A stretch of DNA of 64,000 nt from a virus. The DNA lies in the IMG/VR virus record IMGVR_UViG_3300015360_000043, positions 1 to 64,000 of that record, one strand, 5' to 3'. The position numbers were made by a program, and so were the translations under genes. The notes beneath the pieces were generated by a model, which saw nothing but the letters and a program-made list of their open reading frames with translations, was not told the DNA's origin and made no database searches. This document shows positions 1 through 64,000 of this stretch, piece after piece (the stretch's first letter is position 1; each line of letters opens with the position of its first letter).

Positions 1-5
1 CGCGC

Positions 6-41
6 CCTCACCGAACGCCTCACCGAACGCCTCACCGAACG
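6..41. repeat. Three tandem 12-bp repeats (CCTCACCGAACG)
   Basis: Three perfect, contiguous copies of CCTCACCGAACG lie at 6-17, 18-29 and 30-41, about 25 bp upstream of a promoter-like sequence and 100 bp upstream of the gene at 140. The array touches the window edge, so more copies may lie outside. Tandem short repeats just upstream of a promoter are a common form of regulator or initiator binding array. That role is inference. Confidence 0.8.
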
Positions 42-66
42 TCTGAAAATAAATATGTCGCAATGC

Positions 67-96
67 TTGACAGCTTTTCCGACATCTTGTTAACCT
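67..96 (+). promoter_or_regulatory. Sigma70-type promoter for the gene at 140
   Basis: A perfect -35 hexamer TTGACA occupies 67-72. The best -10 at the right distance is weak (TAACCT, 91-96, 18-bp spacer). The 12-bp repeats lie directly upstream. A weak -10 next to a perfect -35 is typical of a regulated promoter, but activity is not shown. Confidence 0.45.
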
Positions 97-139
97 TGAA
101 TCTACCGCTTTCAACGCGGCCCCAAGGAGACTCACAGTC

Positions 140-1030
140 ATGAAAATGTCTATTGAAGAGAAGCAGCGCTACGACGCTAAACGTCAAGCCGAATACCGTC
201 GCGCAAAAAAGATCATTCCATCGGTCCACTTGCCCATTGATCCGAAGCATTGCGTTTTGGCAGGCAAGGTACCCGCCTGGAAAATAGCACGCGATGAACG
301 CCAACTCGCCATCATGCTCGATCTGCAAAGACGATTCATCGTGTTGGCAACTCCGAGATACATTGAATCAACCGCGCCAATCATCAGCGCCCAAGAACAA
401 TTAGCACTTGCCTCCAATCCAACCGGACTATCAGACCACAACCGGAATCACATAATCCTATACTCGGAGCTGTTATCGGCAATGCGCAAACCGAACGATA
501 TCCTAGTTCACCGCCCCAACACTCCAGACGAAAAACTAGACGCTAACACAGGCCGCAACGCTGGATTCATCGAATCACGACGGTCGTGGTTTTGTCGGCC
601 TGTTGCGATACTACCCGATCCACTCAAGCCGTCTAAAGCTGAGATGAAACGCCGCGCATACTTTTTAAGCTTGATTGCGGAGTGGCAAGTGAAAAAGGTT
701 GATAACAACATGCGACGGCAGCGTCACGGCATCCCGTTTGATATCTCAGAACCTGAAGTGACTGACTTCCACGGTGGACTGGTACCCAGCGCCCCGCCGG
801 ACTACATGAGAGTGCAATCCAGCGCGACACTCAAGCTAGCTGCACGCGCATCAATGTCAGAACGCGCCAACGCCACCATCAAGGCATTCAATGCGCTACA
901 GGCGCAAGTGGACAGCAGGGAGAATGAACTAGACATCTATATGACAGACGCCGATATGGCTCGTTCGCACGGCGCATTGACCATTACACAGCGGGGTATC
1001 CCGTATCTAAGTCTGCTAGCACGACGTTGA
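140..1030 (+). CDS. Uncharacterised basic protein, 296 aa; candidate for the replication/maintenance module
   Basis: I do not recognise this protein. It begins with a charged, probably helical segment (residues 1-27) and has a long middle region rich in Arg, Lys and Pro. The ATG at 140 is preceded by AAGGAG at 124-129; a second ATG at 146 is possible. The gene stands alone between a promoter with upstream repeats and its own terminator (1061-1096). It lies directly next to a parS-like site and iterons, which makes an initiator or DNA-binding role plausible, but no winged-helix Rep domain can be seen. It looks richer in A+T than the virion genes, which hints at a separate origin. Confidence 0.75.
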   Translation: MKMSIEEKQRYDAKRQAEYRRAKKIIPSVHLPIDPKHCVLAGKVPAWKIARDERQLAIMLDLQRRFIVLATPRYIESTAPIISAQEQLALASNPTGLSDHNRNHIILYSELLSAMRKPNDILVHRPNTPDEKLDANTGRNAGFIESRRSWFCRPVAILPDPLKPSKAEMKRRAYFLSLIAEWQVKKVDNNMRRQRHGIPFDISEPEVTDFHGGLVPSAPPDYMRVQSSATLKLAARASMSERANATIKAFNALQAQVDSRENELDIYMTDADMARSHGALTITQRGIPYLSLLARR

Positions 1031-1060
1031 TATCCCTCCCGCTAATCGCCTCCCTCTAAG

Positions 1061-1096
1061 GCCGCCCTATCCCTCACCGGACGGGCGGCTTTTTTT
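1061..1096 (+). terminator. Rho-independent terminator after the gene at 140
   Basis: A 7-bp stem GCCGCCC (1061-1067) and GGGCGGC (1083-1089) is followed directly by seven T residues (1090-1096). It isolates the 140-1030 gene from what follows. Confidence 0.85.
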
Positions 1097-1129
1097 CGCC
1101 TACTCATCTACTGGTATGATGAGCATACC

Positions 1130-1145
1130 TGTTCCACGTGGAACC
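1130..1145. promoter_or_regulatory. parS-like centromere site
   Basis: TGTTCCACGTGGAACC contains a perfect 14-bp palindrome (GTTCCAC/GTGGAAC). It fits the conserved chromosomal parS consensus TGTTNCACGTGNAACA at 15 of 16 positions; the exact 16-mer is, as I recall, a form used in Pseudomonas chromosomes. ParB binds parS and, with ParA, segregates chromosomes and plasmids. A second inverted repeat, GGTATG (1113-1118) and CATACC (1124-1129), abuts it on the left. No ParA or ParB gene is recognisable in the window, so a partner would come from the host or from outside the window. Confidence 0.7.
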
Positions 1146-1256
1146 CTCACACCCCTATTGGCACTACTCCCCTACTACCGCCGCTCACCCTGCCGCTCAC
1201 CCTTCGCCACCGCCGCTACCTGCCACCGCTCACCGTCCCGAGTAACCCGCGCCACC

Positions 1257-1381
1257 ACTTAGTAACACCCACTTACACCACTTAGTAACATCGACTTACT
1301 TGACTTAGTAACATGAGTAAGTCAGATGGGGGGGACCCGACCCCCCGACTTAGTAAGTGACTTAGTAACATCGAGTAAGTG
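1257..1381. repeat. Iteron-like array of ACTTAGTAAC with inverted GAGTAAGT copies
   Basis: ACTTAGTAAC occurs at 1257, 1280, 1303 and 1360, with a variant ending AAG at 1348. The first three are 23 bp apart, and 1303 to 1348 is 45 bp. Each of the main copies is followed by a shorter ACTTAC or its inverse GTAAGT, giving units with dyad symmetry (for example GACTTA at 1302 with TAAGTC at 1318). A hairpin of seven G and six C (1328-1346) splits the array. A 22-23-bp pitch is typical of iterons bound by plasmid replication initiators. Function is inferred. Confidence 0.75.
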
Positions 1382-1650
1382 ACGGAACGGCACTTAGGTG
1401 ACGGACGGGGTTTGGAAATTTTTGCAAAAAAAATTAGGATCAGAAGTGAGAGGTGTGTAAACGAGCCCGCGGCCCCCCGCCCCCCGCCCCCGAAGGGGGC
1501 ACGAGAGGGGCACGAGAGGTAGCCGGAGGGGAGGTAGCCCGCGAGGTAATTTTACCGCCGGCGGCCCGGCCCTGTCAACCCCCGAAGGGGGTCCGAGCGT
1601 GGCCCCGAAGGGGGTCCCCCCGGCGGTCTCCCCGGCGATAGCCCCCCGGC

Positions 1651-1659
1651 TGCTAAAAT
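1651..1659 (+). promoter_or_regulatory. Extended -10 element, six bases before the 1666 start codon
   Basis: TGCTAAAAT is an extended -10 (TGn plus TAAAAT at 1654-1659). Only six bases separate it from the ATG at 1666 and no Shine-Dalgarno sequence is present, so the transcript may be leaderless. No good -35 is visible. Confidence 0.4.
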
Positions 1660-1665
1660 ACTCTC

Positions 1666-2232
1666 ATGGATCCACGTAGCAAAATTGACCCCAGGGCGCA
1701 GGCCCGCGTGGATGCTTTGACCAGCGCCGCCCGAGCCCGCGACGGCCAAATGGAAGGCTACGCCGACATGCTCGGTCCTTTTGGGGGTCCCGAGGCCGGT
1801 TTGCTAAACAGCATGGCCTTCCCGGTATACAAAGCCTCCACCGCGCTCGCCAAGGCATCCGGCCCCGGAAAACTCCTACCGCTTTTTGACGAAGCCAAAA
1901 GCATGTCAGCCTCGGCTCGAAAATCCCTCATATCCGAAATGAAGGACTTCATGGGGGCGTGGTACCCGGGCAAGCTCGACAAGCCCGAGTGGCTGCGTAA
2001 CTGGGCCGAAAGTCTAGGCAAAGGCGGCGGGTCAAACGCCGAAATCCTCGGCACCATCCCGCAAGAGCTCACCCAATCCCTCTACCAATCCCTGAAGCAC
2101 CAAGGCTACGGCGGCGTAAAAAGTGCGGCCAAAGGGTCGCGGGACTGGGAGGATATCCTAAAGTTTGAGCAAGGTAACCCGAACTATCTTCCAAAAGCAC
2201 CATACCCTTCGCAGACTCGTACAAAAAAATGA
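1666..2232 (+). CDS. Hypothetical protein, 188 aa, first gene of the virion block
   Basis: Not recognised. It is soluble, with Gly- and Ser-rich segments and no membrane helix. The only ATG near the 5' end lies six bases after a -10-like element with no ribosome binding site. It precedes three genes with HExxH motifs. Codon use (many GCC, GGC and AAG) matches the downstream virion genes, so it is probably real. Possible role in the virion or in early takeover; unknown. Confidence 0.65.
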   Translation: MDPRSKIDPRAQARVDALTSAARARDGQMEGYADMLGPFGGPEAGLLNSMAFPVYKASTALAKASGPGKLLPLFDEAKSMSASARKSLISEMKDFMGAWYPGKLDKPEWLRNWAESLGKGGGSNAEILGTIPQELTQSLYQSLKHQGYGGVKSAAKGSRDWEDILKFEQGNPNYLPKAPYPSQTRTKK

Positions 2233-2350
2233 GTACTTTTTCTACAAACCGGGTGCCCACGAAGGGGGCACAGGGTAGCGAGATACGCTCGAAGAATGCA
2301 AGGCTGACTTGCATGAGGGGACCCGGCTGCGCCGGGCTACAGGAATAACT

Positions 2351-3046
2351 ATGGCAGAACTTACTCCAAAACAAAAACGTGACCAGCAAAGAGACATAAC
2401 CCGTAGCGAGAAAAAGTACGAAATTGCTGGTACCATGTCAACTCTGTTTAATAAACGAATTGCATATGATCGCCTGTATAAAACGCCGATAACAGAAGGT
2501 GACACTGGCGGCGCTCGGGGAGTTACCACGAGGGTGAGCTCGGCCTCTCCGACTCACAGCAAAATTACCCTACCGCTGGATCGTAAATTGCGATCGTTCA
2601 GCCCCAGTGACGAAAATACGCCGGGTGGCAGGACCATGGAAGAGATGATGGACTCTCACAAGTCCACCATGAACCACGAAATGATTCATGTGCTCCAAAA
2701 CATGGTACCCGACCAGAATTATAAGTCCCTCAGTAAACTGAGAGATAACAACTCTGCTGGGAAGAGACTCATGAGGAAATTCCAGCCTACCGGGTACGAC
2801 GGCGACGAATTCGAAGCGTATTTGCTTTCGGATACCGCAAAAGATAATCCGCAGCTCAATGAGGCGCTGGGTCTTGGCACTGCCAACCGGCATCTAACCA
2901 ATACGATGGAAAGGATGCTGGAGTATTTTAGACCTTCCCCTCGAAGAGAGCTTGAAGAGGCCCGAAATGAATTGTTGAATACCTACCAGCCGGGCCATCG
3001 CAAAATCATAGAAAATATGAACAACCCCCGCCGGCTACAGGAATAA
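2351..3046 (+). CDS. Putative zincin-like metalloprotein, 231 aa (first of a tandem pair)
   Basis: The protein has HEMIH at residues 109-113, a canonical HExxH zinc motif in a predicted helix, followed about 40 residues later by an EFEAY segment whose Glu155 could be the third ligand, as in gluzincins. It aligns along its whole length with the next gene, including the N-terminal TPKQKRD and FEAY(L/M)LSD. The start was chosen at 2351 because it matches the paralogue's N-terminus and follows an AGGAATA ribosome site identical to that of the next gene. A longer open frame from 2309 is less likely. Peptidase activity is inferred from the motif only. Confidence 0.75.
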   Translation: MAELTPKQKRDQQRDITRSEKKYEIAGTMSTLFNKRIAYDRLYKTPITEGDTGGARGVTTRVSSASPTHSKITLPLDRKLRSFSPSDENTPGGRTMEEMMDSHKSTMNHEMIHVLQNMVPDQNYKSLSKLRDNNSAGKRLMRKFQPTGYDGDEFEAYLLSDTAKDNPQLNEALGLGTANRHLTNTMERMLEYFRPSPRRELEEARNELLNTYQPGHRKIIENMNNPRRLQE

Positions 3047-3048
3047 TC

Positions 3049-3738
3049 ATGCCCGAGCCTACACCAAAACAAAAACGCGACCGCCAGAAACGAATTAACA
3101 AGGAGCTCGAACCCTACGAGATGTTGGGTAACATGCACTTCGCGATGGACAGGCCCGTGGCTTATGATCGACGGTTTAAAACGCCGATATTCGAAAAAAC
3201 CCTGCCCTCCAACATCGGCGCGACTACCACCCGAGTGACCGACACCTTTTCCCCCTCCAACAGCGCTATCACCATACCCAAGGGCTCGCGGTCGTTTAGT
3301 CACGAAAAGGCCAAGGCGCAGGGCAAGACCATGGACGACATGGTGGACGAATTCGGGGGCACTATGAAGCATGAGCTGATGCACGTACTCCAAAACATGG
3401 AACCCCACCTGATTGGCCCTACAATGAAGAAGCTCTGGACTAATAGGTCTCAGGGGCGTAAAGCCGTCAGTGCCTTCCCCGAAGGGTACAACGATCGTGA
3501 ATTCGAAGCCTACATGCTATCCGACACTGGAAAGCAAAACAAGGACATCAACAAATCGCTCAAACTTGGCCAACCTAACCGACCGCTGAATGGTATCCTG
3601 GATAAGATAATGGAGCTTATGCAACCTTCCCCTCAAAGAGAAGCCGAATACGCCAGGGATGAATTGATGGATACCTCCCAGCCGGGTCGTCGCAGAATAG
3701 TTAACGATATCATGGGAGACCGGCGTCCCCCGGAATAA
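3049..3738 (+). CDS. Putative zincin-like metalloprotein, 229 aa (second of a tandem pair)
   Basis: This is a paralogue of the preceding gene. HELMH sits at residues 108-112, and Glu153 in EFEAYM is a possible third zinc ligand. The upstream sequence (GGCTACAGGAATAA) repeats that of the first copy, so the duplication included the ribosome binding site. The start lies two bases after the preceding stop, so the two are probably co-translated. The conserved C-terminal RRIV/RKII-type segment is shared. Substrate unknown; possibly a virion-associated or prohead protease, or an immunity-type peptidase. Confidence 0.75.
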   Translation: MPEPTPKQKRDRQKRINKELEPYEMLGNMHFAMDRPVAYDRRFKTPIFEKTLPSNIGATTTRVTDTFSPSNSAITIPKGSRSFSHEKAKAQGKTMDDMVDEFGGTMKHELMHVLQNMEPHLIGPTMKKLWTNRSQGRKAVSAFPEGYNDREFEAYMLSDTGKQNKDINKSLKLGQPNRPLNGILDKIMELMQPSPQREAEYARDELMDTSQPGRRRIVNDIMGDRRPPE

Positions 3739-3743
3739 TACCA

Positions 3744-4913
3744 ATGCCAGACCCCAGACTCTTAGAAAACTACCTCGCTAGGGCCGCTGAGGAAAACCGA
3801 TCGGCCCCCCGGAACCTCCAGGGCAACCGGATAGCCTCACAGGGCACTACAGACGCCAGAATGGCCAAGCTGCGTGGCGAGGTCGAGTCTGGAGGGGACG
3901 GCCTCATGGCCGGCTGGGGAGACGTCGCTACCATGGTCAGCGGGGCCAGAGACCCCCTCATGGAGGCCCTAGGCCAACTGACCCCCACGGGCAGCGGGGC
4001 CGAGTATCTCCCGGCGATGATCCCGACCGGGAAAAACCTCGGGAAATTCACGGCCAAAATGAAAGACGCTCGAAAGACCATCGACCCTAGGCTAAGCGGA
4101 GACCTAGCCGACGCGATGGCCTATATGACGGCGAGGTACCCTAACCGTAGCAAGGCGGCTAAGATTGTGGGACTGCGTAAGGATTTGAATCACGATACAA
4201 GCACCTACGGCAGTTTCTACCCCCAAGCCAATGCAATAGTTGTAGGAGACGGTCCAAAACTTCCCAAACTTGTTGAAACCCTCGCGCATGAAACCCAACA
4301 TGCGGTGGATCACAAACGGCTCGGTCGTAACAATCTGAAAAAGGACTCTTTTACAAACTACCAAGATGTAGGCACCTTACAGGAAATGGGCTTCAGCCCT
4401 GAATACGCCTACGAGGTATACGCCAATCAGCCGATTGAGCGCCGGGCCTTCAAAGCCGGCAAAACCGGTGCCGACGGCTTAGAGGAGTTCCGTAATCTCC
4501 AGGACTACATGATCTCCGAGGGAGGCTTCAACCCCAAAGACGCCTACGACTTCTCCAGGAAGAGAAAGCCCAAATTCTACGGTACTGAAAAACCCATATC
4601 TTCTTCTTCTTCTAGCGGAAAATCCTCGGTGTTTGACAAGATCCACAAGTTCATGATGGGAATTGACCAAGCTGTCCCGCCACTCAGGGACTCCCTTCCC
4701 GTAAAACGAGGTGTAGCGCAGCAGAACCTTCGAGAGGCCATCACCTCCGAAGCCCTGGACACCCTGCCGGCTATCTCCCCCAAGCTAACCCGCAAAGTCC
4801 CTTCCGACGCCTTCTCGGAGCTCTCCTGGAAAATGGACCGGCCCAAACACCCCCGGATCGCGCAGCAAGAAGCTCTCGACGCGGCGCTCAACCTCTTCAG
4901 AACCGGGAAGTAA
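3744..4913 (+). CDS. Putative zincin-like protein of the large polyvalent protein-associated type, 389 aa
   Basis: HETQH at residues 182-186 lies in an AHETQHAVDH segment, followed by YANQPIERRA (Glu232), a pattern seen in polyvalent-protein-associated zincin domains of phages. The N-terminal 110 residues are Gly- and Pro-containing and weakly conserved in character; a Ser-rich linker (ISSSSSSGKSS) follows the zincin region, and about 100 C-terminal residues form a separate segment. The start lies five bases after the previous stop. The last 17 bp overlap an opposing small gene. Third HExxH protein in a row; no sequence identity to the first two beyond the motif is obvious. Confidence 0.75.
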   Translation: MPDPRLLENYLARAAEENRSAPRNLQGNRIASQGTTDARMAKLRGEVESGGDGLMAGWGDVATMVSGARDPLMEALGQLTPTGSGAEYLPAMIPTGKNLGKFTAKMKDARKTIDPRLSGDLADAMAYMTARYPNRSKAAKIVGLRKDLNHDTSTYGSFYPQANAIVVGDGPKLPKLVETLAHETQHAVDHKRLGRNNLKKDSFTNYQDVGTLQEMGFSPEYAYEVYANQPIERRAFKAGKTGADGLEEFRNLQDYMISEGGFNPKDAYDFSRKRKPKFYGTEKPISSSSSSGKSSVFDKIHKFMMGIDQAVPPLRDSLPVKRGVAQQNLREAITSEALDTLPAISPKLTRKVPSDAFSELSWKMDRPKHPRIAQQEALDAALNLFRTGK

Positions 4914-5064
4914 TCGCGGCCCGTCGCCCGCCGGCCACCAACCGGCAAATGTGACTCCGCGTCACCCCCAGAGCTTTCGCCAACTGGTTCTGGTTCAAAA
5001 CGCCCGTGTCCCACATGAGGCACACCCACTTTACATCCGCCTCGCTCAATTTGTACTTCGGCAT
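4897..5064 (-). CDS. Small helix-turn-helix protein, 55 aa, opposite strand
   Basis: Residues 24-48 (NQNQLAKALGVTRSHICRLV and onward) have the classic helix-turn-helix pattern: Q-LA-LGV in helix 2, the turn, then R-HI-RL in the recognition helix, then a basic Gly-Arg tail. It is read against the flanking virion genes, overlapping the 3' end of the gene at 3744 by 17 bp. There is no Shine-Dalgarno sequence, but TATAAT ends exactly six bases before the ATG, suggesting a leaderless transcript. It could be a Cro-like or terminase-small-like DNA-binding protein. Only 55 codons, but the HTH pattern is strong. Confidence 0.6.
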   Translation of the reverse strand: MPKYKLSEADVKWVCLMWDTGVLNQNQLAKALGVTRSHICRLVAGGRRAAITSRF

Positions 5065-5121
5065 GCTTTTATTATAGTCAACATCCGCCTACCCCGGCCT
5101 ACTCTACCCTTAGGAGACCTC

Positions 5122-5532
5122 ATGTCCACTTACAACATCACCCTCGCCAATGACGGATCGGGCAACATTACGCCCACGGTTCGCCGGATTGGTACTCCCG
5201 CCTCGGGCGGAACCTTGCTTACCATCCCCGCCGGCGAGCTCTTCCCGGGCACCACCACTTTGCTGCTCGGCTTGGCCGGGGGCGCGGCTCTTCGCGCTGC
5301 TCTCAACAGCTACGCAACCAATCCGACGGGCGCGTACCATATTACCCTGACCGACGATGGCACCGGGGTCTTCACCCCCTTGGTCCGACTCGGCGGCACC
5401 GCGGCCTCTGGCGGGACCGTGCTCACTCAGCCGGCGGGCGAACTCTTCCCCGGCAGCACCACCTTGCTGATGGGCTTGGCCGGCGGCTCCGCACTTCGCG
5501 CCGCGCTAAACGACCGATCGGCAGGCAATTAA
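5122..5532 (+). CDS. Two-repeat virion-type protein, 136 aa
   Basis: The protein consists of two copies of a roughly 60-residue repeat. Each runs from Y(N/H)ITL, through GGT, to PAGELFPG(T/S)TTLL and GLAGG(A/S)ALRAALN, so an internal duplication is plain. The ATG at 5122 is chosen because AGGAG lies at 5112-5116; open codons upstream to 4951 lack a start with a ribosome site. It precedes fibre-like genes. I do not know the family; a decoration or spike-associated role is possible. Confidence 0.8.
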   Translation: MSTYNITLANDGSGNITPTVRRIGTPASGGTLLTIPAGELFPGTTTLLLGLAGGAALRAALNSYATNPTGAYHITLTDDGTGVFTPLVRLGGTAASGGTVLTQPAGELFPGSTTLLMGLAGGSALRAALNDRSAGN

Positions 5533-5547
5533 TCCCCCGAGGAACAC

Positions 5548-7017
5548 ATGGCGATTATCCCTTCCGGCGGGACCATCCGTAATGACTTGTATTCCATCAG
5601 TACGACGGCCCAAATCCTCAACAACATCAACACCACTTTGGTAGCGGCGGGGTGGACTTCGGTTCCCGTCGCCGCCCGGAATACCATTATCTTCTCCGGT
5701 CAACCGAGCAACAACCAAAACGTCACCCTAGGACTGGTCACCTACACCTTCCTTACGGTGATGCCTAACCTGTTGCCCGGGCAGGTGCTGATCGGAGCAA
5801 CCGCGCAAGACACGTATCAAAACCTGTATTATGCCATGCAGCTCGGCCTGGGCTCGGGTACCTTGTATTCTTCCTCGACTCCCTTGAATGCTGACCTCAC
5901 GCCGGTCCTAACCACCGGTCGCTTCCTGATCCTCTACAACACGCCGGGTCCCGTCGGCAACACTTTCTACGTTTTCACCGGAACGCTCGCCAATGCCGTC
6001 TTCTACAACGGATGCAACAGCCCAAACGGGTTTCCACTCATCGGCGGGGGCTATAACTGGACCTCGACGGGGAACAACGTAGGAATGAAAGTCCAGGTCT
6101 ACGGGTACAGTAGCCCCGAAGGTGGAAATCAGTGCCGTTTTATCGTGCAAAACGAAACGGGGCAGTCCACCACGGGAGTCTTGACCGTCGGATGCTCGGA
6201 TTCGGGCAATAATATCTACGGTATGATACTGCGAGTGGCCTCCGTGCCCAATATGAGGGTAATTGCGAACAATAAGCAATTTTTTGCCTTCGAGAATGAC
6301 TCTTCTACCGGCTTTGGCAGCTTCATAGGCTTCGGCGTACCCTATTTGTTGGACTTTTTGGCTCCAGTGCCCCTCACAGGGGCTTCAAATGCCAACCCCA
6401 TCCAAATCCAGACTCCAACACCTCACGGGCTCGTAAGTGGGGACAACGTTTGCATCAGCGGAGTGCTGACTAACACCGCCGCGAACGGCCAATTCAACGT
6501 AACCGTAATCAGCGCGACCGTCTTCACCATCCCAATCGCAGGCAATGGCATTTATACCTCCGGCGGGCTAGTCGGGAAGATCGGGAGCACCATCAGTGAG
6601 GCCTTTTTTGGGATTAACCGGGGGAACGAGCCCTCGTTTATCCGCAACAGCTTGTCCAGCGGGTACGAGGCCGCTTGGGTTCTTAACGGATCTGTCACGC
6701 TTGCCAGTGTAAACAACACCAACGTTGGCGGGCTTAGATTCGTAGTGCCCCAGCTCGCGGCGTCAGCCCTAAACGGCAAACGACTACCCTTCTACGACAA
6801 CACCTCCTTGTTCTCGGAACCTATCATAGGCTGGGGGACAAGTCCGACGGGCACCTTCTTCGTTTTTGGCCAATTGTACGACTCCTTTGTAGAGAACCGG
6901 CAAGAACCCATCGGTACGCAAGGAGTTCTAAACGGGCTAAACTACTATTCGCTGACCGTTGACAACGCCGGCGACGCCAACAACGTGCAGGGTACCTTTT
7001 GCGTTAGGATTCCTTAA
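5548..7017 (+). CDS. Virion/tail fibre-like protein, 489 aa
   Basis: This is a Gly-, Asn- and Thr-rich beta-type protein typical of phage adhesins. Residues about 285-340 (IQIQTPTPHG, then GDNVCISGV and ANGQFNVTV) resemble a repeat module found in phage proteins, sometimes listed as an E1-FCCH-like domain. The ribosome site CGAGGAA precedes the ATG. The stop overlaps the next start (TAATG), so the two are coupled. A role in adsorption is inferred from composition and from the neighbouring fibre-like genes. Confidence 0.75.
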   Translation: MAIIPSGGTIRNDLYSISTTAQILNNINTTLVAAGWTSVPVAARNTIIFSGQPSNNQNVTLGLVTYTFLTVMPNLLPGQVLIGATAQDTYQNLYYAMQLGLGSGTLYSSSTPLNADLTPVLTTGRFLILYNTPGPVGNTFYVFTGTLANAVFYNGCNSPNGFPLIGGGYNWTSTGNNVGMKVQVYGYSSPEGGNQCRFIVQNETGQSTTGVLTVGCSDSGNNIYGMILRVASVPNMRVIANNKQFFAFENDSSTGFGSFIGFGVPYLLDFLAPVPLTGASNANPIQIQTPTPHGLVSGDNVCISGVLTNTAANGQFNVTVISATVFTIPIAGNGIYTSGGLVGKIGSTISEAFFGINRGNEPSFIRNSLSSGYEAAWVLNGSVTLASVNNTNVGGLRFVVPQLAASALNGKRLPFYDNTSLFSEPIIGWGTSPTGTFFVFGQLYDSFVENRQEPIGTQGVLNGLNYYSLTVDNAGDANNVQGTFCVRIP

Positions 7018-7664
7018 TGGCTTTTGGATTCGCAGTAACTTTCGTCCCGTTTAAGTCTTCCGCCCCGACGGGCATTACCCCGTTCGACCCGGCGGCGGCT
7101 ATCTTCGTAGTTGCTGGTGATGACGCCCGGGGCAAATCATTTATCCTGGGCGGGATCACATTCCAAGAGCGCATTGGAAACTGGCAAGGAGAGGACTGTT
7201 TTATCGTTGCAATCCCCAACGTCCCCCCTCCGGTTTACATAGACCCACCCTTTCCGCCGGTCTACCCCTACTTATTCGCAACCGACCCCATCTATGGGAG
7301 AGAAAACTTGTCACTCAACTTTCAAATGGTCCGAATGGACGACTATGTATTCGAAGCGACAGTGATCCTTGACTCCCTCCCAGTCAACCTGACCGACTCC
7401 ACGCTTATCTTCACCGCTAAATGGTCAGTCAAAGACCTTGACTCGGCGGCGGTCTTTCAACTCACCTCCGGCACGCCCCAGCTCACGATCACCAACGCCC
7501 TGCTCGGCCAGTACCGGGTAGACATCCCGTCGTCGGCTACTTCCCTGGTGCCTCTCAACAAAACCGAACTCGTCTACGATATCCAAATGCTTACCCCCAC
7601 CGGAAAGCGCAAAACTATCCAACGCGGCATCCTAATAGTGGTGCCTGACGTAACCCTCAACTGA
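7017..7664 (+). CDS. Virion protein with a BppU-like C-terminal domain, 215 aa
   Basis: The C-terminal half (about 100-215) starts with LSLNFQMVRMDDYVFEATV and continues with LTDSTLIFTAKWSV and a final IQRGILIVVPDVTL strand. It resembles the immunoglobulin-like N-terminal domain of phage baseplate/upper-fibre proteins (BppU type). The N-terminal half is Pro-rich and unknown. The start overlaps the previous stop. Likely part of the fibre or adaptor group; the family match is by eye. Confidence 0.7.
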   Translation: MAFGFAVTFVPFKSSAPTGITPFDPAAAIFVVAGDDARGKSFILGGITFQERIGNWQGEDCFIVAIPNVPPPVYIDPPFPPVYPYLFATDPIYGRENLSLNFQMVRMDDYVFEATVILDSLPVNLTDSTLIFTAKWSVKDLDSAAVFQLTSGTPQLTITNALLGQYRVDIPSSATSLVPLNKTELVYDIQMLTPTGKRKTIQRGILIVVPDVTLN

Positions 7665-7687
7665 TACCATATTCTTAGGAGATCCAC

Positions 7688-7972
7688 ATGCCTATCATCG
7701 TCGGCTCAGCAATGCGCCAAATCGTTTTCGAAGGAACCGTCTCGCCGGAGGCAGTACTTGCGGCCACCGCGCCTAACTTTTCCTTTACCGTGCCGCAATC
7801 GGTCCCTGGCCAAGTCTTTCTCATCCAGCTTCCTGCCTTGGAAGCGGGCTTGATTCCCTCTGGCGTTGGCCAGTGCTCGACCGCAGGCACTGTGCTTTGC
7901 CGTGTCGCCAATGTTACCGCGGCCACAATCACCCCGGCGGCGGCCCAAGCGTTCACTTGCGTGGCCGTGTAA
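7688..7972 (+). CDS. Small virion-type protein, 94 aa
   Basis: Small beta-rich, Ala/Thr/Pro-rich protein without membrane helix, preceded by TTAGGAGATCC (Shine-Dalgarno). It ends ten bases before the next gene and has the same general character, with repeated hydrophobic strands. No family recognised. Codon use fits the neighbouring fibre-like genes. Confidence 0.7.
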   Translation: MPIIVGSAMRQIVFEGTVSPEAVLAATAPNFSFTVPQSVPGQVFLIQLPALEAGLIPSGVGQCSTAGTVLCRVANVTAATITPAAAQAFTCVAV

Positions 7973-7982
7973 GGATCCCCCT

Positions 7983-8315
7983 ATGGCAACCCTATCCAGC
8001 AAAAACTTTGACGCGGGGTACCCTAATCAGGTACCTCGGTTCATCGTTGCAGTCCCCACTGTAGCTGCCGATCTTTTTGCCCAAGACGGTCAGCTTTTCC
8101 AACTCTCCCTCACAAACGGCACCGGCGGGGCTCTCACCATCACCGTGTTTGACAAAGCTGCAACCCCCCGCGCTGCCCTACGGGTCACCAGCGTCGCCGC
8201 AGGGGGCACTGTAGTCTTCTCCTGGCCCGAGGGGCTAACGCTCCAAGGCGGGCTCAACTGGGTCGCCAGTGGCGTCGGTCTGGAAGCGTCCGTCGTCGCA
8301 TACTTCAAAAACTAA
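7983..8315 (+). CDS. Small virion-type protein, 110 aa
   Basis: Start taken at 7983 (ATGGCAACC) after the ribosome site AAGGATCC; the open frame continues further upstream without a better start. It is a beta-rich protein with a central LTNGTGGALTITVFDKA segment and GGTVVFSWPEG, reminiscent of small virion decoration or fibre-tip proteins. No family assigned. Confidence 0.7.
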   Translation: MATLSSKNFDAGYPNQVPRFIVAVPTVAADLFAQDGQLFQLSLTNGTGGALTITVFDKAATPRAALRVTSVAAGGTVVFSWPEGLTLQGGLNWVASGVGLEASVVAYFKN

Positions 8316-8320
8316 CCACC

Positions 8321-8707
8321 ATGTTTATCTCCAGCTACCTCAATGTCCAACTGCTCAACGCTACGCTGAGGAATACCGCGTACACCCCAGTCACCCCGCT
8401 GTACGTGGCCCTCTACACGAGCAACCCCGGCCCCACAAACACCGGCGTTGAAGTAACAGGAGGCGCTTACGCTCGACAAACCATCGCCTTTGGAGCCCCG
8501 GCGAGCAACATAACCCTAAACACCAACCTCATCACCTTCCCCACCCCTCTTGCCTCCTGGGGGACCGTAGGCTGGGCGGCTATTTTTGACGCCAGCACCG
8601 GCGGCAATCTGCTCTACTACTTCCCTCTCACGGTCTCGTTCGTCATCGGTATCGGAGTCATTCTGAACTTCGCCGTGGGCTCGATCTCCGGTAAGTTTGA
8701 CGTTTAA
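8321..8707 (+). CDS. Phage tail fibre-type protein, 128 aa
   Basis: The sequence pattern YLNVQLLNATLRNTAYTPV, then LYVALYTSNP, GGAYARQTIAFGAP and W-TVGWAAIFDASTGGNLLYY, is that of a widespread small phage family usually annotated as a tail fibre protein. It starts five bases after the preceding gene with a weak ribosome site. The stop region contains the palindrome GTTTAAAC (8702-8709). Confidence 0.75.
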   Translation: MFISSYLNVQLLNATLRNTAYTPVTPLYVALYTSNPGPTNTGVEVTGGAYARQTIAFGAPASNITLNTNLITFPTPLASWGTVGWAAIFDASTGGNLLYYFPLTVSFVIGIGVILNFAVGSISGKFDV

Positions 8708-8712
8708 ACAGC

Positions 8713-9654
8713 ATGCCAGAACTCTACACCACCCTAGGCGAATCTACCCTCGCCTCAAGTTATACCGCCGGCGGCACCTCGATTGTCGTCGCCTCGGCGG
8801 CCTCGTTTCCCACCGCGGGCACTTTTCGCGTTCGCGTTGACGACGAGATTTTCCGGGTAACCGCAGTCTCTGGCGCGACATTTACCGTCGTGGGGGCTAC
8901 AGAAGGCACCACCGCGGCCAATCACAACTCCGCGGCAGACATTACTGAGGTTTTGACCGCCGCGGCCCTTGACGGGATCCGATCGGATATCTCCCAGTCG
9001 GGGCTAGTCAGCGCAATCCCCGGCGCTACCAAGGCCGGCAACCTCTACTTCCCCACCGACGGAATTGCAATCTCCCGGGACACCGGTGCCGCTCAGCAAC
9101 GCTGGGGGCCCATTTTCCCACAAACTACCTCCCTGGCTAGCTCTTTTAGCTGGAGCAACCAAGGCCCTGCAACAGTGTCCGCCTCAAGCGGCAGCGAGTT
9201 CCTCTGGTCACCCGCCGGCGGAGTCGAGCTTCGCACGCGCTATGTTGCTGCGCCGGCTACCCCCTACACGCTTACCGCGTGGATAACGCCGATGCTGAAT
9301 CATGTTGGCAATTCCTGCTTTATCGGCTTCCACAACATCTCCACCGGCGGAACTATCACCTTCGGGTACTCGAATGACAACCCGGTCAAGGTAGCATCAA
9401 TCAAATTCAGCAGTCCGAATAACTACGCGGGTGAGTACTTCCGAAACCAAGGAATAGTAGGCCTGATTTGTCTGCGTCTTACGGACGATGGGACCCTGAA
9501 AAAAGGGCTCATCTCAGTAGACGGCGTAAACTTTGTCGAATTGATGTCAATGACCTCGGCTGACTTTTTCACACCAACGGGGCTCAACTGGGGAGCTTAC
9601 TCAAACTCCGCCGTAGGATGCGGCGTATTGTTGAATTCGTGGGTAATCACTTAA
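8713..9654 (+). CDS. Fibre-like virion protein, 313 aa
   Basis: The N-terminal 90 residues (YTAGGTSIVVASAASFPTAG, then FRVRVDDEIFRVTAVSG) form a module repeatedly found in phage structural proteins that read DDEIFRVT-V-G-T. A short linker with NLYFPTDGIAISRDTG follows, then a C-terminal beta-rich region that may be the receptor-binding or carbohydrate-binding part. No enzymatic motif seen. Confidence 0.75.
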   Translation: MPELYTTLGESTLASSYTAGGTSIVVASAASFPTAGTFRVRVDDEIFRVTAVSGATFTVVGATEGTTAANHNSAADITEVLTAAALDGIRSDISQSGLVSAIPGATKAGNLYFPTDGIAISRDTGAAQQRWGPIFPQTTSLASSFSWSNQGPATVSASSGSEFLWSPAGGVELRTRYVAAPATPYTLTAWITPMLNHVGNSCFIGFHNISTGGTITFGYSNDNPVKVASIKFSSPNNYAGEYFRNQGIVGLICLRLTDDGTLKKGLISVDGVNFVELMSMTSADFFTPTGLNWGAYSNSAVGCGVLLNSWVIT

Positions 9655-9661
9655 CCCCCCG

Positions 9662-10126
9662 ATGAGCGCTATTTCCCAACTCGGCGGCCTACAGCTAGGC
9701 AGCGGCCAGCTCGGCGCAGTTGGCGGGGGCACTAGCGGTACGGGCAATTTCTCCGTTGCTCTCGTATGGTCTGCGGTGCCTTCGTATTTGGTACTGGCAT
9801 CGGCGACCTTCAACGTCCCGATGGTTTGGCTAGCCGACTCCACCATCCCGGTGTTTGCCTTCGGCACCTTCTCAGTCCCCCAGGTCTGGTCCGCCCTTCC
9901 AGGAGCTACGGCGCTCGCCGGCGGCATCTTCGTCCCCGCAGTGCTCTTCTGGCTGCCCTTCGTAGGCAACCCAGAAGCCGAAAGCACCTTCCGGGCAACC
10001 ATGCCGAAAAGCTGGCCGCGGGGCGCTATGCCGGTATCCTTCGTTCGCCGGTTCGAGAAGTTCACCTCCCCCATCCGGCCCAACCTCCAAGAGAGCAACG
10101 GGACCGTCCCTTACATTTCAGGCTAA
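9662..10126 (+). CDS. Virion-type protein, 154 aa
   Basis: The protein starts with a Gly/Leu/Gln-rich segment (SQLGGLQLGSGQLGAVGGG) and then has three similar phrases (FSVALVWSAVPS, FNVPMVWLADS, FSVPQVWSALPG), suggesting a short internal repeat of about 25 residues. It closes the fibre-like gene group before the JAMM and terminase genes. No family recognised. Confidence 0.7.
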   Translation: MSAISQLGGLQLGSGQLGAVGGGTSGTGNFSVALVWSAVPSYLVLASATFNVPMVWLADSTIPVFAFGTFSVPQVWSALPGATALAGGIFVPAVLFWLPFVGNPEAESTFRATMPKSWPRGAMPVSFVRRFEKFTSPIRPNLQESNGTVPYISG

Positions 10127-10135
10127 ACTAGGAGG

Positions 10136-10612
10136 GTGCCCCTGCCTTTGATGCCTGATGTTTTGGTGAGATTCCCCGAGCGGCTACGCAGGGAGTTTCG
10201 AAAAGCAGTCCTGAAAGCCTTTCCCCTAGAAGAAGTCGCGATTTTGCTTGGCAAGCGCGGCCCAAACGGCGAGTACGACCTCGACCGGCTGTACTTCCCG
10301 CCCACGCGGCTTAAAAAATCCACCACCGAGAACATCGTAATCCTCCCCGAGTGGTTTAGCGACGCCGAGGCTGCCCATCCGGGCTATCAGGTCTTCGGCG
10401 ACATCCACTCGCACCCGTATATCGGCCTCGACATGCCAATGTTATCCGCGGAGCCCTCTGAAACCGACTGGATATCCGCGGCACACAAACGAAAGCACTA
10501 CCCCGGCGGCTACCACCTCATGGGCATCATGACATGCCTTGAGATAGGTCAAAAATACGTCACAAAAACCAAATTCTGGCCCATAGGAGCCCCGGTTACC
10601 CTCGTCAGATGA
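10136..10612 (+). CDS. JAMM/MPN-type metallopeptidase domain protein, about 155 aa
   Basis: The protein carries the JAMM signature: an early Glu (LEEVAILLGK), then DIHSHP and, 14 residues after the second His, SETD (HxH...SxxD). JAMM proteins are zinc isopeptidases; phage versions are normally fused to NlpC/P60 tail-assembly proteins. Here it is a single domain directly upstream of the large terminase, overlapping it by four bases (ATGA). The start is uncertain. GTG 10136 sits right on the AGGAGG box at 10130-10135, whereas TTG 10148 or ATG 10151 are further away. Role unknown; possibly processing of a capsid or tail component. Confidence 0.8.
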   Translation: MPLPLMPDVLVRFPERLRREFRKAVLKAFPLEEVAILLGKRGPNGEYDLDRLYFPPTRLKKSTTENIVILPEWFSDAEAAHPGYQVFGDIHSHPYIGLDMPMLSAEPSETDWISAAHKRKHYPGGYHLMGIMTCLEIGQKYVTKTKFWPIGAPVTLVR

Positions 10613-12366
10613 GCGAACAACGATTCGATCTTAAAAAGCTACCAGAAGACGTCTACCAAAAGCTGGTGACAACCCGCTGGCGGTGCCGGACTGACTTGAA
10701 ATTCCTCTGCAACGAAGTCCTGGGCTTCAAAGACGTCAGCGAAGAACTGCACGGGCCGGTCATCGCCAATTTGCAACAATTTCCCCTACCCGACGTAGAG
10801 ACCCAGCGAAGCTCGGACAGAATTATCGACGGCAAATGGTACTTCACCAGCCCCACCCGCATGCTGGACCTCGAAGGCCGCCGCCGGATGCTGCTTATCG
10901 ACAGCCGCGGGTTTCTCAAAACAACCATCAACATCATCGCGCACACCATCCAGTGGATCATCAACTACCCCGACATAGCACTGTTAATCGTCCAAAGCAA
11001 CTCAGCAAAAGCTGAGGCGTTTTTGCGCGAGATCAAACAGCACTTCCAGGGGAACCCCCGCCTCCGGGCCCTCTTCCCCGAGCACTGCCCCATGAAGCGC
11101 ATCATGGAGTGGGGCACCCAGACCCAGTTCACGTCAGAGGCCCGCAGCATCACGGCCTTACGCCGGGAGCCCACCGTCGTGGCCGGCTCTATCGACAAAG
11201 GGATGGCCGGGTACCACTTTGACCTCATCAAGTTCTCCGACATCGTAGACCCCTCCAACATCACCGGCAACGGGCTCCAGCAGGTCAAAGACAGCTTCGG
11301 CATGATGCACAATCTGCTGATCTCCCCGCTGTACTGGATCGACGTGGAAGGCACCCGCTACCACATGGACGACCTGTACGGGAAGATCATCGAAGACGAG
11401 GACAAAGCGACGGAAGACATGAAGGAGTGGAACATGTTCATCCGGGGGGCGACCTTCCGGGAATGGGGCGGCAAGCCCGAGGAATACACCATGGAGGCCC
11501 TGCTGACCCGCCCCGAGGTGATAGACAAGGACGGCTTGCCAAAATCCCGCTGGCCTACCCGCTTCCCCAACAAAGACTTGGCCAGCATGAAACGCAAAAA
11601 CCGCTTCATGTACATGACCCAGCAGCAGCAGTTGCCCATGCCGACCGACGGCGACGCCTACTTCCCCGTCAACCACGCCTACCCGACCTGGATCTCCCGA
11701 AAGGACTTCAAACAGAACATAAGAGTGGCCGCGTATGAAATCACCGTGGACACCGCGGAGACCATTAACAAAAAAGCCGACTACACCGTCATCATAGTCG
11801 CCGCATGGTCCGGCAACGGCAAATGCTATATCGACAAAATCATAATGGGGCAGTTCCTTCCCGATCAAACCATTTCAAAAATCCTAAACGAGGCCCTCAC
11901 TCACTACGGCAAGCTCCGAAGCATTAAAATCGAAGAAACCGGCTACGTCCGGGGTATGAAATCTTCCCTCCAGCGCAAGATGGACATGAACGGCATTACG
12001 CTTCCGATCACCTTCGTGAAGCGCGATACCCAAGTCGGCAAGGAAGAGCGCATCGCCCAAACCCTCCAGCCCCCCTACCGGGCCCACGAGCTAATTTTTC
12101 TCGACGACCTGGGGCTCACCGTGGACAGCGAGGAATACCTTCTCACCAAAAGCGAGCTGCTCGAAGAACTGAAAAACTTCCCGGCAGCGAAGCATGACGA
12201 CATCCTTGACGCCATCTCCGACCTCTGGCAAAACAAAGGCTGGCACGGGCGAGAATTTACCCGACGCACGCTCACGCAAGAGTACGACACCAGCATGGCC
12301 CGGCTGCTGGGGCTCGACGACGAATACTCGATAGTCAACGCGCCCCGCAAGAGCTTCACGCTATAA
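10609..12366 (+). CDS. terL: Terminase large subunit (packaging ATPase-nuclease), 585 aa
   Basis: The N-terminal ATPase has a variant Walker A, SRGFLKTT (about residues 103-110), followed by LLIVQSNSAKAEAFLREI and FDLIKFSDIVD as the probable Walker B region. The C-terminal RNase H-like nuclease has ITVDTAETINKKADYT (first Asp), KIEETGY (Glu) and AKHDDILDAISD (last Asp). The length is normal. TerL pumps DNA through the portal and cuts concatemers. A terminase small subunit is not next to it. The ATGA overlap with the JAMM gene implies coupling. Confidence 0.9.
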   Translation: MSEQRFDLKKLPEDVYQKLVTTRWRCRTDLKFLCNEVLGFKDVSEELHGPVIANLQQFPLPDVETQRSSDRIIDGKWYFTSPTRMLDLEGRRRMLLIDSRGFLKTTINIIAHTIQWIINYPDIALLIVQSNSAKAEAFLREIKQHFQGNPRLRALFPEHCPMKRIMEWGTQTQFTSEARSITALRREPTVVAGSIDKGMAGYHFDLIKFSDIVDPSNITGNGLQQVKDSFGMMHNLLISPLYWIDVEGTRYHMDDLYGKIIEDEDKATEDMKEWNMFIRGATFREWGGKPEEYTMEALLTRPEVIDKDGLPKSRWPTRFPNKDLASMKRKNRFMYMTQQQQLPMPTDGDAYFPVNHAYPTWISRKDFKQNIRVAAYEITVDTAETINKKADYTVIIVAAWSGNGKCYIDKIIMGQFLPDQTISKILNEALTHYGKLRSIKIEETGYVRGMKSSLQRKMDMNGITLPITFVKRDTQVGKEERIAQTLQPPYRAHELIFLDDLGLTVDSEEYLLTKSELLEELKNFPAAKHDDILDAISDLWQNKGWHGREFTRRTLTQEYDTSMARLLGLDDEYSIVNAPRKSFTL

Positions 12367-12383
12367 TACCCATAGGCCCCTTC

Positions 12384-12677
12384 ATGAAAAAGTACAACTT
12401 TAAGCCGACCACTCTCCCTGGCATGATCGCCGTTGCCCTGGCTATTATCGCCGAGTACCCCAGCCCCTTCCCCTACGCCGAGAATATCCAACCTCTGGCC
12501 GGCCTTCTGGCCGCTATCGCGGCGGCGCTCTTCGCCTACAACGTCTCCGGGGCTCACCCGACGCCCCCCATTGTATCAACCCCTGATCTCGCTGAGGAAG
12601 ACCCGGCAAACAAACTTCTCCTGGCCATCCCTAAGGCCATCCCCGAGGTCTCGGCAAAACCCAAGGTCCGCGCATAA
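12384..12677 (+). CDS. Small membrane protein, 97 aa; possible holin
   Basis: Two hydrophobic segments are visible: residues about 11-24 (LPGMIAVALAIIAE) and 37-54 (PLAGLLAAIAAALFAYNV). They are followed by a Pro-rich soluble tail. A small two-segment membrane protein between terminase and portal would fit a holin, as T7 places its holin near the terminase genes, but no lysis enzyme is recognised here. The stop overlaps the portal start (TAATG). TATAAT occurs at 12364-12369 (read through the terminase stop). Confidence 0.7.
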   Translation: MKKYNFKPTTLPGMIAVALAIIAEYPSPFPYAENIQPLAGLLAAIAAALFAYNVSGAHPTPPIVSTPDLAEEDPANKLLLAIPKAIPEVSAKPKVRA

Positions 12678-14968
12678 TGCCCAATCAAGAAGCCCCGGTA
12701 CAACTGAACACCGTAGACCTCGACCAGGGGAAATTTGAGGTCGAGCGGGACAAACTTGAAAAAGACTACGCGCTCACCCTAGTCAACCAAACCTACGCCA
12801 CTTACGAGAATTTCCGCACCAGAAACCACGACAACCGCTGGTCCGCCAGCGACTCCCTGTACACGGGTTTCGTGGCCTCGCGGGTCTGGGAAGGCTCGAA
12901 CGTCCCCCGGGCCAACGTGTCCCACAAGCTCGTCTTCGACCACGTAGAAGCGGCCATCCCCTCCATCCACCAAGCCATCTTTGGCCTCGGGGACGAATGG
13001 TATTCTGTCATGCCGGAAGGCGAGGCTCGCCCGGAAGACGCCCGGAAGGTAAAAAAGGCCTTAGGGTTTGTCGTTCAAAACGCCCGCGATGACTACGGCG
13101 GCACCGCTGAAATGCAGATCGGCCTCGCGGTCAAAGACATCCTGCTGTACGGCAACGGGGGTATCGCCGTCGAATGGAACCAGCTTAAAAAGCGCCCTGA
13201 AATCTCCCGCGTGGACCTACGCGACATCTACATCGACCCCTCGCTATCCGACCCCTCCACCGATCGGGCTAGAAGCATCATCCGCAAACGCCTCATGACC
13301 GTCGCCGAGCTTATCGAGCTGCGAGACGACTCGCGCATGGAGATCCCTTCGGACTCGATTCTTCAATATCTGGCCAAAACAAACCCGTCGCCCTATGGCG
13401 ACCAAACAAAAGCCACCCAAGAAGCCTATCGTGGGGTCAACTATCAGCCCGCCAGTGACAACGTACTCCCCAATGCCTCAAACAACTACATCGAAGTCCT
13501 GGTGTATTACAGCATGTCCCGGATCATCTGGGTGTTGGGCCGGCAATGGGTCGCCTACAACGGCAAAAACCCCTACAACTTCTTCCCCTTCTGCTTCGCC
13601 CCTTGTTTTGTCTTTCCGAACAGATGGTATGCGTTAAGTTTTGCGGACGTCCTAGAAGACAAGCAGAAGTCCATCGAAGGCCTATTCAACGGCCATTTGG
13701 ATGAAGTCGCGCTGGCGCTAAACCCGCCGCGGTCACAAGCCCAAAACAACAACATGACGCCAAACCGAAGAGCGTGGGCTCCGGGCATGGTGTTCAACTC
13801 CGGCAGCAACGATCCCAGCAAGGCCGTCGCCCTACTCCAGCCGTCCCCAGTCACCACCAACGTCATGTCAGACATTTCGTTTTTGGAAATCGGGGCCGAG
13901 AAGAGCACGGGGATTAACGCCGTCGGCCAAGGCATCCCGCGGCCCGGCAATGCCAATCGTACCGCGACGGGCATGAATTCTCAACTGCAAGGCAGCGCCT
14001 CCCGCTTGTCAACGATTGTTAAAAACATCGAAGACTACCTGATGACGCCCCTGCTGTACAAAATCTACCTGCTTCTCCGGTATCACGTCAACAGCTTTGA
14101 CAAATTCGCCTCGCAGGACAATAACGGCGTCGTAGAATGGATCGACGGCGGCACCTTTCGGCAGCCGGTCAATTTCAAAATGCTCGCGTCGTCGAAAATG
14201 GTGACCCGCGACAAGCTAATGCAGATCTTCCCCTTCCTGACACAATACCTAATGTCGGGACCGTTCATGCAGGGGCTTAACCGCGCCGGACAAACAGTAG
14301 ACTTCGCCGAGCTATTCAAATTCATGCAGGACGCCTCCGGTGTCGAGCAGCTCTACACGCTAATCCGCCCCCTCAGCCCCGAGGAACAGCAAGCCCTTCA
14401 ACAGCCCGACCCCCAATCGGTCGCCGCCGACAAAAAAACCCAAATGGACTCGCAAACCAGAATGGGTGTGGCCCAGCTCGGGTCCCAAACGGCCCTCGAA
14501 GTCGCCAGGATCAACAACGCGCCGGATCCGCAAGCAGACGAAGGGACCCGGCTCAAACTGCAAATGGAAACCCAGGCCAAACAAGAAGAACTCGCGGCTA
14601 AGCGCGAGGAAGCCATGCTAAAAATCCAGCTCAAACAGGAAGAGGGGCGGATAAAGGGCGAAGCCGCCCAGATCAAAATGCAGTCGGACGCCGCGGCCAC
14701 CCAGTCCAAGCTGGGGCTCGCCCAGGCGGAAGGCCAACTGAAGCTCCAGGCCAAACAGCTCGAAACCGAGTCCAACCTCCAGAACCAACAGCTCACCCAA
14801 GCCTTTGCGCGGGAAGCGGAATCCGAAAAACACCAAAGGGGGCTCGCCCAGGGCGAAGAAGGGCACCAAGCCAAGCTATCACAAATGAAGCAAATGGCCA
14901 CTGTCAAGCCCTCCTCGGGCAAAAAGGCAGCGCCGGCCAAGGGCAAAAGCTCTCGGCCTCGGGTGTAA
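12677..14968 (+). CDS. Portal protein, 763 aa
   Basis: Size, position after terminase and before the scaffold, and sequence character identify the head-tail portal. The N-terminal 550 residues have ENFRTRNHDNRW and GNGGIAVEWNQLKKRPEIS, the DPSLSDPSTDRARSIIRKR segment and ARNPPR-like NPPRSQAQ typical of podoviral portals. Residues about 590-740 form a long Gln/Ala/Lys/Glu-rich coiled coil (KQEELAAKREEAMLKIQLKQ), and the end is a basic Lys/Ser/Ala tail. The coiled coil would make the barrel or an internal extension. Confidence 0.85.
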   Translation: MPNQEAPVQLNTVDLDQGKFEVERDKLEKDYALTLVNQTYATYENFRTRNHDNRWSASDSLYTGFVASRVWEGSNVPRANVSHKLVFDHVEAAIPSIHQAIFGLGDEWYSVMPEGEARPEDARKVKKALGFVVQNARDDYGGTAEMQIGLAVKDILLYGNGGIAVEWNQLKKRPEISRVDLRDIYIDPSLSDPSTDRARSIIRKRLMTVAELIELRDDSRMEIPSDSILQYLAKTNPSPYGDQTKATQEAYRGVNYQPASDNVLPNASNNYIEVLVYYSMSRIIWVLGRQWVAYNGKNPYNFFPFCFAPCFVFPNRWYALSFADVLEDKQKSIEGLFNGHLDEVALALNPPRSQAQNNNMTPNRRAWAPGMVFNSGSNDPSKAVALLQPSPVTTNVMSDISFLEIGAEKSTGINAVGQGIPRPGNANRTATGMNSQLQGSASRLSTIVKNIEDYLMTPLLYKIYLLLRYHVNSFDKFASQDNNGVVEWIDGGTFRQPVNFKMLASSKMVTRDKLMQIFPFLTQYLMSGPFMQGLNRAGQTVDFAELFKFMQDASGVEQLYTLIRPLSPEEQQALQQPDPQSVAADKKTQMDSQTRMGVAQLGSQTALEVARINNAPDPQADEGTRLKLQMETQAKQEELAAKREEAMLKIQLKQEEGRIKGEAAQIKMQSDAAATQSKLGLAQAEGQLKLQAKQLETESNLQNQQLTQAFAREAESEKHQRGLAQGEEGHQAKLSQMKQMATVKPSSGKKAAPAKGKSSRPRV

Positions 14969-14971
14969 CCC

Positions 14972-15250
14972 ATGCCTATCAACCTCGCAGCCTTCCATAT
15001 CCCCCTACGATCGGCAGTGCCTTTGGCTGCCCTTCCGGGCCAAACAGGGTATACTGAAATCAAGGAAGTTTTCGGGCAAGCTGAACGTTTTCTTGCTAAC
15101 CAACTTGACATCGACGATACCAAAAATGTCCTAAACCTCTGGCGGGCCGCCCGCCTTGCCCAGCAACTACTAACGTACATTCCAGAGAATGCAAAAATGC
15201 TCCTGGAGACAGTACCGGCACATGAATTTGACCTCCCGGAGAACCAATAA
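14972..15250 (+). CDS. Hypothetical protein between portal and scaffold, 92 aa
   Basis: Not recognised. Small mixed protein with the segment AERFLANQLDIDDTKNVLNLWRAARLAQQL, probably helical. Three bases follow the portal stop, and its own stop overlaps the next start (TAATGG), so it is translationally coupled on both sides and likely belongs to head assembly. Confidence 0.7.
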   Translation: MPINLAAFHIPLRSAVPLAALPGQTGYTEIKEVFGQAERFLANQLDIDDTKNVLNLWRAARLAQQLLTYIPENAKMLLETVPAHEFDLPENQ

Positions 15251-16026
15251 TGGAACAGACCTTTACCCCCGACCAAATCGCGGCCTTCATGGCTGAAATG
15301 ACCAACCACTCTGAGGACTCTTCGTCTTCGCAGCCTATCAAAGTTCAGGTCGGCGACCAAACGGTCACCTTCAACAATGAGGCCGAGCTCAGCTCGGGGC
15401 TAAACACGGTCTCGGCGAACTACAACGCTGCCAAGGCCGAAGCCCAGCAACTACGGCAGCAAAACGCCGCCCTCATCGCCCAGCATACTCAAGCAGGCCG
15501 GGGCTCTCAGGTATCCAGCGACGATGATACCCCTGAGTTCAGCCGGGATGAGTTTGTGGATGAGCTGGGGCGCGACCCCCTGCAAGCAATCAACCGGGCG
15601 CTCAACCATCTTGTATTTGACGGCAGGGCCGGCTCGGACGCCGCGGCGCTACTCCGAGAAGGCCTAATCCGAGGCACCTCCGCGGAGCGAAAGCTCGTCG
15701 CCACTCAGTACGCCGGCATTCACCCGGAAGTCGTGGGCAACAACCAGTACGCTAACGTCGTCGAACAAACTCGCAAGGAACTAGGTCTCGCCTTCGACCT
15801 CAACGGCCTTGAGGCTGCAACCGCGATGGCTGAACGCCGGGGTCAAATCCCCGACTACCGTCAATTCCAGCAATTCCAGCAAGCCCAGCAAGCCCCGCCG
15901 CCGGGTATGCGGTCAGGCTCCACCCCTACCTACCAAGATACCCAATTGTCCGAAGACTATCTCGAAAGTCTTTCCGTTGAGCAATTAGAGAATCTCGCAA
16001 ATCGTATGTCAGCGCCTCCGCGCTAG
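15250..16026 (+). CDS. Capsid scaffolding-type protein, 258 aa
   Basis: An acidic, Gln- and Ala-rich, mostly helical protein directly before the major capsid gene, the usual place of the scaffold. A predicted coiled coil (ANYNAAKAEAQQLRQQNAAL, residues about 57-77) and a Gln-rich segment (YRQFQQFQQAQQAPPPG) near the C-terminus are typical. The start overlaps the previous stop by one base. Assignment rests on position and composition. Confidence 0.75.
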   Translation: MEQTFTPDQIAAFMAEMTNHSEDSSSSQPIKVQVGDQTVTFNNEAELSSGLNTVSANYNAAKAEAQQLRQQNAALIAQHTQAGRGSQVSSDDDTPEFSRDEFVDELGRDPLQAINRALNHLVFDGRAGSDAAALLREGLIRGTSAERKLVATQYAGIHPEVVGNNQYANVVEQTRKELGLAFDLNGLEAATAMAERRGQIPDYRQFQQFQQAQQAPPPGMRSGSTPTYQDTQLSEDYLESLSVEQLENLANRMSAPPR

Positions 16027-16086
16027 TCTATGATACAATAACAACAGGTTTAGGGTAACCCCCGACCACAAAAAAGGATTCAAGAT

Positions 16087-17073
16087 ATGCCTTATTCCCC
16101 AGCAACAAATCTAACTTCTAGTGTAGGGTTGCCCCATGTTCAGACCGTCGTCTACCGCAAAAAGGCGCTCGACCGACTGATGACCAAGTTCCAGTTCCGC
16201 CAAGCCACCATGAAAGACACGATCGGCAAGCAGGAAGGCCGGACGGTCCAGTGGTTCCGGTACAATAACCCCTCGGCGGTTACTTCGGTAGCGGCAGAAG
16301 GGACTGTCGGCACGGGCACCGCGGCCAGCTCGCGTGTCGTTTCCGCAACTGTCTCCCAGTACACGGCCTTCATGACGATCTCTGACTTCCTGGAAGCCAC
16401 CGCCATCGACCCCGTGGTCAGCAACACCAGTGACTTGCTGGGCTATCAGGGCGGGCTCTCTGTTGACACCATCACGCGAAACGTGATCGACGCGGCTTCC
16501 ACGGCGACCAACCAGCCGCTTTTGGCGACCTACCTCCGCGTGGCTGACATCCGCTCCTCGCGCCACGGCCTGCAAGCTCTCAACGTTATGCCGTTCGAGG
16601 ACAGCAAGTTCCTCGTCCTGGCCCACCCGTATGTCACCTACGACTTGGTGAACGATCCGTCGGCTAACGGCCTCGCGGACATCGTTAAGTACACGGCTCC
16701 CCAGAACACCGCACTCGTCCGCTACGAGGACCGTGGGCTCATCGCCGAGGTAGCTGGCTGCCGGGTTATCGAGACCACCAACGTCTTCACGCAGACGACC
16801 CCCAACCGGTACCGCGCTTACGTCTTCGGCAAGGACGGCCTCGGCTCCCTTGAGCTGGCGGGCAAGGCTCCGGCCACGGTTACCGACCCGGCCAAGCAGC
16901 GGTTCAACATCCGCGTGATTCGCCCCGATCCGTCCATCGCGGACCCTGAGGGCGTGATTGCGGCTGCCGTCTCGTACAACTTCATGTACACCGTCGTATT
17001 CCTTGAGGGCCCCGCGGGCATCGGCGGCGTATATCGCTCCCGGACCTTGGATCCCCAATCGACCATCGCCTAA
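16087..17073 (+). CDS. Major capsid protein, N4-gp56 family, 328 aa
   Basis: The N-terminal VYRKKALDRLMTKFQFRQA and the QEGRTVQWFRYNNPSAVT, VAAEGT and YTAFMTISDFLEATAIDPVV segments are characteristic of the N4-gp56 family of HK97-fold capsid proteins. A strong ribosome site (AAAAAAGGATT) precedes the ATG, and a terminator (17099-17124) follows closely, as expected for the most highly expressed gene. A TACAAT element at about 16033-16038 may give it an additional promoter. Confidence 0.9.
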   Translation: MPYSPATNLTSSVGLPHVQTVVYRKKALDRLMTKFQFRQATMKDTIGKQEGRTVQWFRYNNPSAVTSVAAEGTVGTGTAASSRVVSATVSQYTAFMTISDFLEATAIDPVVSNTSDLLGYQGGLSVDTITRNVIDAASTATNQPLLATYLRVADIRSSRHGLQALNVMPFEDSKFLVLAHPYVTYDLVNDPSANGLADIVKYTAPQNTALVRYEDRGLIAEVAGCRVIETTNVFTQTTPNRYRAYVFGKDGLGSLELAGKAPATVTDPAKQRFNIRVIRPDPSIADPEGVIAAAVSYNFMYTVVFLEGPAGIGGVYRSRTLDPQSTIA

Positions 17074-17098
17074 TCCCCGGCGCTAACCAACACACGAC

Positions 17099-17124
17099 AA
17101 ACCCTCCTTAACCGGGGGGTTTTT
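17099..17124 (+). terminator. Rho-independent terminator after the major capsid gene
   Basis: A 9-bp stem AAACCCTCC (17099-17107) and GGGGGGTTT (17114-17122), with one G-T pair and a six-base loop, runs into five T residues (17120-17124). Downstream virion genes need read-through or the -10-like element at 17199. Confidence 0.8.
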
Positions 17125-17198
17125 CGCGTTTAGCCCCCACGAAAGGCCGCTTCGGGCACCGGGCCCCGGGCCCTCGCGGAACCCCTTCGGATATCAGC

Positions 17199-17204
17199 TA
17201 CAAT
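17199..17204 (+). promoter_or_regulatory. -10-like element (TACAAT) six bases before the 17211 start codon
   Basis: TACAAT followed by six bases and ATG, with no Shine-Dalgarno sequence. The arrangement matches those at 1654 (TAAAAT) and, on the - strand, at 5071-5076 (TATAAT). It sits just after the capsid terminator, where a new promoter would be needed. Confidence 0.4.
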
Positions 17205-17210
17205 ATAACC

Positions 17211-17621
17211 ATGGGCCCTACCACTCTGCCACCCCGCGTGTCTGCGTTCTCGCAGACCCAAACCCTCTACTGGTCCACGGGCGAGCTCTTCAACGGCTTC
17301 GCGCTCATTGGCCTCGTGACCCCGACAAGCGCCGGCACCCCCTGGGTGCTCGTGGCCCCCAACGGCTCATACCCCGGGGACGCGCTACCGGACTTCATGT
17401 ACGCCCCGATTGTCAACGGCAAGTGGAACCAGAGCTCGGGCCTCTTCTACAACTCCGACCTCACCCCTCCGAACTCCAGGTATGTCGCGTGGTACTACGA
17501 CCTCAGCAAGCGCCAACTGGCTGGCCCCACCAGCAACTTTGCCGCAAGCACAGCTACCATAACCCTCCCCGAATTACCCCTGACCTCCCCCACGATCGGC
17601 GCGAATCCGGTACCCGACTAA
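17211..17621 (+). CDS. Virion-type protein, 136 aa
   Basis: Not recognised. A Pro/Thr/Ser-rich, probably beta-structured protein with LYWSTGELFNGFALIGLVTPT and RYVAWYYDLSKRQLAGPTSNF. It follows the capsid terminator and opens the connector/tail group, possibly from a leaderless transcript. The stop overlaps the next start (TAATG). Confidence 0.7.
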   Translation: MGPTTLPPRVSAFSQTQTLYWSTGELFNGFALIGLVTPTSAGTPWVLVAPNGSYPGDALPDFMYAPIVNGKWNQSSGLFYNSDLTPPNSRYVAWYYDLSKRQLAGPTSNFAASTATITLPELPLTSPTIGANPVPD

Positions 17622-17878
17622 TGCCTAAATTTTTAGAGAATTCCATAACCGTCAAGGAGCTACTCGCATATGTGATCAGCGCAGTTACAATACTCGTCAG
17701 TATTTCCATCAGCTATGCCGAGTACACCAGAAAAGAAGCAGTTACGCAAGTAAAACTAGAAGGGATCATTGAAGCCCTCAAAGACAACACGGCTATTAAC
17801 GCACGCCAGAACGATCAACTTGAGCGTTTAAACATCCTGTTGACGGAATTCAAGGTGCGCGTGGAGATTAAACGATGA
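17621..17878 (+). CDS. Small membrane-anchored coiled-coil protein, 85 aa; spanin-like
   Basis: A short N-terminus (12 residues) precedes one transmembrane helix (about 13-33, LLAYVISAVTILVSISISYA) and then about 50 charged residues predicted as coiled coil (QVKLEGIIEALKDNTAINAR and onward). This topology is that of an inner-membrane spanin or a holin-like small phage protein. No outer-membrane lipoprotein partner is seen next to it. Overlaps both neighbours (TAATG and ATGA), so it is coupled. Confidence 0.7.
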   Translation: MPKFLENSITVKELLAYVISAVTILVSISISYAEYTRKEAVTQVKLEGIIEALKDNTAINARQNDQLERLNILLTEFKVRVEIKR

Positions 17879-18465
17879 TCGTAAACGACGAAGCTAGGCA
17901 AGCGAGGGTAGCGCAGGCACGAAAGCGCGATGATACGCTCCAAGCCAACTTCAACAACGTCACCCGCGAGATCAAAGACGCGGGTTTAATTGACAAGACA
18001 AACACCTTGCTCCAGATGGGCAAGATGATGTTGACGCCGGACTTTGAGCAAAAGCTCTTCCCGCTCAACAAGGGGTTTGTCGCCGAGACTTTCCCGCATG
18101 ACTCGTCCAAAAGGGCCCTCTATATAGTGGACCTCCGGGGCAAGTTCCACGTCATGTCATATGAGTCGGCATGGATGCCGGAGCGCTCTGTGATGACCCA
18201 CAAGACCGTCCGGGTCCCAGATCCTAAGCTCAGCTCCATGAGTGGCCGCGACGTGCCCTCAAGCGACCCTGACGCGCTTAAACCCGGCTGGATGGACGTG
18301 CAGATACCCGGGCGGGAAGCTGTCCGAGGTTGGCGCACGGTACTAGCCCGGCTCATCCAAAACGACCTGATAACCCTCAGTGACAGCGATCGAGTTTTCG
18401 GCGGTGACAACACGCCTGAATGGCAGCAGAACACAGGAGCCGCCGGATACACCCGGCCCTGGTAA
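17875..18465 (+). CDS. Hypothetical virion-region protein, 196 aa
   Basis: Not recognised. The N-terminal 45 residues are basic and helical; later LYIVDLRGKFHVMSYESAWMP and a Trp-containing C-terminus follow. It overlaps the preceding gene by four bases. Its place between capsid and tail-tube adaptors suggests a head-completion or connector-associated protein; unproven. Confidence 0.7.
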   Translation: MIVNDEARQARVAQARKRDDTLQANFNNVTREIKDAGLIDKTNTLLQMGKMMLTPDFEQKLFPLNKGFVAETFPHDSSKRALYIVDLRGKFHVMSYESAWMPERSVMTHKTVRVPDPKLSSMSGRDVPSSDPDALKPGWMDVQIPGREAVRGWRTVLARLIQNDLITLSDSDRVFGGDNTPEWQQNTGAAGYTRPW

Positions 18466-18479
18466 CCAACGGAGATCAT

Positions 18480-18917
18480 ATGGAAATCAAGAAAAAGACC
18501 GACGAAAATCCACTAGCGGATCCAATGCTGCTGGCGACCCTGGCAGCCCAGGCCAGCACCGGTGGGGGCGCAATGTCGGACGACCTTCAAGCGCTGCTAA
18601 AGCTCGCGCTCAAAAAGGCCGCGAAGATTGACGCGCAAGAGGAAGAGACCGAACGGACCAACAAGGTAGCCCAGCTCAGTAACGCGCATGTCCTCGAAGG
18701 CGTGCGGAAACAAAGGCTGGAGGAGCAGGAGTTCTGCAACCATCGGAACGAGCATAATCAGTCCTTGCTGGTCGGCCAACGGACTCAGCATGGATTCGCC
18801 GTGCTTTTGTGCCAGAAGTGCCAGAAACTATTCACGTCTCCCCCGCAAAACCCCGAGGAACGCATCCCGCCCGGCCTAGAGCCACGGCCTAATTTCGTCG
18901 GCGGGCCTCATCAGTAA
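18480..18917 (+). CDS. Protein with a CxH...CxxC zinc-ribbon-like motif, 145 aa
   Basis: The ATG at 18480 follows GGAGATC. After a helical, charged first half (coiled coil around residues 55-85), the second half contains FCNHRNEHNQ and, about 25 residues later, LCQKCQKLF. This gives a C-x-H...C-x2-C set that could bind one zinc. The end is Pro-rich. Family unknown. Confidence 0.7.
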   Translation: MEIKKKTDENPLADPMLLATLAAQASTGGGAMSDDLQALLKLALKKAAKIDAQEEETERTNKVAQLSNAHVLEGVRKQRLEEQEFCNHRNEHNQSLLVGQRTQHGFAVLLCQKCQKLFTSPPQNPEERIPPGLEPRPNFVGGPHQ

Positions 18918-18933
18918 CCAGCAAGGATAACCT

Positions 18934-19626
18934 ATGGCGGCAACCAAAACACCCTACGAAGCGTTCGATATCGCGAAAAAGTTTGTCAAAAACATGCCTT
19001 TGGAGAGCGTCGGGCCCCAAATTCTCGACGAGATTAACAAAAGGATGTGGATGGCCGCCCCCTGGCGATGGACCCTTGGTGCGTTGCCGCCGATCACCCC
19101 ACTTGTAAACGTCACGGACTACAACATTGCCCTCCCGAACAATTTTCTTTATATATATGATGCGATTCTGGCTAACGCCGGAAAGATTGTTCGCCATCTG
19201 GAGTGCATTGGGGAGATTAACCCAACCGTTAACCAGATCGGGCAGATTAGCAAAATTGCTCACGTTACTGCGGGGACATTCCGGGTATACCCGAAGCCGC
19301 CGCAAGTAGACAACCCCGCGTCAAGTATCCTATGCCGGTACAAGAAGGTCTCGCCCTTGGTGACTAACCAGTCCCAGAGCACCCCCGGGCTACTCGTCAT
19401 GGATGACGACTGGTTTTGGGTTTACCAGCACGGTGTCATCTGGCTGTCCTACCTCTGGGGTGATGATTCCCGGGCCGGGTCGGCGACGGTGGACAAAAAC
19501 GGCCAGACGCAGTATTCAGGGCAGAGGGCAGTCTTTGAAGATGGCCTCTGGCAGATGCGGAATCGCGAAAAACTAATCCCGCTCGATGACCGAAAAGCCA
19601 TCGACGTCGAGGAGAACAATAAATAA
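18934..19626 (+). CDS. Tail tubular protein A-like (connector adaptor, T7 gp11-type), 230 aa
   Basis: The N-terminal helix ending in ILDEINKRMWMAAPWRWTLG and the later FLYIYDAIL and FRVYPKPP segments match the adaptor proteins that form the ring between portal and nozzle in T7-like tails. It is followed immediately by a second protein of the same general type and later by a gp12-like nozzle. Assigned by pattern and gene order. Confidence 0.7.
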   Translation: MAATKTPYEAFDIAKKFVKNMPLESVGPQILDEINKRMWMAAPWRWTLGALPPITPLVNVTDYNIALPNNFLYIYDAILANAGKIVRHLECIGEINPTVNQIGQISKIAHVTAGTFRVYPKPPQVDNPASSILCRYKKVSPLVTNQSQSTPGLLVMDDDWFWVYQHGVIWLSYLWGDDSRAGSATVDKNGQTQYSGQRAVFEDGLWQMRNREKLIPLDDRKAIDVEENNK

Positions 19627-20355
19627 ATGGCTCTATCCCCCGCCACGCTTACTTACGCCGACGTCTTAAACGTCGCCCGGTCAACCATCCCGGCACTCAA
19701 AGAGGATGATTTCGCGGCGACCATTTGTAACATGGCGGTCAACCTTATTTGGTCCGATTTTGACTGGCGCGAGTCTATCGTACCTCTGCCTCCCTTCTAC
19801 CTGACCGCCCTACAGCAGGACTACGGCTCCCCCGCAGTAGTCATCCCGGCAGATTTTGGCGGCCTTCGGAAGGTCCACCTTACCGACTTACAGAGCAACC
19901 CTACCACGCAAACCGAACTACGGCCCTTGCGGTTTCTCGACCGGACAAGTCGAATCGGAATGCCAGAGGCCGTAGGGTATGTGCCCGAGCTGGCCGTTTT
20001 GCGAGTATTCCCTTTGGTCCCTGGCGGCATTCAGCCTCCCCGGTGGACTATCTCAGGCACTTACAAGAAAAACCCGCCGGTCATCAGCGCGGCAATTCTC
20101 AACTCTCCCATCCCGTTTCAGGATAAGTATTTTTTAACCATGCTCGATGCAGTGCGCTGGGCAGCCGCAGCCGTAGGTGGCAGCGGGGAGCTGGCGAATA
20201 GCCGTCGGGGTATTGTAGCTCAGTCAATAATGGCCCAGGCGGCGCAGGAAGGTGTGGATATGGGGGATACGACTATTCACCCATCAGCCCCCCTGGGTTT
20301 CACAGGCCGGGGTATGATGTGGTCCGCGAGGTACCCAGGTGGAGCCTCTTTCTAA
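19627..20355 (+). CDS. Second tail tubular protein A-like adaptor, 242 aa
   Basis: Starts directly after the previous stop. TYADVLNVARSTIPALKEDDFAATICNMA and IWSDFDWRESI correspond to the helix-plus-Trp pattern of the preceding gene, and VIPADFGGLRKVHL and LRVFPLVPGG to its strands. This suggests a duplicated adaptor (a two-layer adaptor ring) or one adaptor plus one tail-completion protein. Confidence 0.65.
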   Translation: MALSPATLTYADVLNVARSTIPALKEDDFAATICNMAVNLIWSDFDWRESIVPLPPFYLTALQQDYGSPAVVIPADFGGLRKVHLTDLQSNPTTQTELRPLRFLDRTSRIGMPEAVGYVPELAVLRVFPLVPGGIQPPRWTISGTYKKNPPVISAAILNSPIPFQDKYFLTMLDAVRWAAAAVGGSGELANSRRGIVAQSIMAQAAQEGVDMGDTTIHPSAPLGFTGRGMMWSARYPGGASF

Positions 20356-20461
20356 CAAGCTCATCCTCAAACTGCCCAAACTTCCGCCTCGTCCCTTACC
20401 GGACCCGGCATCCACAATACCGCCGGTTTATCACCCGGCCCCTTTTAAAGGTTTAGAATAG
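20339..20461 (+). CDS. Possible small Pro/Leu-rich peptide, 40 aa
   Basis: A GTG at 20339 opens a 40-codon frame that fills the gap between two virion genes (LILKLPKLPPRPLPDPAST and onward). GAGGT lies about seven bases upstream. It overlaps the previous gene by 17 bp and ends six bases before the next start. Short, and composition may be chance; kept because it exactly bridges the gap. Confidence 0.3.
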   Translation: MEPLSNKLILKLPKLPPRPLPDPASTIPPVYHPAPFKGLE

Positions 20462-20467
20462 GAACAT

Positions 20468-20965
20468 ATGAGTACCAAAGCAATTCAACACGAAGACGAG
20501 AATGACAAGATCGAGGCCAAGCTGTCCGCTGACGCCGTGAAGGCCAAACTTCCTGACGGCAAATACGATATTTTTGGCTTGGTGTTTGACGTCAAAAGTG
20601 GTAAGTTCGAAGATCGAGTGTCCGGTAAGCCCGTCAGCGATTTCACTTTCGAAAGCGGCGAGACGACGCTGGGCGAGGCCATTTTTCCCGTTAATCCGAC
20701 CCAGTTTGCCACGGAAGAGACCCGCGACGCCGTGCTGGCAATCGTGCTCCCAGAGCTGCTGAAGTCCGGTTCCGTGACCGATTACTCCAAGCATGACACC
20801 AAGCTGCACCAGCCGGCCTATCGGCCCATCGTCGAGCGCGGGATCGAGTTTTTCAAAGGCGAGAAAGCCGTACTCGTCAACGCTGGTTTGCTGGCGAACA
20901 GCATCATCCGCAGTGGGGAAGCGGTGACCATCGCCGGCCTGAAAGACACCCTCAACTTGGACTAA
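20468..20965 (+). CDS. Hypothetical virion-region protein, 165 aa
   Basis: Not recognised. Charged, soluble protein with a regular mix of helices and strands and no membrane helix. GGAACAT precedes the ATG (TTAGAATAGGAACAT). Codon use differs slightly from the Gly-rich neighbours, with a more standard amino-acid composition. Position between adaptor and Gly/Pro-rich internal proteins suggests an ejected or assembly protein. Confidence 0.7.
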   Translation: MSTKAIQHEDENDKIEAKLSADAVKAKLPDGKYDIFGLVFDVKSGKFEDRVSGKPVSDFTFESGETTLGEAIFPVNPTQFATEETRDAVLAIVLPELLKSGSVTDYSKHDTKLHQPAYRPIVERGIEFFKGEKAVLVNAGLLANSIIRSGEAVTIAGLKDTLNLD

Positions 20966-20992
20966 TCCGCAAAGCAAAATAGGAGCCCTTCT

Positions 20993-22276
20993 ATGGCAGA
21001 CATCTCATTCAATCCCGACAACGACAATTTCGATTACAATCCTCCTGCTCCTGAAGGGGCTCCTACTGGCGGCGGCCCCCTGCCGCCCAGTCCATCCGGC
21101 GGCATTGGAGATTTCAGCAACTGGACCCCGGGGGGCTCCAACAAGCCTGATTCTGCTTATTACGACTTGTTCTCGGGCCCTTCGGGCTTTGCGCCCTTTG
21201 GCGCGGGCGCTCCGACAGCCCCCCGGACGAGAGATAACCCGAACAGCGGAGGCGGCGGTGGAACCGATCGAGCGCCAACGCCACCACGAGCGCCGGGCGC
21301 TGCACCTCCCCCTGCTGCCCCTCCGCTTGCCCCTGGTGGTGCCCCGCCTACTGGCAGAGGCGGTGTCCCCCCGCCCGTAGCCCCTCCGGCACCGCCGGCC
21401 CCTCCCGCTGGCCCCTACCAGCCTGGGTACGAGTCCAATGGCTACAATCCTCTCCAGTACGCTAACCTGAAGACGGCCAACGACATGGCAACGTCCTTCG
21501 GGGGCAACGCCGTGCAGACCAGGGGCGTCGGCGCGGGAGCGGCTCCTGACCAAAACATGATCAACATGGGCGGCGGAAACTTGTTCAACGCCGGTCTCGT
21601 GGCCCAAAATGTCCAGCGGTATGGCCTAGAAGCTGCCAAAAAGATGATGCAGGCAGAGATGAATATGCCGGGGGCCTATAACCCGAATTGGCAAAATGAG
21701 GACTCTGTGTTCAGACTGGGGGGCGACAACGCGCAAATTCGGTCTCTGCCCGGCGGCGTCCAGGCGGGAGCCAACAATCCGGCATGGGGCATGCAGGCCC
21801 AAAATGCTGGAGGTCCCGGCGGAGGTCCCGGCGGCGGAACTGGCCGAGGCCCCGGCGGCGGAGGTGGCGGAGGTGGCGGCGTAGCACCCCCCGCAGGTCC
21901 CACGGCACCCCCCGTACACCCCGGCGGCGGAGCTCCAACGGCTTCCGGCGCTGGTCAAGACCCTCGCTTTGTCGGTGGCGGAATAGGCAACTTCGACCTG
22001 TTCTCCGCAATCAATAACTTCATGCCGGGCGGGAACCGCGGGAAACAGGGCGGGCAGCTTAACGCCCAATCCCTGCTCGCAATGCTGCTGGGCGGTAACC
22101 TCGGAGGGAACCAGTCCCTCGCGCCCGGACAGCGAAGCCCCGGCAGCAACGGCGCATTTAACCCGAATCTCATGGGACCTGGAGGGACACGACAAAATAC
22201 CCCACCCTCGGGCCCGCGGGGCCCTATGTCAAAACAGGACATGGAGTCTCTACTCCAAATGATCTTCGGCGGCTAA
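20993..22276 (+). CDS. Gly/Pro-rich low-complexity virion protein, 427 aa
   Basis: GGAG lies eight bases before the ATG. Residues 1-145 are dominated by Pro, Ala and Gly; about 145-240 form a more regular segment (NLKTANDMATSFGGNAVQTR, VQRYGLEAAKKMMQAEM). A second Gly/Pro block includes runs of nine Gly, and the C-terminus (SKQDMESLLQMIFGG) is helical. Likely a disordered internal or tail protein. The second strand of the same DNA shows Arg-rich open frames that are by-products of its G+C bias. Confidence 0.7.
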   Translation: MADISFNPDNDNFDYNPPAPEGAPTGGGPLPPSPSGGIGDFSNWTPGGSNKPDSAYYDLFSGPSGFAPFGAGAPTAPRTRDNPNSGGGGGTDRAPTPPRAPGAAPPPAAPPLAPGGAPPTGRGGVPPPVAPPAPPAPPAGPYQPGYESNGYNPLQYANLKTANDMATSFGGNAVQTRGVGAGAAPDQNMINMGGGNLFNAGLVAQNVQRYGLEAAKKMMQAEMNMPGAYNPNWQNEDSVFRLGGDNAQIRSLPGGVQAGANNPAWGMQAQNAGGPGGGPGGGTGRGPGGGGGGGGGVAPPAGPTAPPVHPGGGAPTASGAGQDPRFVGGGIGNFDLFSAINNFMPGGNRGKQGGQLNAQSLLAMLLGGNLGGNQSLAPGQRSPGSNGAFNPNLMGPGGTRQNTPPSGPRGPMSKQDMESLLQMIFGG

Positions 22277-22294
22277 GGGACTTTCTAACTAATC

Positions 22295-24607
22295 ATGAGC
22301 CAAAATACACAGTGGGACTCCCTTGACTGGGACGTCGTAAACTTCCCCTATGACCGCATCGAACCGGAGCTTTCCACGAGGCCCCGGTTCTTCCGCGGGG
22401 AAAACATGGCTGTTACCCTGGGGGGCAAGCTAATCAAGCGCCCCGGGACCCTGCAAGTCGATGTCTCCAGCAAAATCACCAACAGCTACGCCCAACGGCT
22501 CGTCGTGTTGGAGACCCTGGATACCCCGCCTTTGCTCTACTGGCTCACCAGCGTATTTTCAACCACAACCGGCCTGTACCAGATCTACTACAAACGTATG
22601 TCGTCTCCGGCCCCCGGGCCTTGGATCCTGGTGCCCAGCTACCGGGACAACCAAGCCTCCACCCGGCCTCACGAGATAGTGATCTCCCGGGGCGTCGCCT
22701 ACATCAAAGGCTACCCGGCGGCGGCGAGCGCCGAGAAGCTCGGCACGTTTATCTTTGACGGCACCGCCAGCGTCGTCAGCGTGCGTCCGTGGGGGTTAAA
22801 CGGCCCTACGGAGCCTTCTAGGCTCAGCGGGGCCACCACGAGGCTCTCCGCGAGCGTAACGAGCACTGCTACGACCCTGAACGTAGTCGCCAGCGCCGGC
22901 TTTCCGATCAGCTTCCCCTTCGTAGCCCAGATTGGGTACGAACAGGTCGAGGTGTCCGCGGGCCCGCCCGGGCTAGCCTGGACAGTTGTCCGGGGCGCTA
23001 ACGGGACCCTGCCTACCGCACATGACCTAGGTACGCCGATAATCTACGTCAACTGGGCGAATTCTCTGCATCAGGTGAACGTCAATTACGGCTGGCGGTA
23101 CGCCTACGCCTACAAGACGATCACAGGGCAGATAAGCAACCGGTCGCAATTGGCGACCAACCCGGATAAAATGGGGGACAACACCGGGCCGTTTTTTGAC
23201 CTCATACCGAAGATCAAAATCCTAGGCCATGTGGACACCACGAATATCCCGAAGATTAACGTCTACCGGACCACCGACGGCGGGGGTACTTTTTACTTCC
23301 TGAAAGAAGTGGCTAACCCGGGGGCGAGCTTATTCGACTTCGAGGACAAATTTTTGGAGAGCGGGGTAAGCGGGGGCACTTTCAGCGACCCGACGCCAGA
23401 CGCCGATCTCAACATCGCTAACGTAGCGCCCGGGCTCGACAGCAACTCGCCGCCGCCGACGACCCTAGCTCCGAAGATTACCGGCGTAGATCCAGTGCAA
23501 GCCTCGACTCCGGTAGTGAGTTACTCGGGGCGCTTGTGGTACGCCATCGGGAATGTGCTGTTTTACAGCGCGGACGAAGAGATCAACGCCGGCATACCGG
23601 AGGAATCCTGGCCCAGCGGTCTCAAAGGGGCAAACTTTTTCCGGTACCCCCTGCCGGTCACGAACCTCGTGGCGACTAACAACGCACTGCTGGTGTTCAC
23701 GCTCAAAAACACCCACCGGGTGATCGGAAGCAACAGGGAAACCTTTGCCTCGGAGCCCTTCTTCGAAAATGTCGGGGCACCATATGGGCATCCCCGGGCA
23801 GTGACCCGCTACGGTAACTCAGTTGTGTTTGTAACCAACGACTACCGGGTAGCCCGGGCTACTGATAATGGCCTGGAAATCCTCAGTGACCCGCTGTTTA
23901 CGGACATCGTAGATGCCGTGAATGCCGGCGGCGAGCTGGATATCAAATACTTTGGAGACTTAGAAAAAGAATGGCTTGTCCTTGCAGCTCACCGACCGCT
24001 AAACACCCTCCAAAGCAAACAATGGATCCTAGACATCAAAAAGACCAGCATGGTGAGCAAGCCATTTTGGTTCGTCCCCTGGCAAGTACGGACGACCTGC
24101 CTGCTCAGCGACCGGGAGAGTGAAGGTTCCAGCCAGCGCCGGCTGATCTTCGCAGTCTTTGACCCCGAGACCCCCGTCATGAACCTAACAAAGATGGACC
24201 CGACGGCGAGAACGCCTACAGATTGGTTTATCACCGCGGCGGTAGGTATCTCGTACTACTGTGATTTCCACCAGATGCTCGTCCCGGCGGGAAATCACGT
24301 CAACGAGCGGAGAGTGGGCGGCATCACCCCGACGGTGTATGGACTCGCTATCGACCGGCTAACCTTCCCGCTCGACGAAGACCCCCAGGTCTACTACTAC
24401 CTGGACGATCTCTGGACGGATCCAATCTCGCCTACCACCGTGGAGCCCCCGGCCCGGCGCAGGCTCTCAAAAGCCTACAAAAGTATGAATTTTGGAATCC
24501 ATCAAGCATGCCAGCACTTCTCCCTACGCCTCCAGAGCATCAAAAGCACGGATTTGTTCGAAATGTCGCGCTTGACTGTAATCTGGAACCCGGATGCGGG
24601 GGCCTAA
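22295..24607 (+). CDS. Tail tubular protein B-like nozzle (T7 gp12-type), 770 aa
   Basis: The opening MSQNTQWDSLDWDVVNFPYD, and the later ENMAVTLGGKLIKRPGT, YRTTDGGGTFYFLKEV, ALLVFTLKNTHRVIG and YGNSVVFVTNDYRVA phrases, fit the beta-propeller nozzle proteins of T7-like tails, and the length is right. A strand-rich insertion around 190-240 (STATTLNVVASAGFPISFPF) resembles the DDEIFRVT-type module in the 8713 gene. It would form the distal tail tube below the adaptor. Confidence 0.75.
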   Translation: MSQNTQWDSLDWDVVNFPYDRIEPELSTRPRFFRGENMAVTLGGKLIKRPGTLQVDVSSKITNSYAQRLVVLETLDTPPLLYWLTSVFSTTTGLYQIYYKRMSSPAPGPWILVPSYRDNQASTRPHEIVISRGVAYIKGYPAAASAEKLGTFIFDGTASVVSVRPWGLNGPTEPSRLSGATTRLSASVTSTATTLNVVASAGFPISFPFVAQIGYEQVEVSAGPPGLAWTVVRGANGTLPTAHDLGTPIIYVNWANSLHQVNVNYGWRYAYAYKTITGQISNRSQLATNPDKMGDNTGPFFDLIPKIKILGHVDTTNIPKINVYRTTDGGGTFYFLKEVANPGASLFDFEDKFLESGVSGGTFSDPTPDADLNIANVAPGLDSNSPPPTTLAPKITGVDPVQASTPVVSYSGRLWYAIGNVLFYSADEEINAGIPEESWPSGLKGANFFRYPLPVTNLVATNNALLVFTLKNTHRVIGSNRETFASEPFFENVGAPYGHPRAVTRYGNSVVFVTNDYRVARATDNGLEILSDPLFTDIVDAVNAGGELDIKYFGDLEKEWLVLAAHRPLNTLQSKQWILDIKKTSMVSKPFWFVPWQVRTTCLLSDRESEGSSQRRLIFAVFDPETPVMNLTKMDPTARTPTDWFITAAVGISYYCDFHQMLVPAGNHVNERRVGGITPTVYGLAIDRLTFPLDEDPQVYYYLDDLWTDPISPTTVEPPARRRLSKAYKSMNFGIHQACQHFSLRLQSIKSTDLFEMSRLTVIWNPDAGA

Positions 24608-24842
24608 GGTGAAATCACTACTTTTCGCCTGCATTTTGGCTTTCGCGACCCCCTCCCGAGGGGGCGACGCCATAAACTACGACAGGATCATCGAATTCGA
24701 CACCCACTGGGTGAAATTCATCAATGATTTAGCCGGCTGCCCCTCCCCGGGCGCTCCCTGTACCCCCGCCCAAGGCCGTGTCAATTATGCAGAATTCCTC
24801 AAATCCCGCAACGCAGCAAGGCAACTTTTCTCCGATAGATAG
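24594..24842 (+). CDS. Small exported protein, 82 aa
   Basis: Basic start, a hydrophobic core (SLLFACILAFA) and a small-residue stretch (TPSRGGDA) give a signal-peptide-like N-terminus. The mature part has two Cys in CPSPGAPC and is otherwise charged. It overlaps the nozzle gene by 14 bases (ATG 24594); a GTG at 24609 is the alternative start. It also overlaps the next gene. Could be a periplasmic or outer-membrane-directed protein, for example a lysis or exclusion factor; not recognised. Confidence 0.55.
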   Translation: MRGPKVKSLLFACILAFATPSRGGDAINYDRIIEFDTHWVKFINDLAGCPSPGAPCTPAQGRVNYAEFLKSRNAARQLFSDR

Positions 24843-25920
24843 CACGGTCTTCCAGGACAAAGTACTTGCACACGCGATAGGCCGGCTGCTGAACTACACC
24901 GGCTCCGCGGAGGGCACCAATATGCCCCCTCCCCAGGTGGGAGAATTCCGGGTACCTTTCGTCAGCAAACTGGAGATCATCAAGCGCGATACCTTCCTTG
25001 GCGGAACCGCCTTCACGCTCCGCTGGCTGGAGCCTGACGGGACTGATACCAAATTCATCAGCCATTACAATATCTACGTCAAAGGTATTGACGGGAATAC
25101 CCGGCCTAACGGTCCATACGCGGCAACTAAATCTCCAGCCGTGGTGCGAGTGACAACCAATAACGCTGACGCTGTTACACTAGTAGTCCAAACAGTACTC
25201 AACAACGGGCTTGTCAGCGACCCCGAGCGGTCCCCGTCGGTCAGCAACTTCACAATCAAGCCAGAGATCCCGGCCAACGCCATCACCGGCCCTGTCAGCG
25301 GGGCCCTGGCGGGCTCTCTTCCCTCGCCGACCCTGGTAGGCGTTTCCCCGACCTTTGTCACCTACGGCAGCGGCACCACGGGCATCCTAGCCTCCAGTTC
25401 AGCCTTCACATACGTCTCCGGGCTACTCACCACCCCCCGAGCCAACACCCTCGCCGGCGGCCTCCCTGTCAACACCGGCGGCGTGCTCCACGTCAACACC
25501 ACCACAACGGGCAACTCCGGGGCCGCCGAGACGACCCTCTTTGCCTTTAGCCTGCCGGCCAACACGCTCAACACCCACAAGTCAAGCCTGGATATCCTAG
25601 GCTCGGGCCGCTTCGCGGCTACCGCGGCAAACAAGCGGCTGCGGCTCTACTTAGGGGCCACGCTGGTATTCGACTCGGGGGCACTCGCAGTAACCGCCGC
25701 GTCCGCGTGGAAGCTATCCGCAACGCTCGTTAGCACCGGTGCGGCCACTGGTAAGCTAGTAACAGAGCTATCCTTTGTCTCTGCCGCAGTAGCAAATCTG
25801 GTCGCGTACACGACCACGGTAGAGAATTTCACGGGCGCGTTGGCGCTCGACCTGACCGCGCAAGCGACCGCGAATGACGATATTTTTGGGGATTTCTACC
25901 GCATCAACTACTTACCATGA
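24787..25920 (+). CDS. Fibre-like virion protein, 377 aa
   Basis: Beta-rich, Thr/Ala/Ser-rich protein. Residues 60-165 look like a fibronectin-type domain (FTLRWLEPDGTDTKFISHYN and YVKG), then a linker (PITGPVSGALAGSLPSPTLVG) that is common before tail-fibre tips, then a C-terminal jelly-roll-like region. The start could also be GTG 24778; ATG 24787 is placed better behind AAGG. It ends with ATGA overlapping the next gene. Confidence 0.75.
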   Translation: MQNSSNPATQQGNFSPIDSTVFQDKVLAHAIGRLLNYTGSAEGTNMPPPQVGEFRVPFVSKLEIIKRDTFLGGTAFTLRWLEPDGTDTKFISHYNIYVKGIDGNTRPNGPYAATKSPAVVRVTTNNADAVTLVVQTVLNNGLVSDPERSPSVSNFTIKPEIPANAITGPVSGALAGSLPSPTLVGVSPTFVTYGSGTTGILASSSAFTYVSGLLTTPRANTLAGGLPVNTGGVLHVNTTTTGNSGAAETTLFAFSLPANTLNTHKSSLDILGSGRFAATAANKRLRLYLGATLVFDSGALAVTAASAWKLSATLVSTGAATGKLVTELSFVSAAVANLVAYTTTVENFTGALALDLTAQATANDDIFGDFYRINYLP

Positions 25921-26306
25921 CACATATTGAAGTTTTAGACAAATCAAGCGAGCTGGCTAAACTGGCTTTTGACGAGGGAGACGACGAGAAGTCACCACGT
26001 AGCCGGGCGGCAGAGCTCTTGGATTACCTAGAAAACAATGACTTTACTCCCGATTCCGTCCAAGTAGCGGAGGGAAAGGTCATCATCATGTGGGCTATCG
26101 AGCTGCCGACGCTGAAGCTCACGGCGGATATCGAATTCGAAGGTGAGGAAATCTCGGCCTCCTTTATCCCCTACTGGCCCGAGGCCGACGACAAATGGTA
26201 TCCCGACGGCACCAAAGAGATCCCGTTGGAAATATGGGAAGTCGAAGAGGCTTTTCCTTACCTAAACACGCTTGCTACCCTGAAAAAGCTGCTGCTGCTA
26301 GAATAG
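25917..26306 (+). CDS. Acidic hypothetical protein, 129 aa
   Basis: Not recognised. Strongly acidic with a compact alpha/beta pattern (VQVAEGKVIIMWAIELPTLK, then LTADIEFEGEEISASFIPYW). Start overlaps the preceding stop by four bases. Lies between a fibre-like gene and the large ejection proteins. Possibly a chaperone for one of them. Confidence 0.7.
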   Translation: MTHIEVLDKSSELAKLAFDEGDDEKSPRSRAAELLDYLENNDFTPDSVQVAEGKVIIMWAIELPTLKLTADIEFEGEEISASFIPYWPEADDKWYPDGTKEIPLEIWEVEEAFPYLNTLATLKKLLLLE

Positions 26307-26321
26307 AAAAGAGAAGGTGCT

Positions 26322-28391
26322 ATGCCAGTTGATCCCGTTAGTTTAGCAGTTGGTTCCGCCGGAGGTATCCTCGACGGTATCGGGTCTATCATATCGGCCA
26401 GAGCCCAGTCAAAAGCCGCCGAAAGGGCCGCCGAAAGGGCCCAGCAAATGGCTGCTCAGGGCCAGGGGATCTACGGCGAGTTTCGCCAATATGGGCTTAA
26501 TAACCTCGGCGACGTCAACGACACCTCCAATAAGATGCGTAACAACGCCAGCGCCCTGCTGTACGGCTCTGACGGCAACTATGAAGGCAGCCAGCTCTCA
26601 AATTACCAAAAGTTAATCGACACGATGGGCCCCGAGGCCCTGATGGCGATGCTCAACGACCCCTATGGGGCGGGCATGAACCCCGAAATGCTGCAAATGA
26701 TTCAGCAGATGGGGGGCAGTGAAGCCTTTTCGTCCTTAATGAATGGCGTCAAAGGCAACGGCGGCAACGCCCGAGGCAACCGGCAGACCTTATTCGATCG
26801 CGCCAACGAGCTCGCGAACGGCGCGGGGGGCAGCTTTGCCCAACAGGACGCAGGATCCGAACAGGTAAGCAACCGGGGCGTAAACCCATTCAACCAGACC
26901 ATGATGGACCGCGGGTCTGAAATGGTCAATCGCAGCGGCGTGACCGAGAATTTGAATTTTGGCCGCGGGGCCGCCCTCGACATCCTGGGTGCTCAAGGCA
27001 AAAATGCCGACTCGCGGGCGTTGGTCGGCGCAGGCCGGGATATTGTAGCCAACGGCGGTCGGACTGCCGATCAGCAAAATGTGTTTAAACAGTCCATGCA
27101 GGACTTCGCCGGCGGAGGCCATACTGACGGCACCCGGGGGATGACCGCGGCGGGCATGGGGATGGTCAACTCGGGCGGGCGTACTGACGCCAGCCGGTAC
27201 CTTGTAAACCGGGGCCAAGAACTCAGCTCTGAAAATCCGCTGCTCAGCATGGAAGACACCATGTCGTTTGCCCGCGACACCGCCGGGCGGGGTATCCGGG
27301 ACCGGTCTCAGCAAGCTCGCGCTCAAGCGTTGGCTCGCGGCGGCGGGGCGGGGTCCACCGTATTCAACGGGCAACAGGCCGACGGGCTATACGAGTTCGC
27401 CGATCAGGCGGCGGAAGCCGAAAGCGCGGCCATGCAGAAGGCGTTGGTGGACCGTCAGTCGTTGGGCCTCAACCAGCTCAACCAGGGCCTCAACTCCGTC
27501 GGAGCCGGCGGCGGTATGGAAAACACCCGTGTAGGACTCGGAAGCGGTCTCGCCCAGGCGGGCGAAGGCGTGGCGGCCAACCGGTATAGCACCGCGGGGG
27601 GCATCGCCAACAGCAGCGAGCAATCCACCACGAATCGACTGAACGCGGGGGGCAACATTGCCCTTTCGGGTCTCTCCCAAGAACAACAGGCGTACCTTGA
27701 GAGCATCAATATGATGCCGAAGTTAGATGCCGCCGCGGCCAATAACGCTAATGTTTTTGGCGGTTTGGGTATTGCTGGTAGCGGAGATCAGGTGAACCGG
27801 ATGAACGCCGGGAGCTCGATGATTAGCAACGGGATAAACAACCGGAATAACAGTATCAGCACTGCTAATAATGTAGAAAACTCCACGGACAACACCGAGA
27901 TCCAAAACAACCAGCTTCTGCGGGCGTTGTTTGGCGACGAGCGGTCAGCCGCGGCAACCCAGTTCGGCAGCATGCTGAACGGCGGGCAGTTCGGGCAAAG
28001 CCTAAACCAGAATCGTGTCCAGGCGGGCCAAACCGGCCTCGGGAACACGCAGTCCATGATTAACTTCCTGAACGGGCAGTTGGGCACCAGCTTGTCCACC
28101 TTGTTGGCCAGCGGCGGGCAGAATTTTGACATGGCCAAGTCCGGGCTGAATCTGCAAGCCGGCGGCACCTCGGGGGCTAATGGCATCCCGGGCATGTCCG
28201 CTACTGGCGGGCTATTTTCGGGCCTGGGGCAGATGACCTCGCAAATCCCCAGTTTTAACCGAGCTCCTAGGCAAAACCCCGCTATATCAATGCGAAACAC
28301 CATAGGTAGTGGGAGGTCCCAGAATCCGATGACCTTTATGCCGGGAGGCCCAATCAGCCCGTACTTTAACCCCTACTCCTACGACGACTAA
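26322..28391 (+). CDS. Internal virion (ejection-type) protein, 689 aa
   Basis: AAGAGAAGG precedes the ATG. The N-terminal 25 residues are hydrophobic and Gly-rich (SLAVGSAGGILDGIGSIISA), followed by an Ala/Arg/Gln helix (AERAAERAQQMAAQGQG). The rest is a long Gly/Asn/Gln/Met-rich series of helical segments. Size, composition and the place after the nozzle match the internal core proteins that podoviruses eject (T7 gp14-gp16 role). No lytic transglycosylase motif is visible. Confidence 0.65.
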   Translation: MPVDPVSLAVGSAGGILDGIGSIISARAQSKAAERAAERAQQMAAQGQGIYGEFRQYGLNNLGDVNDTSNKMRNNASALLYGSDGNYEGSQLSNYQKLIDTMGPEALMAMLNDPYGAGMNPEMLQMIQQMGGSEAFSSLMNGVKGNGGNARGNRQTLFDRANELANGAGGSFAQQDAGSEQVSNRGVNPFNQTMMDRGSEMVNRSGVTENLNFGRGAALDILGAQGKNADSRALVGAGRDIVANGGRTADQQNVFKQSMQDFAGGGHTDGTRGMTAAGMGMVNSGGRTDASRYLVNRGQELSSENPLLSMEDTMSFARDTAGRGIRDRSQQARAQALARGGGAGSTVFNGQQADGLYEFADQAAEAESAAMQKALVDRQSLGLNQLNQGLNSVGAGGGMENTRVGLGSGLAQAGEGVAANRYSTAGGIANSSEQSTTNRLNAGGNIALSGLSQEQQAYLESINMMPKLDAAAANNANVFGGLGIAGSGDQVNRMNAGSSMISNGINNRNNSISTANNVENSTDNTEIQNNQLLRALFGDERSAAATQFGSMLNGGQFGQSLNQNRVQAGQTGLGNTQSMINFLNGQLGTSLSTLLASGGQNFDMAKSGLNLQAGGTSGANGIPGMSATGGLFSGLGQMTSQIPSFNRAPRQNPAISMRNTIGSGRSQNPMTFMPGGPISPYFNPYSYDD

Positions 28392-28393
28392 CC

Positions 28394-30379
28394 ATGAGCC
28401 AAGAAACCTCTCTAGATTTTCTTTACGACCAGCAAGCCGAAACTGCCCCGACGTTCCAAGCCTCCGCAGAAGAGCGGGCTCGCGCCGAGCGCCTAAAGCA
28501 GATGCTCGAAAAGACTGTCACGCAGCATGAAGACGATGCGTACAACCGGCACTGGAAGCAAAACTACGGAATAGACCGCGACTCCCCCTGGTATGCTAAA
28601 TTGATCGCCGGGCTAGGTGAAGGCGGGCGCTCGATGGGGGCACGCTCGAAGGACTACCAAAGTCCGCGCAGTCTGGCGCGGCAGCAAGGGTTAGAGAACT
28701 ACAAGCTCGCGCAGACGACGGGGCTTGGGCAGCTCAAAGACCTAGGTGCCGACGTTCGAAGCCAGCGGACCCTCGCGTCGAGCAACTATTACAAATCCCA
28801 GGCGGCTGAAAAAGCACTCGCGAACATAATCCTCAAGAGCCAATCGGATGGCGTCAGCAAGAGGTTAACAGAGGCCAAGATCCGCGAAATCGCCGGACGA
28901 CTGGAGCTGACCTCTGCCCAAGTTGACAAAGTAATCGCTGAAACGGCACTTACAGAAAAGAAGACTGAAAACTTCGAGACTGGCATGCTCACTCCCGCGT
29001 ATCGCAATGCCGAAATACTCGGCAAGAAAGAGGACGGCGGGGCGGCCACCCGAGCGGGGACCTTCGGCGACATGTTTGCCGAGAACGTCATTAAACACGG
29101 CTCCAGGGCTATGTTTGGCGGCGGCAGCGGCAGCGGCGGCAAGACCAGCACGACCACCTCCGAGCGAGTCATCAATGACCTCCTCACCGGCCCAAGAAAG
29201 GAGTCCTTCACCTCTACCCGAACCACCGGCGGCGGCGGCGGCGGGCGCAACCCTCAGGACATACTCTCCCTCCTGAAAGGCATAATCCCCAGCATCCCGG
29301 GCAGCACGGCGGCACCCCAGCAGGCACCCGGTATGGACCCCCAGATGGCCCCCCAGATGGCCCCCTCCGGGGGCGCTGATCCCCAGCGGGACGATATTAG
29401 CAAAATGGCTCTTGACCGGAATATCAACAACGTACCGCAGGATCCGGCCCCCCAGGCCCAGCCGCCCGCTATGTTCCAGGCTCCCCAGGCCCAGCCACCG
29501 CAGGGGGCACCGCAGGGGGCTCAACAGGGCGCACCGCAGGCCCCGCCCGCAGGAATCCCGCAGTTGCCGGGCCCGCTCGGAAAAGTCGCAGACGACATGA
29601 ACGAGAAAACCTGGGTTAGAAAACTTCCCTGGCTGCCCTACGACAACCTAATCCCGGGGTTTAGCAGGTCCAAGTACTCAATCCCCGCCGTCTACGAGAA
29701 TAGCTTGGGGGCGATTCCGAGAGGTCAGTCCGATCCCAAACGGGTAATCGAGCGGGAGTCCACCGGGAACTTCAGCAACCTCATGCACCTCACCCGGAGA
29801 GGGCTTATCGACGGAAGCATGAAGGATGTCGCCGGGATATTCCCCCAATGGGGCCAGTACTTGGCCAAGTTCTCAGAAGAGGGCCGGGCTGCAACCGGAA
29901 TCGCGGCGGACTATATGTCGGTCACCGCCCTTGCCGATCGCGTCCGGGCTATCTCAGGCCTAACGGTATCGGACAAGGAACAAGAGCGCCTTTCAAGGTT
30001 GGTCCCGAGCGCCAGAAATTCCCCGGCTGAAATGGCCAAGCTGGCGCTGTATGCGTCCGGCATCATGAGCAAAATGCAGTGGATTAAGGACATGAATTTG
30101 CCGCCGGCCATGGAAACCGCGCTTGCGGGTGACGAAACCGTGCAGGCCCAGATGAGCGCGGCGTATGACAGCGCCGTGACCTTTATGGAAATGGCAAAAA
30201 GGGCCCGAGAGGAGGGCAAAGATAGCATAGATCTCCCTACTGGTGGGGGCAAGACACAAAAATACCCCATCAAGAAGATCATGGATCTCGACCTGTATAC
30301 CCCGCGGATCAAGAAAATTCTCTGGGAAGCCTCCCGTAGACTATACCCAAAAAGTCCCTACCTGCCGCAGGAGCGCTAA
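28394..30379 (+). CDS. Internal virion (ejection-type) protein, 661 aa
   Basis: N-terminal third is charged and helical (SQAEERARAERLKQMLEKTV-like composition, coiled coils around 70-200), then Gly/Ser and Thr-rich linkers with a long Pro/Gln/Ala segment (PQAQPPQGAPQGAQQGAPQA), then a globular C-terminal third. Starts two bases after the previous stop. Probably the second of three ejection proteins; assigned by context. Confidence 0.65.
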   Translation: MSQETSLDFLYDQQAETAPTFQASAEERARAERLKQMLEKTVTQHEDDAYNRHWKQNYGIDRDSPWYAKLIAGLGEGGRSMGARSKDYQSPRSLARQQGLENYKLAQTTGLGQLKDLGADVRSQRTLASSNYYKSQAAEKALANIILKSQSDGVSKRLTEAKIREIAGRLELTSAQVDKVIAETALTEKKTENFETGMLTPAYRNAEILGKKEDGGAATRAGTFGDMFAENVIKHGSRAMFGGGSGSGGKTSTTTSERVINDLLTGPRKESFTSTRTTGGGGGGRNPQDILSLLKGIIPSIPGSTAAPQQAPGMDPQMAPQMAPSGGADPQRDDISKMALDRNINNVPQDPAPQAQPPAMFQAPQAQPPQGAPQGAQQGAPQAPPAGIPQLPGPLGKVADDMNEKTWVRKLPWLPYDNLIPGFSRSKYSIPAVYENSLGAIPRGQSDPKRVIERESTGNFSNLMHLTRRGLIDGSMKDVAGIFPQWGQYLAKFSEEGRAATGIAADYMSVTALADRVRAISGLTVSDKEQERLSRLVPSARNSPAEMAKLALYASGIMSKMQWIKDMNLPPAMETALAGDETVQAQMSAAYDSAVTFMEMAKRAREEGKDSIDLPTGGGKTQKYPIKKIMDLDLYTPRIKKILWEASRRLYPKSPYLPQER

Positions 30380-30384
30380 ACCCT

Positions 30385-31185
30385 ATGTTTGACCAACAAG
30401 TACTAGACCTATCTCTCCTCGACGACGCCGAAGAGGAACTCGCCAAAGCAAAGGCCCTTCGCGGACTAAAAGGTAAGCAGCCCGCCATCGTTGGCAAATT
30501 CGACGACATGGGGCGAGCCTCCGTGCCGGACCCGCAAAATCTCCAAGGCATGAAAGCCCCCCCCTCCGGGGCCGACAACATAGCGCGGTTCTTGGCCAGC
30601 ATAGCCTCTGCCGGGGCCGGAGGAGCCATGGCTTCTCGCTCGCCCATCGGGGCCGGGTTCGGGGCCGGGATCCAAGGCCTCATGAACGCGGGCCGAATGG
30701 TGGCCGGCCAAGAACTCCCTGACGTGTTCTCCCGGGAGAACCTGGGCCATCTGGCCGGCGGCGGTGCCGGTGGAGCTGCGGCCAAAGTCCCCGGTCTGGG
30801 CCGGCTCGGGTCCAACCTACTCCAGGGCGTGTCCTCCGGGGCCACCCAGGGGGCTATCATGACCCCCGACAAGCCTGGGGAAGGGGCGCTCCAAGGCGGG
30901 CTCCTGGGGGGCGTCATGGATGCCACCGCGGGCAGCTTCGGTACCCGGGCCCTCAAAACCCCGGCGATGGTTGCCGAAAAAACCGTGCGCGAGATGCGCC
31001 GCATGGCGGACACCGGGGCCTCCACCAACCTAGTGACCGACCTGGGCGACACCGCCCGGAGCTACGGGCCTACCCTACAAGCCCTGGAGAGCTACTACCA
31101 CCCGACCAGCGTTAGTAAGCGCATGGCGCGAGAAGCCCAGTATGCTGACTTGAATAAGCAGCGAGCAACCGCGCAACGCGACTAA
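30385..31185 (+). CDS. Internal virion protein, N-terminal part of a frameshifted gene, 266 aa
   Basis: Contains Gly/Ala-rich amphipathic stretches (ARFLASIASAGAGGAMASRS, GAGFGAGIQGLMNAG, GALQGGLLGGVMDATAGSFG) like membrane-inserting ejection proteins. It ends in a helical segment (RMAREAQYADLNKQRATAQR) that stops abruptly at TAA 31183-31185. The next frame is open from 31158 and continues the helical character with no start codon, so this is probably the first half of one protein of roughly 730 residues, or is expressed together with it by frameshifting. Confidence 0.7.
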   Translation: MFDQQVLDLSLLDDAEEELAKAKALRGLKGKQPAIVGKFDDMGRASVPDPQNLQGMKAPPSGADNIARFLASIASAGAGGAMASRSPIGAGFGAGIQGLMNAGRMVAGQELPDVFSRENLGHLAGGGAGGAAAKVPGLGRLGSNLLQGVSSGATQGAIMTPDKPGEGALQGGLLGGVMDATAGSFGTRALKTPAMVAEKTVREMRRMADTGASTNLVTDLGDTARSYGPTLQALESYYHPTSVSKRMAREAQYADLNKQRATAQRD

Positions 31186-32567
31186 ACAGTCAATCAAAGG
31201 ACATCAAAGCGAGCATAGCTCAGTCCGGTACTGAAATCCAGCAAAAGGCCGCACAGCGGCTACAGCTTGCTCAAGAGGCGATAGACGCCGAGCAGCCGAA
31301 CAGCCGCGAGCTGATAGACCAAGCAAGCCGCGAATTACGGGCAACCCGGTCCCGACTGCAACAGGTCGAGCTCGAAGTTGACAAAACGAAATACGCGGAG
31401 GCCTCCACGCCATTGGAACTTCAGCAGCGGCTGAAAGCAAGGACGTCCGAGTTTGAAAAAGCCCAAGAGCTCTACAAGTCCCGCGAGACACTCACGGACT
31501 CGAAACTCCGTGAAGAGTACGATGATGCCCGGGAGGCTTTTGACGTAGCGGTGCCCTCGGAATCAGAGCTCTTCAAAGGGCTCGACCTGGACACGAGGCA
31601 AAAGTACCTGAAGGCCAAAAAGAGCCTGGACACGATAAAAAGCCGGCACAGCAGTTTGGCAACGACCCGCAAGCTCGACCTGGATCAAGAATTAGGGCTC
31701 AAGCAGATTAGCAATGAGCTCGTAAGAGTTGGGCAGCATCACGGCGCTGTAGGCCTTGATCCCCAAGAGGTCATGAAGTACCCAAACCAGAGGGCTTTCC
31801 TGGCCGCCCTGGCCGGCAGCGGCTCCAAAACCCCCGTGATGGATTTCATCCGAAAGCAGCATACCCGAGCGACGGGATCATCGGGGCAAGCGTCCCCGTC
31901 GAGTATCGTCAAAGGGATGGAAGAGACGTTCCCTTCTGGCAGCCCGCAGCGAAAAAACTTCGCCGGCAACTTCCTCAAGGAGTTCATGGATGACCTCCGG
32001 GAAAACACGACGGCGACCCCCACTAACCCGTTCGGCACGATCAACCCAGAAAAAATGAATCAGGCGCTGAAGGAGTTCAACCACGAGACCCTTAACGCCA
32101 TGATGGACAATAAAGACGCCTACGAGACCCTGAAGGGCTTTGTGAACAACCTCGACAAGGCTGAAAAGTATGGCCGGGGCAACAAGGCGGCTATCCTACG
32201 GGCCAGTGGCGGGCTCGGCGGAGGCGGGCTCATGTTCTTCATGGGCAACCACGCGCTCGGAAACACAAACAGCCTCGAAAGCACCTTGGGCGCGGTAACC
32301 ACCGGAGCCGCTGCAATCGGCGTGCTATCCTGGCCAAAGATCGCCAACGCCTTCATGGAGGGGAACTCCGGGGTCGGACAGGCGATTCGGAAATTCGCCA
32401 AGTCCACCAACGCCGGGGGCGCGATGAATGCCTTGAGAAATGACATACTCTCGTTGGCCAAGAACGGCAAGGTCTCGCTGGTCAAAAAACAAATGGCCAC
32501 GCCAAAGCTGCCCTCCTCGACCCTGATCCCGCAGGATATCGTAGACGGCATGGCAGCACAAGACTAA
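31158..32567 (+). pseudogene. C-terminal part of the frameshifted internal virion protein (open from 31158, no start codon)
   Basis: The frame shifted by one base relative to the preceding gene is open from 31158 to 32567 (469 codons). It codes for a long coiled coil from its first codon (SQSKDIKASIAQSGTEIQQK and onward), then a helical body, and ends with two Gly/Ala-rich hydrophobic segments (ASGGLGGGGLMFFMG; TLGAVTTGAAAIGVLSW). There is no ATG or GTG before 31774; the first usable codon is TTG 31413 without a ribosome site. A one-base loss within 31158-31185 would restore one long gene. No classical slippery heptamer is seen. Confidence 0.6.
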
Positions 32568-32587
32568 CCGGTCAAAACGACAAAAAG

Positions 32588-32617
32588 GGCCACCCGTTAA
32601 AGGTGGCCTATTTTTTT
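32588..32617. terminator. Bidirectional terminator between the two gene blocks
   Basis: Stem GGCCACC (32588-32594) and GGTGGCC (32602-32608) is followed on the + strand by a run of seven T (32611-32617) and preceded by five A (32582-32586) that serve as T-tract for the - strand. It sits exactly between the convergent stops at 32567 (+) and 32616 (-). Confidence 0.85.
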
Positions 32618-33527
32618 ACAGCGGCTTGAGTTTTAACTGAGTCGCCACCGGCTCGGGGGTTTCTTTTTTGGCCGGCTGGTCGTAAAACTTCACGTTCTTC
32701 CGAAGAGCGCTCTCCCCGCTTTTGTACCGAACCCGAAGATCATTATGCTGATTGACCGTAACCGGGGTATCCTCCGGCGGCTCCCCGTGGCGTAGCTCAA
32801 ACCTCATGGTAGCATTCCAGGCCTTCCAGTCCAACCCGGGCATGTAATGACCCCGCTGGACAGTGATTAGCGAGTCTGGAGCGGCCCGCCACTTGTTCGC
32901 TCCCCGGAAGTTATCCATAGAGAGCCCGTCGTGTTCTGCCGCATGCTGACCCTTCGGCGGCTTGCTAAAATGGTGCGTGATAACTACCGACAAATCATAC
33001 CGGACAAACTCCGCCCGCAAATCCTCCAGCACATGGAACAGCCTGGATATCTCTGTGTTAGAGTTTTCATCCCAGGCGTGCATGTTGCTGATCGGATCCA
33101 GTATCAACACATTCGCTTCAGTTTCCCGCAGCCGGGCCTTCAGTTCCTTCACCCCCTCCGAGGTGTCCAACATCAACAACGGATCCTGACTGACGTAAAA
33201 CAGCCGGCTGGCGAAGTCAGCCCGATTCGCCGTTTTGTTGATCTTATTCACCCGCTCTTGCAGCCCATACTCGCCGACTTCCTTCTCTACATACAGCACG
33301 CGGGCCTTCTGAGGTACCAAAAAATCCGGGTGACCGAACAAATTCTCCCCGGTTCCCAGCGAGCGGGCTATCTCCAAGTCAATCAGCGACTTCCCGATCT
33401 TCGGCAGCCCGCCGAACAGCAAAACTCCGCGCTTCGGCAAAATGGCCGGCTGTATCCATGACGGCAAGCCGACCAATTCCCTATCCATCAAATCAGCAAA
33501 TGATTGAGCGGGAATGCCCGCACTCAT
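32616..33527 (-). CDS. RepA-like hexameric helicase/AAA ATPase, 303 aa
   Basis: Walker A GGLPKIGKS (about residues 39-47), the Walker B-like ANVLILDPISNMHAWDENSN and a VVITHHFSKPPKG segment are the pattern of the RecA-fold RepA/AAA_25 family of plasmid and phage replicative helicases. It is likely the replicative DNA helicase working with the polymerase at 36810. Last gene of the - strand block, ending at the shared terminator. No primase domain is attached. Confidence 0.8.
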   Translation of the reverse strand: MSAGIPAQSFADLMDRELVGLPSWIQPAILPKRGVLLFGGLPKIGKSLIDLEIARSLGTGENLFGHPDFLVPQKARVLYVEKEVGEYGLQERVNKINKTANRADFASRLFYVSQDPLLMLDTSEGVKELKARLRETEANVLILDPISNMHAWDENSNTEISRLFHVLEDLRAEFVRYDLSVVITHHFSKPPKGQHAAEHDGLSMDNFRGANKWRAAPDSLITVQRGHYMPGLDWKAWNATMRFELRHGEPPEDTPVTVNQHNDLRVRYKSGESALRKNVKFYDQPAKKETPEPVATQLKLKPL

Positions 33528-33528
33528 C

Positions 33529-34053
33529 CTAGCTTGCCTTCACGCCGCCAAGGGCAGCCAGCACCCGCTTAACGACCCCGGGGACTACCTCATCCGAGGG
33601 CACCTCGACGTTTGCAGGTTCGACTACTTCGCTCGGACTCACTTCAGCTTCCTCAGACCTTCCCGTAGTCGCACCCAGCACCATATCCGCCAACACCTCC
33701 GGGACGTCGGGGTAATTCAGCCCGCCTTGTGTGTTGATCCACACCCGCAAGATATTCACGTAGTTAATGATGTCATCAAAGGTGTCATCCAAGGACTCGT
33801 CGCTGAAGTTCGCCGGTAGGCTGCCGGTGGTTTTGAAAACCGTCAGTACATTTCGAAGACGGCCAAACTTATCTCCCACCCGGGTCATGATGCCGTCTAC
33901 AACAGTAGTGTCCGCAAAGGACGCCGACGACAAAAAGTTCTCAAAGGGCTCGTCTTCATTTGCGTACTTCAGAACCCTTTCCCGCTGTACACTGGCCGCC
34001 CGGATAAGCGCCATCTGACATAGGGCCAAATACTTGTTCTTGTTAGTCATCAA
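33529..34053 (-). CDS. DUF1599/MazG-like nucleotide-associated protein, 174 aa
   Basis: The segment VGDKFGRLRNVLTVFKTTGS, followed by FSDESLDDTFDDIINYVNIL, resembles the helical core of phage DUF1599 or MazG-like proteins, where acidic residues bind Mg and a nucleotide pyrophosphate. The C-terminal 50 residues are an acidic Val/Pro/Glu tail. Overlaps the phosphoesterase gene by 11 bases. Nucleotide hydrolysis is an inference. Confidence 0.55.
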   Translation of the reverse strand: MMTNKNKYLALCQMALIRAASVQRERVLKYANEDEPFENFLSSASFADTTVVDGIMTRVGDKFGRLRNVLTVFKTTGSLPANFSDESLDDTFDDIINYVNILRVWINTQGGLNYPDVPEVLADMVLGATTGRSEEAEVSPSEVVEPANVEVPSDEVVPGVVKRVLAALGGVKAS

Positions 34054-34855
34054 TCCTCATTTTGTAATCCTTCGCCGGCTGCCATAGCTTCCCCTGGCTA
34101 TCCTTGAATTTATTCCCAAACAGGTCAAACACGTAATGGTTAAAGTTCCCGTTCGGCTGGAAGTGAAATTCAGCAAACGCCTGCTGCCAATTTGTCGGTG
34201 CGCCTCTCAAATACGACGCATTGTACTCACACAGGCACCCAAGGCTCTCTCCGGTTTTTGTGTCGTCTCGTCCGACAGTCACCTTGCTGTGAAGCTGACG
34301 GCTATGCAAGTGCCCGTAGAACACATTCCGGTCAAACCGCTCGACGTGGGTTTTCGCATGGCTTGGCCCCGTGTACATGCCATGGATGAACGCCGCTTTG
34401 CCTATTGATAGAATAGCAGACTTAGACCAAAAGGGCACCCAGGTTACAGTGGCGTTGTAAGCGCCGGGCTCGTTCAACCTCAGCCCCGAGGTCACATTCA
34501 CCAGCCCGTCGAGCTGCGGGTTTTTCGCAATCAGCCTCTCGGCTCGGAACTCATGATTCCCTTCGATGTACCAGATCGGGGCCCCGAGGTTGTAGATCAG
34601 ATCCTGCAAGACTCGGCGGCCCGCCGCGTAGTCTCTCGCCAGCCGGGTACCCTCCACGGCCTTGAGGTTATCAACGTTGTGCCCGCTGATGCACCCCAGG
34701 TCCAGGAAGTCCCCTAGGATGACCACGCGGTCATACTTTTGCTGCTTCGCGTACTGCATCATCGTCGAGTAGGACTTCATATCCAACCCACCGACATAAG
34801 CCCCTTTGGCCTCAACGTGCATGTCCGGCAATACCAATACCCGCTCTTCTCTCAT
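34043..34855 (-). CDS. Calcineurin-like metallophosphoesterase, 270 aa
   Basis: All motifs of the family are in order: DMH (residues 11-13), GDFLD (48-52), GNHE (99-102), a later IHGMY and GHLHS. These bind two metal ions and hydrolyse phosphomonoesters or diesters. Phage members act on DNA or nucleotides (SbcD- or YfcE-like). ATGA overlap with the upstream gene. Substrate unknown. Confidence 0.85.
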   Translation of the reverse strand: MREERVLVLPDMHVEAKGAYVGGLDMKSYSTMMQYAKQQKYDRVVILGDFLDLGCISGHNVDNLKAVEGTRLARDYAAGRRVLQDLIYNLGAPIWYIEGNHEFRAERLIAKNPQLDGLVNVTSGLRLNEPGAYNATVTWVPFWSKSAILSIGKAAFIHGMYTGPSHAKTHVERFDRNVFYGHLHSRQLHSKVTVGRDDTKTGESLGCLCEYNASYLRGAPTNWQQAFAEFHFQPNGNFNHYVFDLFGNKFKDSQGKLWQPAKDYKMRIDD

Positions 34856-35235
34856 TTACCAGAACCCTCGGGACCGGAGATATCCGGCCTGGGAGGGCCA
34901 AAGCTCGGCGGGGCCTCGACGGTAGCCGCTGCCTGGGCTTGCACCAGATGCTCAAAGAGGCCGCCCAGCGCAGATAGAGGGGCCGGAGGGGCGGGGTCCC
35001 CGAGGGGCTTTACCAAGTGGATTTTGGACACCCTCTTGACCTCTGTCTGTTCCACGGTGCTCTGCTGCGCCGCGGCTAATTCATGTTCCAGCCGGAACAC
35101 TTCCTGCTCGTACAGGGTGATTAGGTTGAGGAACGCAAAGTAAGTCGCGTCGATATCCCGGGCGTTTAAACGCGACGTCTCCAGCCGGGCCTGTATGAAA
35201 TTCGCGGTAGCCGCTATGTTATTTGTGACTGACAT
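34852..35235 (-). CDS. Hypothetical protein, 127 aa
   Basis: Not recognised. N-terminal helical segment, then a coiled-coil-like stretch (EQEVFRLEHELAAAQQSTVE) and a Pro/Ala-rich tail. Overlaps both neighbours and contains one GTTTAAAC palindrome (35164-35171) coding for RLNA. Likely co-translated with the phosphoesterase gene. Confidence 0.65.
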   Translation of the reverse strand: MSVTNNIAATANFIQARLETSRLNARDIDATYFAFLNLITLYEQEVFRLEHELAAAQQSTVEQTEVKRVSKIHLVKPLGDPAPPAPLSALGGLFEHLVQAQAAATVEAPPSFGPPRPDISGPEGSGK

Positions 35236-35548
35236 TCAAAACCTCTCGTACTTCGACGTCGCTCGGCAACATCCCGGGGCGACCTTGGACATATGCTGTT
35301 TGAACAAACAGGGCCGCGGCCAGCAAGGCATAAACGGCCTTCTCTGGGGTTAGAGCTACGGGGGCATCAGTTGCCGGCATAGCCAAAAGCTCGCGAATCG
35401 GCTCTAACAGCGCCTCAGCGAACTCCCGCAGCCGCCGGCGGTCGCTATCCCCGAATGGTCCTGTCTTGACAGGCCGGGAAGACATTGTGAAAGTGTTGTT
35501 GATTGCAACAGCGATTTCTCGCTGCGTGAAGTTTTCATTTTGTACCAT
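35219..35548 (-). CDS. Hypothetical protein, 109 aa
   Basis: The start at 35548 is chosen because AAGGTGAT lies just upstream; the frame extends to 35587 without a ribosome site. The protein is helical with an Arg-rich middle (DSDRRRLREFAEALLEPIRE) and a hydrophobic helix (VYALLAAALFVQTAYV). Upstream is a hairpin GCCCTTC/GAAGGGC (35589-35607) in the spacer behind the RNA ligase gene. Function unknown. Confidence 0.65.
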   Translation of the reverse strand: MVQNENFTQREIAVAINNTFTMSSRPVKTGPFGDSDRRRLREFAEALLEPIRELLAMPATDAPVALTPEKAVYALLAAALFVQTAYVQGRPGMLPSDVEVREVLNVSHK

Positions 35549-35628
35549 TATCACCTTTAGACTAGCAATTTTCTGAACAAAAGGCAAATAGCCCTTCGGG
35601 AAGAAGGGCCGTATGCTGCCGGCTACCT

Positions 35629-36813
35629 CTAGGACTCGTTCATGTCAGGTTCTTTCGTGACTTGGTAATCGGGGTTAAAATACTTGGCAATCTTTCTCTC
35701 GAAAGCCGGGGAAAGCGAGACCCGCTGGTCTACCTTTCGGACTACCACCCCCTCGCGAATATGATTGGCCCCGAGGATACGACTCTTCCCCTGGCAGGCC
35801 CCCTCAAGCTCCTTGCCAAACAATTCTTGAGCAGTAGCAAACGTCCCGGTGAAGATCAACGGCGGCACTTCAAAGCCCCGGCTTATCAGCAACGCCCGGC
35901 GAGATCTTGTGTCGATATACTCGCCTGTCTTGGTGTTCAGGAGGTCAAAAGCCCTAAACTTGACTTCGCCGGGGATAGTCCCGTAGTTGAGGTACTGCAC
36001 GCCGGTACCGTATACCTCGCCGAACAACACCTCGCCTTCCGTCAGCTTTGAAAACACGTCGTAGAGTTTGGCGACTCGACCCCACCAGTTGCCCGGCTTG
36101 CCGGCTGCCACGTACCAGTCCGATATGCCCGCATGAGTCCGCAGCCCCTTGATCGCATGATGACTACCAACGATATCCCGAACAACCTTTGCCGGCGACA
36201 CCCCCAGCAGCTTCTTCAACTCATACCAAGCCTTGGTATACCACGGGCTACCCAGAGGCAGCACATTGGTCACCAAGAGCTTACCGTACCGCGCATTGGC
36301 CCCGTGGATCTTTTCCTCGATTTCGACATAATCGTCTGGGGCGAAAAAGTCATACCCTACCCGGCGGATGGTCGGAAACTTCGAATACTCTACAAACCCA
36401 GCCCGGATAATCTCCCGTTTGAGGTTGAAATACTTGCTAATCTCGCCGACTTTCACCCCCAGCTCATACAGCGGCTGGTACTTGGTAATCCCGAGGATCT
36501 CGGACACCTCATCCCCCTCTACGGCCCCTACAGGGGCCTTCACCAGCAGGCCTTCCGAGTAGACATTCCGAAGGCGCACAGCTCGAACCCGGCGGTGCCG
36601 CTGGTCGTCTAGCCCCTTATGCACATAGTCGTACTCCGGCAGAAACGGCACCACCGAATCCTCAGGCACAAACACTCCAAGGTCGCCCGGCTGCCACTCC
36701 TCCGTCCGCACAACCACGGGGTACTCAAACACCTTGGTGATGGATAGCAAATCCGCGTTGGGATGCTTGTTCAAAGCCCCTACCTTAACCACAATACATT
36801 CTGCTTGTCTCAT
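35629..36813 (-). CDS. RNA ligase, Rnl5/DraRnl-type, 394 aa
   Basis: The N-terminal OB-like domain (about 1-115) precedes the nucleotidyltransferase domain, the order seen in Deinococcus DraRnl-type ligases. Motif I is EEKIHGANAR with the AMP-accepting Lys168; motif IIIa is EVLFGEVYG; motif IV is EGVVVRK (about 362); motif V is KIAKYFNPDY near the C-terminus. Such ligases seal 3'-OH/5'-phosphate nicks in RNA. It overlaps the polymerase gene by four bases. With the T4-type kinase-phosphatase at 53969 it would make a complete end-healing and sealing pathway. Confidence 0.85.
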   Translation of the reverse strand: MRQAECIVVKVGALNKHPNADLLSITKVFEYPVVVRTEEWQPGDLGVFVPEDSVVPFLPEYDYVHKGLDDQRHRRVRAVRLRNVYSEGLLVKAPVGAVEGDEVSEILGITKYQPLYELGVKVGEISKYFNLKREIIRAGFVEYSKFPTIRRVGYDFFAPDDYVEIEEKIHGANARYGKLLVTNVLPLGSPWYTKAWYELKKLLGVSPAKVVRDIVGSHHAIKGLRTHAGISDWYVAAGKPGNWWGRVAKLYDVFSKLTEGEVLFGEVYGTGVQYLNYGTIPGEVKFRAFDLLNTKTGEYIDTRSRRALLISRGFEVPPLIFTGTFATAQELFGKELEGACQGKSRILGANHIREGVVVRKVDQRVSLSPAFERKIAKYFNPDYQVTKEPDMNES

Positions 36814-38984
36814 AATTTTACAAACTCCTGGTAAGCCGGGCCGAAACTAAAGTCAGCCGCCATCCGATGTTTTACTTTTTTCTTATCCTCATGGAGGAAC
36901 ACATACGAGCCTTCGTGCTGCTCAAACTCCGTCATGCTTGCCCAGTGGGGCCCCACTTCCATCTTAACCGGGCATGTAAATCCTGGCAAGCGAGCCGTAC
37001 TCAGTTCCATGAATTTACCTATCTGGTAAACCTCCTCCGGGGGTATGGTTTTCAGCAACGACTTCACCAGCGCGTCGTGGATCATGCCCTGGAAGATGAG
37101 CCCCTTCTGGCGGGAAAACTCCAGCATGACCGCCGTAGCATGGTCAGCGCCGGTCCCTTGGCCCAGAAAGGCCACCGTCAGCTTGGCATTTTTCTCAGCG
37201 GTGTCATTGAGTTCTAAAAAGCGCCCGGTTGGCGATTGCACATACCCGTTGAGCTCGGCCTTTACCGTCTCGGCCTGCTGCCAGCGCCGGATGAACGGAA
37301 ACGCCGAAAAGTAGATATCTTCCTGGATTTCAAGCGCCTTGGCCCGGCTGGCTAACGACTTGTCGCCAAACATGCTCGCGGCCAGATGCGACCCGGTGAA
37401 GGCCACTGCCTTACCGCCGTAATACCAATCCTCCGGCAGCTCCGGCATGTATTCTTTAAGGTAAACCCGTAGAGCCCCGGCGGCGATTTCCTTCTTGAAC
37501 CGAAGGCTATTCAAATCCTGCTTGCTTAGCAGCTTAAAGCCCATGAGGTAGTTGGACCCATGGGAGACCATCTTACCAATATCCCTAGGCTTGCCCCCGT
37601 ACTTTTGCGCTGCCCGCTCAAACCTACCTCCCGACTGCTCAACCAGCCATGTGAAGGCGTCCGCCCCAATCACGGACTGATCCACCCCGGCCAAGTACAG
37701 AATAATCCGCAACTCAAGCTGGCTAAAGTCGGCCTCGAACAAAAAATGCTCAGGCGTCTCAGGCACAAACGCCCGGCGGATCAGCTTCCCCCACCCGCGC
37801 TTGGGGACATTTTGTAGGTTTGGCCGCGACGACGAGAGCCGGCCTGTCGAAGTGCCTGTGATGACAAATCGGGGGTGTAGCTTACGGTCGGGTCCGAAGT
37901 ACTGGTCCCCAAACCAGCTCTTACTGCCTTTGCCGGCAATCTTGTACGCATGGAGATCGGCCAGAGCTCTAACTGTTTCTGATAGAGGCTCTCCGGTGTC
38001 AATAGCCTCGTCCAGAAAGCCTCGCAAGTCTTCGAACTTTTCGAAATCATACCCCTCGTCCCTGGACCTCTTTACCAGCGTTTCTTGTATCGCGTCCTTG
38101 TCGGTCTTTTTCAGCTTCACGTCCCGGGCCGCAAACCATGCCAGAACTTCCTTGGGCGACTTGGGGTTAAACCGGTACCCTTCGTCGCCGGCGAGCGGAA
38201 ACAGCTTGACCTGCTCGACTTTCATCCGGGCATCAAGGGTCTTGATGTACTCGTGGTCTACCGCGGTCCCGGTGTCTTGCATTTGGAGACTGATAGTCTG
38301 CAACTCGTGTAAGTCGTCAATCACCACCTGAGACATGTTTTTCTCGGCCAATAACTTCCGCACCTCAATGTCCCCAATCAGCCCCACCCAGGAGTCTATC
38401 GCACAATACCCTAAAACATCGTGCCGCGGGCAGTAGCTTTCCGAGCAATCCCGGCCTCGGCAGATCTTCCATTGCGGCAAATCCGTATGCAACAACCCCA
38501 TCACGCCCAAATTCATCAAACCCAGGCTTTCGGTGTCCTCTTCCTTGGTGGGCATTTTACAAAGCCCGTGGTGGGCGAGCCAGAAAGTCAGCAGCGAGTC
38601 TTTCCAGGCCTGCCAAGGCGTCGTCAAGCCGGCTGAGGCCTCCAGGATGGGTTTGTCGGCGGACAGCACGCTATGCCCGACGTACTTGAGCCCCCGGGCC
38701 TCTGCCGTCTCGGCTACCCACTTGCCTAGCTCGATATTCCAGTAGCATGCCGCCGCGGCGGTCAGGCCGGCTACGCCAAGAATCTCGGCCTTTAGGCCAT
38801 AGAACTCGAAGTCGATACCCAGGTCGCCGCCGGCGGGGATACTTTCGACAATCCGCCGCACCGACGCCTCGTCCCGGTAAACCTTCGGAAAAGGATCATA
38901 GGTGCCCTGGTGGTCGCCGGCAAACAAGGACCGTTGAACGTATTCTTCGTCAGAAGGTAGGATGATTTTTTTTAGCTTGCTCAT
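36810..38984 (-). CDS. DNA polymerase, family A, with 3'-5' exonuclease, 724 aa
   Basis: The exonuclease domain has GIDFEFYG (Asp58, Glu60) and CAIDSWVG (Asp197). The polymerase domain has motif A FLFEADFSQLELRI (Asp419), motif B RDIGKMVSHGSNYLMG (Arg467, Lys471, Tyr479) and motif C MIHDALVKS (His636, Asp637). The STGRLSSSRPNLQNVPKRG primer-grip segment is clear. The length fits phage Pol I-type replicases. A CRGRDCSESYCPRHD insert with several Cys around 175-188 in the exonuclease domain may bind metal. Replicates the phage genome; coupled with the genes on both sides by ATGA overlaps. Confidence 0.93.
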   Translation of the reverse strand: MSKLKKIILPSDEEYVQRSLFAGDHQGTYDPFPKVYRDEASVRRIVESIPAGGDLGIDFEFYGLKAEILGVAGLTAAAACYWNIELGKWVAETAEARGLKYVGHSVLSADKPILEASAGLTTPWQAWKDSLLTFWLAHHGLCKMPTKEEDTESLGLMNLGVMGLLHTDLPQWKICRGRDCSESYCPRHDVLGYCAIDSWVGLIGDIEVRKLLAEKNMSQVVIDDLHELQTISLQMQDTGTAVDHEYIKTLDARMKVEQVKLFPLAGDEGYRFNPKSPKEVLAWFAARDVKLKKTDKDAIQETLVKRSRDEGYDFEKFEDLRGFLDEAIDTGEPLSETVRALADLHAYKIAGKGSKSWFGDQYFGPDRKLHPRFVITGTSTGRLSSSRPNLQNVPKRGWGKLIRRAFVPETPEHFLFEADFSQLELRIILYLAGVDQSVIGADAFTWLVEQSGGRFERAAQKYGGKPRDIGKMVSHGSNYLMGFKLLSKQDLNSLRFKKEIAAGALRVYLKEYMPELPEDWYYGGKAVAFTGSHLAASMFGDKSLASRAKALEIQEDIYFSAFPFIRRWQQAETVKAELNGYVQSPTGRFLELNDTAEKNAKLTVAFLGQGTGADHATAVMLEFSRQKGLIFQGMIHDALVKSLLKTIPPEEVYQIGKFMELSTARLPGFTCPVKMEVGPHWASMTEFEQHEGSYVFLHEDKKKVKHRMAADFSFGPAYQEFVKL

Positions 38985-39778
38985 ATTCCTTTAAGGCGCT
39001 TTGCTCCGATCTGCACAAGATCCGATCGGTACTTCCAGTCGGCTTCAAAATAATGCCCATTCCACGCTTTTATACCGCCGGTGTCGGCCAAGTCAGGCGC
39101 TACCAGCGAGAGCGCCGGCTCCCCGAAAAGCACGCAGACCCTGAAGCCCAGGTCTTTGAATTTTTTGGCCCGGGCCAAACTTGCTCTTATCAGCGTTTTC
39201 AACGCCATCACTTCCATCGCTTTCTGCGGCTCAAAACTCACGACGAACATATTAGGCCGGAAGGCCAGCAAGCCCCCGGGTGCGAGTCCGCCCACCCCGT
39301 CACCATGCTGCCCGTCGTAGGTCCGGCACGACATTTCAGCCGCCCGCCGAGCCCCCGCAGTCGGGTACCCATCAGCGCCTATTCGGAAGTCCCACGGGGG
39401 CCTACAGCGCAGCACGTGGGTAATCATGATATCCTTCCGCCACAACCCTACGGGCTTCAGCAGCTCTTGCCCGTAAATCCAGCCTTGAGGCCCAGCCCAG
39501 CCGACCTGATCGCTGATTTCCCCCTTGGTGGGGGTCGGCAATAAGAACATCATGTTTTTGCCCTCGGGGGAGTCATCGGGACAGAACCCGGCACCTCGGG
39601 GGGCGAACTTACACATGGCACAATTGGCCGGCTTATCCATCAGCCCGCTCGGCAACCCCCCAAGGTTGACAGGGGCATGCACGAACCCTTTGACGGGCGC
39701 GAGCTTGGGCCCTTCGGCCACCTCAAGCGGCTCAACCTTGGGCAAATTCTTGGGCACTAAGGACAGCAGCTTTATCAT
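38981..39778 (-). CDS. Uracil-DNA glycosylase-like iron-sulfur protein, 265 aa
   Basis: The start at 39778 follows a strong AGGAG; an upstream extension to 39799 is less likely. CAMCKFAPRGAGFC (Cys53, Cys56, Cys66) and later HVLRCRPPWD and CRTYDG give the Cys set of [4Fe-4S] family 4-like uracil-DNA glycosylases. PTPTKGEI and the AGPQGW-YGQELLKPVGLWRKDIMITH stretch match the family's active-site region. It would remove uracil from DNA or process a similar base. Could instead be a catalytically divergent phage member. Overlaps the polymerase start. Confidence 0.7.
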   Translation of the reverse strand: MIKLLSLVPKNLPKVEPLEVAEGPKLAPVKGFVHAPVNLGGLPSGLMDKPANCAMCKFAPRGAGFCPDDSPEGKNMMFLLPTPTKGEISDQVGWAGPQGWIYGQELLKPVGLWRKDIMITHVLRCRPPWDFRIGADGYPTAGARRAAEMSCRTYDGQHGDGVGGLAPGGLLAFRPNMFVVSFEPQKAMEVMALKTLIRASLARAKKFKDLGFRVCVLFGEPALSLVAPDLADTGGIKAWNGHYFEADWKYRSDLVQIGAKRLKGI

Positions 39779-39795
39779 TTTCTCCTCTATAAACA

Positions 39796-39830
39796 ACAAA
39801 AAAGGCCAGGGCGGGGAGCCACTGACCTTT
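39796..39830 (-). terminator. Hairpin with T-tract upstream of the 39778 gene (- strand)
   Basis: On the - strand, AAAGGTCAG pairs with CTGGCCTTT (one G-U pair; + strand 39822-39830 and 39801-39809) and runs into six T. It can end transcripts that come from the promoter of the tRNA-like gene, or act as a leader hairpin of the next gene, whose ribosome site follows directly. Confidence 0.65.
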
Positions 39831-39905
39831 CTGTTTCTCTCTTCCTTGCGTCTATTACCCTTGTCTGTCGTTTTTATAGTCCCTCGACATAAGGGATAAT
39901 GAGGG

Positions 39906-39978
39906 TGGGGTACTCATGGATTTGAACCATCGCTTGCGAATTTGGATCCGCCGTGCTAACCGCTACACCAAATACCCC
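39906..39978 (-). tRNA. tRNA-like gene, possibly tRNA-Trp(CCA) with a 6-nt anticodon loop, or degenerate
   Basis: Reads GGGGTAT...(G)TACCCC as acceptor stem, a D-arm with GTG/CAC around AGCGGTTAG, and a T-arm GG-TTCAAAT-CC. The anticodon stem GCGGA/TTCGC closes a loop of only six bases (TCCAAA). Placing U33 at its first base gives CCA (Trp), with position 32 missing. One extra C would give a standard Trp loop. The 3' CCA is not encoded (discriminator A followed by CCC). It has its own sigma70-like promoter five bases upstream. Functional or decaying cannot be decided here. Confidence 0.65.
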
Positions 39979-39982
39979 GAAA

Positions 39983-40009
39983 ATTATACTCGTCTCTCCG
40001 AGTCGTCAA
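39983..40009 (-). promoter_or_regulatory. Sigma70-type promoter of the tRNA-like gene
   Basis: On the - strand TTGACG (40004-40009) and a perfect TATAAT (39983-39988) are 15 bp apart; TATAAT ends four bases before the tRNA-like 5' end (39978). The spacer is short but both hexamers are strong. Confidence 0.65.
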
Positions 40010-40039
40010 GCCGCCTACAGGGGCTTTCCTTGTCCCTAA

Positions 40040-40645
40040 TTACTCGTACATCGCACGGGACTTACCGTCGCTTTTCTCTGCCGACTTTTTAAGAGCCTTC
40101 AGTTTATCAGCCGTGGGGAAGAACAGGTTGTCGATCTCGTAGCCGTTCTCCAGCACCCGGACAGGCTTTCCCTTGTCGTCCAGGTCGCCCGTTACGGACG
40201 TTTTCTGCTTGAGCACATAACCGATGGTTCGCGTCTTCTCGAAGAACTTGTTCAGCACCTTGCTGATGTCCTCTACTGTCGGGTCCCCGTCGCTATCGGG
40301 CGGAAGGCTCAACAGCAAGTCTTCCAATTCAGCCGCCGCCTCTTCCTGGCCGGTCAGCCCTTGAAGGATGCTCACGTTGCCGTGCTTGCTGATATTTCGG
40401 CCAAAGACAAACTGCGTCTTGGAGTCGGGCAGGTCCGTTTTCGGATTGAATCCCGGCTTGAGCCACTCGGGCCGGTACAGCAGCATCACGTTGAAGTTCG
40501 GACTCGCGCCTTCGCCGGTGATACCGAAGGATTGATTGATGTAAGTCTGGCTCTCGGTAGGCTTGGCTTCCTTCACGTCGGTGATGGTGCCTACGCAGTA
40601 GAGTCTGGGTTTGATATCGGCCTGAGCCGCAATGATTCTTGACAT
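40040..40645 (-). CDS. Putative single-stranded DNA-binding protein, 201 aa
   Basis: The N-terminal 70 residues (LYCVGTITDVKEAKPTESQT, then FNVMLLYRPEWLKPGFNP) look like an OB-fold strand pattern. A charged helical C-terminus ends in acidic and basic residues. It sits between the recombination ATPase and DNA polymerase, where phages often keep their SSB. No conserved SSB motif proves it. A 199-bp structured untranslated stretch lies upstream, and TACAAT ends only three bases before the ATG. Confidence 0.45.
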   Translation of the reverse strand: MSRIIAAQADIKPRLYCVGTITDVKEAKPTESQTYINQSFGITGEGASPNFNVMLLYRPEWLKPGFNPKTDLPDSKTQFVFGRNISKHGNVSILQGLTGQEEAAAELEDLLLSLPPDSDGDPTVEDISKVLNKFFEKTRTIGYVLKQKTSVTGDLDDKGKPVRVLENGYEIDNLFFPTADKLKALKKSAEKSDGKSRAMYE

Positions 40646-40694
40646 GGTATTGTATGGTTGTTTAAACGGTTACTGCAATGAATGGGCCGTTGGC

Positions 40695-40783
40695 GAGGGC
40701 CCGAGCGCGGTAGTCTAGGGCGCATCGGGCCCTCTTGGACAGCGTACCGGGCACCCGAGGATTTAGGTGGCCCTGTCCGGTAC
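40695..40783 (-). promoter_or_regulatory. Structured untranslated leader upstream of the 40645 gene
   Basis: The 199 bp between 40646 and 40844 hold no gene. Two long inverted repeats are visible: GAGGGCCCGA (40695-40704) with TCGGGCCCTC (40725-40734), perfect over 10 bp, and GTACCGG (40744-40750) with CCGGTAC (40777-40783). GTTTAAAC lies at 40660-40667. It could be a leader RNA, a terminator without a T-tract or a protein-binding region. Confidence 0.5.
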
Positions 40784-40844
40784 ACAAGTTGTTCGCCGGT
40801 CACTTTTAGATTACCCCGGCGAGGGAAGATTGTCAACCCGGGGG

Positions 40845-41822
40845 TTAGACTGGCTTGGTCAACCGGGTAAACGGTTTTGGAGTTGGTATCGGGAGTTCAA
40901 GCTGGGCAAACAGCTCTTGAAAAAGCTGAACCCCGTCGGCGGGAAAACTCGGCTTGAGATCAAACCCTCGCAGCTTGGCCGCGTTGTTCTGGTTAGGCAG
41001 GACAGAGAACGTGTACTCGCGGTCGGAGAGGTCCTTGTCCGAATCTCCAGTAACTGAGGTGGCCGACGACCGCATCACGATGTCGAACGCGGCCATAGCC
41101 AGCTTGCCGCCCGCACCTTGCAACAGCGGTTCCTTGGACTCCGTGAAAGCTCCCGAGACGCCGGTCTTGTGCTTGAGGGCTTCGAGCCCCGTGGCTATCT
41201 TGTGCCAGACTTTGCCCGTGGTCGCGTTTTTCATGTCGCAAAAGGAGTTAAACGCTCGAACAGTCGCGTTTCGGATCCGGCCCCACGACTGCTGGTCGTT
41301 CTGGATACCGGTGGAGACGGCCTCGTCTACGTCCTTGCCGAGGGCGATTTCTCCGCAGTACTCGGAGACGTCGATTTGCTGAAAGCTGCTAGACCCATCC
41401 CAGAATACAAAATCGGGGTCCCAGGCGTCGATATCCGGGATGACGGTACTGGGAGCCGCGAAAAGGTTCGTCACGGCCTCGTAGCCTGAAATCTCGACCT
41501 CACGCAAGCGGGTCCGAGCCTCGGCCCAGGTGCCCTCCCGCTTCAGCGGCAGCGTGACCGTGGTGAGACCGGAGCCGCCGACGTCGGTGGAGATCACCAA
41601 CACCTTAAAGCCCAGGTCTAGCAGCGCCTTGACAAGCAAGGTCTTGCCGGTGGCCATCGGCCCGAAGATGAACATTTTCAGGTAACTGGAATCAGTCTCC
41701 GCGTAGTTGTTGAATTTGACCCGCGGAGGTGTCAAAGTACGAGCAGTGCCGCCGCCGATGAATTTATCCTTGGTAGGAGAGGTGGCCGGGGCCGCTTGGG
41801 GTTTTAGTTTAAGATCTGCCAT
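40845..41822 (-). CDS. RecA-fold P-loop ATPase, Sak4/AAA_24-like, 325 aa
   Basis: After a Pro/Thr-rich N-terminus of about 45 residues, Walker A is FGPMATGKT (53-61), then KVLVISTDVGG and Walker B DPDFVFWDGSSS (about 136-147). This is the arrangement of phage Sak4-type single-strand annealing or recombination ATPases. It is placed two genes after a RecB-like nuclease and just before a putative SSB, forming a recombination cassette. Probable partner: the nuclease at 42045. Confidence 0.75.
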   Translation of the reverse strand: MADLKLKPQAAPATSPTKDKFIGGGTARTLTPPRVKFNNYAETDSSYLKMFIFGPMATGKTLLVKALLDLGFKVLVISTDVGGSGLTTVTLPLKREGTWAEARTRLREVEISGYEAVTNLFAAPSTVIPDIDAWDPDFVFWDGSSSFQQIDVSEYCGEIALGKDVDEAVSTGIQNDQQSWGRIRNATVRAFNSFCDMKNATTGKVWHKIATGLEALKHKTGVSGAFTESKEPLLQGAGGKLAMAAFDIVMRSSATSVTGDSDKDLSDREYTFSVLPNQNNAAKLRGFDLKPSFPADGVQLFQELFAQLELPIPTPKPFTRLTKPV

Positions 41823-41856
41823 GGTTGTGTAAGTTGAATGTGGTTGATATTGGTGG

Positions 41857-42048
41857 TTAGCCCGGAGGCTGAGTTATTAGGTGTGTGTGGATTTTGTCTC
41901 GTAGAGCTTGTAGTTCAACGAGCTCTTGTTCTATCCGAGAGAGTAACGGCCCGGGGCCCAGCCGCAAACAAAACCGAGTCTGGGCGACTACCTGATGCTG
42001 TAAGATGTTACCCAGTTGCTCCAGTTCCCCGTGAGATAGCTGTATCAT
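41857..42048 (-). CDS. Small coiled-coil protein, 63 aa
   Basis: Not recognised. Helical with LSHGELEQLGNILQHQVV and SRIEQELVELQALRDKIHTH, compatible with a short coiled coil. Overlaps the nuclease stop by four bases and precedes the ATPase, so probably an accessory part of the recombination cassette. Confidence 0.6.
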   Translation of the reverse strand: MIQLSHGELEQLGNILQHQVVAQTRFCLRLGPGPLLSRIEQELVELQALRDKIHTHLITQPPG

Positions 42049-42899
42049 AGTTTGTAAACCTGCCTGTATATTTCCGCCATGCCCCGGTGGACCGCAGAAC
42101 CAAACTCCGTTGCCTCACTGCCCCCACGCTCAGCGCCGGCAAGCCGGCTTCGCCGAAACTTCTCGGGGCAGGAAAGGAACCTCTCAGACCCAGAGTAACT
42201 GATAGGCCGGGTGAAGTCAATTCCTCCAAACGGCCCCTCTTCCTCGCCGCAAGGCCCGCTGTACTCGCAGTCCATCCCATAGCTAAAGCAGGCCGACGGG
42301 CGGTGCTTCGGCCACATAGGAAAGTCCTTCAAGGCGTCTATCTGCGAGTAAATGCCCTTCAGGTGCATGTGAACCAGCGCGGTGTTTCCGAACGGTACCA
42401 CGATCGGCACCTCGCGGAAAACCTTAGTCCGGCTAAGCCCCCGGTACAAGATGACTTGGACGTCCCGCTGGGCGGCGTAAATTCGCCACTGCCAGGAGTC
42501 CTTGAGGTCATTTGACCATTTGGTATCCAGCCCGCCGCCGCTGGTCTTCCAGTCGATGATGAACTTCTGGCCCGCGTAGGGTTTGAACGCGGTGGAGAAC
42601 CCGAGCAGCTCGCCTTCTATGTCGATAATGGATTTTTGCAGCAGGCCCGGGAACTCCGGTACCAGTGCATCGTCGTGTTCCTGTTCGACATGGGAGACCT
42701 TCAGGTTGAGAAGGTCGAGAGGCAGCCATCGTTGGGCGGTCAGGTAGACTATCTCGCGGGCGTCGGTTTGCTCAAAACTGTAAGACCGGGAGCCCTGCTC
42801 GGAGAGATCCCCGACCGCGGCGGATACCCGATCCCAGTCAATGCCCGCTTCAATGAAGGGCCAGGGGGTCAACTGCTCGGCGACGGTGACCTTCGCCAT
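42045..42899 (-). CDS. RecB/Cas4-type PD-(D/E)XK nuclease with apparently permuted motif order, 284 aa
   Basis: Residues 93-141 carry the nuclease core: IIDIEGELLG, KFIIDWKTSGG (Asp116, Lys118) and SWQWRIYAAQ (QxxxY at 137-141). Then come CFSYGMDCEYSGPC (Cys204, 211, 217), possible Fe-S ligands. The segment that normally opens such proteins, S-x-S..FLSCPEKFRR and GSAVHRGMAE (GxxxHxxxE), is found instead at the C-terminus (234-276). This suggests a circular permutation or a gene fused to the start of a second copy. Likely the exonuclease of the phage recombination system. Confidence 0.75.
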   Translation of the reverse strand: MAKVTVAEQLTPWPFIEAGIDWDRVSAAVGDLSEQGSRSYSFEQTDAREIVYLTAQRWLPLDLLNLKVSHVEQEHDDALVPEFPGLLQKSIIDIEGELLGFSTAFKPYAGQKFIIDWKTSGGGLDTKWSNDLKDSWQWRIYAAQRDVQVILYRGLSRTKVFREVPIVVPFGNTALVHMHLKGIYSQIDALKDFPMWPKHRPSACFSYGMDCEYSGPCGEEEGPFGGIDFTRPISYSGSERFLSCPEKFRRSRLAGAERGGSEATEFGSAVHRGMAEIYRQVYKL

Positions 42900-43114
42900 T
42901 ATGCGGGATCCTCGTCACCGGGGGCCGATAACCACTTCAGCGCCGCGGTCCAAATACTGGTCTTTAGCTGGTGGTATATGTGGTGGTCGTGCCCGGTCCT
43001 GACAGCATCCGCCCGGGTCGCCAAAAACCGCTGGTCGTTCACATGCGATTGAAAGCGCAGCTCGGAGGGCACCTCAGCCGAGCCGGAGAGTTTTTCGTAC
43101 ACTGGTATGCTCAT
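42899..43114 (-). CDS. Hypothetical protein, 71 aa
   Basis: Not recognised. Contains HDHHIYHQLKTSIWTAALKWL, a His-rich helical stretch, with no Cys. Overlaps both neighbours (TAATG with the nuclease, ATGA with the upstream gene), so it belongs to the same translated unit. Confidence 0.6.
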   Translation of the reverse strand: MSIPVYEKLSGSAEVPSELRFQSHVNDQRFLATRADAVRTGHDHHIYHQLKTSIWTAALKWLSAPGDEDPA

Positions 43115-43641
43115 TGTTCTGCCTTGTTGAAAATGTCAGCTAGCGCCCCGAGGTCAATCTCGATCGCGGGCCCGGCATGCTTGAGCCCCACCTCAGGATC
43201 CTCAGCTATCTGCTTGGCCGCATTCAGCGCGTCTTTTCGTAAATCCGGGTCGTCGCTGTTAATCCCCCGGGCGAAGGCTTGATTCAGCCCGCCCCGGATC
43301 ATCATTTTTCGGACCTCGGCGGGCAAGTACCCCTGCACGACCAGCCCTTGGACCTGGGCCATAAACGCCGGGTCGGCAATCAAAGTCCCCACCGTAGCGT
43401 GTAAACGCTTGGCGGCCATCTGCACCGTCTCCCCCGTCAACATCAAATCCACAAACTTCTTCGCCGTCTTCCCGGCCACCGTGGCGGGGTTTTTCGACGC
43501 CCCGTGCCCGTTTTCCACCTCCACTATTGTGTCTGACATAGGCAAGGGGACCCCCTCCGGGGGCGCAGAGGCCGACCCCTGGTACTCGTCGGGGCTCAGC
43601 CGGGGGGCGATATCCGGGTGGTTCTGCTTAAAGCGGGACAT
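43111..43641 (-). CDS. DNA-binding-type helical protein, 176 aa; possible terminase small subunit
   Basis: The middle (LTGETVQMAAKRLHATVGTL) looks like an HTH, and the C-terminal half is helical, ending in a conserved-looking acidic motif (AIEIDLGALADIFNKAE). Similar layouts occur in terminase small subunits and related phage DNA-binding proteins. This would fill the missing TerS role, though it lies on the other strand far from terL. ATG 43641 follows ATG 43644 directly; either may be used. Tentative. Confidence 0.55.
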   Translation of the reverse strand: MSRFKQNHPDIAPRLSPDEYQGSASAPPEGVPLPMSDTIVEVENGHGASKNPATVAGKTAKKFVDLMLTGETVQMAAKRLHATVGTLIADPAFMAQVQGLVVQGYLPAEVRKMMIRGGLNQAFARGINSDDPDLRKDALNAAKQIAEDPEVGLKHAGPAIEIDLGALADIFNKAEQ

Positions 43642-44032
43642 CAAAGCCCCCGGGGAACCCTAATTCCGTCGCGGGCTTGCTGGGATGCCCTTTGGGTGGT
43701 GCTGGCAGCCCCGCCACGGCGTCAAGCCACCCGAGCGGGTCTTGGGGGTCGCCGAAATAGCCGCGAGCCTCTAGAGCGCCTTGGATGATGTTGTACAGGG
43801 CGGGGGAGGCATTGCCGGTGTAAACCCAGAAGGCCCCGGCGCGGTGCATGGGCATACGCCACTCTGCACGGCCATCTTTACCCCGCCCTCCCATGCAGCC
43901 TTTGATGTCTACCCCGATGTCGTTGTGGTCCGGGGTGGTCCACCAGAGGGAGAGCGTGAACCGGAAGGGTTTGAGGTAATCCTTGACCTGCCGGTGGATG
44001 AATTCTACGTCAGAAATTGATATGCGTGCCAT
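43628..44032 (-). CDS. Hypothetical protein, 134 aa
   Basis: Not recognised. Compact alpha/beta protein with LSLWWTTPDHNDIGVDIKGC, Arg/Gly-rich loop GGRGKDGRAEWR and a Pro-rich C-terminus. Overlaps the downstream gene by 14 bases. The ATG at 44032 follows GGAATTCAATA-like sequence without a strong ribosome site. Confidence 0.6.
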   Translation of the reverse strand: MARISISDVEFIHRQVKDYLKPFRFTLSLWWTTPDHNDIGVDIKGCMGGRGKDGRAEWRMPMHRAGAFWVYTGNASPALYNIIQGALEARGYFGDPQDPLGWLDAVAGLPAPPKGHPSKPATELGFPGGFDVPL

Positions 44033-44041
44033 TCAATACCA

Positions 44042-44575
44042 TTATAGCGTGGGGCCCTCCAGGAAGGCAAGCACGCCCGGGGTCCGCCGGGCAGCCTCCT
44101 TGGCCGCTTGCATCTCAGCATGGGCAGCCCGGTTCGCGGCCCGTTTGAGATCTTTGGCCTCCTTGCGTAAATTCACCGCGGTCTTGCCGTTGGGATCCAA
44201 TCGAGAGGCGAGACGCCTCTTAGCATCTTCGGTCTGATTTTCGGTCAACAAGTCTGGGGCGATAAGGTAAACATCCTGGGGCTTCATCTGTAAGAACTTT
44301 ACAGAGTCGTCCCGGAGAAGCGAAGTCCCGGTAGCCTCTTCGAACAGAGGTGATACCTCATCGACTATCTCAGCGGCAGTAGTAGTCGATAGATGCACAG
44401 TACGGTTAAAGAAACTGCCGTATCTATAAACAGGAGGCATGGCAAGGGAGTCTCGAATTCGGAAGCCGGGCACCAGCATGCCGCCGGTCTCCCCGAGCGT
44501 GAAGTAGACTCCGAAGAAGAACAATTCGGGTTCTGTGGGTGAGCGTTTAAACGCTGTAATTGTGGGTTTTGTCAT
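44042..44575 (-). CDS. Hypothetical protein, 177 aa
   Basis: Start placed at 44575 after GAGACCC; the frame continues to 44677 through a structured upstream region. N-terminal beta-type segment (ITAFKRSPTEPELFFFGVYF), then a charged, Ala/Lys/Arg-rich helical C-terminus (LRKEAKDLKRAANRAAHAEM). Carries GTTTAAAC at 44545-44552. The 159 bp upstream (44576-44734) contain the inverted repeat CGTATA/TATACG and repeated GGGCCC words but no gene. Function unknown. Confidence 0.6.
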   Translation of the reverse strand: MTKPTITAFKRSPTEPELFFFGVYFTLGETGGMLVPGFRIRDSLAMPPVYRYGSFFNRTVHLSTTTAAEIVDEVSPLFEEATGTSLLRDDSVKFLQMKPQDVYLIAPDLLTENQTEDAKRRLASRLDPNGKTAVNLRKEAKDLKRAANRAAHAEMQAAKEAARRTPGVLAFLEGPTL

Positions 44576-44734
44576 TTGGGTCTCGAAAAAATGGTCCGTA
44601 TATATTAACGCGCGGGTATACGCGGCGTGGGGGCGGTCGCACAGTGGAAGAATCAGCAAAGGCTGATTCGATAACATAGGGGCACAAACCCCGGGTCGGG
44701 CCCTTGACGGGCCCTTCTCACTCCGGCTGCCGGG

Positions 44735-45541
44735 CTAGAAGTCCTCAGGGTTGCTAGAGGTCGCCGAGGCCCGGCGAGGGTCGTAGAGGCCCGCGGAGAA
44801 ATCGTTCGCCATTGCGAGGGCGGTGGCGGGCTTGGCGGCGGCGTCGAGCCGGGCGTACAGGGTGGTGAAGTCGAAGACCACCTTCCCGTACTCCAGCGGG
44901 GTGATGGTGTAGCCCCGGGCCGTAAACCTCAGCACCCGCAGAAGGGAGCCGGCGAGGCGATTCCGGGTGTACGCCGGGTCGAGGTTGCCGCCGAGCAGGA
45001 GCCCGGATTTGATTTCGTCGGGGGAGGGAGGAGCCGGCCAGGAGAACGGGGTGTAGGTGAGCGCCTTGGTAAGGACGTCGTGCTCCCAGGTTTGGTGGAC
45101 CAGGAGCTTCCAGGCATTGCCCGTTTTGGGCCACCAGAGGGCCGCCATGCTCACGGTGAAGTCAAAGTGAGGTAGGAGGTCCTCCGGGGAGGCGAAAGTC
45201 ATCAGGTGGACGAGCTGGATGGGGAGCCCGCCTCGGATGCCGGCGAAGGTGGTCGCCCGCTGGGAGTAGGTGACCTTGCTGGTTTGCAACTGTTCGCTGA
45301 AGAACTTCTCCACCTCAGCACGGAGGGGGGAGTTCTCGGATATGAAGAAATCGTAATCCCGAGGTAGGCGGTCGGCCAGCCGGTCCCCGAGGGACCCACC
45401 GGCGAGCACCAGGGTTTCGGGGAAGGCCTGGAGGAGCAGGAGGATGGTTTCCGGCACGGTGGAGAGGTGCTGGAGGGGGTAGGAGGGGATGTAGTAGAAA
45501 TTTTTGGGGGCCGAGTCGCGTAGTGGCGATAGGAGAGACAT
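44735..45541 (-). CDS. Nucleotidyltransferase-fold protein (CCA-adding/poly(A)-polymerase head-like), 268 aa
   Basis: LVLAGGSLGDRLADRLPRDY followed by DFFI (residues 44-66) matches the signature GG(S/A)-xxD-(8-12)-DxD of the polymerase beta superfamily in the tRNA nucleotidyltransferase style, with Asp62 and Asp64 as metal ligands. Residues 90-130 hold further strands and HFDFTVSMAALWW; the C-terminal half is helical. The start at 45541 was chosen as the first ATG after the preceding gene's stop region. Whether it works on tRNA ends is unknown, but the genome also has tRNA genes and RNA-repair enzymes. Confidence 0.65.
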   Translation of the reverse strand: MSLLSPLRDSAPKNFYYIPSYPLQHLSTVPETILLLLQAFPETLVLAGGSLGDRLADRLPRDYDFFISENSPLRAEVEKFFSEQLQTSKVTYSQRATTFAGIRGGLPIQLVHLMTFASPEDLLPHFDFTVSMAALWWPKTGNAWKLLVHQTWEHDVLTKALTYTPFSWPAPPSPDEIKSGLLLGGNLDPAYTRNRLAGSLLRVLRFTARGYTITPLEYGKVVFDFTTLYARLDAAAKPATALAMANDFSAGLYDPRRASATSSNPEDF

Positions 45542-45546
45542 GGTGA

Positions 45547-45756
45547 TTAGGTTCCTTGGTTGGGCCCCACGGAGGGGGCGGTAGGGGGAGCCGGCGACCA
45601 GCGGTTTTTCGAGCCGGCGTAAGCGATTGCGTTGGGGAAGTTGATGTAGATGGCCAGGATTAGCCCGGCGGGGTAGTATGATTTGACGTGCCAGAGGTAC
45701 CGCTGGTGGTAGAAGGAGTAGACGCCGACTACGTGGACTTTGTGGGGTATTCGCAT
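45547..45756 (-). CDS. Hypothetical protein, 69 aa
   Basis: Not recognised. Aromatic-rich (VGVYSFYHQRYLWHVKSYYP) with a short hydrophobic stretch (AGLILAIYINFPNAIAYAG) that could be a membrane-associated helix. The first gene after the hairpin terminator at 45770-45810; no strong ribosome site. Small but codes cleanly up to the next gene. Confidence 0.5.
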   Translation of the reverse strand: MRIPHKVHVVGVYSFYHQRYLWHVKSYYPAGLILAIYINFPNAIAYAGSKNRWSPAPPTAPSVGPNQGT

Positions 45757-45769
45757 AAGGATTAGGGGT

Positions 45770-45810
45770 AAAATACAAAAGGGCCTAGTAGTCGGATAGA
45801 CTAAAGGCCC
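45770..45810 (-). terminator. Hairpin with T-rich tract after the 45836 gene (- strand)
   Basis: On the - strand GGGCCT...AGGCCC (+ strand 45805-45810 and 45781-45786), extended by AGTC/GACT inside the loop, is followed by TTTTGTATTTT. It would end the long run of coupled small genes from 52.7 kb down to 45.8 kb, or act as the leader hairpin for the gene at 45756. Confidence 0.65.
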
Positions 45811-45835
45811 TTGTGGAGTTGTTGATGATTTTGGA

Positions 45836-46204
45836 TTATAGCCCGTTGCCGCCCCGATAGTTCCATTGGTCCGGGGGGTAGGCGTCGGGGCCGAGGTCGC
45901 CCCGGAGGGGCGCTGAAGAGGGCGCGGAAGGGGGCGTAGCCGGCGCAGCCGGCGGTACACGGCGGGCACGTTGTTGTTCTGCGACGTAATCATGAAGAGC
46001 CGCTTGGGCGGCCATGTAGGCGTCGAGCTCGCGGGAGTCGTTGCCCGAGGGGGCGTCGTGGTAGGCGATGCAGCCGGCGACGATTCGGTCGAGCAGGGCG
46101 ACCTTTCGGAAGATCGTTGCGGTGATTTCGGCTTTACTGGCGTCGTCTTTGCGGATGCCCTCCAGGGCCTGTAGGACAATGAGGTCTAAGTCGGGTATTC
46201 TCAT
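45836..46204 (-). CDS. Hypothetical protein, 122 aa
   Basis: Not recognised. Helical first 80 residues (LQALEGIRKDDASKAEITAT, AAQAALHDYVAEQQRARRV), then a Pro/Ala/Ser-rich tail. ATGA overlap with the upstream gene. Last member of the coupled gene series before the hairpin at 45770-45810. Confidence 0.6.
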   Translation of the reverse strand: MRIPDLDLIVLQALEGIRKDDASKAEITATIFRKVALLDRIVAGCIAYHDAPSGNDSRELDAYMAAQAALHDYVAEQQRARRVPPAAPATPPSAPSSAPLRGDLGPDAYPPDQWNYRGGNGL

Positions 46205-46638
46205 GGGATTAGCTCGCCATTAAAGGGTAGTACTGTGGCCCCTTTGGCCAGATGGAGCACCCATTGTTGGAGAGTGCAAGAGGATATTTGAGGAACCCGG
46301 TGCTTGGGCAGGATTTCCCAGGTGATGGTGTGGTCGGCGTCGCGGGTCAAGACGAGAATCATGAGGGCGACAAAAGTCCGGGGGCGTATGATGTCCCCCG
46401 GCTGGGGGTTTTTGAGGGGGTCTCTGGCTGGGGGCTCGCCGCGTAAAGCCCCTTGCTTGGAGCCCTCGGGCTCGGGCTCGTCCCGGTCCAGCGCCTCGGC
46501 CCCGGCCAGGAGGGCGTCGATCCCCGCGAGGATTTTTTGGTCGTGGGCCAGCTCGGCGGCGTCTTTGGGTGGGCCGTCTTGGCGGATGTTCAGCCGGTTG
46601 AGATCGGCGAAGGCTCTTAGGGCATCCGCGTAGTTCAT
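46201..46638 (-). CDS. Hypothetical protein, 145 aa
   Basis: Not recognised. N-terminal helical region (YADALRAFADLNRLNI), an acidic Pro-rich linker, and a C-terminal part with ISSCTLQQWVLHLAKGATVL. Coupled to both neighbours by ATGA overlaps. Confidence 0.6.
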   Translation of the reverse strand: MNYADALRAFADLNRLNIRQDGPPKDAAELAHDQKILAGIDALLAGAEALDRDEPEPEGSKQGALRGEPPARDPLKNPQPGDIIRPRTFVALMILVLTRDADHTITWEILPKHRVPQISSCTLQQWVLHLAKGATVLPFNGELIP

Positions 46639-46880
46639 TTGGCCTCCAGGATGAGCGCGACGGTGTTGTCGGCGATGATGTTCATTTCGAACATGTCTAC
46701 GATCTCGCGGGACAATTCCTTACCGGTGTATTCTTTCCTGTCGGGTAGCCATTCCTTTAGGATTATAGTGTCGCCGATCATAAAGCCGCGGTCGTTTTGG
46801 CGGATTTCGAAGTTCTTGCGCCGGTATCTGACCAGCATGAAGTATTCAGGGTAGCATTTTAGGGCGTGCGTTCGAGTCAT
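46635..46880 (-). CDS. DUF3850 (ASCH-related) protein, 81 aa
   Basis: HALKCYPEYFMLVRYRRKNF and then EIRQNDRGFMIGDTIILKEW and DRKEYTG fit the DUF3850 family closely: small PUA/ASCH-like domains common in phages that may bind RNA. The length is normal. ATGA overlaps on both sides. Function in phages not established. Confidence 0.85.
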   Translation of the reverse strand: MTRTHALKCYPEYFMLVRYRRKNFEIRQNDRGFMIGDTIILKEWLPDRKEYTGKELSREIVDMFEMNIIADNTVALILEAK

Positions 46881-47533
46881 TTGCCCTCCAGGGCGTTGGC
46901 TTCGTCGGTTAGATCGGCGGCACGATCTCTAAGATCCGTGCTCGTCACGACGTCTAGGTCTTGGGAGACCAAATGGGCGTTGGAGACGACAATTTGGAGT
47001 CTTTCCGCCAGCCCGCTGCCCTTGCGAATATAGCGGGAGCCGGCCACCCGGACCAGCTCCGCAGCAGCCGCCCGCTTCTCTGTCGCCTTCAACCAGACGC
47101 TGCCGGAGCCCGAAGAGGCCGCGACTGCCGCGTCTATGTCCACCGCGGCATCGTCGTAGGGGTAGTAGCCCCCGCCGCGGAGCTTGTCTGCCACGTACTC
47201 TAGTTCTCCGAGCGCCTCGGCCATACGCGCCGCCCGCAACTCAGCGGCATCCTCCATTTGATTGGACAATTCTTTAAGTTCCTTCCAGCCGTTGACTGCT
47301 TCGCGCAGCCGCGCCACCTCGGCGATCAGGTCGGGGACGATGGCGACGGAGGTGAAAAAAAGCTGATGTTCCCGAACCGCTTCCTCGGTGGTCCTGTCCC
47401 AATATCGCCCGACGTTACGGTACAGGTACCCTTCGAGATTCTCCACTTCCCACGGCACCGGCGTGCCCGCCTTATCCAGCCCTGCCCATTCGGCCATTCT
47501 CTCGTCGAGGTCGCGGGGTTTATTTGGCTGCAT
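46877..47533 (-). CDS. Ea22/Ead-like protein with helical extension, 218 aa
   Basis: The start at 47533 follows GAGGTGCTTT. The N-terminal half (LDERMAEWAGLDKAGTPVPW, then HQLFFTSVAIVPDLIAEVARLRE) is the short repeat-type domain of the Ea22/Ead-like phage family and is similar to the gene at 47767. The C-terminal half is Ala-rich and helical. Early, non-essential accessory proteins in other phages; role unknown. Confidence 0.65.
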   Translation of the reverse strand: MQPNKPRDLDERMAEWAGLDKAGTPVPWEVENLEGYLYRNVGRYWDRTTEEAVREHQLFFTSVAIVPDLIAEVARLREAVNGWKELKELSNQMEDAAELRAARMAEALGELEYVADKLRGGGYYPYDDAAVDIDAAVAASSGSGSVWLKATEKRAAAAELVRVAGSRYIRKGSGLAERLQIVVSNAHLVSQDLDVVTSTDLRDRAADLTDEANALEGK

Positions 47534-47780
47534 AAAGCACCTCGGCACCGACGAGACGGCGGCGCATGTCTACCACGTAACTGCACCAAATATCCGCAAA
47601 TAACTCGTCGCGATATTCGACCCAATTGCCCCCGAGCCTGATGTTTCGAGGGTGACCCTGCTCTACTTTTTTACCGGTTGCGACAATCGTGATCGCGTCG
47701 CGCCATCCGTGTTTATCCTTAACACACAGGAATCGGTCCTTCGGTCTAAAGCGCTTTCTCGGATCCCTATTCTGCGGCAT
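47520..47780 (-). CDS. Hypothetical protein, 86 aa
   Basis: Not recognised. Basic N-terminus (PQNRDPRKRFRPKDRFLCVK) and a strand-rich middle. Overlaps both flanking Ea22-like genes, so it is inserted between two paralogues. Confidence 0.6.
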   Translation of the reverse strand: MPQNRDPRKRFRPKDRFLCVKDKHGWRDAITIVATGKKVEQGHPRNIRLGGNWVEYRDELFADIWCSYVVDMRRRLVGAEVLYAAK

Positions 47781-48030
47781 GGAGCGCCACCTCCCGCAGC
47801 CGGTGTATCTCGGCGATCAGGTCCGGCACGAGGTTGACGGAGGCGATGATGATAGGCCGATTGCTCGCCCACGCCGCCGCCCCGACTCCCCCATCTGCGG
47901 ATTGACAGACCACCGTTCCCGTTCCGGCAGCGCCCGCCACGACGCTGTATCTACGGTAGGGCCACCATTCCCCCGGCGTGCCCGCTTCTCTCAGCGCGGC
48001 AAATTCGGCCATTCTCTCATCAAGTGTCAT
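47767..48030 (-). CDS. Ea22/Ead-like protein, 87 aa
   Basis: TLDERMAEFAALREAGTPGEW at the start and ASVNLVPDLIAEIHRLREVA at the end match the Ea22/Ead-like pattern (LREA-TPG-W ... P-LI-E--RLR). It is a shorter paralogue of the gene at 46877. ATGA overlap with the upstream gene. Confidence 0.65.
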   Translation of the reverse strand: MTLDERMAEFAALREAGTPGEWWPYRRYSVVAGAAGTGTVVCQSADGGVGAAAWASNRPIIIASVNLVPDLIAEIHRLREVALHAAE

Positions 48031-48461
48031 CGGTTCCTCTGGTAATCTTCGTGCCGGTCCAAGCGTTTTTGGAGGCTCCCGTTCTTCACTACGAGCTCGT
48101 CGATTAGTTTGTTTTGGATCACGTTTTTGTGCTCGGCGTAGACCAGGGCCCGGAAGCGGGCGGCGTCAAAGTCGATGACCCACCTTTCGGCCTCGGCTTT
48201 ATTGGTATCGCCGTTCAAAAGCCCCATGATGATGTCATTGGCCCGGAGGCGCACCAGCTCGGCAAGGTTGTAGCCCGTGTTCGATTCCAGGCTCGACTCG
48301 ACGTAGTTCTGGATGGTCTCGTATGCACTTTCGGTGAATTTTTTGACCACGCTGTCCAATGCGGGCAAGAGCGCGGTAATCATTTTTTCTGCGTATGCTT
48401 GGGTTTCCACGAACTGTGCGTCGCTTATTCCGTGAATGCCGGGGGGTATTTTGGATTCCAT
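48027..48461 (-). CDS. Hypothetical helical protein, 144 aa
   Basis: Not recognised. Almost entirely helical; acidic and basic residues alternate (FTESAYETIQNYVESSLES, LIDELVVKNGSLQKRLDRHE). GAGGAAG lies directly upstream of the ATG, which supports this start although it overlaps the preceding gene by 37 bases. Confidence 0.65.
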   Translation of the reverse strand: MESKIPPGIHGISDAQFVETQAYAEKMITALLPALDSVVKKFTESAYETIQNYVESSLESNTGYNLAELVRLRANDIIMGLLNGDTNKAEAERWVIDFDAARFRALVYAEHKNVIQNKLIDELVVKNGSLQKRLDRHEDYQRNR

Positions 48462-48640
48462 CTTCCTCGTTGTCTCCTTATTTCTAGGTCTCGTAAGTCT
48501 TCTAGCGGCTCTTCGTATAGTGCCGGCTGGGGTTCAGGGTCAGGCTCCGGTGGGGGCTTAGCGGGTTTCTCGGGGGGCCCGGCAAACAATCCTTGGCGGA
48601 ACCAGTGATCTGCTTCGCGCAGGTCTTCGTTACTTGGCAT
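48425..48640 (-). CDS. Small Pro/Glu-rich protein, 71 aa
   Basis: Not recognised. Contains a Pro-rich centre (PPEKPAKPPPEPDPEPQP) between short charged helical ends. Overlaps both neighbours. Its N-terminal LREADHWFRQGLF gives the only globular-looking part. Confidence 0.55.
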   Translation of the reverse strand: MPSNEDLREADHWFRQGLFAGPPEKPAKPPPEPDPEPQPALYEEPLEDLRDLEIRRQRGRWNPKYPPAFTE

Positions 48641-48854
48641 GAGTTGCCTCCAGTATTTTTTTTATATCTTCCATCCCCGACACAAGAGAGTATCTTCGGG
48701 GCGAGGTGGCCTTGCCGCTGGCGAAGGCTATGCCCGCCCGAAACATATCGTTGAGCACGGCGGCGATAGCAGTGTGCTCTTCGTAAGTAAGTAGCGATGG
48801 CCGGGTCGCCCCCGAAGGGGGCAGTAGAGGGGGCTTAGCGGGGGGCTCAGGCAA
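48630..48854 (-). CDS. Hypothetical protein, 74 aa, TTG start
   Basis: Not recognised. Starts at TTG 48854, overlapping the previous stop (TTGCCTGA), so translation is probably by re-initiation. Pro-rich N-terminus encoded in part by a GCCCCCGAAGGGGGC hairpin (48808-48822), then a helical region (YEEHTAIAAVLNDMFRAGIA). Confidence 0.55.
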   Translation of the reverse strand: MPEPPAKPPLLPPSGATRPSLLTYEEHTAIAAVLNDMFRAGIAFASGKATSPRRYSLVSGMEDIKKILEATHAK

Positions 48855-49191
48855 TCGCCACCCCCATCGCCTTGAGCGCAGCCATCACGATGGCGGTCGT
48901 CATGAGCGCGTCGCGGTGGGCCCCGGCCCGCGCTACCGCGGCGTCTTCGGTTGCATAAAACTCAAAGTAGTGTTTGGAGCCCTCGGAGCTGCCCTCGTAT
49001 TCGAACCCGTTTAAACGCATCGACGCTATTACCCGGAGGGCGTCGTTGGCGTCGGTCGTGGGGGTGAAGTGGTACATGAAATCGCGGGGCGTGTCGGGGG
49101 TAAGAAACCCGTCTTCGCCGTAGGCGTCTGTGGCTTTTTCCCAGCCCATCACATGAACTGCCGCTAGGCTATTCAATTCGTCTTTAGTCAT
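48847..49191 (-). CDS. Phage ABA-sandwich-type small protein, 114 aa
   Basis: LNSLAAVHVMGW at the start, FTPTTDANDALRVIASM in the middle and a conserved-looking C-terminal helix are typical of a family of small phage proteins with an alpha-beta-alpha sandwich, found near the ends of early operons. The frame is open to 49212 through a Thr run (MTTTTTTMTKDE); ATG 49191 overlaps the preceding stop. Function unknown. Confidence 0.65.
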   Translation of the reverse strand: MTKDELNSLAAVHVMGWEKATDAYGEDGFLTPDTPRDFMYHFTPTTDANDALRVIASMRLNGFEYEGSSEGSKHYFEFYATEDAAVARAGAHRDALMTTAIVMAALKAMGVAIA

Positions 49192-49540
49192 CGTCGTCGT
49201 TGTCGTCGTCATCGGTCTCCTCGTCTTCCCATTCGTCTTCGCAATCGCAGAGGCCCGGCCAGCCGATCGTCCCGCAGCTCGGGCACTTTTCTTCTAAATC
49301 GCCGCCGCCGCCGGCGCATTTTTTGGACGACAGGCATTGGGTGTTTAAACAGGTAATTTTGGTTATCGGGCAGTAGTCGGCCCCCGAAGGGGGCCCAGGA
49401 GGGGGCAGGGGCCCGAGGGCGGCCAGCAGTGACCGGCAATCGGTGCAGATTACCGTGTCGTCATAGTCGGAGACCTCCAGGGACTCCGAGAGCCAGAGAA
49501 GGCCCTCGCAGATGGCGCAAGTGACGGTGATGTCGGTCAT
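49184..49540 (-). CDS. Multi-Cys zinc-finger protein with Asp-rich tail, 118 aa
   Basis: Three Cys pairs are visible: CAICEG and ICTDCRS near the N-terminus (one zinc-ribbon), CLNTQC/SKKC in the middle, and EKCPSCGT with LCDCED near the end. The C-terminus is a run of about 14 Asp/Glu/Asn. A zinc-binding fold with an acidic tail could contact a basic or RNA-polymerase surface; this is inference. Contains GTTTAAAC (49343-49350) and a GCCCCCGAAGGGGGC copy (49380-49394). Confidence 0.7.
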   Translation of the reverse strand: MTDITVTCAICEGLLWLSESLEVSDYDDTVICTDCRSLLAALGPLPPPGPPSGADYCPITKITCLNTQCLSSKKCAGGGGDLEEKCPSCGTIGWPGLCDCEDEWEDEETDDDDNDDDD

Positions 49541-49821
49541 GTGGAGGTCTCCGGCCCCGCGAGGGCGGCGCGGGCAACCTTGACTATGGCTCGCTGCACG
49601 TCGTCTTCAGGGAAGGAGCAGCCGCGTTCAATTTGCTCAAGAGCCTTCTGCATCGTCGCCACCCGGCCCCGGAGCTCCTCGGCCTCATGGAGCGCCGCGT
49701 CCCGCTCGGCGGCTTCAAAGCGCACTCTGTGCTGCAATACAGCCCGCTGCTCCTCGTAGAGCGTACTCAGTGCCTCGACTGCTGTTTGGATATTGAGGAT
49801 TAACTGACGGTCGTTAGCCAT
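49537..49821 (-). CDS. Coiled-coil protein, 94 aa
   Basis: Start at 49821 (ATGGCTAAC) after AGGCCGGG. Nearly all helical with RVRFEAAERDAALHEAEELR and MQKALEQIE, predicted coiled coil. Coupled to both neighbours. Function unknown. Confidence 0.6.
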   Translation of the reverse strand: MANDRQLILNIQTAVEALSTLYEEQRAVLQHRVRFEAAERDAALHEAEELRGRVATMQKALEQIERGCSFPEDDVQRAIVKVARAALAGPETST

Positions 49822-50209
49822 TCCCGGCCTCCTTCGCGGCGCGTAGGGATGCGCCAAAAGCACTCAGGGCGTCGCAGGCCGCATGGTATGTTTGCATTTC
49901 GTCCGTGTCGTCCTTCCCGGCCACTCCCTCTTTGCCTAGGTAGGCGTGGTGGGAGGTATACACAGCGACCACTAACGCATGAGTTTTCATCGCCTCTTCG
50001 TATTTCTGCTCGGCTTCGTTCAGTGAGTACTTCAGCAGCTCGTTATGCCTGAGGGCAAAGGCCCCGAGGGTCAAGGCTTCGGCCTCGCCGGTGCTGGCCT
50101 TTACTCGTTCTTTGGCATAATGGCTTGAGCCAAAAGTGTACTTGCTGGCGAAGCTGGTGGTCCAGGCAGCCATCTGGGTCAGCTTGTCGGCAGCCTCAGC
50201 CGCCGTCAT
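49814..50209 (-). CDS. Hypothetical helical protein, 131 aa
   Basis: Not recognised. Ala-, Glu- and Lys-rich helices, no Cys, no membrane segment. ATGA overlap with the upstream gene and 8-base overlap downstream. Confidence 0.6.
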   Translation of the reverse strand: MTAAEAADKLTQMAAWTTSFASKYTFGSSHYAKERVKASTGEAEALTLGAFALRHNELLKYSLNEAEQKYEEAMKTHALVVAVYTSHHAYLGKEGVAGKDDTDEMQTYHAACDALSAFGASLRAAKEAGNG

Positions 50210-50427
50210 CCTTGGTCCCCGTCAAGTAACGATTCCAGGAGTATCCGGGCGGCCAGCCCGCGGCCCGCGACTATGTGCTTCTGGATCTCGGGCGACCACT
50301 CTTCGAACTTCGCCCATCGGGCCACCGCGGCGTCGCGCTCGACCCGGGCTACGTCTCGCTCGCTGGTCAGAATAGCGAGGTCCTTTTTACAAGAACGCAG
50401 GTGTACTTTGTCTTCGTATTTAGTCAT
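50206..50427 (-). CDS. Small coiled-coil protein, 73 aa
   Basis: AAAGGAATC lies eight bases upstream. The N-terminal half (CKKDLAILTSERDVARVERD and onward) is charged and helical. Not recognised. Confidence 0.65.
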   Translation of the reverse strand: MTKYEDKVHLRSCKKDLAILTSERDVARVERDAAVARWAKFEEWSPEIQKHIVAGRGLAARILLESLLDGDQG

Positions 50428-50439
50428 TTAGGGATTCCT

Positions 50440-51156
50440 TTACTGCGGCGGCCCCTGGGCGGTAATCTTTGGGGGCTCCACCCCGCAGTCAATCAATACC
50501 GAGCTTTCCGCTGGCTGCCGAACAAATGCAAACGTCCACCAGATGCAGCGCGAGGTTGTGTTGTAGTTCTCCGGCCCGATGCGCCCGGGGCGAAGCTGGT
50601 TGGTGCCGAGGCCTGCCCTGTAAAGCGGATCAGGCGGCGAGCGGTGCGCACGGTTCGAGACCTGATCCCAGTTTTGCACCTGCTCGACGCGGGCGAGCGT
50701 TGGTTGGTCCGCCGCGACGCCAGACGCCACGGGTCCCGCCAACTGTAGCTCTACTGCCACGACGAGATCGCCCGCCCAGGACGTTTTCGGCAGCGCCCCC
50801 TCGCCGTTATGGTCGTAGTCGCCCCCCGCGACCATCAGCATCCCGTTACGCATGATGAGGGCCTCGGCGCTTACAACATAGTGCCCCCAGGCGTTGGCCT
50901 GGAGCACCCGAGCTGTAAGCCGCTGGGGGGCCGCAGGCGGCACCGGTGCAGCGTCGAGCACCCAGCCGGCGGGCGTCTGGCGCAGGCCCAGCCCGGCCCC
51001 CACCTTGACGCGAAACGCATCCCCATTAAGGGCTACTGCATAAAACCGTATCTCTGACGGCGGGGAGCTCAGGGCGCTCGACTCCCGCAGCATCGACGGC
51101 GGTATGGTGGTTTGCGCGTACATCGCGGTGGCGAAAAGGAAAATCAGATATCGCAT
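50440..51156 (-). CDS. Exported protein of unknown function, 238 aa
   Basis: Start at 51156 after AGGATCTACCC. A clear signal peptide (MRYLIFLFATAMYAQ, cleavage likely after YA) leads into a beta-rich mature protein with ALNGDAFRVKVGAGLGLRQTPAGW and a C-terminal NTTSRCIWWTFAFVRQPA with one Cys pair. Signal peptides ending in A-Q are common in Acidobacteria and some other Gram-negatives, a weak host hint. Export of a 238-residue phage protein suggests superinfection exclusion or surface modification, or an orphan fibre-like protein. Confidence 0.65.
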   Translation of the reverse strand: MRYLIFLFATAMYAQTTIPPSMLRESSALSSPPSEIRFYAVALNGDAFRVKVGAGLGLRQTPAGWVLDAAPVPPAAPQRLTARVLQANAWGHYVVSAEALIMRNGMLMVAGGDYDHNGEGALPKTSWAGDLVVAVELQLAGPVASGVAADQPTLARVEQVQNWDQVSNRAHRSPPDPLYRAGLGTNQLRPGRIGPENYNTTSRCIWWTFAFVRQPAESSVLIDCGVEPPKITAQGPPQ

Positions 51157-51404
51157 AGGGTAGATCCTGGAAAAGTGTGTTGAGGTGGGAAGTTCTGAGG
51201 GGACTGACTGCGTTGCAGCCAAAGCTCCTCCATTTTGGTTAAGGGCGTCGGGGCCGGCTGCATTTTCGCCCGGGCAATAGTCGCCCGACGCTGCGCAAGG
51301 GAGCACTCTTTAATCTCCCGCACGATCCGCCTCCACCATGCCAACCTCTCGGTCGCGGTCAGCCCGGGAGGTATGGCGTGGCGGTAATCACCAGGGTGTG
51401 CCAT
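51144..51404 (-). CDS. Hypothetical basic protein, 86 aa
   Basis: Start at 51404 after AGGAGCC. Arg/Lys-rich helix (LAWWRRIVREIKECSLAQRR) in a small protein with a Pro/Gln C-terminus. Overlaps the next gene by 13 bases. Confidence 0.6.
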   Translation of the reverse strand: MAHPGDYRHAIPPGLTATERLAWWRRIVREIKECSLAQRRATIARAKMQPAPTPLTKMEELWLQRSQSPQNFPPQHTFPGSTLCDI

Positions 51405-51666
51405 TAGAGGCTCCTGGTATTGTGGGAACGAAAGGGTCGTCGAACGGGGCCTGCAAGGGTCGCCCGAGCACGGCTTCCAGGGTGGCTTGCATTTCGGCCA
51501 AGCGGTCAAGAATTCGGGTGATTTCGAGCCGGGCGGCAGTCAGTTGGCCCTCACATTCCATTTCCGGGGCTGTGTCGTGCAGCCAGGGGGGCAGGTGGAG
51601 GGGGGAGGTTGAGGGGCCCGTCAAGGGCCCCGCTCCTTGCGGTTTGGGTAGTTTAATAGGTGGCAT
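51388..51666 (-). CDS. Hypothetical protein, 92 aa
   Basis: Not recognised. Pro-rich N-terminus (residues 1-32), then a helical segment (GQLTAARLEITRILDRLAEM) and a short tail. The start at 51666 overlaps the upstream gene's end; the frame itself is open from 51699. Confidence 0.55.
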   Translation of the reverse strand: MPPIKLPKPQGAGPLTGPSTSPLHLPPWLHDTAPEMECEGQLTAARLEITRILDRLAEMQATLEAVLGRPLQAPFDDPFVPTIPGASNGTPW

Positions 51667-51943
51667 GAGGGGGTCTGTTGTAGGCCGCCATAGCGGCACG
51701 GTCGAGGATGTCTTCGTAGTCCGCTCGTTCCGTTTCTTGCTCCGCTGTCCGGCCTTGCCAGATTGTCAGGTTGGCGAGCAGGGTAGGCCGGGCGTGGGGC
51801 AGCTCCCCGCAGTAGGCCCCGAACGTCCATTCGGGCCACGACCTGAGGTGGCCGTTGTTGATGTCGTCTTGGACCGCCGCGGCTTCCTGCTCGCCCCAGG
51901 CGGTGCCACGCTCAGTGGCTTCTGTTATTTGCTCCGTTGTCAT
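51653..51943 (-). CDS. Small protein with WPEWTFGAYCGELP motif, 96 aa (paralogue of the 63706 gene)
   Basis: Shares with the gene at 63706 the core W-P-W---GAYCG--P, an N-terminal helix ending in an Ala/Glu-rich segment, and a C-terminal helix with an Ala-Glu/Ala-Ala pair. GGAG sits upstream of the ATG behind a GGGGGC/GCCCCC hairpin (51971-51989). Not recognised outside this genome. Confidence 0.65.
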   Translation of the reverse strand: MTTEQITEATERGTAWGEQEAAAVQDDINNGHLRSWPEWTFGAYCGELPHARPTLLANLTIWQGRTAEQETERADYEDILDRAAMAAYNRPPHATY

Positions 51944-51970
51944 GTGAATTTTCTCCAGTGGGGTACCAAA

Positions 51971-51989
51971 GGGGGCTCGTTAGGCCCCC
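51971..51989 (-). promoter_or_regulatory. Leader hairpin of the 51943 gene
   Basis: GGGGGC (51971-51976) pairs with GCCCCC (51984-51989); the ribosome site GGAG follows on the - strand. GTTTAAAC lies just behind at 52001-52008. Confidence 0.55.
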
Positions 51990-52015
51990 GAAAGTTGAGT
52001 GTTTAAACGCTACGA

Positions 52016-52261
52016 CTAGCCGATCACCGAGACCGGGAAGACGAGCGGCATGGGTGCCGCCAGGGTGGTAGGCTGCGGATCCGTCTTGCGGGCCGCCCGC
52101 TTCCGGGTCTTCCGCATGGAGGTCGAGCGGGCGTCGGAGTTGGCAAGGCCGCTGGTCAGGATCTCCGAGACCTCGGAGTAGCCCATGGAGCCTTTCAGCA
52201 CCGTGTAGATGGCCTTGCGAAGAATTCGCAGTTGCTTGGGGTGATTGTTTGTGTCAGACAT
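52016..52261 (-). CDS. Small basic protein, 81 aa
   Basis: Not recognised. Starts with an acidic/Asn-rich segment, then a helical Lys/Arg-rich stretch (STSMRKTRKRAARKTDPQPT), which could bind nucleic acid, and a hydrophobic end. AAGGAAATC precedes the ATG behind a GGCCCCT/AGGGGCC hairpin (52281-52301). A GTTTAAAC lies downstream (52001). Confidence 0.65.
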   Translation of the reverse strand: MSDTNNHPKQLRILRKAIYTVLKGSMGYSEVSEILTSGLANSDARSTSMRKTRKRAARKTDPQPTTLAAPMPLVFPVSVIG

Positions 52262-52280
52262 GATTTCCTTTAAGGGTTGA

Positions 52281-52301
52281 GGCCCCTCTACTGAAGGGGC
52301 C
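52281..52301 (-). promoter_or_regulatory. Leader hairpin of the 52261 gene
   Basis: Perfect 7-bp stem GGCCCCT (52281-52287) and AGGGGCC (52295-52301) with a seven-base loop; the ribosome site follows after 11 bases on the - strand. Confidence 0.6.
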
Positions 52302-52342
52302 GGAAGGCGGTTTTGGGTACCTCAGGAAGAGGGCCCGGGGGG

Positions 52343-52741
<399 letters not shown>

Positions 52742-52763
52742 AATGTGCTCTGGTTTCGTTATT

Positions 52764-52793
52764 ATTTTACCGCCCGGGCCGGTAATGTGTCAA
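52764..52793 (-). promoter_or_regulatory. Strong sigma70-type promoter driving the 52741 operon
   Basis: On the - strand a perfect TTGACA (52788-52793) and TAAAAT (52764-52769) are 18 bp apart. The spacer contains a near-palindrome around CCCGGG (GGCCCGGGC-type), a possible operator. Downstream lie about 20 coupled genes to 45.8 kb. Confidence 0.75.
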
Positions 52794-52810
52794 CTCGATT
52801 GGTAGGATAC

Positions 52811-53068
52811 CTAGGTAAGCGCCGCGTAGGGCCGGCGGCCTACATGCCATTGGTGACAAAAGTCACATGTGTACGCGGTGAACTCATACCCTGGGGCCAG
52901 GGGTTTTCCAGATGTCGGGGCTTCCATGATTGATTTCACGACCGCCTCCTTCGCCCGGCGTTCAGTAGGGAAGGCGGTTTTTCGTAGGCAGGTTGCGATT
53001 AGCCGGTTCCGGGCCGCCCCCTCAGGGAGAGCTAACGGATCAATCCGGCGGCTTAGGGTGCGCGGCAT
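52811..53068 (-). CDS. Small Cys/His-containing protein, 85 aa
   Basis: The C-terminal YTCDFCHQWHVGRR is a motif (C-x2-C-x2-x-H) seen in small phage proteins that probably bind zinc. The N-terminal part is basic (RTLSRRIDPL). It ends just before the promoter region. Not assigned further. Confidence 0.7.
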   Translation of the reverse strand: MPRTLSRRIDPLALPEGAARNRLIATCLRKTAFPTERRAKEAVVKSIMEAPTSGKPLAPGYEFTAYTCDFCHQWHVGRRPYAALT

Positions 53069-53080
53069 GGGGTGCTCGGG

Positions 53081-53635
53081 CTAGCCGCCCGCTCCGTTAG
53101 CTATGATCGCCGAGGAATAGGTGAGCCCGAGGGCCTTTTCTCGCCGGTGGAGCGCTGCTTCGATAGCCCGTAGCGTGACTTCGTTGTTCGTTGCCCGGAT
53201 GCTCGACTGGGAATCTATGCTAGCCCTTAGGTTTTCTAGCTTGGTCGTCAGGTCAAGTATCTGGGCCTCGTAGGCGTTGGAAATCGCGGTACAAGTCATT
53301 TCGCCGGTGTTGCTCAACATTCCCACGCCCGCCCGGTGGTAGAGCGTTTTCATGTCGGCGTCAACCAAATTCGTCAGCAGGATCTTCCAGCCGTAGATAA
53401 TGTTGTAGTTTACCCACTCGCGGACCAGGATGATATTTCTACTCCACTCCGCCGAGTCAGTGACCCGGGTGACCCGGTGGGTCACGATACGGACCTTGAA
53501 GCCCAGGGTAAGCTGTTTTTCAATTTGTTCAATGGTTTTTTTGATCGGTTTGCCGAGGATGGTAGTATTGTCCGCCGGTATGGTGGCGACTACCCCGTCG
53601 AATTCATAGCCTATCCAGGCGTTAGGGTTTGTCAT
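53081..53635 (-). CDS. HAD-like protein with altered catalytic residues, 184 aa
   Basis: WIGYEFDGVVAT at residues 7-18 sits where HAD enzymes have DxDG(V/T), followed by a LGFKVRIVTHRV segment (motif II Thr) and WKILLTNLVDADMKTLYHRAGVGMLSNTG, which parallels the DDRA-v--NTG end of phage HAD-like proteins. The nucleophilic Asp is Glu here and the last Asp pair is missing (YHRAG), so it is probably an inactive HAD fold. The C-terminal 60 residues are a coiled coil. ATGA overlap with the upstream gene. Confidence 0.65.
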   Translation of the reverse strand: MTNPNAWIGYEFDGVVATIPADNTTILGKPIKKTIEQIEKQLTLGFKVRIVTHRVTRVTDSAEWSRNIILVREWVNYNIIYGWKILLTNLVDADMKTLYHRAGVGMLSNTGEMTCTAISNAYEAQILDLTTKLENLRASIDSQSSIRATNNEVTLRAIEAALHRREKALGLTYSSAIIANGAGG

Positions 53636-53967
53636 TTGAGTAACGTTTTCTCCATTTGTGTGTATTTTTCCAATATCGGGTGCCCGTATGGCACCGCCAA
53701 AGCTAGCTCTCGGGCGAGTGCTACCCAGTCCTTCATGAAATACCCCGGAAGGGCCTCAGGGGGAGTCCATTCCGGGTCCATGTTTCGTTGTTCAACCAGC
53801 GCGGTGAAGTAGCTGCGGACGTCTTTCTCCTCGTGGCTGATAAACACTTCCTTGCCGCCCTTGTTGGCCTCGCATACTCCCCAGAAGCGCTTTGACCTGG
53901 AGTCGAAGGAGCTGAAGATCATGTACGCCGGGGCGTCCGGGCGGTCGATCGCGCATTTGACGCTCAT
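53632..53967 (-). CDS. Hypothetical protein, 111 aa
   Basis: Start at 53967 after GGGAGTTCTAGG, directly behind the kinase-phosphatase stop. Mixed alpha/beta with FISHEEKDVRSYFTALVEQR and VPYGHPILEKYTQM. Not recognised. Coupled with the HAD-like gene. Confidence 0.65.
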   Translation of the reverse strand: MSVKCAIDRPDAPAYMIFSSFDSRSKRFWGVCEANKGGKEVFISHEEKDVRSYFTALVEQRNMDPEWTPPEALPGYFMKDWVALARELALAVPYGHPILEKYTQMEKTLLK

Positions 53968-53968
53968 C

Positions 53969-54952
53969 CTAGAACTCCCGCCCGAAGCCCAACTGGTAGA
54001 GGGGCAGTCCGAGCTGCTGCCACATGCGGCAGACTTGAGGCCGGTCGTCGAAGACATACGCGACGTGGTACTGGGGGGCGATGAGGCTGAGGAAGAAATC
54101 CTTCTTGACCAGCCAGTCCGCCCGGGTGTCCGCCGGCGCTCTGCCGAGGAGGGAGAACGTCGAGGTCCGGTCATCCACGCTGCCGAAGTGCCTGCTGTAG
54201 AACTTTTCGTGCAGCTTTTGCAGGGTCGCGGCTTCGGTGGCCTTTGACAAGGTTCGGCCCGTGAGGAAGATGATTTTGCCGATACTGCTGTCCAGCCGCA
54301 GGGCGGCCATGATGTCGAGCAGGCCGTAATTCCAGGTGTCTGTCAGGCAGGCGTCGCCGGGGTCATACATGTTGCGCTTGCCGTCGCTGTAGAGCAAGGT
54401 GCCGTCGAGGTCGCAGATGATCGCCCGAGGGCGGGGCAGCCGCAGCGGCCCAGTCAGGTGGGTAAGGTTGGGGTGCGGCGTAAGGAATACCCGGTAGTCC
54501 TGGTAGAGCGCCTGGAAGTTATCCATGGCGTCTTCTGGTACCGGGGTCTCTCGCTCGGAGTTGACAAGCCGGGCTTGCTCGATCGAGTTGCCCAGCCGGC
54601 CCCTTTCGGAGTTGGCCGCGTGGACGTCGATAAACCGCAGGGCCGCGCCGGCTTGCTTGGCCAGCTCGGACCAGCTAGCGTGTGATCTGGCGGTCAGGTT
54701 GGTGTCGTCTACCACGACCGTGATGCCGAGGGAGAGCCAGAGGCGGGCGAGCTTTCTCTCGGACTCGATGATAAGTGACTCGGGGGGCCGGACAGCGCCC
54801 GTCATGGCCCGGAGGTCGTCCCGGTTGATCCGCAGCGCCGGGGCGTTGATTTCGAGTATTTGTTTGGCGATGGTCGATTTGCCGCCGCCGGGGATACCTT
54901 GCAGGACGTAGAGCAAGGGCGGTACAAGAGAGTTGATTGAGGTGTTTTGCAT
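53969..54952 (-). CDS. pnk: T4-type polynucleotide 5'-kinase/3'-phosphatase, 327 aa
   Basis: The N-terminal kinase has the P-loop GIPGGGKST (residues 19-27), RINRDDLR and VVVDDTNL, as in T4 Pnk. The C-terminal HAD phosphatase has ICDLDGTLLYSDGKRN, IIFLTGRT and the ending YVFDDRPQVCRMWQQLGL, which matches the C-terminus of T4 Pnk closely. The enzyme turns 2',3'-cyclic phosphate or 3'-phosphate and 5'-OH ends into ligatable ends. Start taken at 54952 (ATGCAAAAC); a longer frame to 54985 overlaps the upstream gene. Partner ligase at 35629. Confidence 0.9.
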   Translation of the reverse strand: MQNTSINSLVPPLLYVLQGIPGGGKSTIAKQILEINAPALRINRDDLRAMTGAVRPPESLIIESERKLARLWLSLGITVVVDDTNLTARSHASWSELAKQAGAALRFIDVHAANSERGRLGNSIEQARLVNSERETPVPEDAMDNFQALYQDYRVFLTPHPNLTHLTGPLRLPRPRAIICDLDGTLLYSDGKRNMYDPGDACLTDTWNYGLLDIMAALRLDSSIGKIIFLTGRTLSKATEAATLQKLHEKFYSRHFGSVDDRTSTFSLLGRAPADTRADWLVKKDFFLSLIAPQYHVAYVFDDRPQVCRMWQQLGLPLYQLGFGREF

Positions 54953-54956
54953 GGGG

Positions 54957-55136
54957 TTAGAGAGGCAAGAGGTGGATGAAATCATAGATGTAAACCAGCA
55001 GGTAGCAGCCGAACCAGAAGATGGAGCCTCTCCACTCCCGCCCGGTGCTAAGGTCTTCCCAGGCGCAGATGAGAGAGGAGGTGATAATGCTGGTTATCAG
55101 GGTGAGGCAGAGGAGCAGGACCACGCGCTCAAGCAT
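54957..55136 (-). CDS. Small membrane protein, 59 aa
   Basis: Two hydrophobic helices: residues 4-23 (RVVLLLCLTLITSIITSSLI) and about 37-55 (SIFWFGCYLLVYIYDFIHLL), separated by a short charged loop with a Trp. Topology fits a holin or small membrane effector. Start at 55136 just after the preceding stop. Confidence 0.6.
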   Translation of the reverse strand: MLERVVLLLCLTLITSIITSSLICAWEDLSTGREWRGSIFWFGCYLLVYIYDFIHLLPL

Positions 55137-55140
55137 TTGG

Positions 55141-55386
55141 CTACTCGACCCGCCAGATATTCCAGCTCGTCTCCAGGAGCCCGTCGGCGTCAACGGTTTT
55201 GACTGTCCGGCTGGCCGTCTTCATGTTTAGCCGTTTTGCGGCAATGCAAAAGTTGCTGACCTGGGTCTTTTTATGCACGGTGACATAATCCGTGCCTACG
55301 GCCATTTTGTTTAGCGTGTCTCGGAACTCGCCCGAGCGCAAAGCGCGGGGAGGAAGGGGGGAGTTTTTGGTGATTTCAAACGGCAT
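55141..55386 (-). CDS. Hypothetical protein, 81 aa
   Basis: Not recognised. Basic, with a repeated-strand character (TDYVTVHKKTQVSNFCIAAK). AAAGGAACC precedes the ATG. It stands between the SprT-like gene and the small membrane protein. Confidence 0.6.
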   Translation of the reverse strand: MPFEITKNSPLPPRALRSGEFRDTLNKMAVGTDYVTVHKKTQVSNFCIAAKRLNMKTASRTVKTVDADGLLETSWNIWRVE

Positions 55387-55418
55387 GGGGTTCCTTTAGG
55401 TTGGGTGTTGGGCCTGGG

Positions 55419-56021
55419 TCAGGCGGGTTCCGGCGGATCCTCGTCTTCAAGGTCGGGGGCCGGGAATTCACGTCCGCAGAAGCACGTCGGTAGCCCGAGG
55501 GCGATTGTTTTGCGGGACGCTCGTAGCAGATAATCATCCTCGTGGCGGTCATTTGCCGCGCAGATGAGTTTTATCATCCGGGTGGTTTGCTTTTTCTCTA
55601 CCAGCAGGGGGATGAGCTCGACATGGGGGTAATCGCCGATCGCGGCTACCATCTGAGACAGCATGTCGTGGGTTGCTTCGGTGATCTCAGTCGAGGTCGC
55701 TTTGCCGGTGAGGCCGATTTTGGCCATGCCCCGTTTAAACGGTGCCTTGTGGCCGGCTCCCGAAGGCAGCGCCGCGTGCAGCAGCTCGTGCATGAGAACG
55801 CCGCCGACTTGGACAGGTTCCACCATCTTAGGTGATATATAGATCTGAGATACTTGATCCGGGGCCGCCTCGCGCACCCAGCATTGACCCAGGGTCTTCC
55901 AGGGCGTCTTGCTCGCGAACCCAACGCTGACCCGGAGAGTCTCCGGCAGCTCATGTTCGCAGGCTTTAAAGTGGGGTCGGAGGCGGTCGGTGAGGGTCGT
56001 GAGCCATTGTTCTCTGTTCAT
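55419..56021 (-). CDS. SprT-like zinc metalloprotease, 200 aa
   Basis: VLMHELLHAALPSGAGHKAP carries HExxH at residues 78-82 and a third His at 91, the SprT/WLM-type arrangement. CFCGREF near the C-terminus may form part of a second zinc site. Eukaryotic Spartan of this family cleaves DNA-protein crosslinks; phage members are common and uncharacterised. Contains GTTTAAAC (55733-55740). Confidence 0.8.
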   Translation of the reverse strand: MNREQWLTTLTDRLRPHFKACEHELPETLRVSVGFASKTPWKTLGQCWVREAAPDQVSQIYISPKMVEPVQVGGVLMHELLHAALPSGAGHKAPFKRGMAKIGLTGKATSTEITEATHDMLSQMVAAIGDYPHVELIPLLVEKKQTTRMIKLICAANDRHEDDYLLRASRKTIALGLPTCFCGREFPAPDLEDEDPPEPA

Positions 56022-56026
56022 AGGGG

Positions 56027-56251
56027 TTACCGGGGGATTTTGTCGATCTGGGACCAGAGCGCCGCGGAGCTTAGAAAGCCGATGGCCAGGAGGAAAAAGC
56101 CAATGCCCGCCCAGATTATCGCGTCGATCTCGTACTTACGCTCTTTCCAGCTAAGGACAAAGGCGGCGGTGGGAAGCATGAGGAAGCAGAGGCCGAACAT
56201 GAAGACGCCTATTTTGAGGCCGGCGATAACGCCGGGGGCCTCGGGGGTCAT
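56027..56251 (-). CDS. Small two-helix membrane protein, 74 aa
   Basis: Hydrophobic segments at residues 9-33 (IAGLKIGVFMFGLCFLMLPT and onward) and 44-64 (AIIWAGIGFFLLAIGFLSSA). Start overlaps the preceding small membrane gene by four bases. Holin candidate by topology only. Confidence 0.65.
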   Translation of the reverse strand: MTPEAPGVIAGLKIGVFMFGLCFLMLPTAAFVLSWKERKYEIDAIIWAGIGFFLLAIGFLSSAALWSQIDKIPR

Positions 56252-56421
56252 ACTGGCCCCTGGAAGATGGTCCAGACGGCGTAGACCGCCAGGGCTCCGA
56301 GCACCGCAAAGTAGCAGAGCTCTTTAAAGCTCGGCGGCTCCGGCGGCTGACAGCTCGGGTACTCACAGTCTTCCCCGTAATCGTCATCCCAGAGGGGGGT
56401 TTTATTTATGTCCTGTGCCAT
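56248..56421 (-). CDS. Small single-helix membrane protein, 57 aa
   Basis: Start at 56421 after GGATAACG. N-terminal 30 residues are acidic and Pro-rich with two Cys (EDCEYPSCQPPEPPS), followed by one transmembrane helix (CYFAVLGALAVYAVWTIF). Coupled to the next membrane protein. Confidence 0.6.
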   Translation of the reverse strand: MAQDINKTPLWDDDYGEDCEYPSCQPPEPPSFKELCYFAVLGALAVYAVWTIFQGPV

Positions 56422-56539
56422 CGTTATCCTTGTTTTCCGGTAGGGGGTCTGGGTGAGGGGGCGGGGCAATGTAGGACTCCTTGGGAGGGGGGATGATAAA
56501 CTCTTTCAGAAAGCCGAGGTCTTCGGCGTCGGGTCGCAT
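56402..56539 (-). CDS. Small Pro-rich peptide, 45 aa
   Basis: Opens at ATG 56539, two bases after the preceding stop (TAGCCATG), and ends inside the next gene. Acidic start, then EFIIPPPKESYIAPPPHPDP. Re-initiation could express it. Short, so uncertain. Confidence 0.4.
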   Translation of the reverse strand: MRPDAEDLGFLKEFIIPPPKESYIAPPPHPDPLPENKDNDGTGHK

Positions 56540-56541
56540 GG

Positions 56542-56877
56542 CTACTCGGCCCCTGGGTGCGGCAGGCTGCGGCCTTTTGCCTTGAGGTCGGTGTAGGCAA
56601 TCGAGGGGGAAGTCCAGGCGGCGGTGGACGTCCGGCATAGCATACGGTTGACCCACTCGGAGAGCGATTCGGCCCAGCGTTGGTCCGTCGCCGTTCGCCA
56701 CTCGTTGAACTCCTGGGTTTCGATAAGTGTCCCCGCCCGGCCACCCAGGGGCCAGAGGATTTGGATGCCCGTAGGCAGGTTGACCGTCGCGAGCACGGCG
56801 GGGGACAGAACGGTTTGGCCGCTCTTCCAGCCGGGGTGGATTAGTCGTTTTGGTTCAGTGTGTTCCAGATACAGCAT
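56542..56877 (-). CDS. Hypothetical protein, 111 aa
   Basis: GAGGAAATTAT directly precedes the ATG. Strand-rich N-terminal half (LYLEHTEPKRLIHPGWKSGQ) and a helical Trp-containing middle (FNEWRTATDQRWAESLSEWV). Not recognised. Confidence 0.65.
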   Translation of the reverse strand: MLYLEHTEPKRLIHPGWKSGQTVLSPAVLATVNLPTGIQILWPLGGRAGTLIETQEFNEWRTATDQRWAESLSEWVNRMLCRTSTAAWTSPSIAYTDLKAKGRSLPHPGAE

Positions 56878-57106
56878 ATAATTTCCTCGTGCGGGCGGCC
56901 CGCGGGTTAGAAGGGGAGTAGGGGATTAGGGACGTGGATTCCTCGGGGTCGCCGAGGGCGGCGGTTGCGCCGGCAGAAGTCCCAATAGGGCACATGCTCG
57001 GGGTGTTTAGGAGGGCTTGTTGGGCCCTCCAGGGTTGGTGGTGCCGGGTTTGCCAGATGTTCTCCCACCGGAGCTCATCGGCGATTTCCTCTGCGCGACT
57101 TCGCAT
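56855..57106 (-). CDS. Hypothetical protein, 83 aa
   Basis: Helical N-terminus (SRAEEIADELRWENIWQTRH), then a low-complexity Ser/Pro/Thr stretch. Overlaps the next gene by 23 bases, and no clear ribosome site is seen, so this call is weaker than its neighbours. Confidence 0.45.
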   Translation of the reverse strand: MRSRAEEIADELRWENIWQTRHHQPWRAQQALLNTPSMCPIGTSAGATAALGDPEESTSLIPYSPSNPRAARTRKLYAVSGTH

Positions 57107-57112
57107 GGAGGT

Positions 57113-57514
57113 CTAGAAGATGGCGAGGCAGCCGTCTCGGTTCTTGTATTCCTTAATGGTCATATCGGTGAACGAGATCTTTCCGAGTCGCGTAGCGCCG
57201 CCGGGGTGTTTGCCAGAGGTGTAGAACGCAGAGTCAGTGGGAATGGTAGTGCTGTCGGTAATGTAGAACCGGTCATGGGGGGCGCGGGTACCTAGCGTAG
57301 CAGGGTTATTGACTCGCACAGCGCCAATCTTATCAGCCAATTTGGCAATGGCCGATTCGCGATGTTCCGCAAAGACGACGGCCACCCGTGAGACGTAGAC
57401 GATGGAGTCTAGCTGGGTCAGAACGCTGTCTTCGGGGCATATAAGGTAGGAGAACAGGTACGCCACGTAGTCGTCGGCATTTGTTTCCTCTTCACGCTCA
57501 ATAGTCTTTCTCAT
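57113..57514 (-). CDS. Hypothetical protein, 133 aa
   Basis: GAGGAAAACAC precedes the ATG. Acidic N-terminus, a strand-helix middle (IVYVSRVAVVFAEHRESAIA) and a Gly/Thr-rich C-terminal part. Not recognised. Confidence 0.65.
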   Translation of the reverse strand: MRKTIEREEETNADDYVAYLFSYLICPEDSVLTQLDSIVYVSRVAVVFAEHRESAIAKLADKIGAVRVNNPATLGTRAPHDRFYITDSTTIPTDSAFYTSGKHPGGATRLGKISFTDMTIKEYKNRDGCLAIF

Positions 57515-57528
57515 GTGTTTTCCTCGGG

Positions 57529-58008
57529 TTAGTTGAATTTTGGTTTAGCCGGGGTAGTTGTGGCTCCGCCGTCTATTTTTTGCTCTTTTCGAATGTTTTC
57601 GATCATGTCCGGCGGCATCGCCGGGATGTTGAGCCGTGGCTCGTTGTTCGCCAACGAGAGCACGCCCTTGGCGCTCGCCCAGAAGTAATACTCGGCGAGC
57701 AGCTTCAGCACCTTGCGGACGTTGGCTTGGCTCACCTCCAAGTCTTGCGTCTTGGGGAAGCCTACTGAGAGCTGGGGCAACGCGAGCGCGTAGTTCTCGC
57801 TGTTCAGCTCCCCGATCGGGATAGTCAGGTCCGCGAGCCCCAATGGCCGCGCCCCGCTTTTTTTTAGCTCATCAGCGACCGCTTTTGCGGAATCGCCCGC
57901 GAGGTTCCGCAGGTTGACCGGAGTCATCCCCGCGTAGCGGAGGCCGGTGTTGACCGCGACGTTGGCGGCGGTGATGCCTATTTTCTTCAGTATGCTTTTG
58001 AATCCCAA
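57529..58008 (-). CDS. Hypothetical protein, 159 aa, TTG start
   Basis: TTG at 58008 lies eight bases behind AGGAG. The protein starts with a basic amphipathic helix (GFKSILKKIGITAANVAVN), then strand-rich LGLADLTIPIGELNSENYAL and a helical end. Upstream (58009-58122) is a perfect hairpin GTAGGTG/CACCTAC (58076-58092). Function unknown. Confidence 0.65.
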   Translation of the reverse strand: MGFKSILKKIGITAANVAVNTGLRYAGMTPVNLRNLAGDSAKAVADELKKSGARPLGLADLTIPIGELNSENYALALPQLSVGFPKTQDLEVSQANVRKVLKLLAEYYFWASAKGVLSLANNEPRLNIPAMPPDMIENIRKEQKIDGGATTTPAKPKFN

Positions 58009-58122
58009 TTTGGTTCTCCTATGTCAGTGTTCATTGCCTCCAATGTGGCGGCGGGGTCATCCTATCGCCTAGCCAGTAGGTGTACCACCTACAGCGAAAG
58101 TATCTAAGGATCGACGTGAGGG

Positions 58123-58596
58123 TCATCTCTTGCTGGGGCTGGGGTAGAAGGAGTCGGTGTAGACGTATTTCCGGGTCGTGTTGTTGTAAATCGCCGGTCG
58201 AGGCGGGATACTCTCCAGCAGGCTCCGAGCTGACCCATGGCCTTGGGAGTGGCCGGTGATGGTGGCCCCGCCTGGGATGTCGCCGGAGACGGTCACGGTG
58301 ACCGACGTGAGGTCGATACGGAGAGAGAACACGTGCTCCATGACTGCCAGGGCGAGCTGCTCGCAGGAGATAGAGATCTTGGGGATGCCGGCCAGGATTG
58401 GTCGGATCTTGTCAAGCTGCCCGTTGTCTATCACGAAACCATTCGCATCAAGGGGCCCTTTGGCGGTGATGCTAATGGTTACTTCGTCGGAATCCCGTGT
58501 CCCACAATGGTAGATGTATTTCTCGGACTCGTCGTACTTCAACGGCACGACGAGGGTCCGGGAAAAGGACGTTTCAAACTTCAGGTACGCTTCCAT
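58123..58596 (-). CDS. 6-pyruvoyl-tetrahydropterin synthase (QueD)-like T-fold protein lacking zinc ligands, 157 aa
   Basis: The pattern FETSFSRTL-VP, then VTISITAKGPLDANGFVIDN and GQLDKI, and ISCEQLALAVMEHVFSLRID matches the T-fold of QueD/PTPS proteins (ViDf--lk; pT-E-lA--i). The HGH that binds zinc is replaced (RDSDEVT), as is the first His, so the classic reaction is unlikely. Phage QueD relatives take part in 7-deazaguanine DNA modification, but no QueC, QueE or FolE is seen in the window. The C-terminal 35 residues are a disordered-looking extension. Confidence 0.55.
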   Translation of the reverse strand: MEAYLKFETSFSRTLVVPLKYDESEKYIYHCGTRDSDEVTISITAKGPLDANGFVIDNGQLDKIRPILAGIPKISISCEQLALAVMEHVFSLRIDLTSVTVTVSGDIPGGATITGHSQGHGSARSLLESIPPRPAIYNNTTRKYVYTDSFYPSPSKR

Positions 58597-58623
58597 AATG
58601 GTTTCCTTGAGGGGTTGAGGGGC

Positions 58624-58830
58624 CTAGGCGGCCTCTAGTTGAGGTCTATCCTTGTCGGTGTTGGATGCGCCGTTCTCATACGGCAGGGAGTCGTCAGGAA
58701 CCCACACCCAAGCGGCCACGTAGGCCCCTCGAGAGGGGCCCCGCGACACCCGAGCGAGAGGGTCGATTTCCAGCTTGCCTTCGGACGCGAAGAGCGCCCG
58801 GGCTCGTTTTCTGTAGGCAGGATCGTTCAT
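58624..58830 (-). CDS. Hypothetical protein, 68 aa
   Basis: Not recognised. Basic N-terminus (RKRARALFASEGKLEIDPLA) and a strand segment (GAYVAAWVWVPDD). ATGA overlap with the upstream gene. Confidence 0.6.
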   Translation of the reverse strand: MNDPAYRKRARALFASEGKLEIDPLARVSRGPSRGAYVAAWVWVPDDSLPYENGASNTDKDRPQLEAA

Positions 58831-59189
58831 TGTGGGTAGATGAACGCCTGATTGATGCCGATGTTCTCGAAGTAGACGACCTCGACGAGGACGTTTTCTT
58901 GGTTGAACTTGTTGTTGAGGAATTTGGCGACTTTCTCTGGCACGTCGGGGTCTTGATCCACGGTGAAGACCGTGAAGATGTTCACCCGCTCTTGGACGAT
59001 CAGCTTACTTTTCGGATTTTGCCAGGATCCGGTGCCGCGACTCACCGTTACCCCGCCGAACTCAAACGTCAAGTCCGTCAACGCCTCCTCGGTCATGACC
59101 TTGGCGTCGTAGTCGTCAATGCGACTCAACTCCCGGTCATACCCAATTCCGACGGTGACCGTGACTTTCATTCCTAATCGTTGGCCCAT
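58827..59189 (-). CDS. Hypothetical protein, 120 aa
   Basis: Strand-rich with MKVTVTVGIGYDRELSRI and NVLVEVVYFENIGINQAF; probably a small beta-sheet domain. The start at 59189 overlaps the preceding stop (TAATGG); ATG 59171 (MKVTV) is the alternative. Not recognised. Confidence 0.65.
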   Translation of the reverse strand: MGQRLGMKVTVTVGIGYDRELSRIDDYDAKVMTEEALTDLTFEFGGVTVSRGTGSWQNPKSKLIVQERVNIFTVFTVDQDPDVPEKVAKFLNNKFNQENVLVEVVYFENIGINQAFIYPQ

Positions 59190-59431
59190 TAGGCGGCCTC
59201 CTCTTGGGCGAGCGCGTCTTGCAAGATGCCCGCGGTGGCGTCGCTCTTCGGGACCCGGGGGAAGTCGGCGACAAGGGCTTCCACGGTGTACTCACCGCGG
59301 AGCAACCGCAGCTTCTGCTCCTTGGTCGCCGTCGTGTGGAAGTTCCGGGGGCTGTCATAGCCGAGCCCGGCTTCCTGTTCTTTCCCGGTCAAAATGCTCT
59401 CGGGCTCTAGTAATGCAGTAGAGTTTCTCAT
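59189..59431 (-). CDS. Hypothetical protein, 80 aa
   Basis: Starts with RNSTALLEPE; helical segment KEQKLRLLRGEYTVEALVAD. GGAG lies upstream behind a stem (GTAG...CTAC around 59449-59470). Its first codons (ATGAGAAAC) repeat those of the 20-residue gene just upstream. Not recognised. Confidence 0.6.
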   Translation of the reverse strand: MRNSTALLEPESILTGKEQEAGLGYDSPRNFHTTATKEQKLRLLRGEYTVEALVADFPRVPKSDATAGILQDALAQEEAA

Positions 59432-59519
59432 GGTGTCAATATCTCCTAGTAGGCAGCTTGCCTGCTACCTCCCCTAGGACTTGGGAGTCCTAAGAGAGTA
59501 AGCACGAAAGCGCCGGCGC

Positions 59520-59582
59520 TTATTCGTTGGGGGTTTCGTCGTCGTAGTCCGGCGGCGAATGACAATAGCTGTCGTTTCTCAT
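59520..59582 (-). CDS. Microprotein, 20 aa
   Basis: A perfect AGGAGG lies ten bases before ATG 59582, giving a 20-residue acidic peptide (MRNDSYCHSPPDYDDETPNE). A 12-bp palindrome AGCGCCGGCGCT follows at its stop. The ribosome site is one of the strongest in the window, so translation is likely; it may be a leader peptide or a true micropeptide. Confidence 0.5.
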   Translation of the reverse strand: MRNDSYCHSPPDYDDETPNE

Positions 59583-59626
59583 GAATTTTAACCTCCTCTT
59601 AAAATTGTACTGCTCGGCCAATGTGG

Positions 59627-60247
59627 TCAGATGGAATGCTTGCGCTTCCAGGTGACCCATGTGATAGCTTGCAATTGATGCGGCTTGAGGCCGACGGTGG
59701 CGGCAGCGGCCACGTAGGCGGCGACCATTTCACTGTATCGTTGCTCTGTCAATCTAACCATACCATGTGTCGTGAAGCGCCACAAGTGCGCTACAGAGTA
59801 CGCATGGGCGTCAATCGTGACAATACCAGCCGTCCTAGGATGCTGGATGTTGTGGGCGAAGGCGCTGACCTTCGGCCCTTTCAGGATCTGTTTAAACGGT
59901 TCGCTTTTGCGGTCGGCGGCGATGATCGCTTTGGCCTTTTTCAGGTTAGCCTTGTAGCAGCGGTACGGACCCCGCTTGCCCAGGACGGCCATTTCTGCGT
60001 CCCGCATGTTATCCTCCCACCTGGAATTAGGTGACAGGGCCGCGATGACGTGGCAGACCGCCGGGACGCTAACCCGGCCTATCAGGGCCAACCTATGCGC
60101 CATCCGGTTCGCGTTCCAATACCAGCAGGTGCCGAATTTTACCTCTAGCGCGTGAGCCTGCCGGTAAACCGTCAAGATATTTTCAGCCGCTTCTTCCGTG
60201 CAGCACCAAGGAGGTGCGCCCGGCTCGAACAGACGCTGGGGAGTCAT
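59627..60247 (-). CDS. DUF7178-type phage protein, 206 aa
   Basis: The segments VCHVIAALSPNSRWEDNMRD, YKANLKKAKAII and FKQILKGPKVSAFAHNIQHP with VTIDAHAYSVA match a phage family (DUF7178 as I recall) with conserved ALSPN-W--N, LKGPKV--F--NI and iD-HA motifs, reminiscent of helix-hairpin-helix glycosylases. Function unknown. ATGA overlap with the upstream gene; contains GTTTAAAC (59890-59897). Confidence 0.65.
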   Translation of the reverse strand: MTPQRLFEPGAPPWCCTEEAAENILTVYRQAHALEVKFGTCWYWNANRMAHRLALIGRVSVPAVCHVIAALSPNSRWEDNMRDAEMAVLGKRGPYRCYKANLKKAKAIIAADRKSEPFKQILKGPKVSAFAHNIQHPRTAGIVTIDAHAYSVAHLWRFTTHGMVRLTEQRYSEMVAAYVAAAATVGLKPHQLQAITWVTWKRKHSI

Positions 60248-60501
60248 TTTGCAAAGTTGAGAACCCGGGTAATCTTTTCTTGCAGCTCGCGCAATTCCTC
60301 TATGCTAAAAGCAATTTGAATAGGGTCGCTTTTGCCGATGCGCTTCGAGTTCACGAAGAATAGGATATCAAAGCCCTTGGGGATCTCTTCGGTCTGGCCG
60401 ACGAAAGGTACTACTATCGCCAGCTTATGGGCTTGAAAATATCCGTTTTTACCCTTAGATTGGAATTGCTTTTTAGAGCTCAAGTCTATCTCATATACCA
60501 T
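60244..60501 (-). CDS. Hypothetical protein, 85 aa
   Basis: GAGGTGACTT precedes the ATG, behind a leader hairpin (60516-60537). Lys-rich strand N-terminus, then a C-terminal helix (FSIEELRELQEKITRVLNF). Possibly a small ssDNA- or protein-binding factor; not recognised. Confidence 0.65.
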   Translation of the reverse strand: MVYEIDLSSKKQFQSKGKNGYFQAHKLAIVVPFVGQTEEIPKGFDILFFVNSKRIGKSDPIQIAFSIEELRELQEKITRVLNFAK

Positions 60502-60515
60502 AAGTCACCTCAGCT

Positions 60516-60537
60516 AGGCCCCCAACTAAAGGGGCCT
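60516..60537 (-). promoter_or_regulatory. Leader hairpin of the 60501 gene
   Basis: Perfect 7-bp stem AGGCCCC (60516-60522) and GGGGCCT (60531-60537). The ribosome site follows at once on the - strand. Confidence 0.6.
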
Positions 60538-60557
60538 AATCAGGAGACTAAAATATG

Positions 60558-61112
60558 CTAGTCCAGAGCGATACCGAGTAGGAGATCGGCCCAGCTAGTC
60601 AGCGGGATCACCCGCATGGTCTGTACGGGCATAAAATGCCCTCGCACCTGCAAGTATGCCACTGTGGCTACTACCTCCGTCAGGTAGACGGCGATATGGC
60701 TCAACGGCACCCGGCCAGACTGGTAGTCCTTTAGGGCTACAGCCAATTCCTCCTTGGGACTAAATCCCTCGCCGTGGGCCAGATGCCCCAGGTCGTGGAA
60801 CACCCGGCCCACTTGGTTCAACGATAAGGGATCGTCGGGACCGAAGAAGTGGTGCCCGCTTGCGTTGGCCAGATAATGAAAGGCAGACAGGCTTGAGTCG
60901 TCTGGGTTTACCGGATAGACCCCTGCTGTGAACTGCTCTCGCATTTCATCCAAGGAGAGCTCCGCCGGCTCCCTGACAAACCGTCCTGGTGGCCGACCTT
61001 CCAGAGCGCCAACCAAGGCACTATCCAACCAGTTGCCGTACTGTAGGTACGCTGGCGGATTAAGTATCCCTTCATCTTCATACAGGTCGTAAACCTGCTG
61101 CCATAGAGTCAT
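60558..61112 (-). CDS. Hypothetical protein, 184 aa
   Basis: Start at 61112 (ATGACTCTATGG) after GAGGTGATTATC; the open frame continues upstream through the leader. Contains VGRVFHDLGHLAHGEGFSPK with several His (HDLGHLAHGE) that could bind a metal, and acidic/aromatic segments. Helical C-terminus. Not recognised. Confidence 0.65.
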   Translation of the reverse strand: MTLWQQVYDLYEDEGILNPPAYLQYGNWLDSALVGALEGRPPGRFVREPAELSLDEMREQFTAGVYPVNPDDSSLSAFHYLANASGHHFFGPDDPLSLNQVGRVFHDLGHLAHGEGFSPKEELAVALKDYQSGRVPLSHIAVYLTEVVATVAYLQVRGHFMPVQTMRVIPLTSWADLLLGIALD

Positions 61113-61127
61113 GATAATCACCTCATC

Positions 61128-61155
61128 GGTAACCCCGGTGCTATTAAGGGTTACC
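61128..61155 (-). promoter_or_regulatory. Leader hairpin of the 61112 gene
   Basis: Perfect 8-bp stem GGTAACCC (61128-61135) and GGGTTACC (61148-61155), directly before GAGGTGATT and the ATG. Confidence 0.6.
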
Positions 61156-61164
61156 ATCAGGAGA

Positions 61165-61695
61165 CTATTCGGTATAGAACGGCACGGCGGGGAGCTCATG
61201 CTCCAAGTACCACTCGAAGTACTTAATCGCGAGCCCTTTCCGTCGAGCCCTCGCTTCTAAATTACGCTCAGGATCCGTGGTTGAAAAAAGCAGTCCGGCC
61301 TGTTCATAATCTTTGGAGATCCTCCGGTTCAGCCACCGATGGGAGAAGAATATCTCCGCACTATGGCCCCACGTAAGATGCGGGATGTCCAGTAGCTTGC
61401 AGGCCTCCTGCTCCACTCCCTGGTTGTCCTGCTCCCCGTTGAGAGGATGTCCCAACTCCAGAACCGCATGGCCGCCGAAGCAGCACACGGTACCGCATGA
61501 GGTATCCGTATAAAGGCTTGACGGGATTTCGCGAGTGTAGCAGACGAAAGCAGATTCCATCTCTGACTTCGGACCGAGTATGCGAATCCAACTACCCATG
61601 TCAAACTTATCAGGCGGACAGGCCTTGATCCTGTCGATTACTCGACGCCATTTTCTATTGCGGTCCTTATGCCGCGTCGTCACTACAGGTCCCAT
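61165..61695 (-). CDS. Hypothetical protein, 176 aa (paralogue of the 61757 gene)
   Basis: Shares with the next gene VIDRI(K/R)ACPP(D/E)KF(D/N)M, YTR(E/D)IP, CG-VCCFGGHA, EACSLLDI/EACKLLDI, FFSHRW and the ending YFEWY. The start at 61695 follows GGAGGTATTTGAC; the leader (ATGGAGGTATTTGACATG) is identical in both copies. Two adjacent Cys in VCCFGG and conserved His could bind metal. Family not recognised. Confidence 0.7.
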   Translation of the reverse strand: MGPVVTTRHKDRNRKWRRVIDRIKACPPDKFDMGSWIRILGPKSEMESAFVCYTREIPSSLYTDTSCGTVCCFGGHAVLELGHPLNGEQDNQGVEQEACKLLDIPHLTWGHSAEIFFSHRWLNRRISKDYEQAGLLFSTTDPERNLEARARRKGLAIKYFEWYLEHELPAVPFYTE

Positions 61696-61712
61696 GTCAA
61701 ATACCTCCATCA

Positions 61713-61738
61713 GGGCCCTCTGGTTACCCAAAGGGCTC
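61713..61738 (-). promoter_or_regulatory. Leader hairpin of the 61695 gene
   Basis: GGGCCCT (61713-61719) pairs with AGGGCTC (61732-61738), one G-T pair. The flanking AAGTATCTCAACC (- strand) and the ribosome site are the same as in the leader at 62344-62367, so the whole leader was duplicated with the gene. Confidence 0.65.
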
Positions 61739-61756
61739 GGTTGAGATACTTGAAGC

Positions 61757-62326
61757 CTATGCGTATTCGCCGAAGAACGGCGCATCAGGCAACCAGTACT
61801 GCATATACCACTCGAAGTAGCGAATCGCTATTTCTTTGCGCTTGATTTCCAGCGATTTGTTGAATTTGTTGTCGTACTTCGTCATCAAAGACGAATTTTG
61901 CGAGTACTCTTGGCGCATTCGTTCGTTCCTCCACCGATGGGAGTAGAACACAGTGCCCGCGTAGTCCGACCCTTGCGAGATGTCCAGCAGGCTACAGGCC
62001 TCTTTTTCGATGGACTTGTAATCCTCTAGGTAAGCATCGGCAGCGAACCAGGGGGACAGAGGAGCTACAGGGGATCCCAAGGCCAAGATCGCGTGGCCGC
62101 CAAAACAACACACCCCGCCGCAAGTCGTCCCCTCATAGTACTCCAGGGGAATATCTCGGGTATAGGTGACGGAGAAGTCTTCAACATCTACCACAATGGC
62201 GGGCACCCTAATCCAGGTGCTCATATTGAACTTCTCCGGCGGACACGCCCGGATCCTGTCAATCACGCGCTCCCACTTGTTAAGCCTTGCGACCAAGCGC
62301 ACGGTGTGGGCAATCTCAGTTTTCAT
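61757..62326 (-). CDS. Hypothetical protein, 189 aa (paralogue of the 61165 gene)
   Basis: Start at 62326 (ATGAAAACTGAG) behind GGAGGTATTTGAC. Same conserved blocks as its paralogue (VIDRIRACPPEKFNM, CGGVCCFGGHAILALG, EACSLLDIS, FYSHRWRNERM, YFEWYMQYWLPDAPFF). Its middle holds an insertion of about 15 residues. Unknown family; the preserved CCFGGHA suggests a conserved site. Confidence 0.7.
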   Translation of the reverse strand: MKTEIAHTVRLVARLNKWERVIDRIRACPPEKFNMSTWIRVPAIVVDVEDFSVTYTRDIPLEYYEGTTCGGVCCFGGHAILALGSPVAPLSPWFAADAYLEDYKSIEKEACSLLDISQGSDYAGTVFYSHRWRNERMRQEYSQNSSLMTKYDNKFNKSLEIKRKEIAIRYFEWYMQYWLPDAPFFGEYA

Positions 62327-62343
62327 GTCAAATACCTCCATCA

Positions 62344-62367
62344 GAGCCCTCTATGAATAAAGGGCTC
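62344..62367 (-). promoter_or_regulatory. Leader hairpin of the 62326 gene
   Basis: Perfect stem GAGCCCT (62344-62350) and AGGGCTC (62361-62367), followed on the - strand by GATGGAGGTATTTGACATG. Copy of the leader at 61713. Confidence 0.65.
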
Positions 62368-62378
62368 GGTTGAGATAC

Positions 62379-62726
62379 TTAGGGGTATCGGTACCAAAGC
62401 CGGGCCTTTTGGCCGGCGTACTCCACCAGCTTTCCCAGAATCCCTCCTGAGGTCCCGATACCGAACGCATCGGGGGTGAAGACCACGTTCGAGGCGGCTC
62501 CCCAATAGAACCAACTCCCGGACGTATGACCGGGCGAAGGCTCGAATTGGATCCCGTTGTACTGCGCCCGTTTTACCTCACGGATCAGCCCTTCGGGTGA
62601 CTCAATCGCCTTCCTCAAGGTAGGATCCGGCCATGGTTCACCTACGAGGAACAAGCTGAGCTTGACCCCGGGGACCAGAAATCGTTTCAATTCGGCCAAA
62701 TTCTGTGGCCGCTCATTTTCAGGCAT
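62379..62726 (-). CDS. Hypothetical protein, 115 aa
   Basis: GGAGGTTATTCC precedes the ATG. Alpha/beta with LAELKRFLVPGVKLSLFLVG and an aromatic/Gly-rich C-terminal half (GHTSGSWFYWGAASNVVFTP). Not recognised. Confidence 0.7.
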   Translation of the reverse strand: MPENERPQNLAELKRFLVPGVKLSLFLVGEPWPDPTLRKAIESPEGLIREVKRAQYNGIQFEPSPGHTSGSWFYWGAASNVVFTPDAFGIGTSGGILGKLVEYAGQKARLWYRYP

Positions 62727-62742
62727 GGAATAACCTCCAGCT

Positions 62743-62764
62743 CGATCCCTTGTTAGAAGGATCG
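62743..62764 (-). promoter_or_regulatory. Leader hairpin of the 62726 gene
   Basis: CGATCC (62743-62748) pairs with GGATCG (62759-62764), extended by CTT/AA with a bulge; GGAGGTTATT follows on the - strand. Confidence 0.6.
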
Positions 62765-62772
62765 AAAGTAGG

Positions 62773-63237
62773 TTACTGCACGGGCTCGAAGTCGTAGTTC
62801 GAGATAATGGCCCAATCCGGCGGCGCGGGCAAGATATCCGGGTATTGAAGCATCAGACGTCTCAACTCCCTGATATACTCCGCCCACGCCTTGTACTTCG
62901 TCACGTGGTCGTTTATCGCCCCCGCCGCGTTATCATGAGCGGTGATCAACCTATGAATCAGGTCCGCATCATCCGCGCTATGCGAGTCTTCTAGCGTCTG
63001 CTCTGAGATCACTTTCAAGATCTCTTTCCAGTGAGACCCGGCTCCTGAATCCCAGGCCGGGTCATACAGCTCCTCGGAGATAGCGTAACCGAAGTTACAC
63101 TTTCTCCCATCGGAGGTATGATAGATGCACCGGAAATCGGACCCTGTTCCCCGAAAGGATAGCGTCCGGGCTCTCAGATTCGAGGTCGCGCCTTGCCATA
63201 CGGCTTCGCGAACCTCTGCGAGCGAGTTATGTTGCAT
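62773..63237 (-). CDS. Hypothetical protein, 154 aa
   Basis: Start at 63237 because GGAGGTTATT lies directly before it; an in-frame ATG at 63249 is part of that ribosome site. Contains CIYHTSDGRKCNFGYAISEE (C-x9-C-type spacing) and a long helical second half. Not recognised. Confidence 0.7.
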   Translation of the reverse strand: MQHNSLAEVREAVWQGATSNLRARTLSFRGTGSDFRCIYHTSDGRKCNFGYAISEELYDPAWDSGAGSHWKEILKVISEQTLEDSHSADDADLIHRLITAHDNAAGAINDHVTKYKAWAEYIRELRRLMLQYPDILPAPPDWAIISNYDFEPVQ

Positions 63238-63249
63238 AATAACCTCCAT

Positions 63250-63277
63250 CCTTGACCCTTCGTTACTAAGGTCAAGG
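63250..63277 (-). promoter_or_regulatory. Leader hairpin of the 63237 gene
   Basis: Perfect 8-bp stem CCTTGACC (63250-63257) and GGTCAAGG (63270-63277), with the loop TTAGTAACGAAG-type; TTAGTAAC recalls the iteron core ACTTAGTAAC at the left end. The ribosome site follows directly. Confidence 0.6.
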
Positions 63278-63284
63278 ACGCAAG

Positions 63285-63512
63285 TTACTCCGTGGTGGTT
63301 TGGGGCAACTGCACCATGATCGAGCGGCGCAACTTCGAGTAGTAAATCTTTACCTCGCCTACGTCTGCATTGAGCAGGTTCGCCCGGTTGACCGGCTTAC
63401 CGTCCCATTTTGACGAGGTATCGGCGACTCGGAATTCTTTGTTCGCCTCAAAGTCGGCCAATAGCGCCGATTTCTTCTTATAATCCTTTCCAATGGCCGG
63501 AATGATTGTCAT
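63285..63512 (-). CDS. Hypothetical protein, 75 aa
   Basis: GGAGACATTGATAAC precedes the ATG. Lys-rich N-terminus and strand-rich C-terminus (VGEVKIYYSKLRRSIMVQL). The 107 bp upstream hold two GCCCCCGAAGGGGGC-type hairpins in 23-bp tandem repeats. Not recognised. Confidence 0.65.
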   Translation of the reverse strand: MTIIPAIGKDYKKKSALLADFEANKEFRVADTSSKWDGKPVNRANLLNADVGEVKIYYSKLRRSIMVQLPQTTTE

Positions 63513-63546
63513 GTTATCAATGTCTCCAATCGAAGCCCCTCGTATA

Positions 63547-63590
63547 GCCCCCGAAGGGGGCCCTATGTAGCCCCGAAGGGGGCCCTATGA
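63547..63590. repeat. Tandem 22-23-bp repeats with GCCCC(C)GAAGGGGGCCCTATG
   Basis: Two tandem copies: GCCCCCGAAGGGGGCCCTAT at 63547-63566 and GCCCCGAAGGGGGCCCTAT at 63570-63588. Each forms a hairpin closed by a GAA loop. The same hairpin occurs at 1486, 1578, 1603, 48808 and 49380. Confidence 0.75.
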
Positions 63591-63619
63591 AGGACTTCTC
63601 AGGAATCACTGGCGAATAA

Positions 63620-63694
63620 TGGTAGCCTTGACGGGAGTCGAACCCGCGCCCCCACCTCGAAAGGGTGGTGTCCTAACCGTTAGACCACAAGGCT
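63620..63694 (-). tRNA. tRNA-Glu (anticodon UUC) with encoded CCA
   Basis: Acceptor AGCCTTG/CAAGGCT (7 bp, 63688-63694 and 63624-63630), D-arm with GTCTAACGGTTAGGAC, anticodon stem CCACC/GGTGG around loop CTTTCGA (anticodon TTC), T-arm CGGG-TTCGACT-CCCG, discriminator A (63623) and encoded CCA (63620-63622). All arms are regular, so it is probably functional. It would support translation of GAA/GAG codons or replace a cleaved host tRNA. Confidence 0.9.
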
Positions 63695-63705
63695 GTGGGG
63701 AGAAT

Positions 63706-63966
63706 TTAGATGAACCCGAAGGGCGAGACCTTCAGGGGTTCCTGTTGGTCGTACTCGGATTCGGCTGCCGCCTCTAGCACGCTTTCATACCAGCGTAATG
63801 GAGTGCCGTCGGGCTCCGTTGGGATGGCTCCGCAATAGGCTCCCGGGCTCCAGGGCGGCCATATGGCAAACGTGCCATCGGCCATGCTTTGTTTCATGAG
63901 TTTTGCTTCCGCTAACCCGTATGCCCGGCCTTCTCTTTCGGCCTGTTCGAACAATGCTACTGTCAT
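63706..63966 (-). CDS. Small protein with WPPWSPGAYCGAIP motif, 86 aa (paralogue of the 51653 gene)
   Basis: GAGGTAACTAT precedes the ATG. It shares with the 51653 gene the W-P-W---GAYCG--P core, the N-terminal EREGRAYGLAEAKLMKQSMA-type helix and a C-terminal acidic helix. Lies just upstream of the tRNA-Glu. Family not recognised; Cys and paired Trp are conserved in both copies. Confidence 0.65.
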   Translation of the reverse strand: MTVALFEQAEREGRAYGLAEAKLMKQSMADGTFAIWPPWSPGAYCGAIPTEPDGTPLRWYESVLEAAAESEYDQQEPLKVSPFGFI

Positions 63967-64000
63967 ATAGTTACCTCAATTACCAGTCCTATTTAAAGAC

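Follow-up and report, generated by a model that had tools for sequence, protein, structure and literature searches.

Does the non-coding stretch near the left end of this phage record, in which a short word recurs on a regular pitch, mark the place where replication starts? The window analysed here, the whole 64,000-nucleotide stretch of a 64,773-base virus record, had been given a first-pass annotation, which proposed that the repeats and the A/T-rich DNA behind them form an iteron-type origin and, with a parS to their left, the compact origin-partition locus of a phage-plasmid. Judged from its layout here and in relatives, the region at about 1100-1440 may be the replication-control region, and probable origin, of a group of uncultivated 62-68-kb phages, a reading to which we give an even chance.

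The repeat array and the elements around it

The features on which the argument depends are listed below, from left to right; G005 is a related contig.

140..1030, plus strand: gene for a 296-aa protein, no homologue found
1058..1092, plus strand: intrinsic terminator-like hairpin and T run, AAGGCCGCCC...GGGCGGCTTTTTTT (inverted repeat I4), 3' of gene 140-1030; left boundary of the region
1130..1145, no strand assigned: parS-type palindrome TGTTCCACGTGGAACC, the single such site in the record, a 15/16 match to the chromosomal parS
1257..1312, plus strand: three exact repeats of ACTTAGTAAC on a 23-bp pitch, interleaved with ACTTA at 1271 and 1294
1328..1346, no strand assigned: G/C hairpin GGGGGGGACCCGACCCCCC, dividing the array; absent from the first-pass annotation
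1348..1380, plus strand: second half of the array, with ACTTAGTAAG (1348), ACTTAGTAAC (1360) and inverted TAAGT (1354, 1376)
1416..1435, no strand assigned: A/T block AAATTTTTGCAAAAAAAATT, a candidate unwinding element, with a near-reverse-complement counterpart at G005 1863-1882
1549..1578, minus strand: strong sigma-70-like promoter by sequence (TTGACA-18-TAAAAT, 11/12), facing the A/T block and the array
1666..2232, plus strand: first gene of the rightward structural operon, right boundary of the region; distant homologue at G005 2277-3134

The record holds four exact copies of ACTTAGTAAC, at 1257, 1280, 1303 and 1360 on the plus strand, and no further exact copy was found elsewhere in its 64,773 bases. 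These copies, together with the variant ACTTAGTAAG at 1348, lie where they had been placed previously. The 23-bp pitch proposed for them holds for three exact copies, and was recovered independently by TRF (23-bp period, 2.7 copies, 1253-1314), but after these the variant comes at a distance of 45 bp and the copy at 1360 another 12 bp on. Set against the usual description of iterons as direct repeats of ~17-23 bp that are evenly spaced, the array is regular for three copies and irregular afterwards. Each repeat had also been assigned an inverted partner; inverted TAAGT words are indeed present at 1318, 1354 and 1376, but copies 1 and 2 are followed by ACTTA in direct orientation. The ACTTA/TAAGT half-word occurs 52 times in the record, 11 of them here, in a stretch of ~140 bp.

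A repeat-density scan (8-mers, both strands, 160-bp windows) ranked the array as the top short-repeat cluster of the phage genome, with a score of 31, compared with a maximum of 13 anywhere in 100 random first-order Markov sequences of the same length as the record. As single-stranded DNA, 1245-1400 folds better than 200 shuffles (z -3.4). Neither a database gene family nor an Rfam RNA matched the array stretch, which the first-pass annotation had described as unexplained by any gene. The A/T-rich stretch reported at about 1410-1438 corresponds to the block at 1416-1435, where the stability of a 24-bp window falls in the lowest 0.1% of the record. The array is thus accompanied by the adjacent A/T-rich element expected of an iteron-type origin, a block whose putative role would be unwinding. 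Hairpins of the CCCCGAAGGGGG type are present at 1488-1502, 1580-1594 and 1603-1617, in the non-coding stretch before 1666, and another lies near the right end of the record. A 17-mer, AGTAACATCGAGTAAGT, was considered as a clue to the host and discarded, its 4 matches in genome contigs having no repeat context and being apparently due to chance. Note that the near-identical contig L005 begins at window position 1487, and the array is outside its span.

Genome layout and equivalent modules in relatives

The rightward genes, from 1666 to 32567, are structural (terminase, capsid and others), and the leftward genes, from 63249 to 32616, are those of replication (AAA_25 helicase, DNA polymerase A, Sak4, PD-DEXK nuclease, RNA ligase and polynucleotide kinase). 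The best terminase match was to a phage of the acidobacterium Tunturiibacter, at 25% identity. In G005, homologues of the right end (59627-60247) and the left end (1666-2232) of the window lie within 3.1 kb, indicating that the two ends of the record are neighbours, joined at a single junction of a circular map. This puts the array in the intergenic junction before the rightward structural operon and next to the leftward replication operon. A second relative, G011, is probably complete and circular, with terminal repeats of 127 bp. Both ends of the window phage's record, window 1-41 and record 64733-64773, consist of short tandem repeats (CCTCACCGAACG; CGCATACACG), which probably stopped the assembly of a circular genome.

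Cumulative GC skew had been suggested as a check on the origin. It turns near the junction in three genomes, those of the window phage (G000), G011 and G018, but its sign in the window phage is opposite to that in the other two, and it turns where the genes change direction. Being confounded by gene orientation, the skew does not decide the matter.

Relatives were gathered by capsid and tail-protein scans, and several of their contigs are 62-68 kb long. A search of 50,697 phage records with the tail protein gave no match, and by this measure the collection contains no close phage. Five relatives cover the region, and in all five an equivalent module occupies this position. Every one of these modules contains a short array built of AGTA/GTAC/CTAC words, and a GGGG-n-CCCC hairpin is present in most; it resembles GGGGGGGACCCGACCCCCC in G011, G014 and G018 and lies further downstream in G005. 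An A/T block is present in all modules examined, in the relatives near AAAATTTT..GC and 60-130 bp after the array; the clearest pair is formed by AAATTTTTGCAAAAAAAATT in the window and AAATTTTTTTTGCAAAATTT in G005. This intergenic junction is also where the first- or second-ranked repeat cluster of G005, G011, G014 and G018 lies. The motif AGAAGGTTCC is found at the junction in the five relatives and is absent from the window. In G011, G014 and G018 it is followed by a GGGGTNCNGACCCC hairpin; across the whole viral collection the combination was confined to exactly three contigs, each a relative already known from protein similarity.

The repeats themselves differ. The array words are GTAC in G005, G008 and G014 and ACTAC/CACTA in G011 and G018, no ACTTAGTAAC array was found in the relatives checked, and a scan of viral contigs for ACTTAGTAAC returned other two-copy matches, mostly in unrelated contexts. 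TAGTA/AGTA words are ~10-60 fold enriched in several arrays, that of the window included, a descriptive figure for which the coordinates of the relatives' arrays were picked after inspection. The comparison of modules relied on visual inspection and simple word counts, and some of the relatives' gene calls are rough. On this comparison, the layout is kept across the relatives, and the repeat words and the 23-bp pitch are not. The first-pass annotation had made conserved repeat spacing a test of its proposal, and such conservation fails here: words and spacings both differ, at the same place.

The parS site and the search for initiator and partition proteins

The parS that had been recognised to the left of the array proved to be real. 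At the same place G005 carries a perfect (16/16) site, TGTTCCACGTGGAACA; parS is present in 2 of the 6 modules (window and G005), the other module-bearing relatives being without it. The perfect 16-mer was found in 25 of 60 sampled Acidobacteriota genomes, and its reversed-pattern control never. Two copies lie at the start of parA-parB in a Bryobacterales genome (Acidobacteriota), and a gammaproteobacterial genome has copies in or near recF and gyrB. These locations, at parAB and recF/gyrB, identify the window site as a genuine chromosomal-type parS.

Viral contigs also carry this palindrome. Among 80 viral loci (L064-L143) we counted 66 perfect sites and 15 with one end base changed, compared with a chance ratio of 1:2 (P 7e-19), and 26 of the 66 perfect sites lie outside ORFs, compared with 11.5% expected (P 6e-9). 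Some of these contigs may include bacterial DNA; no ParA/ParB relatives were found by phmmer on the 80 loci. The phage contig L093 has about four parS-type sites with 46-bp repeats and an A/T-rich stretch (4790-5270), and the phage contig L123 has two upstream of a terminase-like gene (300-360). An incomplete literature search for phages carrying a host-type parS without ParB gave no direct precedent. With perfect parS palindromes so strongly over-represented in viral contigs, the group studied here could be one case among many. We suggest tentatively that some phages lacking ParB place a host chromosomal parS by their origin, where host ParB would load and tether, segregate or silence the phage DNA.

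Which protein might act at the array? The gene at 140, considered as a RepC/RepA-like initiator, is a poor candidate. Its product had no relative in Pfam, PHROG, PDB or the phage, plasmid and viral-contig sets, its single-sequence AlphaFold model was uninformative (pLDDT 36), and the gene was not detected in the relatives, some of which are fragments, making it unlikely that it encodes the initiator of the group. The protein of 33529-34053, beside the helicase gene, was also rejected: it is conserved in relatives, matched PHROGs of unknown function only and gave no sign of being an initiator. Among the ORFs scanned, many of them of unknown family, no known initiator or plasmid-type Rep was recognised. 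DnaA boxes were absent from the region in the window, and two near-boxes were seen in G005 only.

The search for partition proteins was negative as well. There was no match to the ParB family PF02195 in a Pfam search of this record, no ParA/ParB in the window phage and relatives by single-sequence phmmer (one ParA query), and no tyrosine integrase in the record. With neither ParB nor a tyrosine integrase found, the label of phage-plasmid is unsupported. What survives of the proposed compact origin-partition locus is a set of origin-like repeats beside a genuine parS, in a layout similar to that of the relatives.

Competing readings and comparison with known systems

Gene-poor, rapidly evolving repeat regions are typical of known phage origins. 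The place of the module, the order of its elements, its A/T block and its fast-changing repeats would be best explained by a replication-control region and next best by an operator/promoter region. The origin is favoured by an array that is the top repeat cluster, by a junction module found in relatives and by replication genes that make up the leftward operon. Against it stand the lack of a recognised initiator and of a DnaA-box cluster, the variable repeats and pitch, the opposite sign of the GC skew, the absence of AGAAGGTTCC from the window and a position directly before the structural operon, where regulatory repeats are expected.

It is possible, though less probable in our view, that the module controls transcription instead, and this is the main rival. 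The repeats would then be operators at which a regulator of phage or host origin sets the timing of the rightward structural operon, or of a leftward transcript from the promoter at 1578-1549, with the A/T block lying in a promoter. The immediate proximity of the structural operon, the strong leftward sigma-70-like site, the dyad symmetry of the repeats and a 21-bp match, ACTTAGTAACATCGAGTAAGT, to unrelated myophage contigs in which it precedes a gp25-like baseplate gene all agree with this. However, no counterpart of the promoter was found at the equivalent place in relatives, over 1 kb separates the module of G018 from the first structural gene called in the rightward direction, and no regulator was identified. 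As to the 21-bp match, it is common to window 1360-1380 and to GACTTAGTAACATCGAGTAAGTC, a sequence upstream of the gp25-like gene at L014 1-80, L022 3116-3200 and L040 near 3100, present as one unit in L040 and expanded in L014 and L022.

Two further explanations seem improbable to us, and about equally so. Non-coding DNA with repeats and hairpins before structural genes could serve for DNA packaging or end formation (cos/pac), but the terminase gene is 9 kb away, the contigs of G005 and G014 are continuous through the region, G011 is probably circular, and no fixed end was found here. A non-functional repeat expansion in a fast-evolving intergenic gap would account for repeat words that vary between relatives, but not for an element order and a AGAAGGTTCC motif that divergent relatives have in common at the same place. 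Least probable of all is a parS-like centromere of a phage-encoded partition system, that is, a phage-plasmid: a genuine parS lies 112 bp to the left of the array and in some phages short direct repeats in arrays serve as partition sites (PMC7157519), but neither partition proteins nor a tyrosine integrase turned up, and parS was found in a minority of the modules.

Returning to the replication-control region, the steps could be as follows. Some phage or host protein would bind the short-repeat array, the C/G hairpin and the A/T block would open next, and loading of the helicase (the RepA-like AAA_25 protein) and family-A DNA polymerase that the phage itself encodes would follow. As the phage has no ParB match, we propose that the adjoining parS would be bound by host ParB, with the possible effect of tethering or segregating the replicated DNA or of silencing promoters close by. 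Should the module be the origin, it offers a clear place to study the start of replication in an uncultivated phage group without close cultured relatives, and one in which the repeats, and so presumably the specificity of the initiator, change fast while the layout stays.

Known iteron origins (the lambda origin with its O protein, the RepA iterons of P1 and the oriV of RSF1010) consist of short tandem repeats of ~20 bp near an A/T-rich stretch, to which RSF1010 adds a G/C-rich stretch and a helicase of the RepA type. The window shares with them its tandem repeats of ~20 bp near an A/T-rich stretch, and with RSF1010 a G/C-rich stretch and a helicase, the AAA_25 protein, that the RepA type resembles. 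In contrast to these origins, it has no identified initiator, only three copies strictly on pitch, a hairpin inside the array, and a repeat sequence and pitch that change completely between relatives.

A second parallel is provided by the extrachromosomal cluster A mycobacteriophages, in which the origin lies in a non-coding stretch by the parS locus and, in some, replication depends on a non-coding RNA and not on RepA (PMC7157519). Here too an origin-like non-coding stretch adjoins parS. However, the mycobacteriophages have ParA and ParB genes of their own, and a set of 8-bp direct repeats serves as their parS (PMC7157519), whereas the parS of the window is a palindrome of the chromosomal type, with no ParB found. 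The closest likeness of the site itself is to the ParABS system of bacterial chromosomes, TGTTCCACGTGGAACA being the parS at the parAB operon of the Bryobacterales genome; it differs in lying on a phage without ParB and, in the window, in being one base off the palindrome that is perfect in G005. If host ParB binds it, the phage would borrow the chromosome-segregation machinery of its host without carrying it.

Follow-up and report, generated by a model that had tools for sequence, protein, structure and literature searches.

The window analysed here, a stretch of 64,000 nucleotides, covers most of a 64,773-base IMG/VR virus record that is classed as linear. Its open reading frames run rightward in the first half and mostly leftward in the second, and the encoded proteins include a terminase, a portal protein, a DNA polymerase A, an RNA ligase and a polynucleotide kinase. 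The top match of the terminase in the phage collection that we searched belongs to a Tunturiibacter phage and is 24.9% identical. A leftward operon lies at the far end of the window, and we take it to be a presumably early operon from two consensus-like promoters (TTGACG, 18 nt, TATAAT) at record positions 64668 and 64538, past the window end. Nine genes around the hairpins described below have coding-type base composition. Genes 62326-61757 and 61695-61165 are paralogues with 46% identity, a DUF7178 protein is encoded that we used as a query for relatives, and one of 77 phage proteins matches phrog_986, labelled 'RNA-binding protein'.

A real and compact bipartite RNA element is repeated at seven of the first eight genes of this operon, in front of the starts at 63966, 63237, 62726, 62326, 61695, 61112 and 60501. 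In each case an inner stem is stacked on an outer stem, and the outer stem pairs the Shine-Dalgarno (SD) sequence with bases at the upstream stop codon or shortly behind it. In all seven hairpins the two stems are separated by mismatches, bulges or an internal loop; the hairpins span 47-57 nt, their 18-22 pairs correspond to about two helical turns, and their loops in the predicted folds (4-10 nt) differ in length and sequence. The outer stem ends 0-2 nt before the ATG, with the 62726 fold adding two pairs that reach into the ATG. The hairpin of the first gene was read with extra record sequence past the window end. The features are as follows.

63968-64000, minus strand, continuing past the window to record position 64018: hairpin of gene 63966-63706; 21 pairs, -22.7 kcal/mol, z -5.59; SD GAGG in the outer stem.
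63620-63694, minus strand: tRNA-Glu (TTC), before gene 63512-63285; called by ARAGORN and by the Rfam tRNA model (66.8 bits).
63238-63289, minus strand: bipartite hairpin of gene 63237-62773; 21 pairs, z -7.29, 0/200 shuffles as good; holds SD GGAGG and the stop of gene 63512-63285.
62729-62777, minus strand: bipartite hairpin of gene 62726-62379; 22 pairs, z -4.25, 0/200 shuffles; holds the SD and the upstream stop.
62329-62381, minus strand: bipartite hairpin of gene 62326-61757; 20 pairs, z -4.53, 0/200 shuffles; SD and upstream stop inside; 4x5 internal loop.
61697-61753, minus strand: bipartite hairpin of gene 61695-61165; 21 pairs, z -5.36, 0/200 shuffles; starts 3 nt past the upstream stop; A.C mismatch in the inner stem.
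61114-61168, minus strand: bipartite hairpin of gene 61112-60558; 20 pairs, z -5.61, 0/200 shuffles; SD GAGG and upstream stop inside.
60503-60549, minus strand: bipartite hairpin of gene 60501-60244; 18 pairs, z -4.74, 0/200 shuffles; starts 8 nt past the upstream stop; SD GAGG in the outer stem.

Gene 63512-63285 is the sole member of the first eight to lack a hairpin, and it sits behind the tRNA-Glu on the same strand. At the six boundaries with a hairpin inside the window the gap from stop to start is 46-61 nt; the upstream stop lies within the outer 5′ arm at four of them, and 3 and 8 nt before the arm at the other two. The first gene (63966) carries a hairpin, yet the open reading frame list contains no preceding gene with a recognisable SD. 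The inner stem through the ATG, folded alone, reaches -9.4 to -19.5 kcal/mol, and the probability that the SD pairs upstream is 0.75-0.80.

A first-pass annotation of this DNA had described perfect stems ending a few bases before strong ribosome sites at six places between 60516 and 63277. We searched mechanically for perfect stems with 6 bp or more whose end lies 0-12 nt before an SD, and this recovered five of the six (63249-63278, 62742-62765, 62344-62367, 61128-61155 and 60515-60538), all on the minus strand, with 7-9 bp and ending 1-4 nt before GGAGG or GAGG; the remaining matches were mostly 6-bp stems before unlikely open reading frames. The sixth stem, at 61713, is not perfect, having one A.C mismatch (61713-61738), but it has the same hairpin design. 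Two further sites to which the annotation had extended the layout, 51971 and 52281, do not share it: their short stems lie 14 nt and 11 nt from the SD, no outer stem accompanies them, and their folding is ordinary (z -0.97 and -1.82). The main correction is that the annotation saw the upper half of the element only and that the SD is contained in an outer stem beneath it. Its statement that each early gene carries the element holds for seven of the first eight, gene 63512-63285 with the tRNA before it being the exception.

To judge how unusual these folds are, we compared them with shuffled sequences and with other gene starts. From the upstream stop to the ATG, the six in-window hairpins fold at -21.8 to -30.3 kcal/mol (z -4.25 to -7.29), and for each of them none of 200 dinucleotide shuffles was as good as the native sequence. 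Among 96 automatically chosen starts in the record, the seven stand at z -3.82 to -5.59 and the lowest of the other 89 at -3.12; some of these automatic choices are probably wrong, such as 60007, where the gene probably begins at 60247. We then scanned 134 starts of the record together with 1,640 from 82 other sequences, namely 80 IMG/VR loci (distant matches to a DUF7178 profile, which serve as a comparison set and are not a random phage sample), 9 kb of T7 and 28 kb of TM4. A strict test asked for the SD inside a single hairpin with 16 or more pairs, a z of -3.5 or lower and a base at most 4 nt from the start; in the record it was passed by the seven hairpins and by one probably spurious open reading frame at 63125, on the plus strand and antisense to a gene. 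Outside the record three of the 1,640 starts passed, each in a different locus, and the hairpins of two of them are nearly identical. With a looser test (z of -3.0 or lower and a wider base limit) there were nine in the record and ten outside it, including three in TM4.

The first-pass annotation had also stated that the stem sequences differ while the layout is kept, and this was borne out, the pairing being preserved across genes despite sequence change. At SD offsets 1-8, 53 of 56 cells are paired, with offset 5 being T-A, A-T or C-G in different genes, although these counts lean towards pairing because they were taken from predicted folds. Shuffling the 16-nt 5′ flank alone gave a combined p of 1.9e-6, contributed mainly by 63966 and 63237; taken singly, the signal was weak at 62326 and 62726, where 436 and 137 of 2000 shuffles were as good. 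When arms were exchanged between genes, own arms paired better than exchanged ones: 56 of 5040 permutations of all seven were equal or better, 28 of 720 without 61695, and 13 of 120 without 61695 and 63966, which is modest support for the outer stem. Since their genes are paralogous, hairpins 62326 and 61695 are not independent. RNAalifold, run on a MAFFT alignment of the hairpins, returned the inner stem with seven pairs, five of them with two-sided change, and the outer stem was absent from this consensus. Taken together, a gene-by-gene RNA element that is restricted to seven of the eight genes, keeps its structure amid sequence change and has its base beside the ATG is well supported.

Searches for relatives found none that covers the early region. 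In viral contigs, the terminase and the portal both found the same single contig, 99.2% identical over 1487-21332, in which the early region is absent; the early paralogue, the DUF7178 protein, the DNA polymerase and an alignment of the two paralogues found no relative there. Genome contigs gave none with the terminase, and the phage collection gave none with the DNA of 40001-64000 or with the protein of one early paralogue.

Two further patterns were noticed post hoc. Near the loop, all seven inner stems have a U.G pair beside C-G pairs (CU(U) ... GG), which could reflect descent from one element or a recognition site. Separately, the leader contains a 16-nt stretch that matches the complement of the 5′ halves of hairpins 62326 and 61695 at 15 of 16 positions; the maximum among 300 shuffled leaders was 14. 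The leader itself (535 nt) folds at -180.4 kcal/mol, z -4.71, with 0 of 100 shuffles as good.

To estimate how strongly the structure would mask the SD, we calculated the cost of opening the RNA with an accessibility model. Opening the region from the SD to the AUG costs 6.2-11.9 kcal/mol in the seven hairpin genes, and the median for the 65 other SD genes of the record is 6.0 with a 90th percentile of 12.3; for the SD alone the cost is 3.9-9.0 in the seven versus a median of 2.9 in the other SD genes. The predicted lock thus appears moderate, not absolute. Separating the outer arms, as a modelled cut would, lowers the SD-to-AUG cost to 1.6-7.8 kcal/mol in all seven; with a ribosome modelled on the upstream stop instead, the cost falls to 4.5-8.4 in six of six. 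In terms of unpaired probability, the cut brings a gain for 63966, 62326 and 61695 and a lesser one for 61112, while 63237, 62726 and 60501 hardly gain. The modelling does not separate cutting from coupling to upstream translation. Each hairpin would probably have to be opened, by a cut or by force, for its gene to be translated.

Our preferred reading, held tentatively at a probability of about 0.4, is that the hairpins serve RNase III-type processing, resemble the T7 signals in where they lie and how large they are, and mask the SD as well. Each would act as a two-turn, irregular double-stranded processing signal at an early-gene boundary, and we infer that an RNase III-like enzyme of the host would cleave it close to where the inner and outer stems meet. 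Such a cut would divide the early transcript into smaller mRNAs, would leave the inner hairpin on an RNA end and would free the SD from the upstream arm paired to it, with a presumed gain in translation. Processing is favoured because the hairpins are of near-constant length, because the first gene has one, and because the sole boundary without a hairpin is occupied by a tRNA; tRNAs are themselves excised from transcripts. It also gains from the location of the hairpins at boundaries of genes behind presumed host-type promoters, from the lower opening cost after a modelled cut in all seven, and from the known adhE and lambda cIII cases described below. Against it stand the upstream stop inside the outer arm at four of six boundaries, which processing does not require, the position of the SD outside the stems in T7, the opening cost before cutting, which is within the range of the 65 other SD genes, and the slight gain in unpaired probability at three of the seven.

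The position of the stop codons is what favours translational coupling, a possible but less probable explanation in which the outer stem masks the SD until the outer 5′ arm is melted by the ribosome that terminates on the upstream gene; each translated gene would in this way unlock its successor, as a relay along the operon. Beyond the four arms that contain the stop, and the two that begin 3 and 8 nt after it, coupling would fit the gaps of 46-61 nt, since an excerpt of PMC12548453 describes the coupled rpmI-rplT pair with a masking structure and a gap of +52 nt, and a ribosome modelled at the stop eases opening in six of six. The same hairpin is nevertheless found at the first gene, without an SD-bearing upstream cistron; the effect of the stop-bound ribosome is small at 62326 (from 6.2 to 5.9 kcal/mol, a fall of 0.3); and a constant length of about 20 pairs is unnecessary for coupling. 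Cutting is slightly ahead of coupling in our assessment, and both together could operate. We consider it unlikely that the hairpins are operators, bound by an RNA-binding protein of the phage or the host for joint repression or activation of the early genes: the U.G pair near the loop, kept in all seven inner stems while the rest varies, and the phrog_986 match would suit such a protein, but the loops vary both in length and in sequence and no known operator was matched.

It is still less probable that the hairpins are plain mRNA stabilisers that protect 5′ or 3′ ends, with the SD pairing incidental. The stability of the inner stems by themselves agrees with this, whereas the outer stem beats shuffled flanks and in all seven ends beside the ATG, which protection does not need. 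The first-pass annotation had proposed mRNA-stabilising or processing hairpins; processing is the best reading, and pure stabilisation explains less because the SD sits within the structure. Masks of the T4 gene e type, in which the long transcript is blocked and translation comes later from a promoter inside the hairpin, are very improbable here. As described in the excerpted text of PMC3014915, a helix encloses the SD or the AUG of the T4 genes e, soc, 49 and I-TevI, and in related e genes the 5′ strand carries late promoters, but no sigma-70-like promoter was found in the six in-window hairpins, and the genes sit directly behind presumed early promoters. Least credible of all are chance, intrinsic terminators, or copies of a single DNA cassette that has no function as RNA. 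Hairpins 62326 and 61695 share arms and precede paralogous genes, so duplication would explain that one pair; the shuffles, the survey of starts, the pairing kept under sequence change and the terminator scan all speak against these.

If processing with SD masking, or coupling, is right, the phage would tune its early genes singly, after transcription, from one promoter region. The seven hairpins would then be seven natural answers, different in sequence, to the same RNA design problem, of use for learning what RNase III or coupling ribosomes need and for the construction of per-gene translation locks. More doubtfully, the early operon would be locked gene by gene, a masking two-turn hairpin or a tRNA standing at each of the first eight boundaries, with the locks opening in order by cutting or by the arriving ribosome; gene order would then determine when the first proteins appear, and the structured leader RNA may be a participant in this.

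Several known classes were considered and set aside. Intrinsic terminators were not called at the hairpins (the seventh lay partly outside the scan), and an SD, not a T run, follows the stem. The core motif of integron attC sites is GTTRRRY, and the arms, read by eye, are without it. At gathering scores, Rfam found two tRNAs only in the window and tRNA-Glu only in the record end.

The early RNase III sites of T7 are R0.3, R0.5, R1, R1.1 and R1.3. They share with the present hairpins an irregular structure between early genes that the host transcribes; R1.1, the model RNase III site, has a 49-nt stem in the part of PMC8708148 that describes it, and the hairpins here span 47-57 nt with about two turns in all seven. 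Unlike here, where the SD is within the stem, the strong T7 stems are found at a greater distance upstream and in most cases leave the SD outside, with upstream pairing of the SD at T7 genes 0.3, 0.5, 1, 1.1 and 1.3 of 0.23-0.45 versus 0.75-0.80 here. The closest layout is that of the ESAS elements of cluster K mycobacteriophages, described in an excerpt of PMC3203893 as imperfect inverted repeats just 5′ of the SD of many non-structural genes; our folds of TM4 gave stable hairpins at ESAS positions. Both systems have an inverted repeat directly upstream of the SD in several genes. The ESAS repeats, however, share a sequence consensus (excerpts of PMC3203893 and PMC12699233) beside the SAS motif GGGATAGGAGCCC, whereas the present stems share little sequence and pair the SD with bases around the upstream stop; the SAS consensus is absent from all seven sites. 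The mechanism that we propose is that of adhE and lambda cIII, where, in the portion of PMC5371410 that treats them, RNase III cleavage frees an occluded ribosome binding site; those are single genes in which cutting was shown, whereas here seven lie in one operon and cutting is predicted. The rpmI-rplT pair, in the same excerpt as above, resembles the present boundaries in its masked downstream start and gap of about 50 nt, and differs from six such gaps in a small region together with a first-gene hairpin. The T4 masks likewise enclose the SD or the AUG of early transcripts within a helix; here, by contrast, no internal sigma-70-like promoter was found. A full-text literature search, whose reach left out most subscription journals, gave no paper with a title or displayed abstract on such SD-masking hairpins at gene after gene. 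The parts of the element thus resemble known ones, and it is their use in gene after gene that is unusual.

The transcript stretch upstream of the first gene (start 63966, minus strand) is a candidate noncoding RNA:

record positions 63968-64502, minus strand, leader of 535 nt preceding the first gene, mostly past the window end
about record 64378-64363, minus strand, 16-nt leader stretch complementary to hairpins 62326 and 61695

The leader is highly structured, with a folding energy of -180.4 kcal/mol (z -4.71) that none of 100 shuffled sequences equalled, and an Rfam search of the region returned nothing above cut-off except the downstream tRNA. Within the 16-nt stretch, 15 positions are complementary to the 5′ halves of the two hairpins, each named by the start coordinate of the gene it precedes, compared to a top score of 14 matching positions in a shuffled-leader control (n=300). 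The extreme end of the record (64733-64773) carries four copies of a 10-nt unit, GCGCGTGTAT.

Across all seven Shine-Dalgarno-containing hairpins of the leftward operon, a U.G pair adjoining C-G pairs is kept apically, while the stem body varies. Hairpins 62326 and 61695 precede a paralogous pair:

61165-61695 and 61757-62326, minus strand, two adjacent genes with 46% identity

Both genes match phrog_889 weakly, and a search of viral_contigs identified no relative.

Two further features lie elsewhere in the window:

39904-39978, minus strand, tRNA-like gene (ARAGORN; Rfam tRNA, 42 bits)
52343-52741, minus strand, ORF of 132 aa with a very high content of aspartate and glutamate

ARAGORN could assign no anticodon to the tRNA-like gene, and the acidic ORF is encoded by simple repeats. 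Following the tRNA-Glu (63620-63694, minus strand), two GC-rich stems with TTCG loops stand in tandem at 63541-63580, and the GCCCCCGAAGGGGGC repeats at 48808 and 49380 resemble them.
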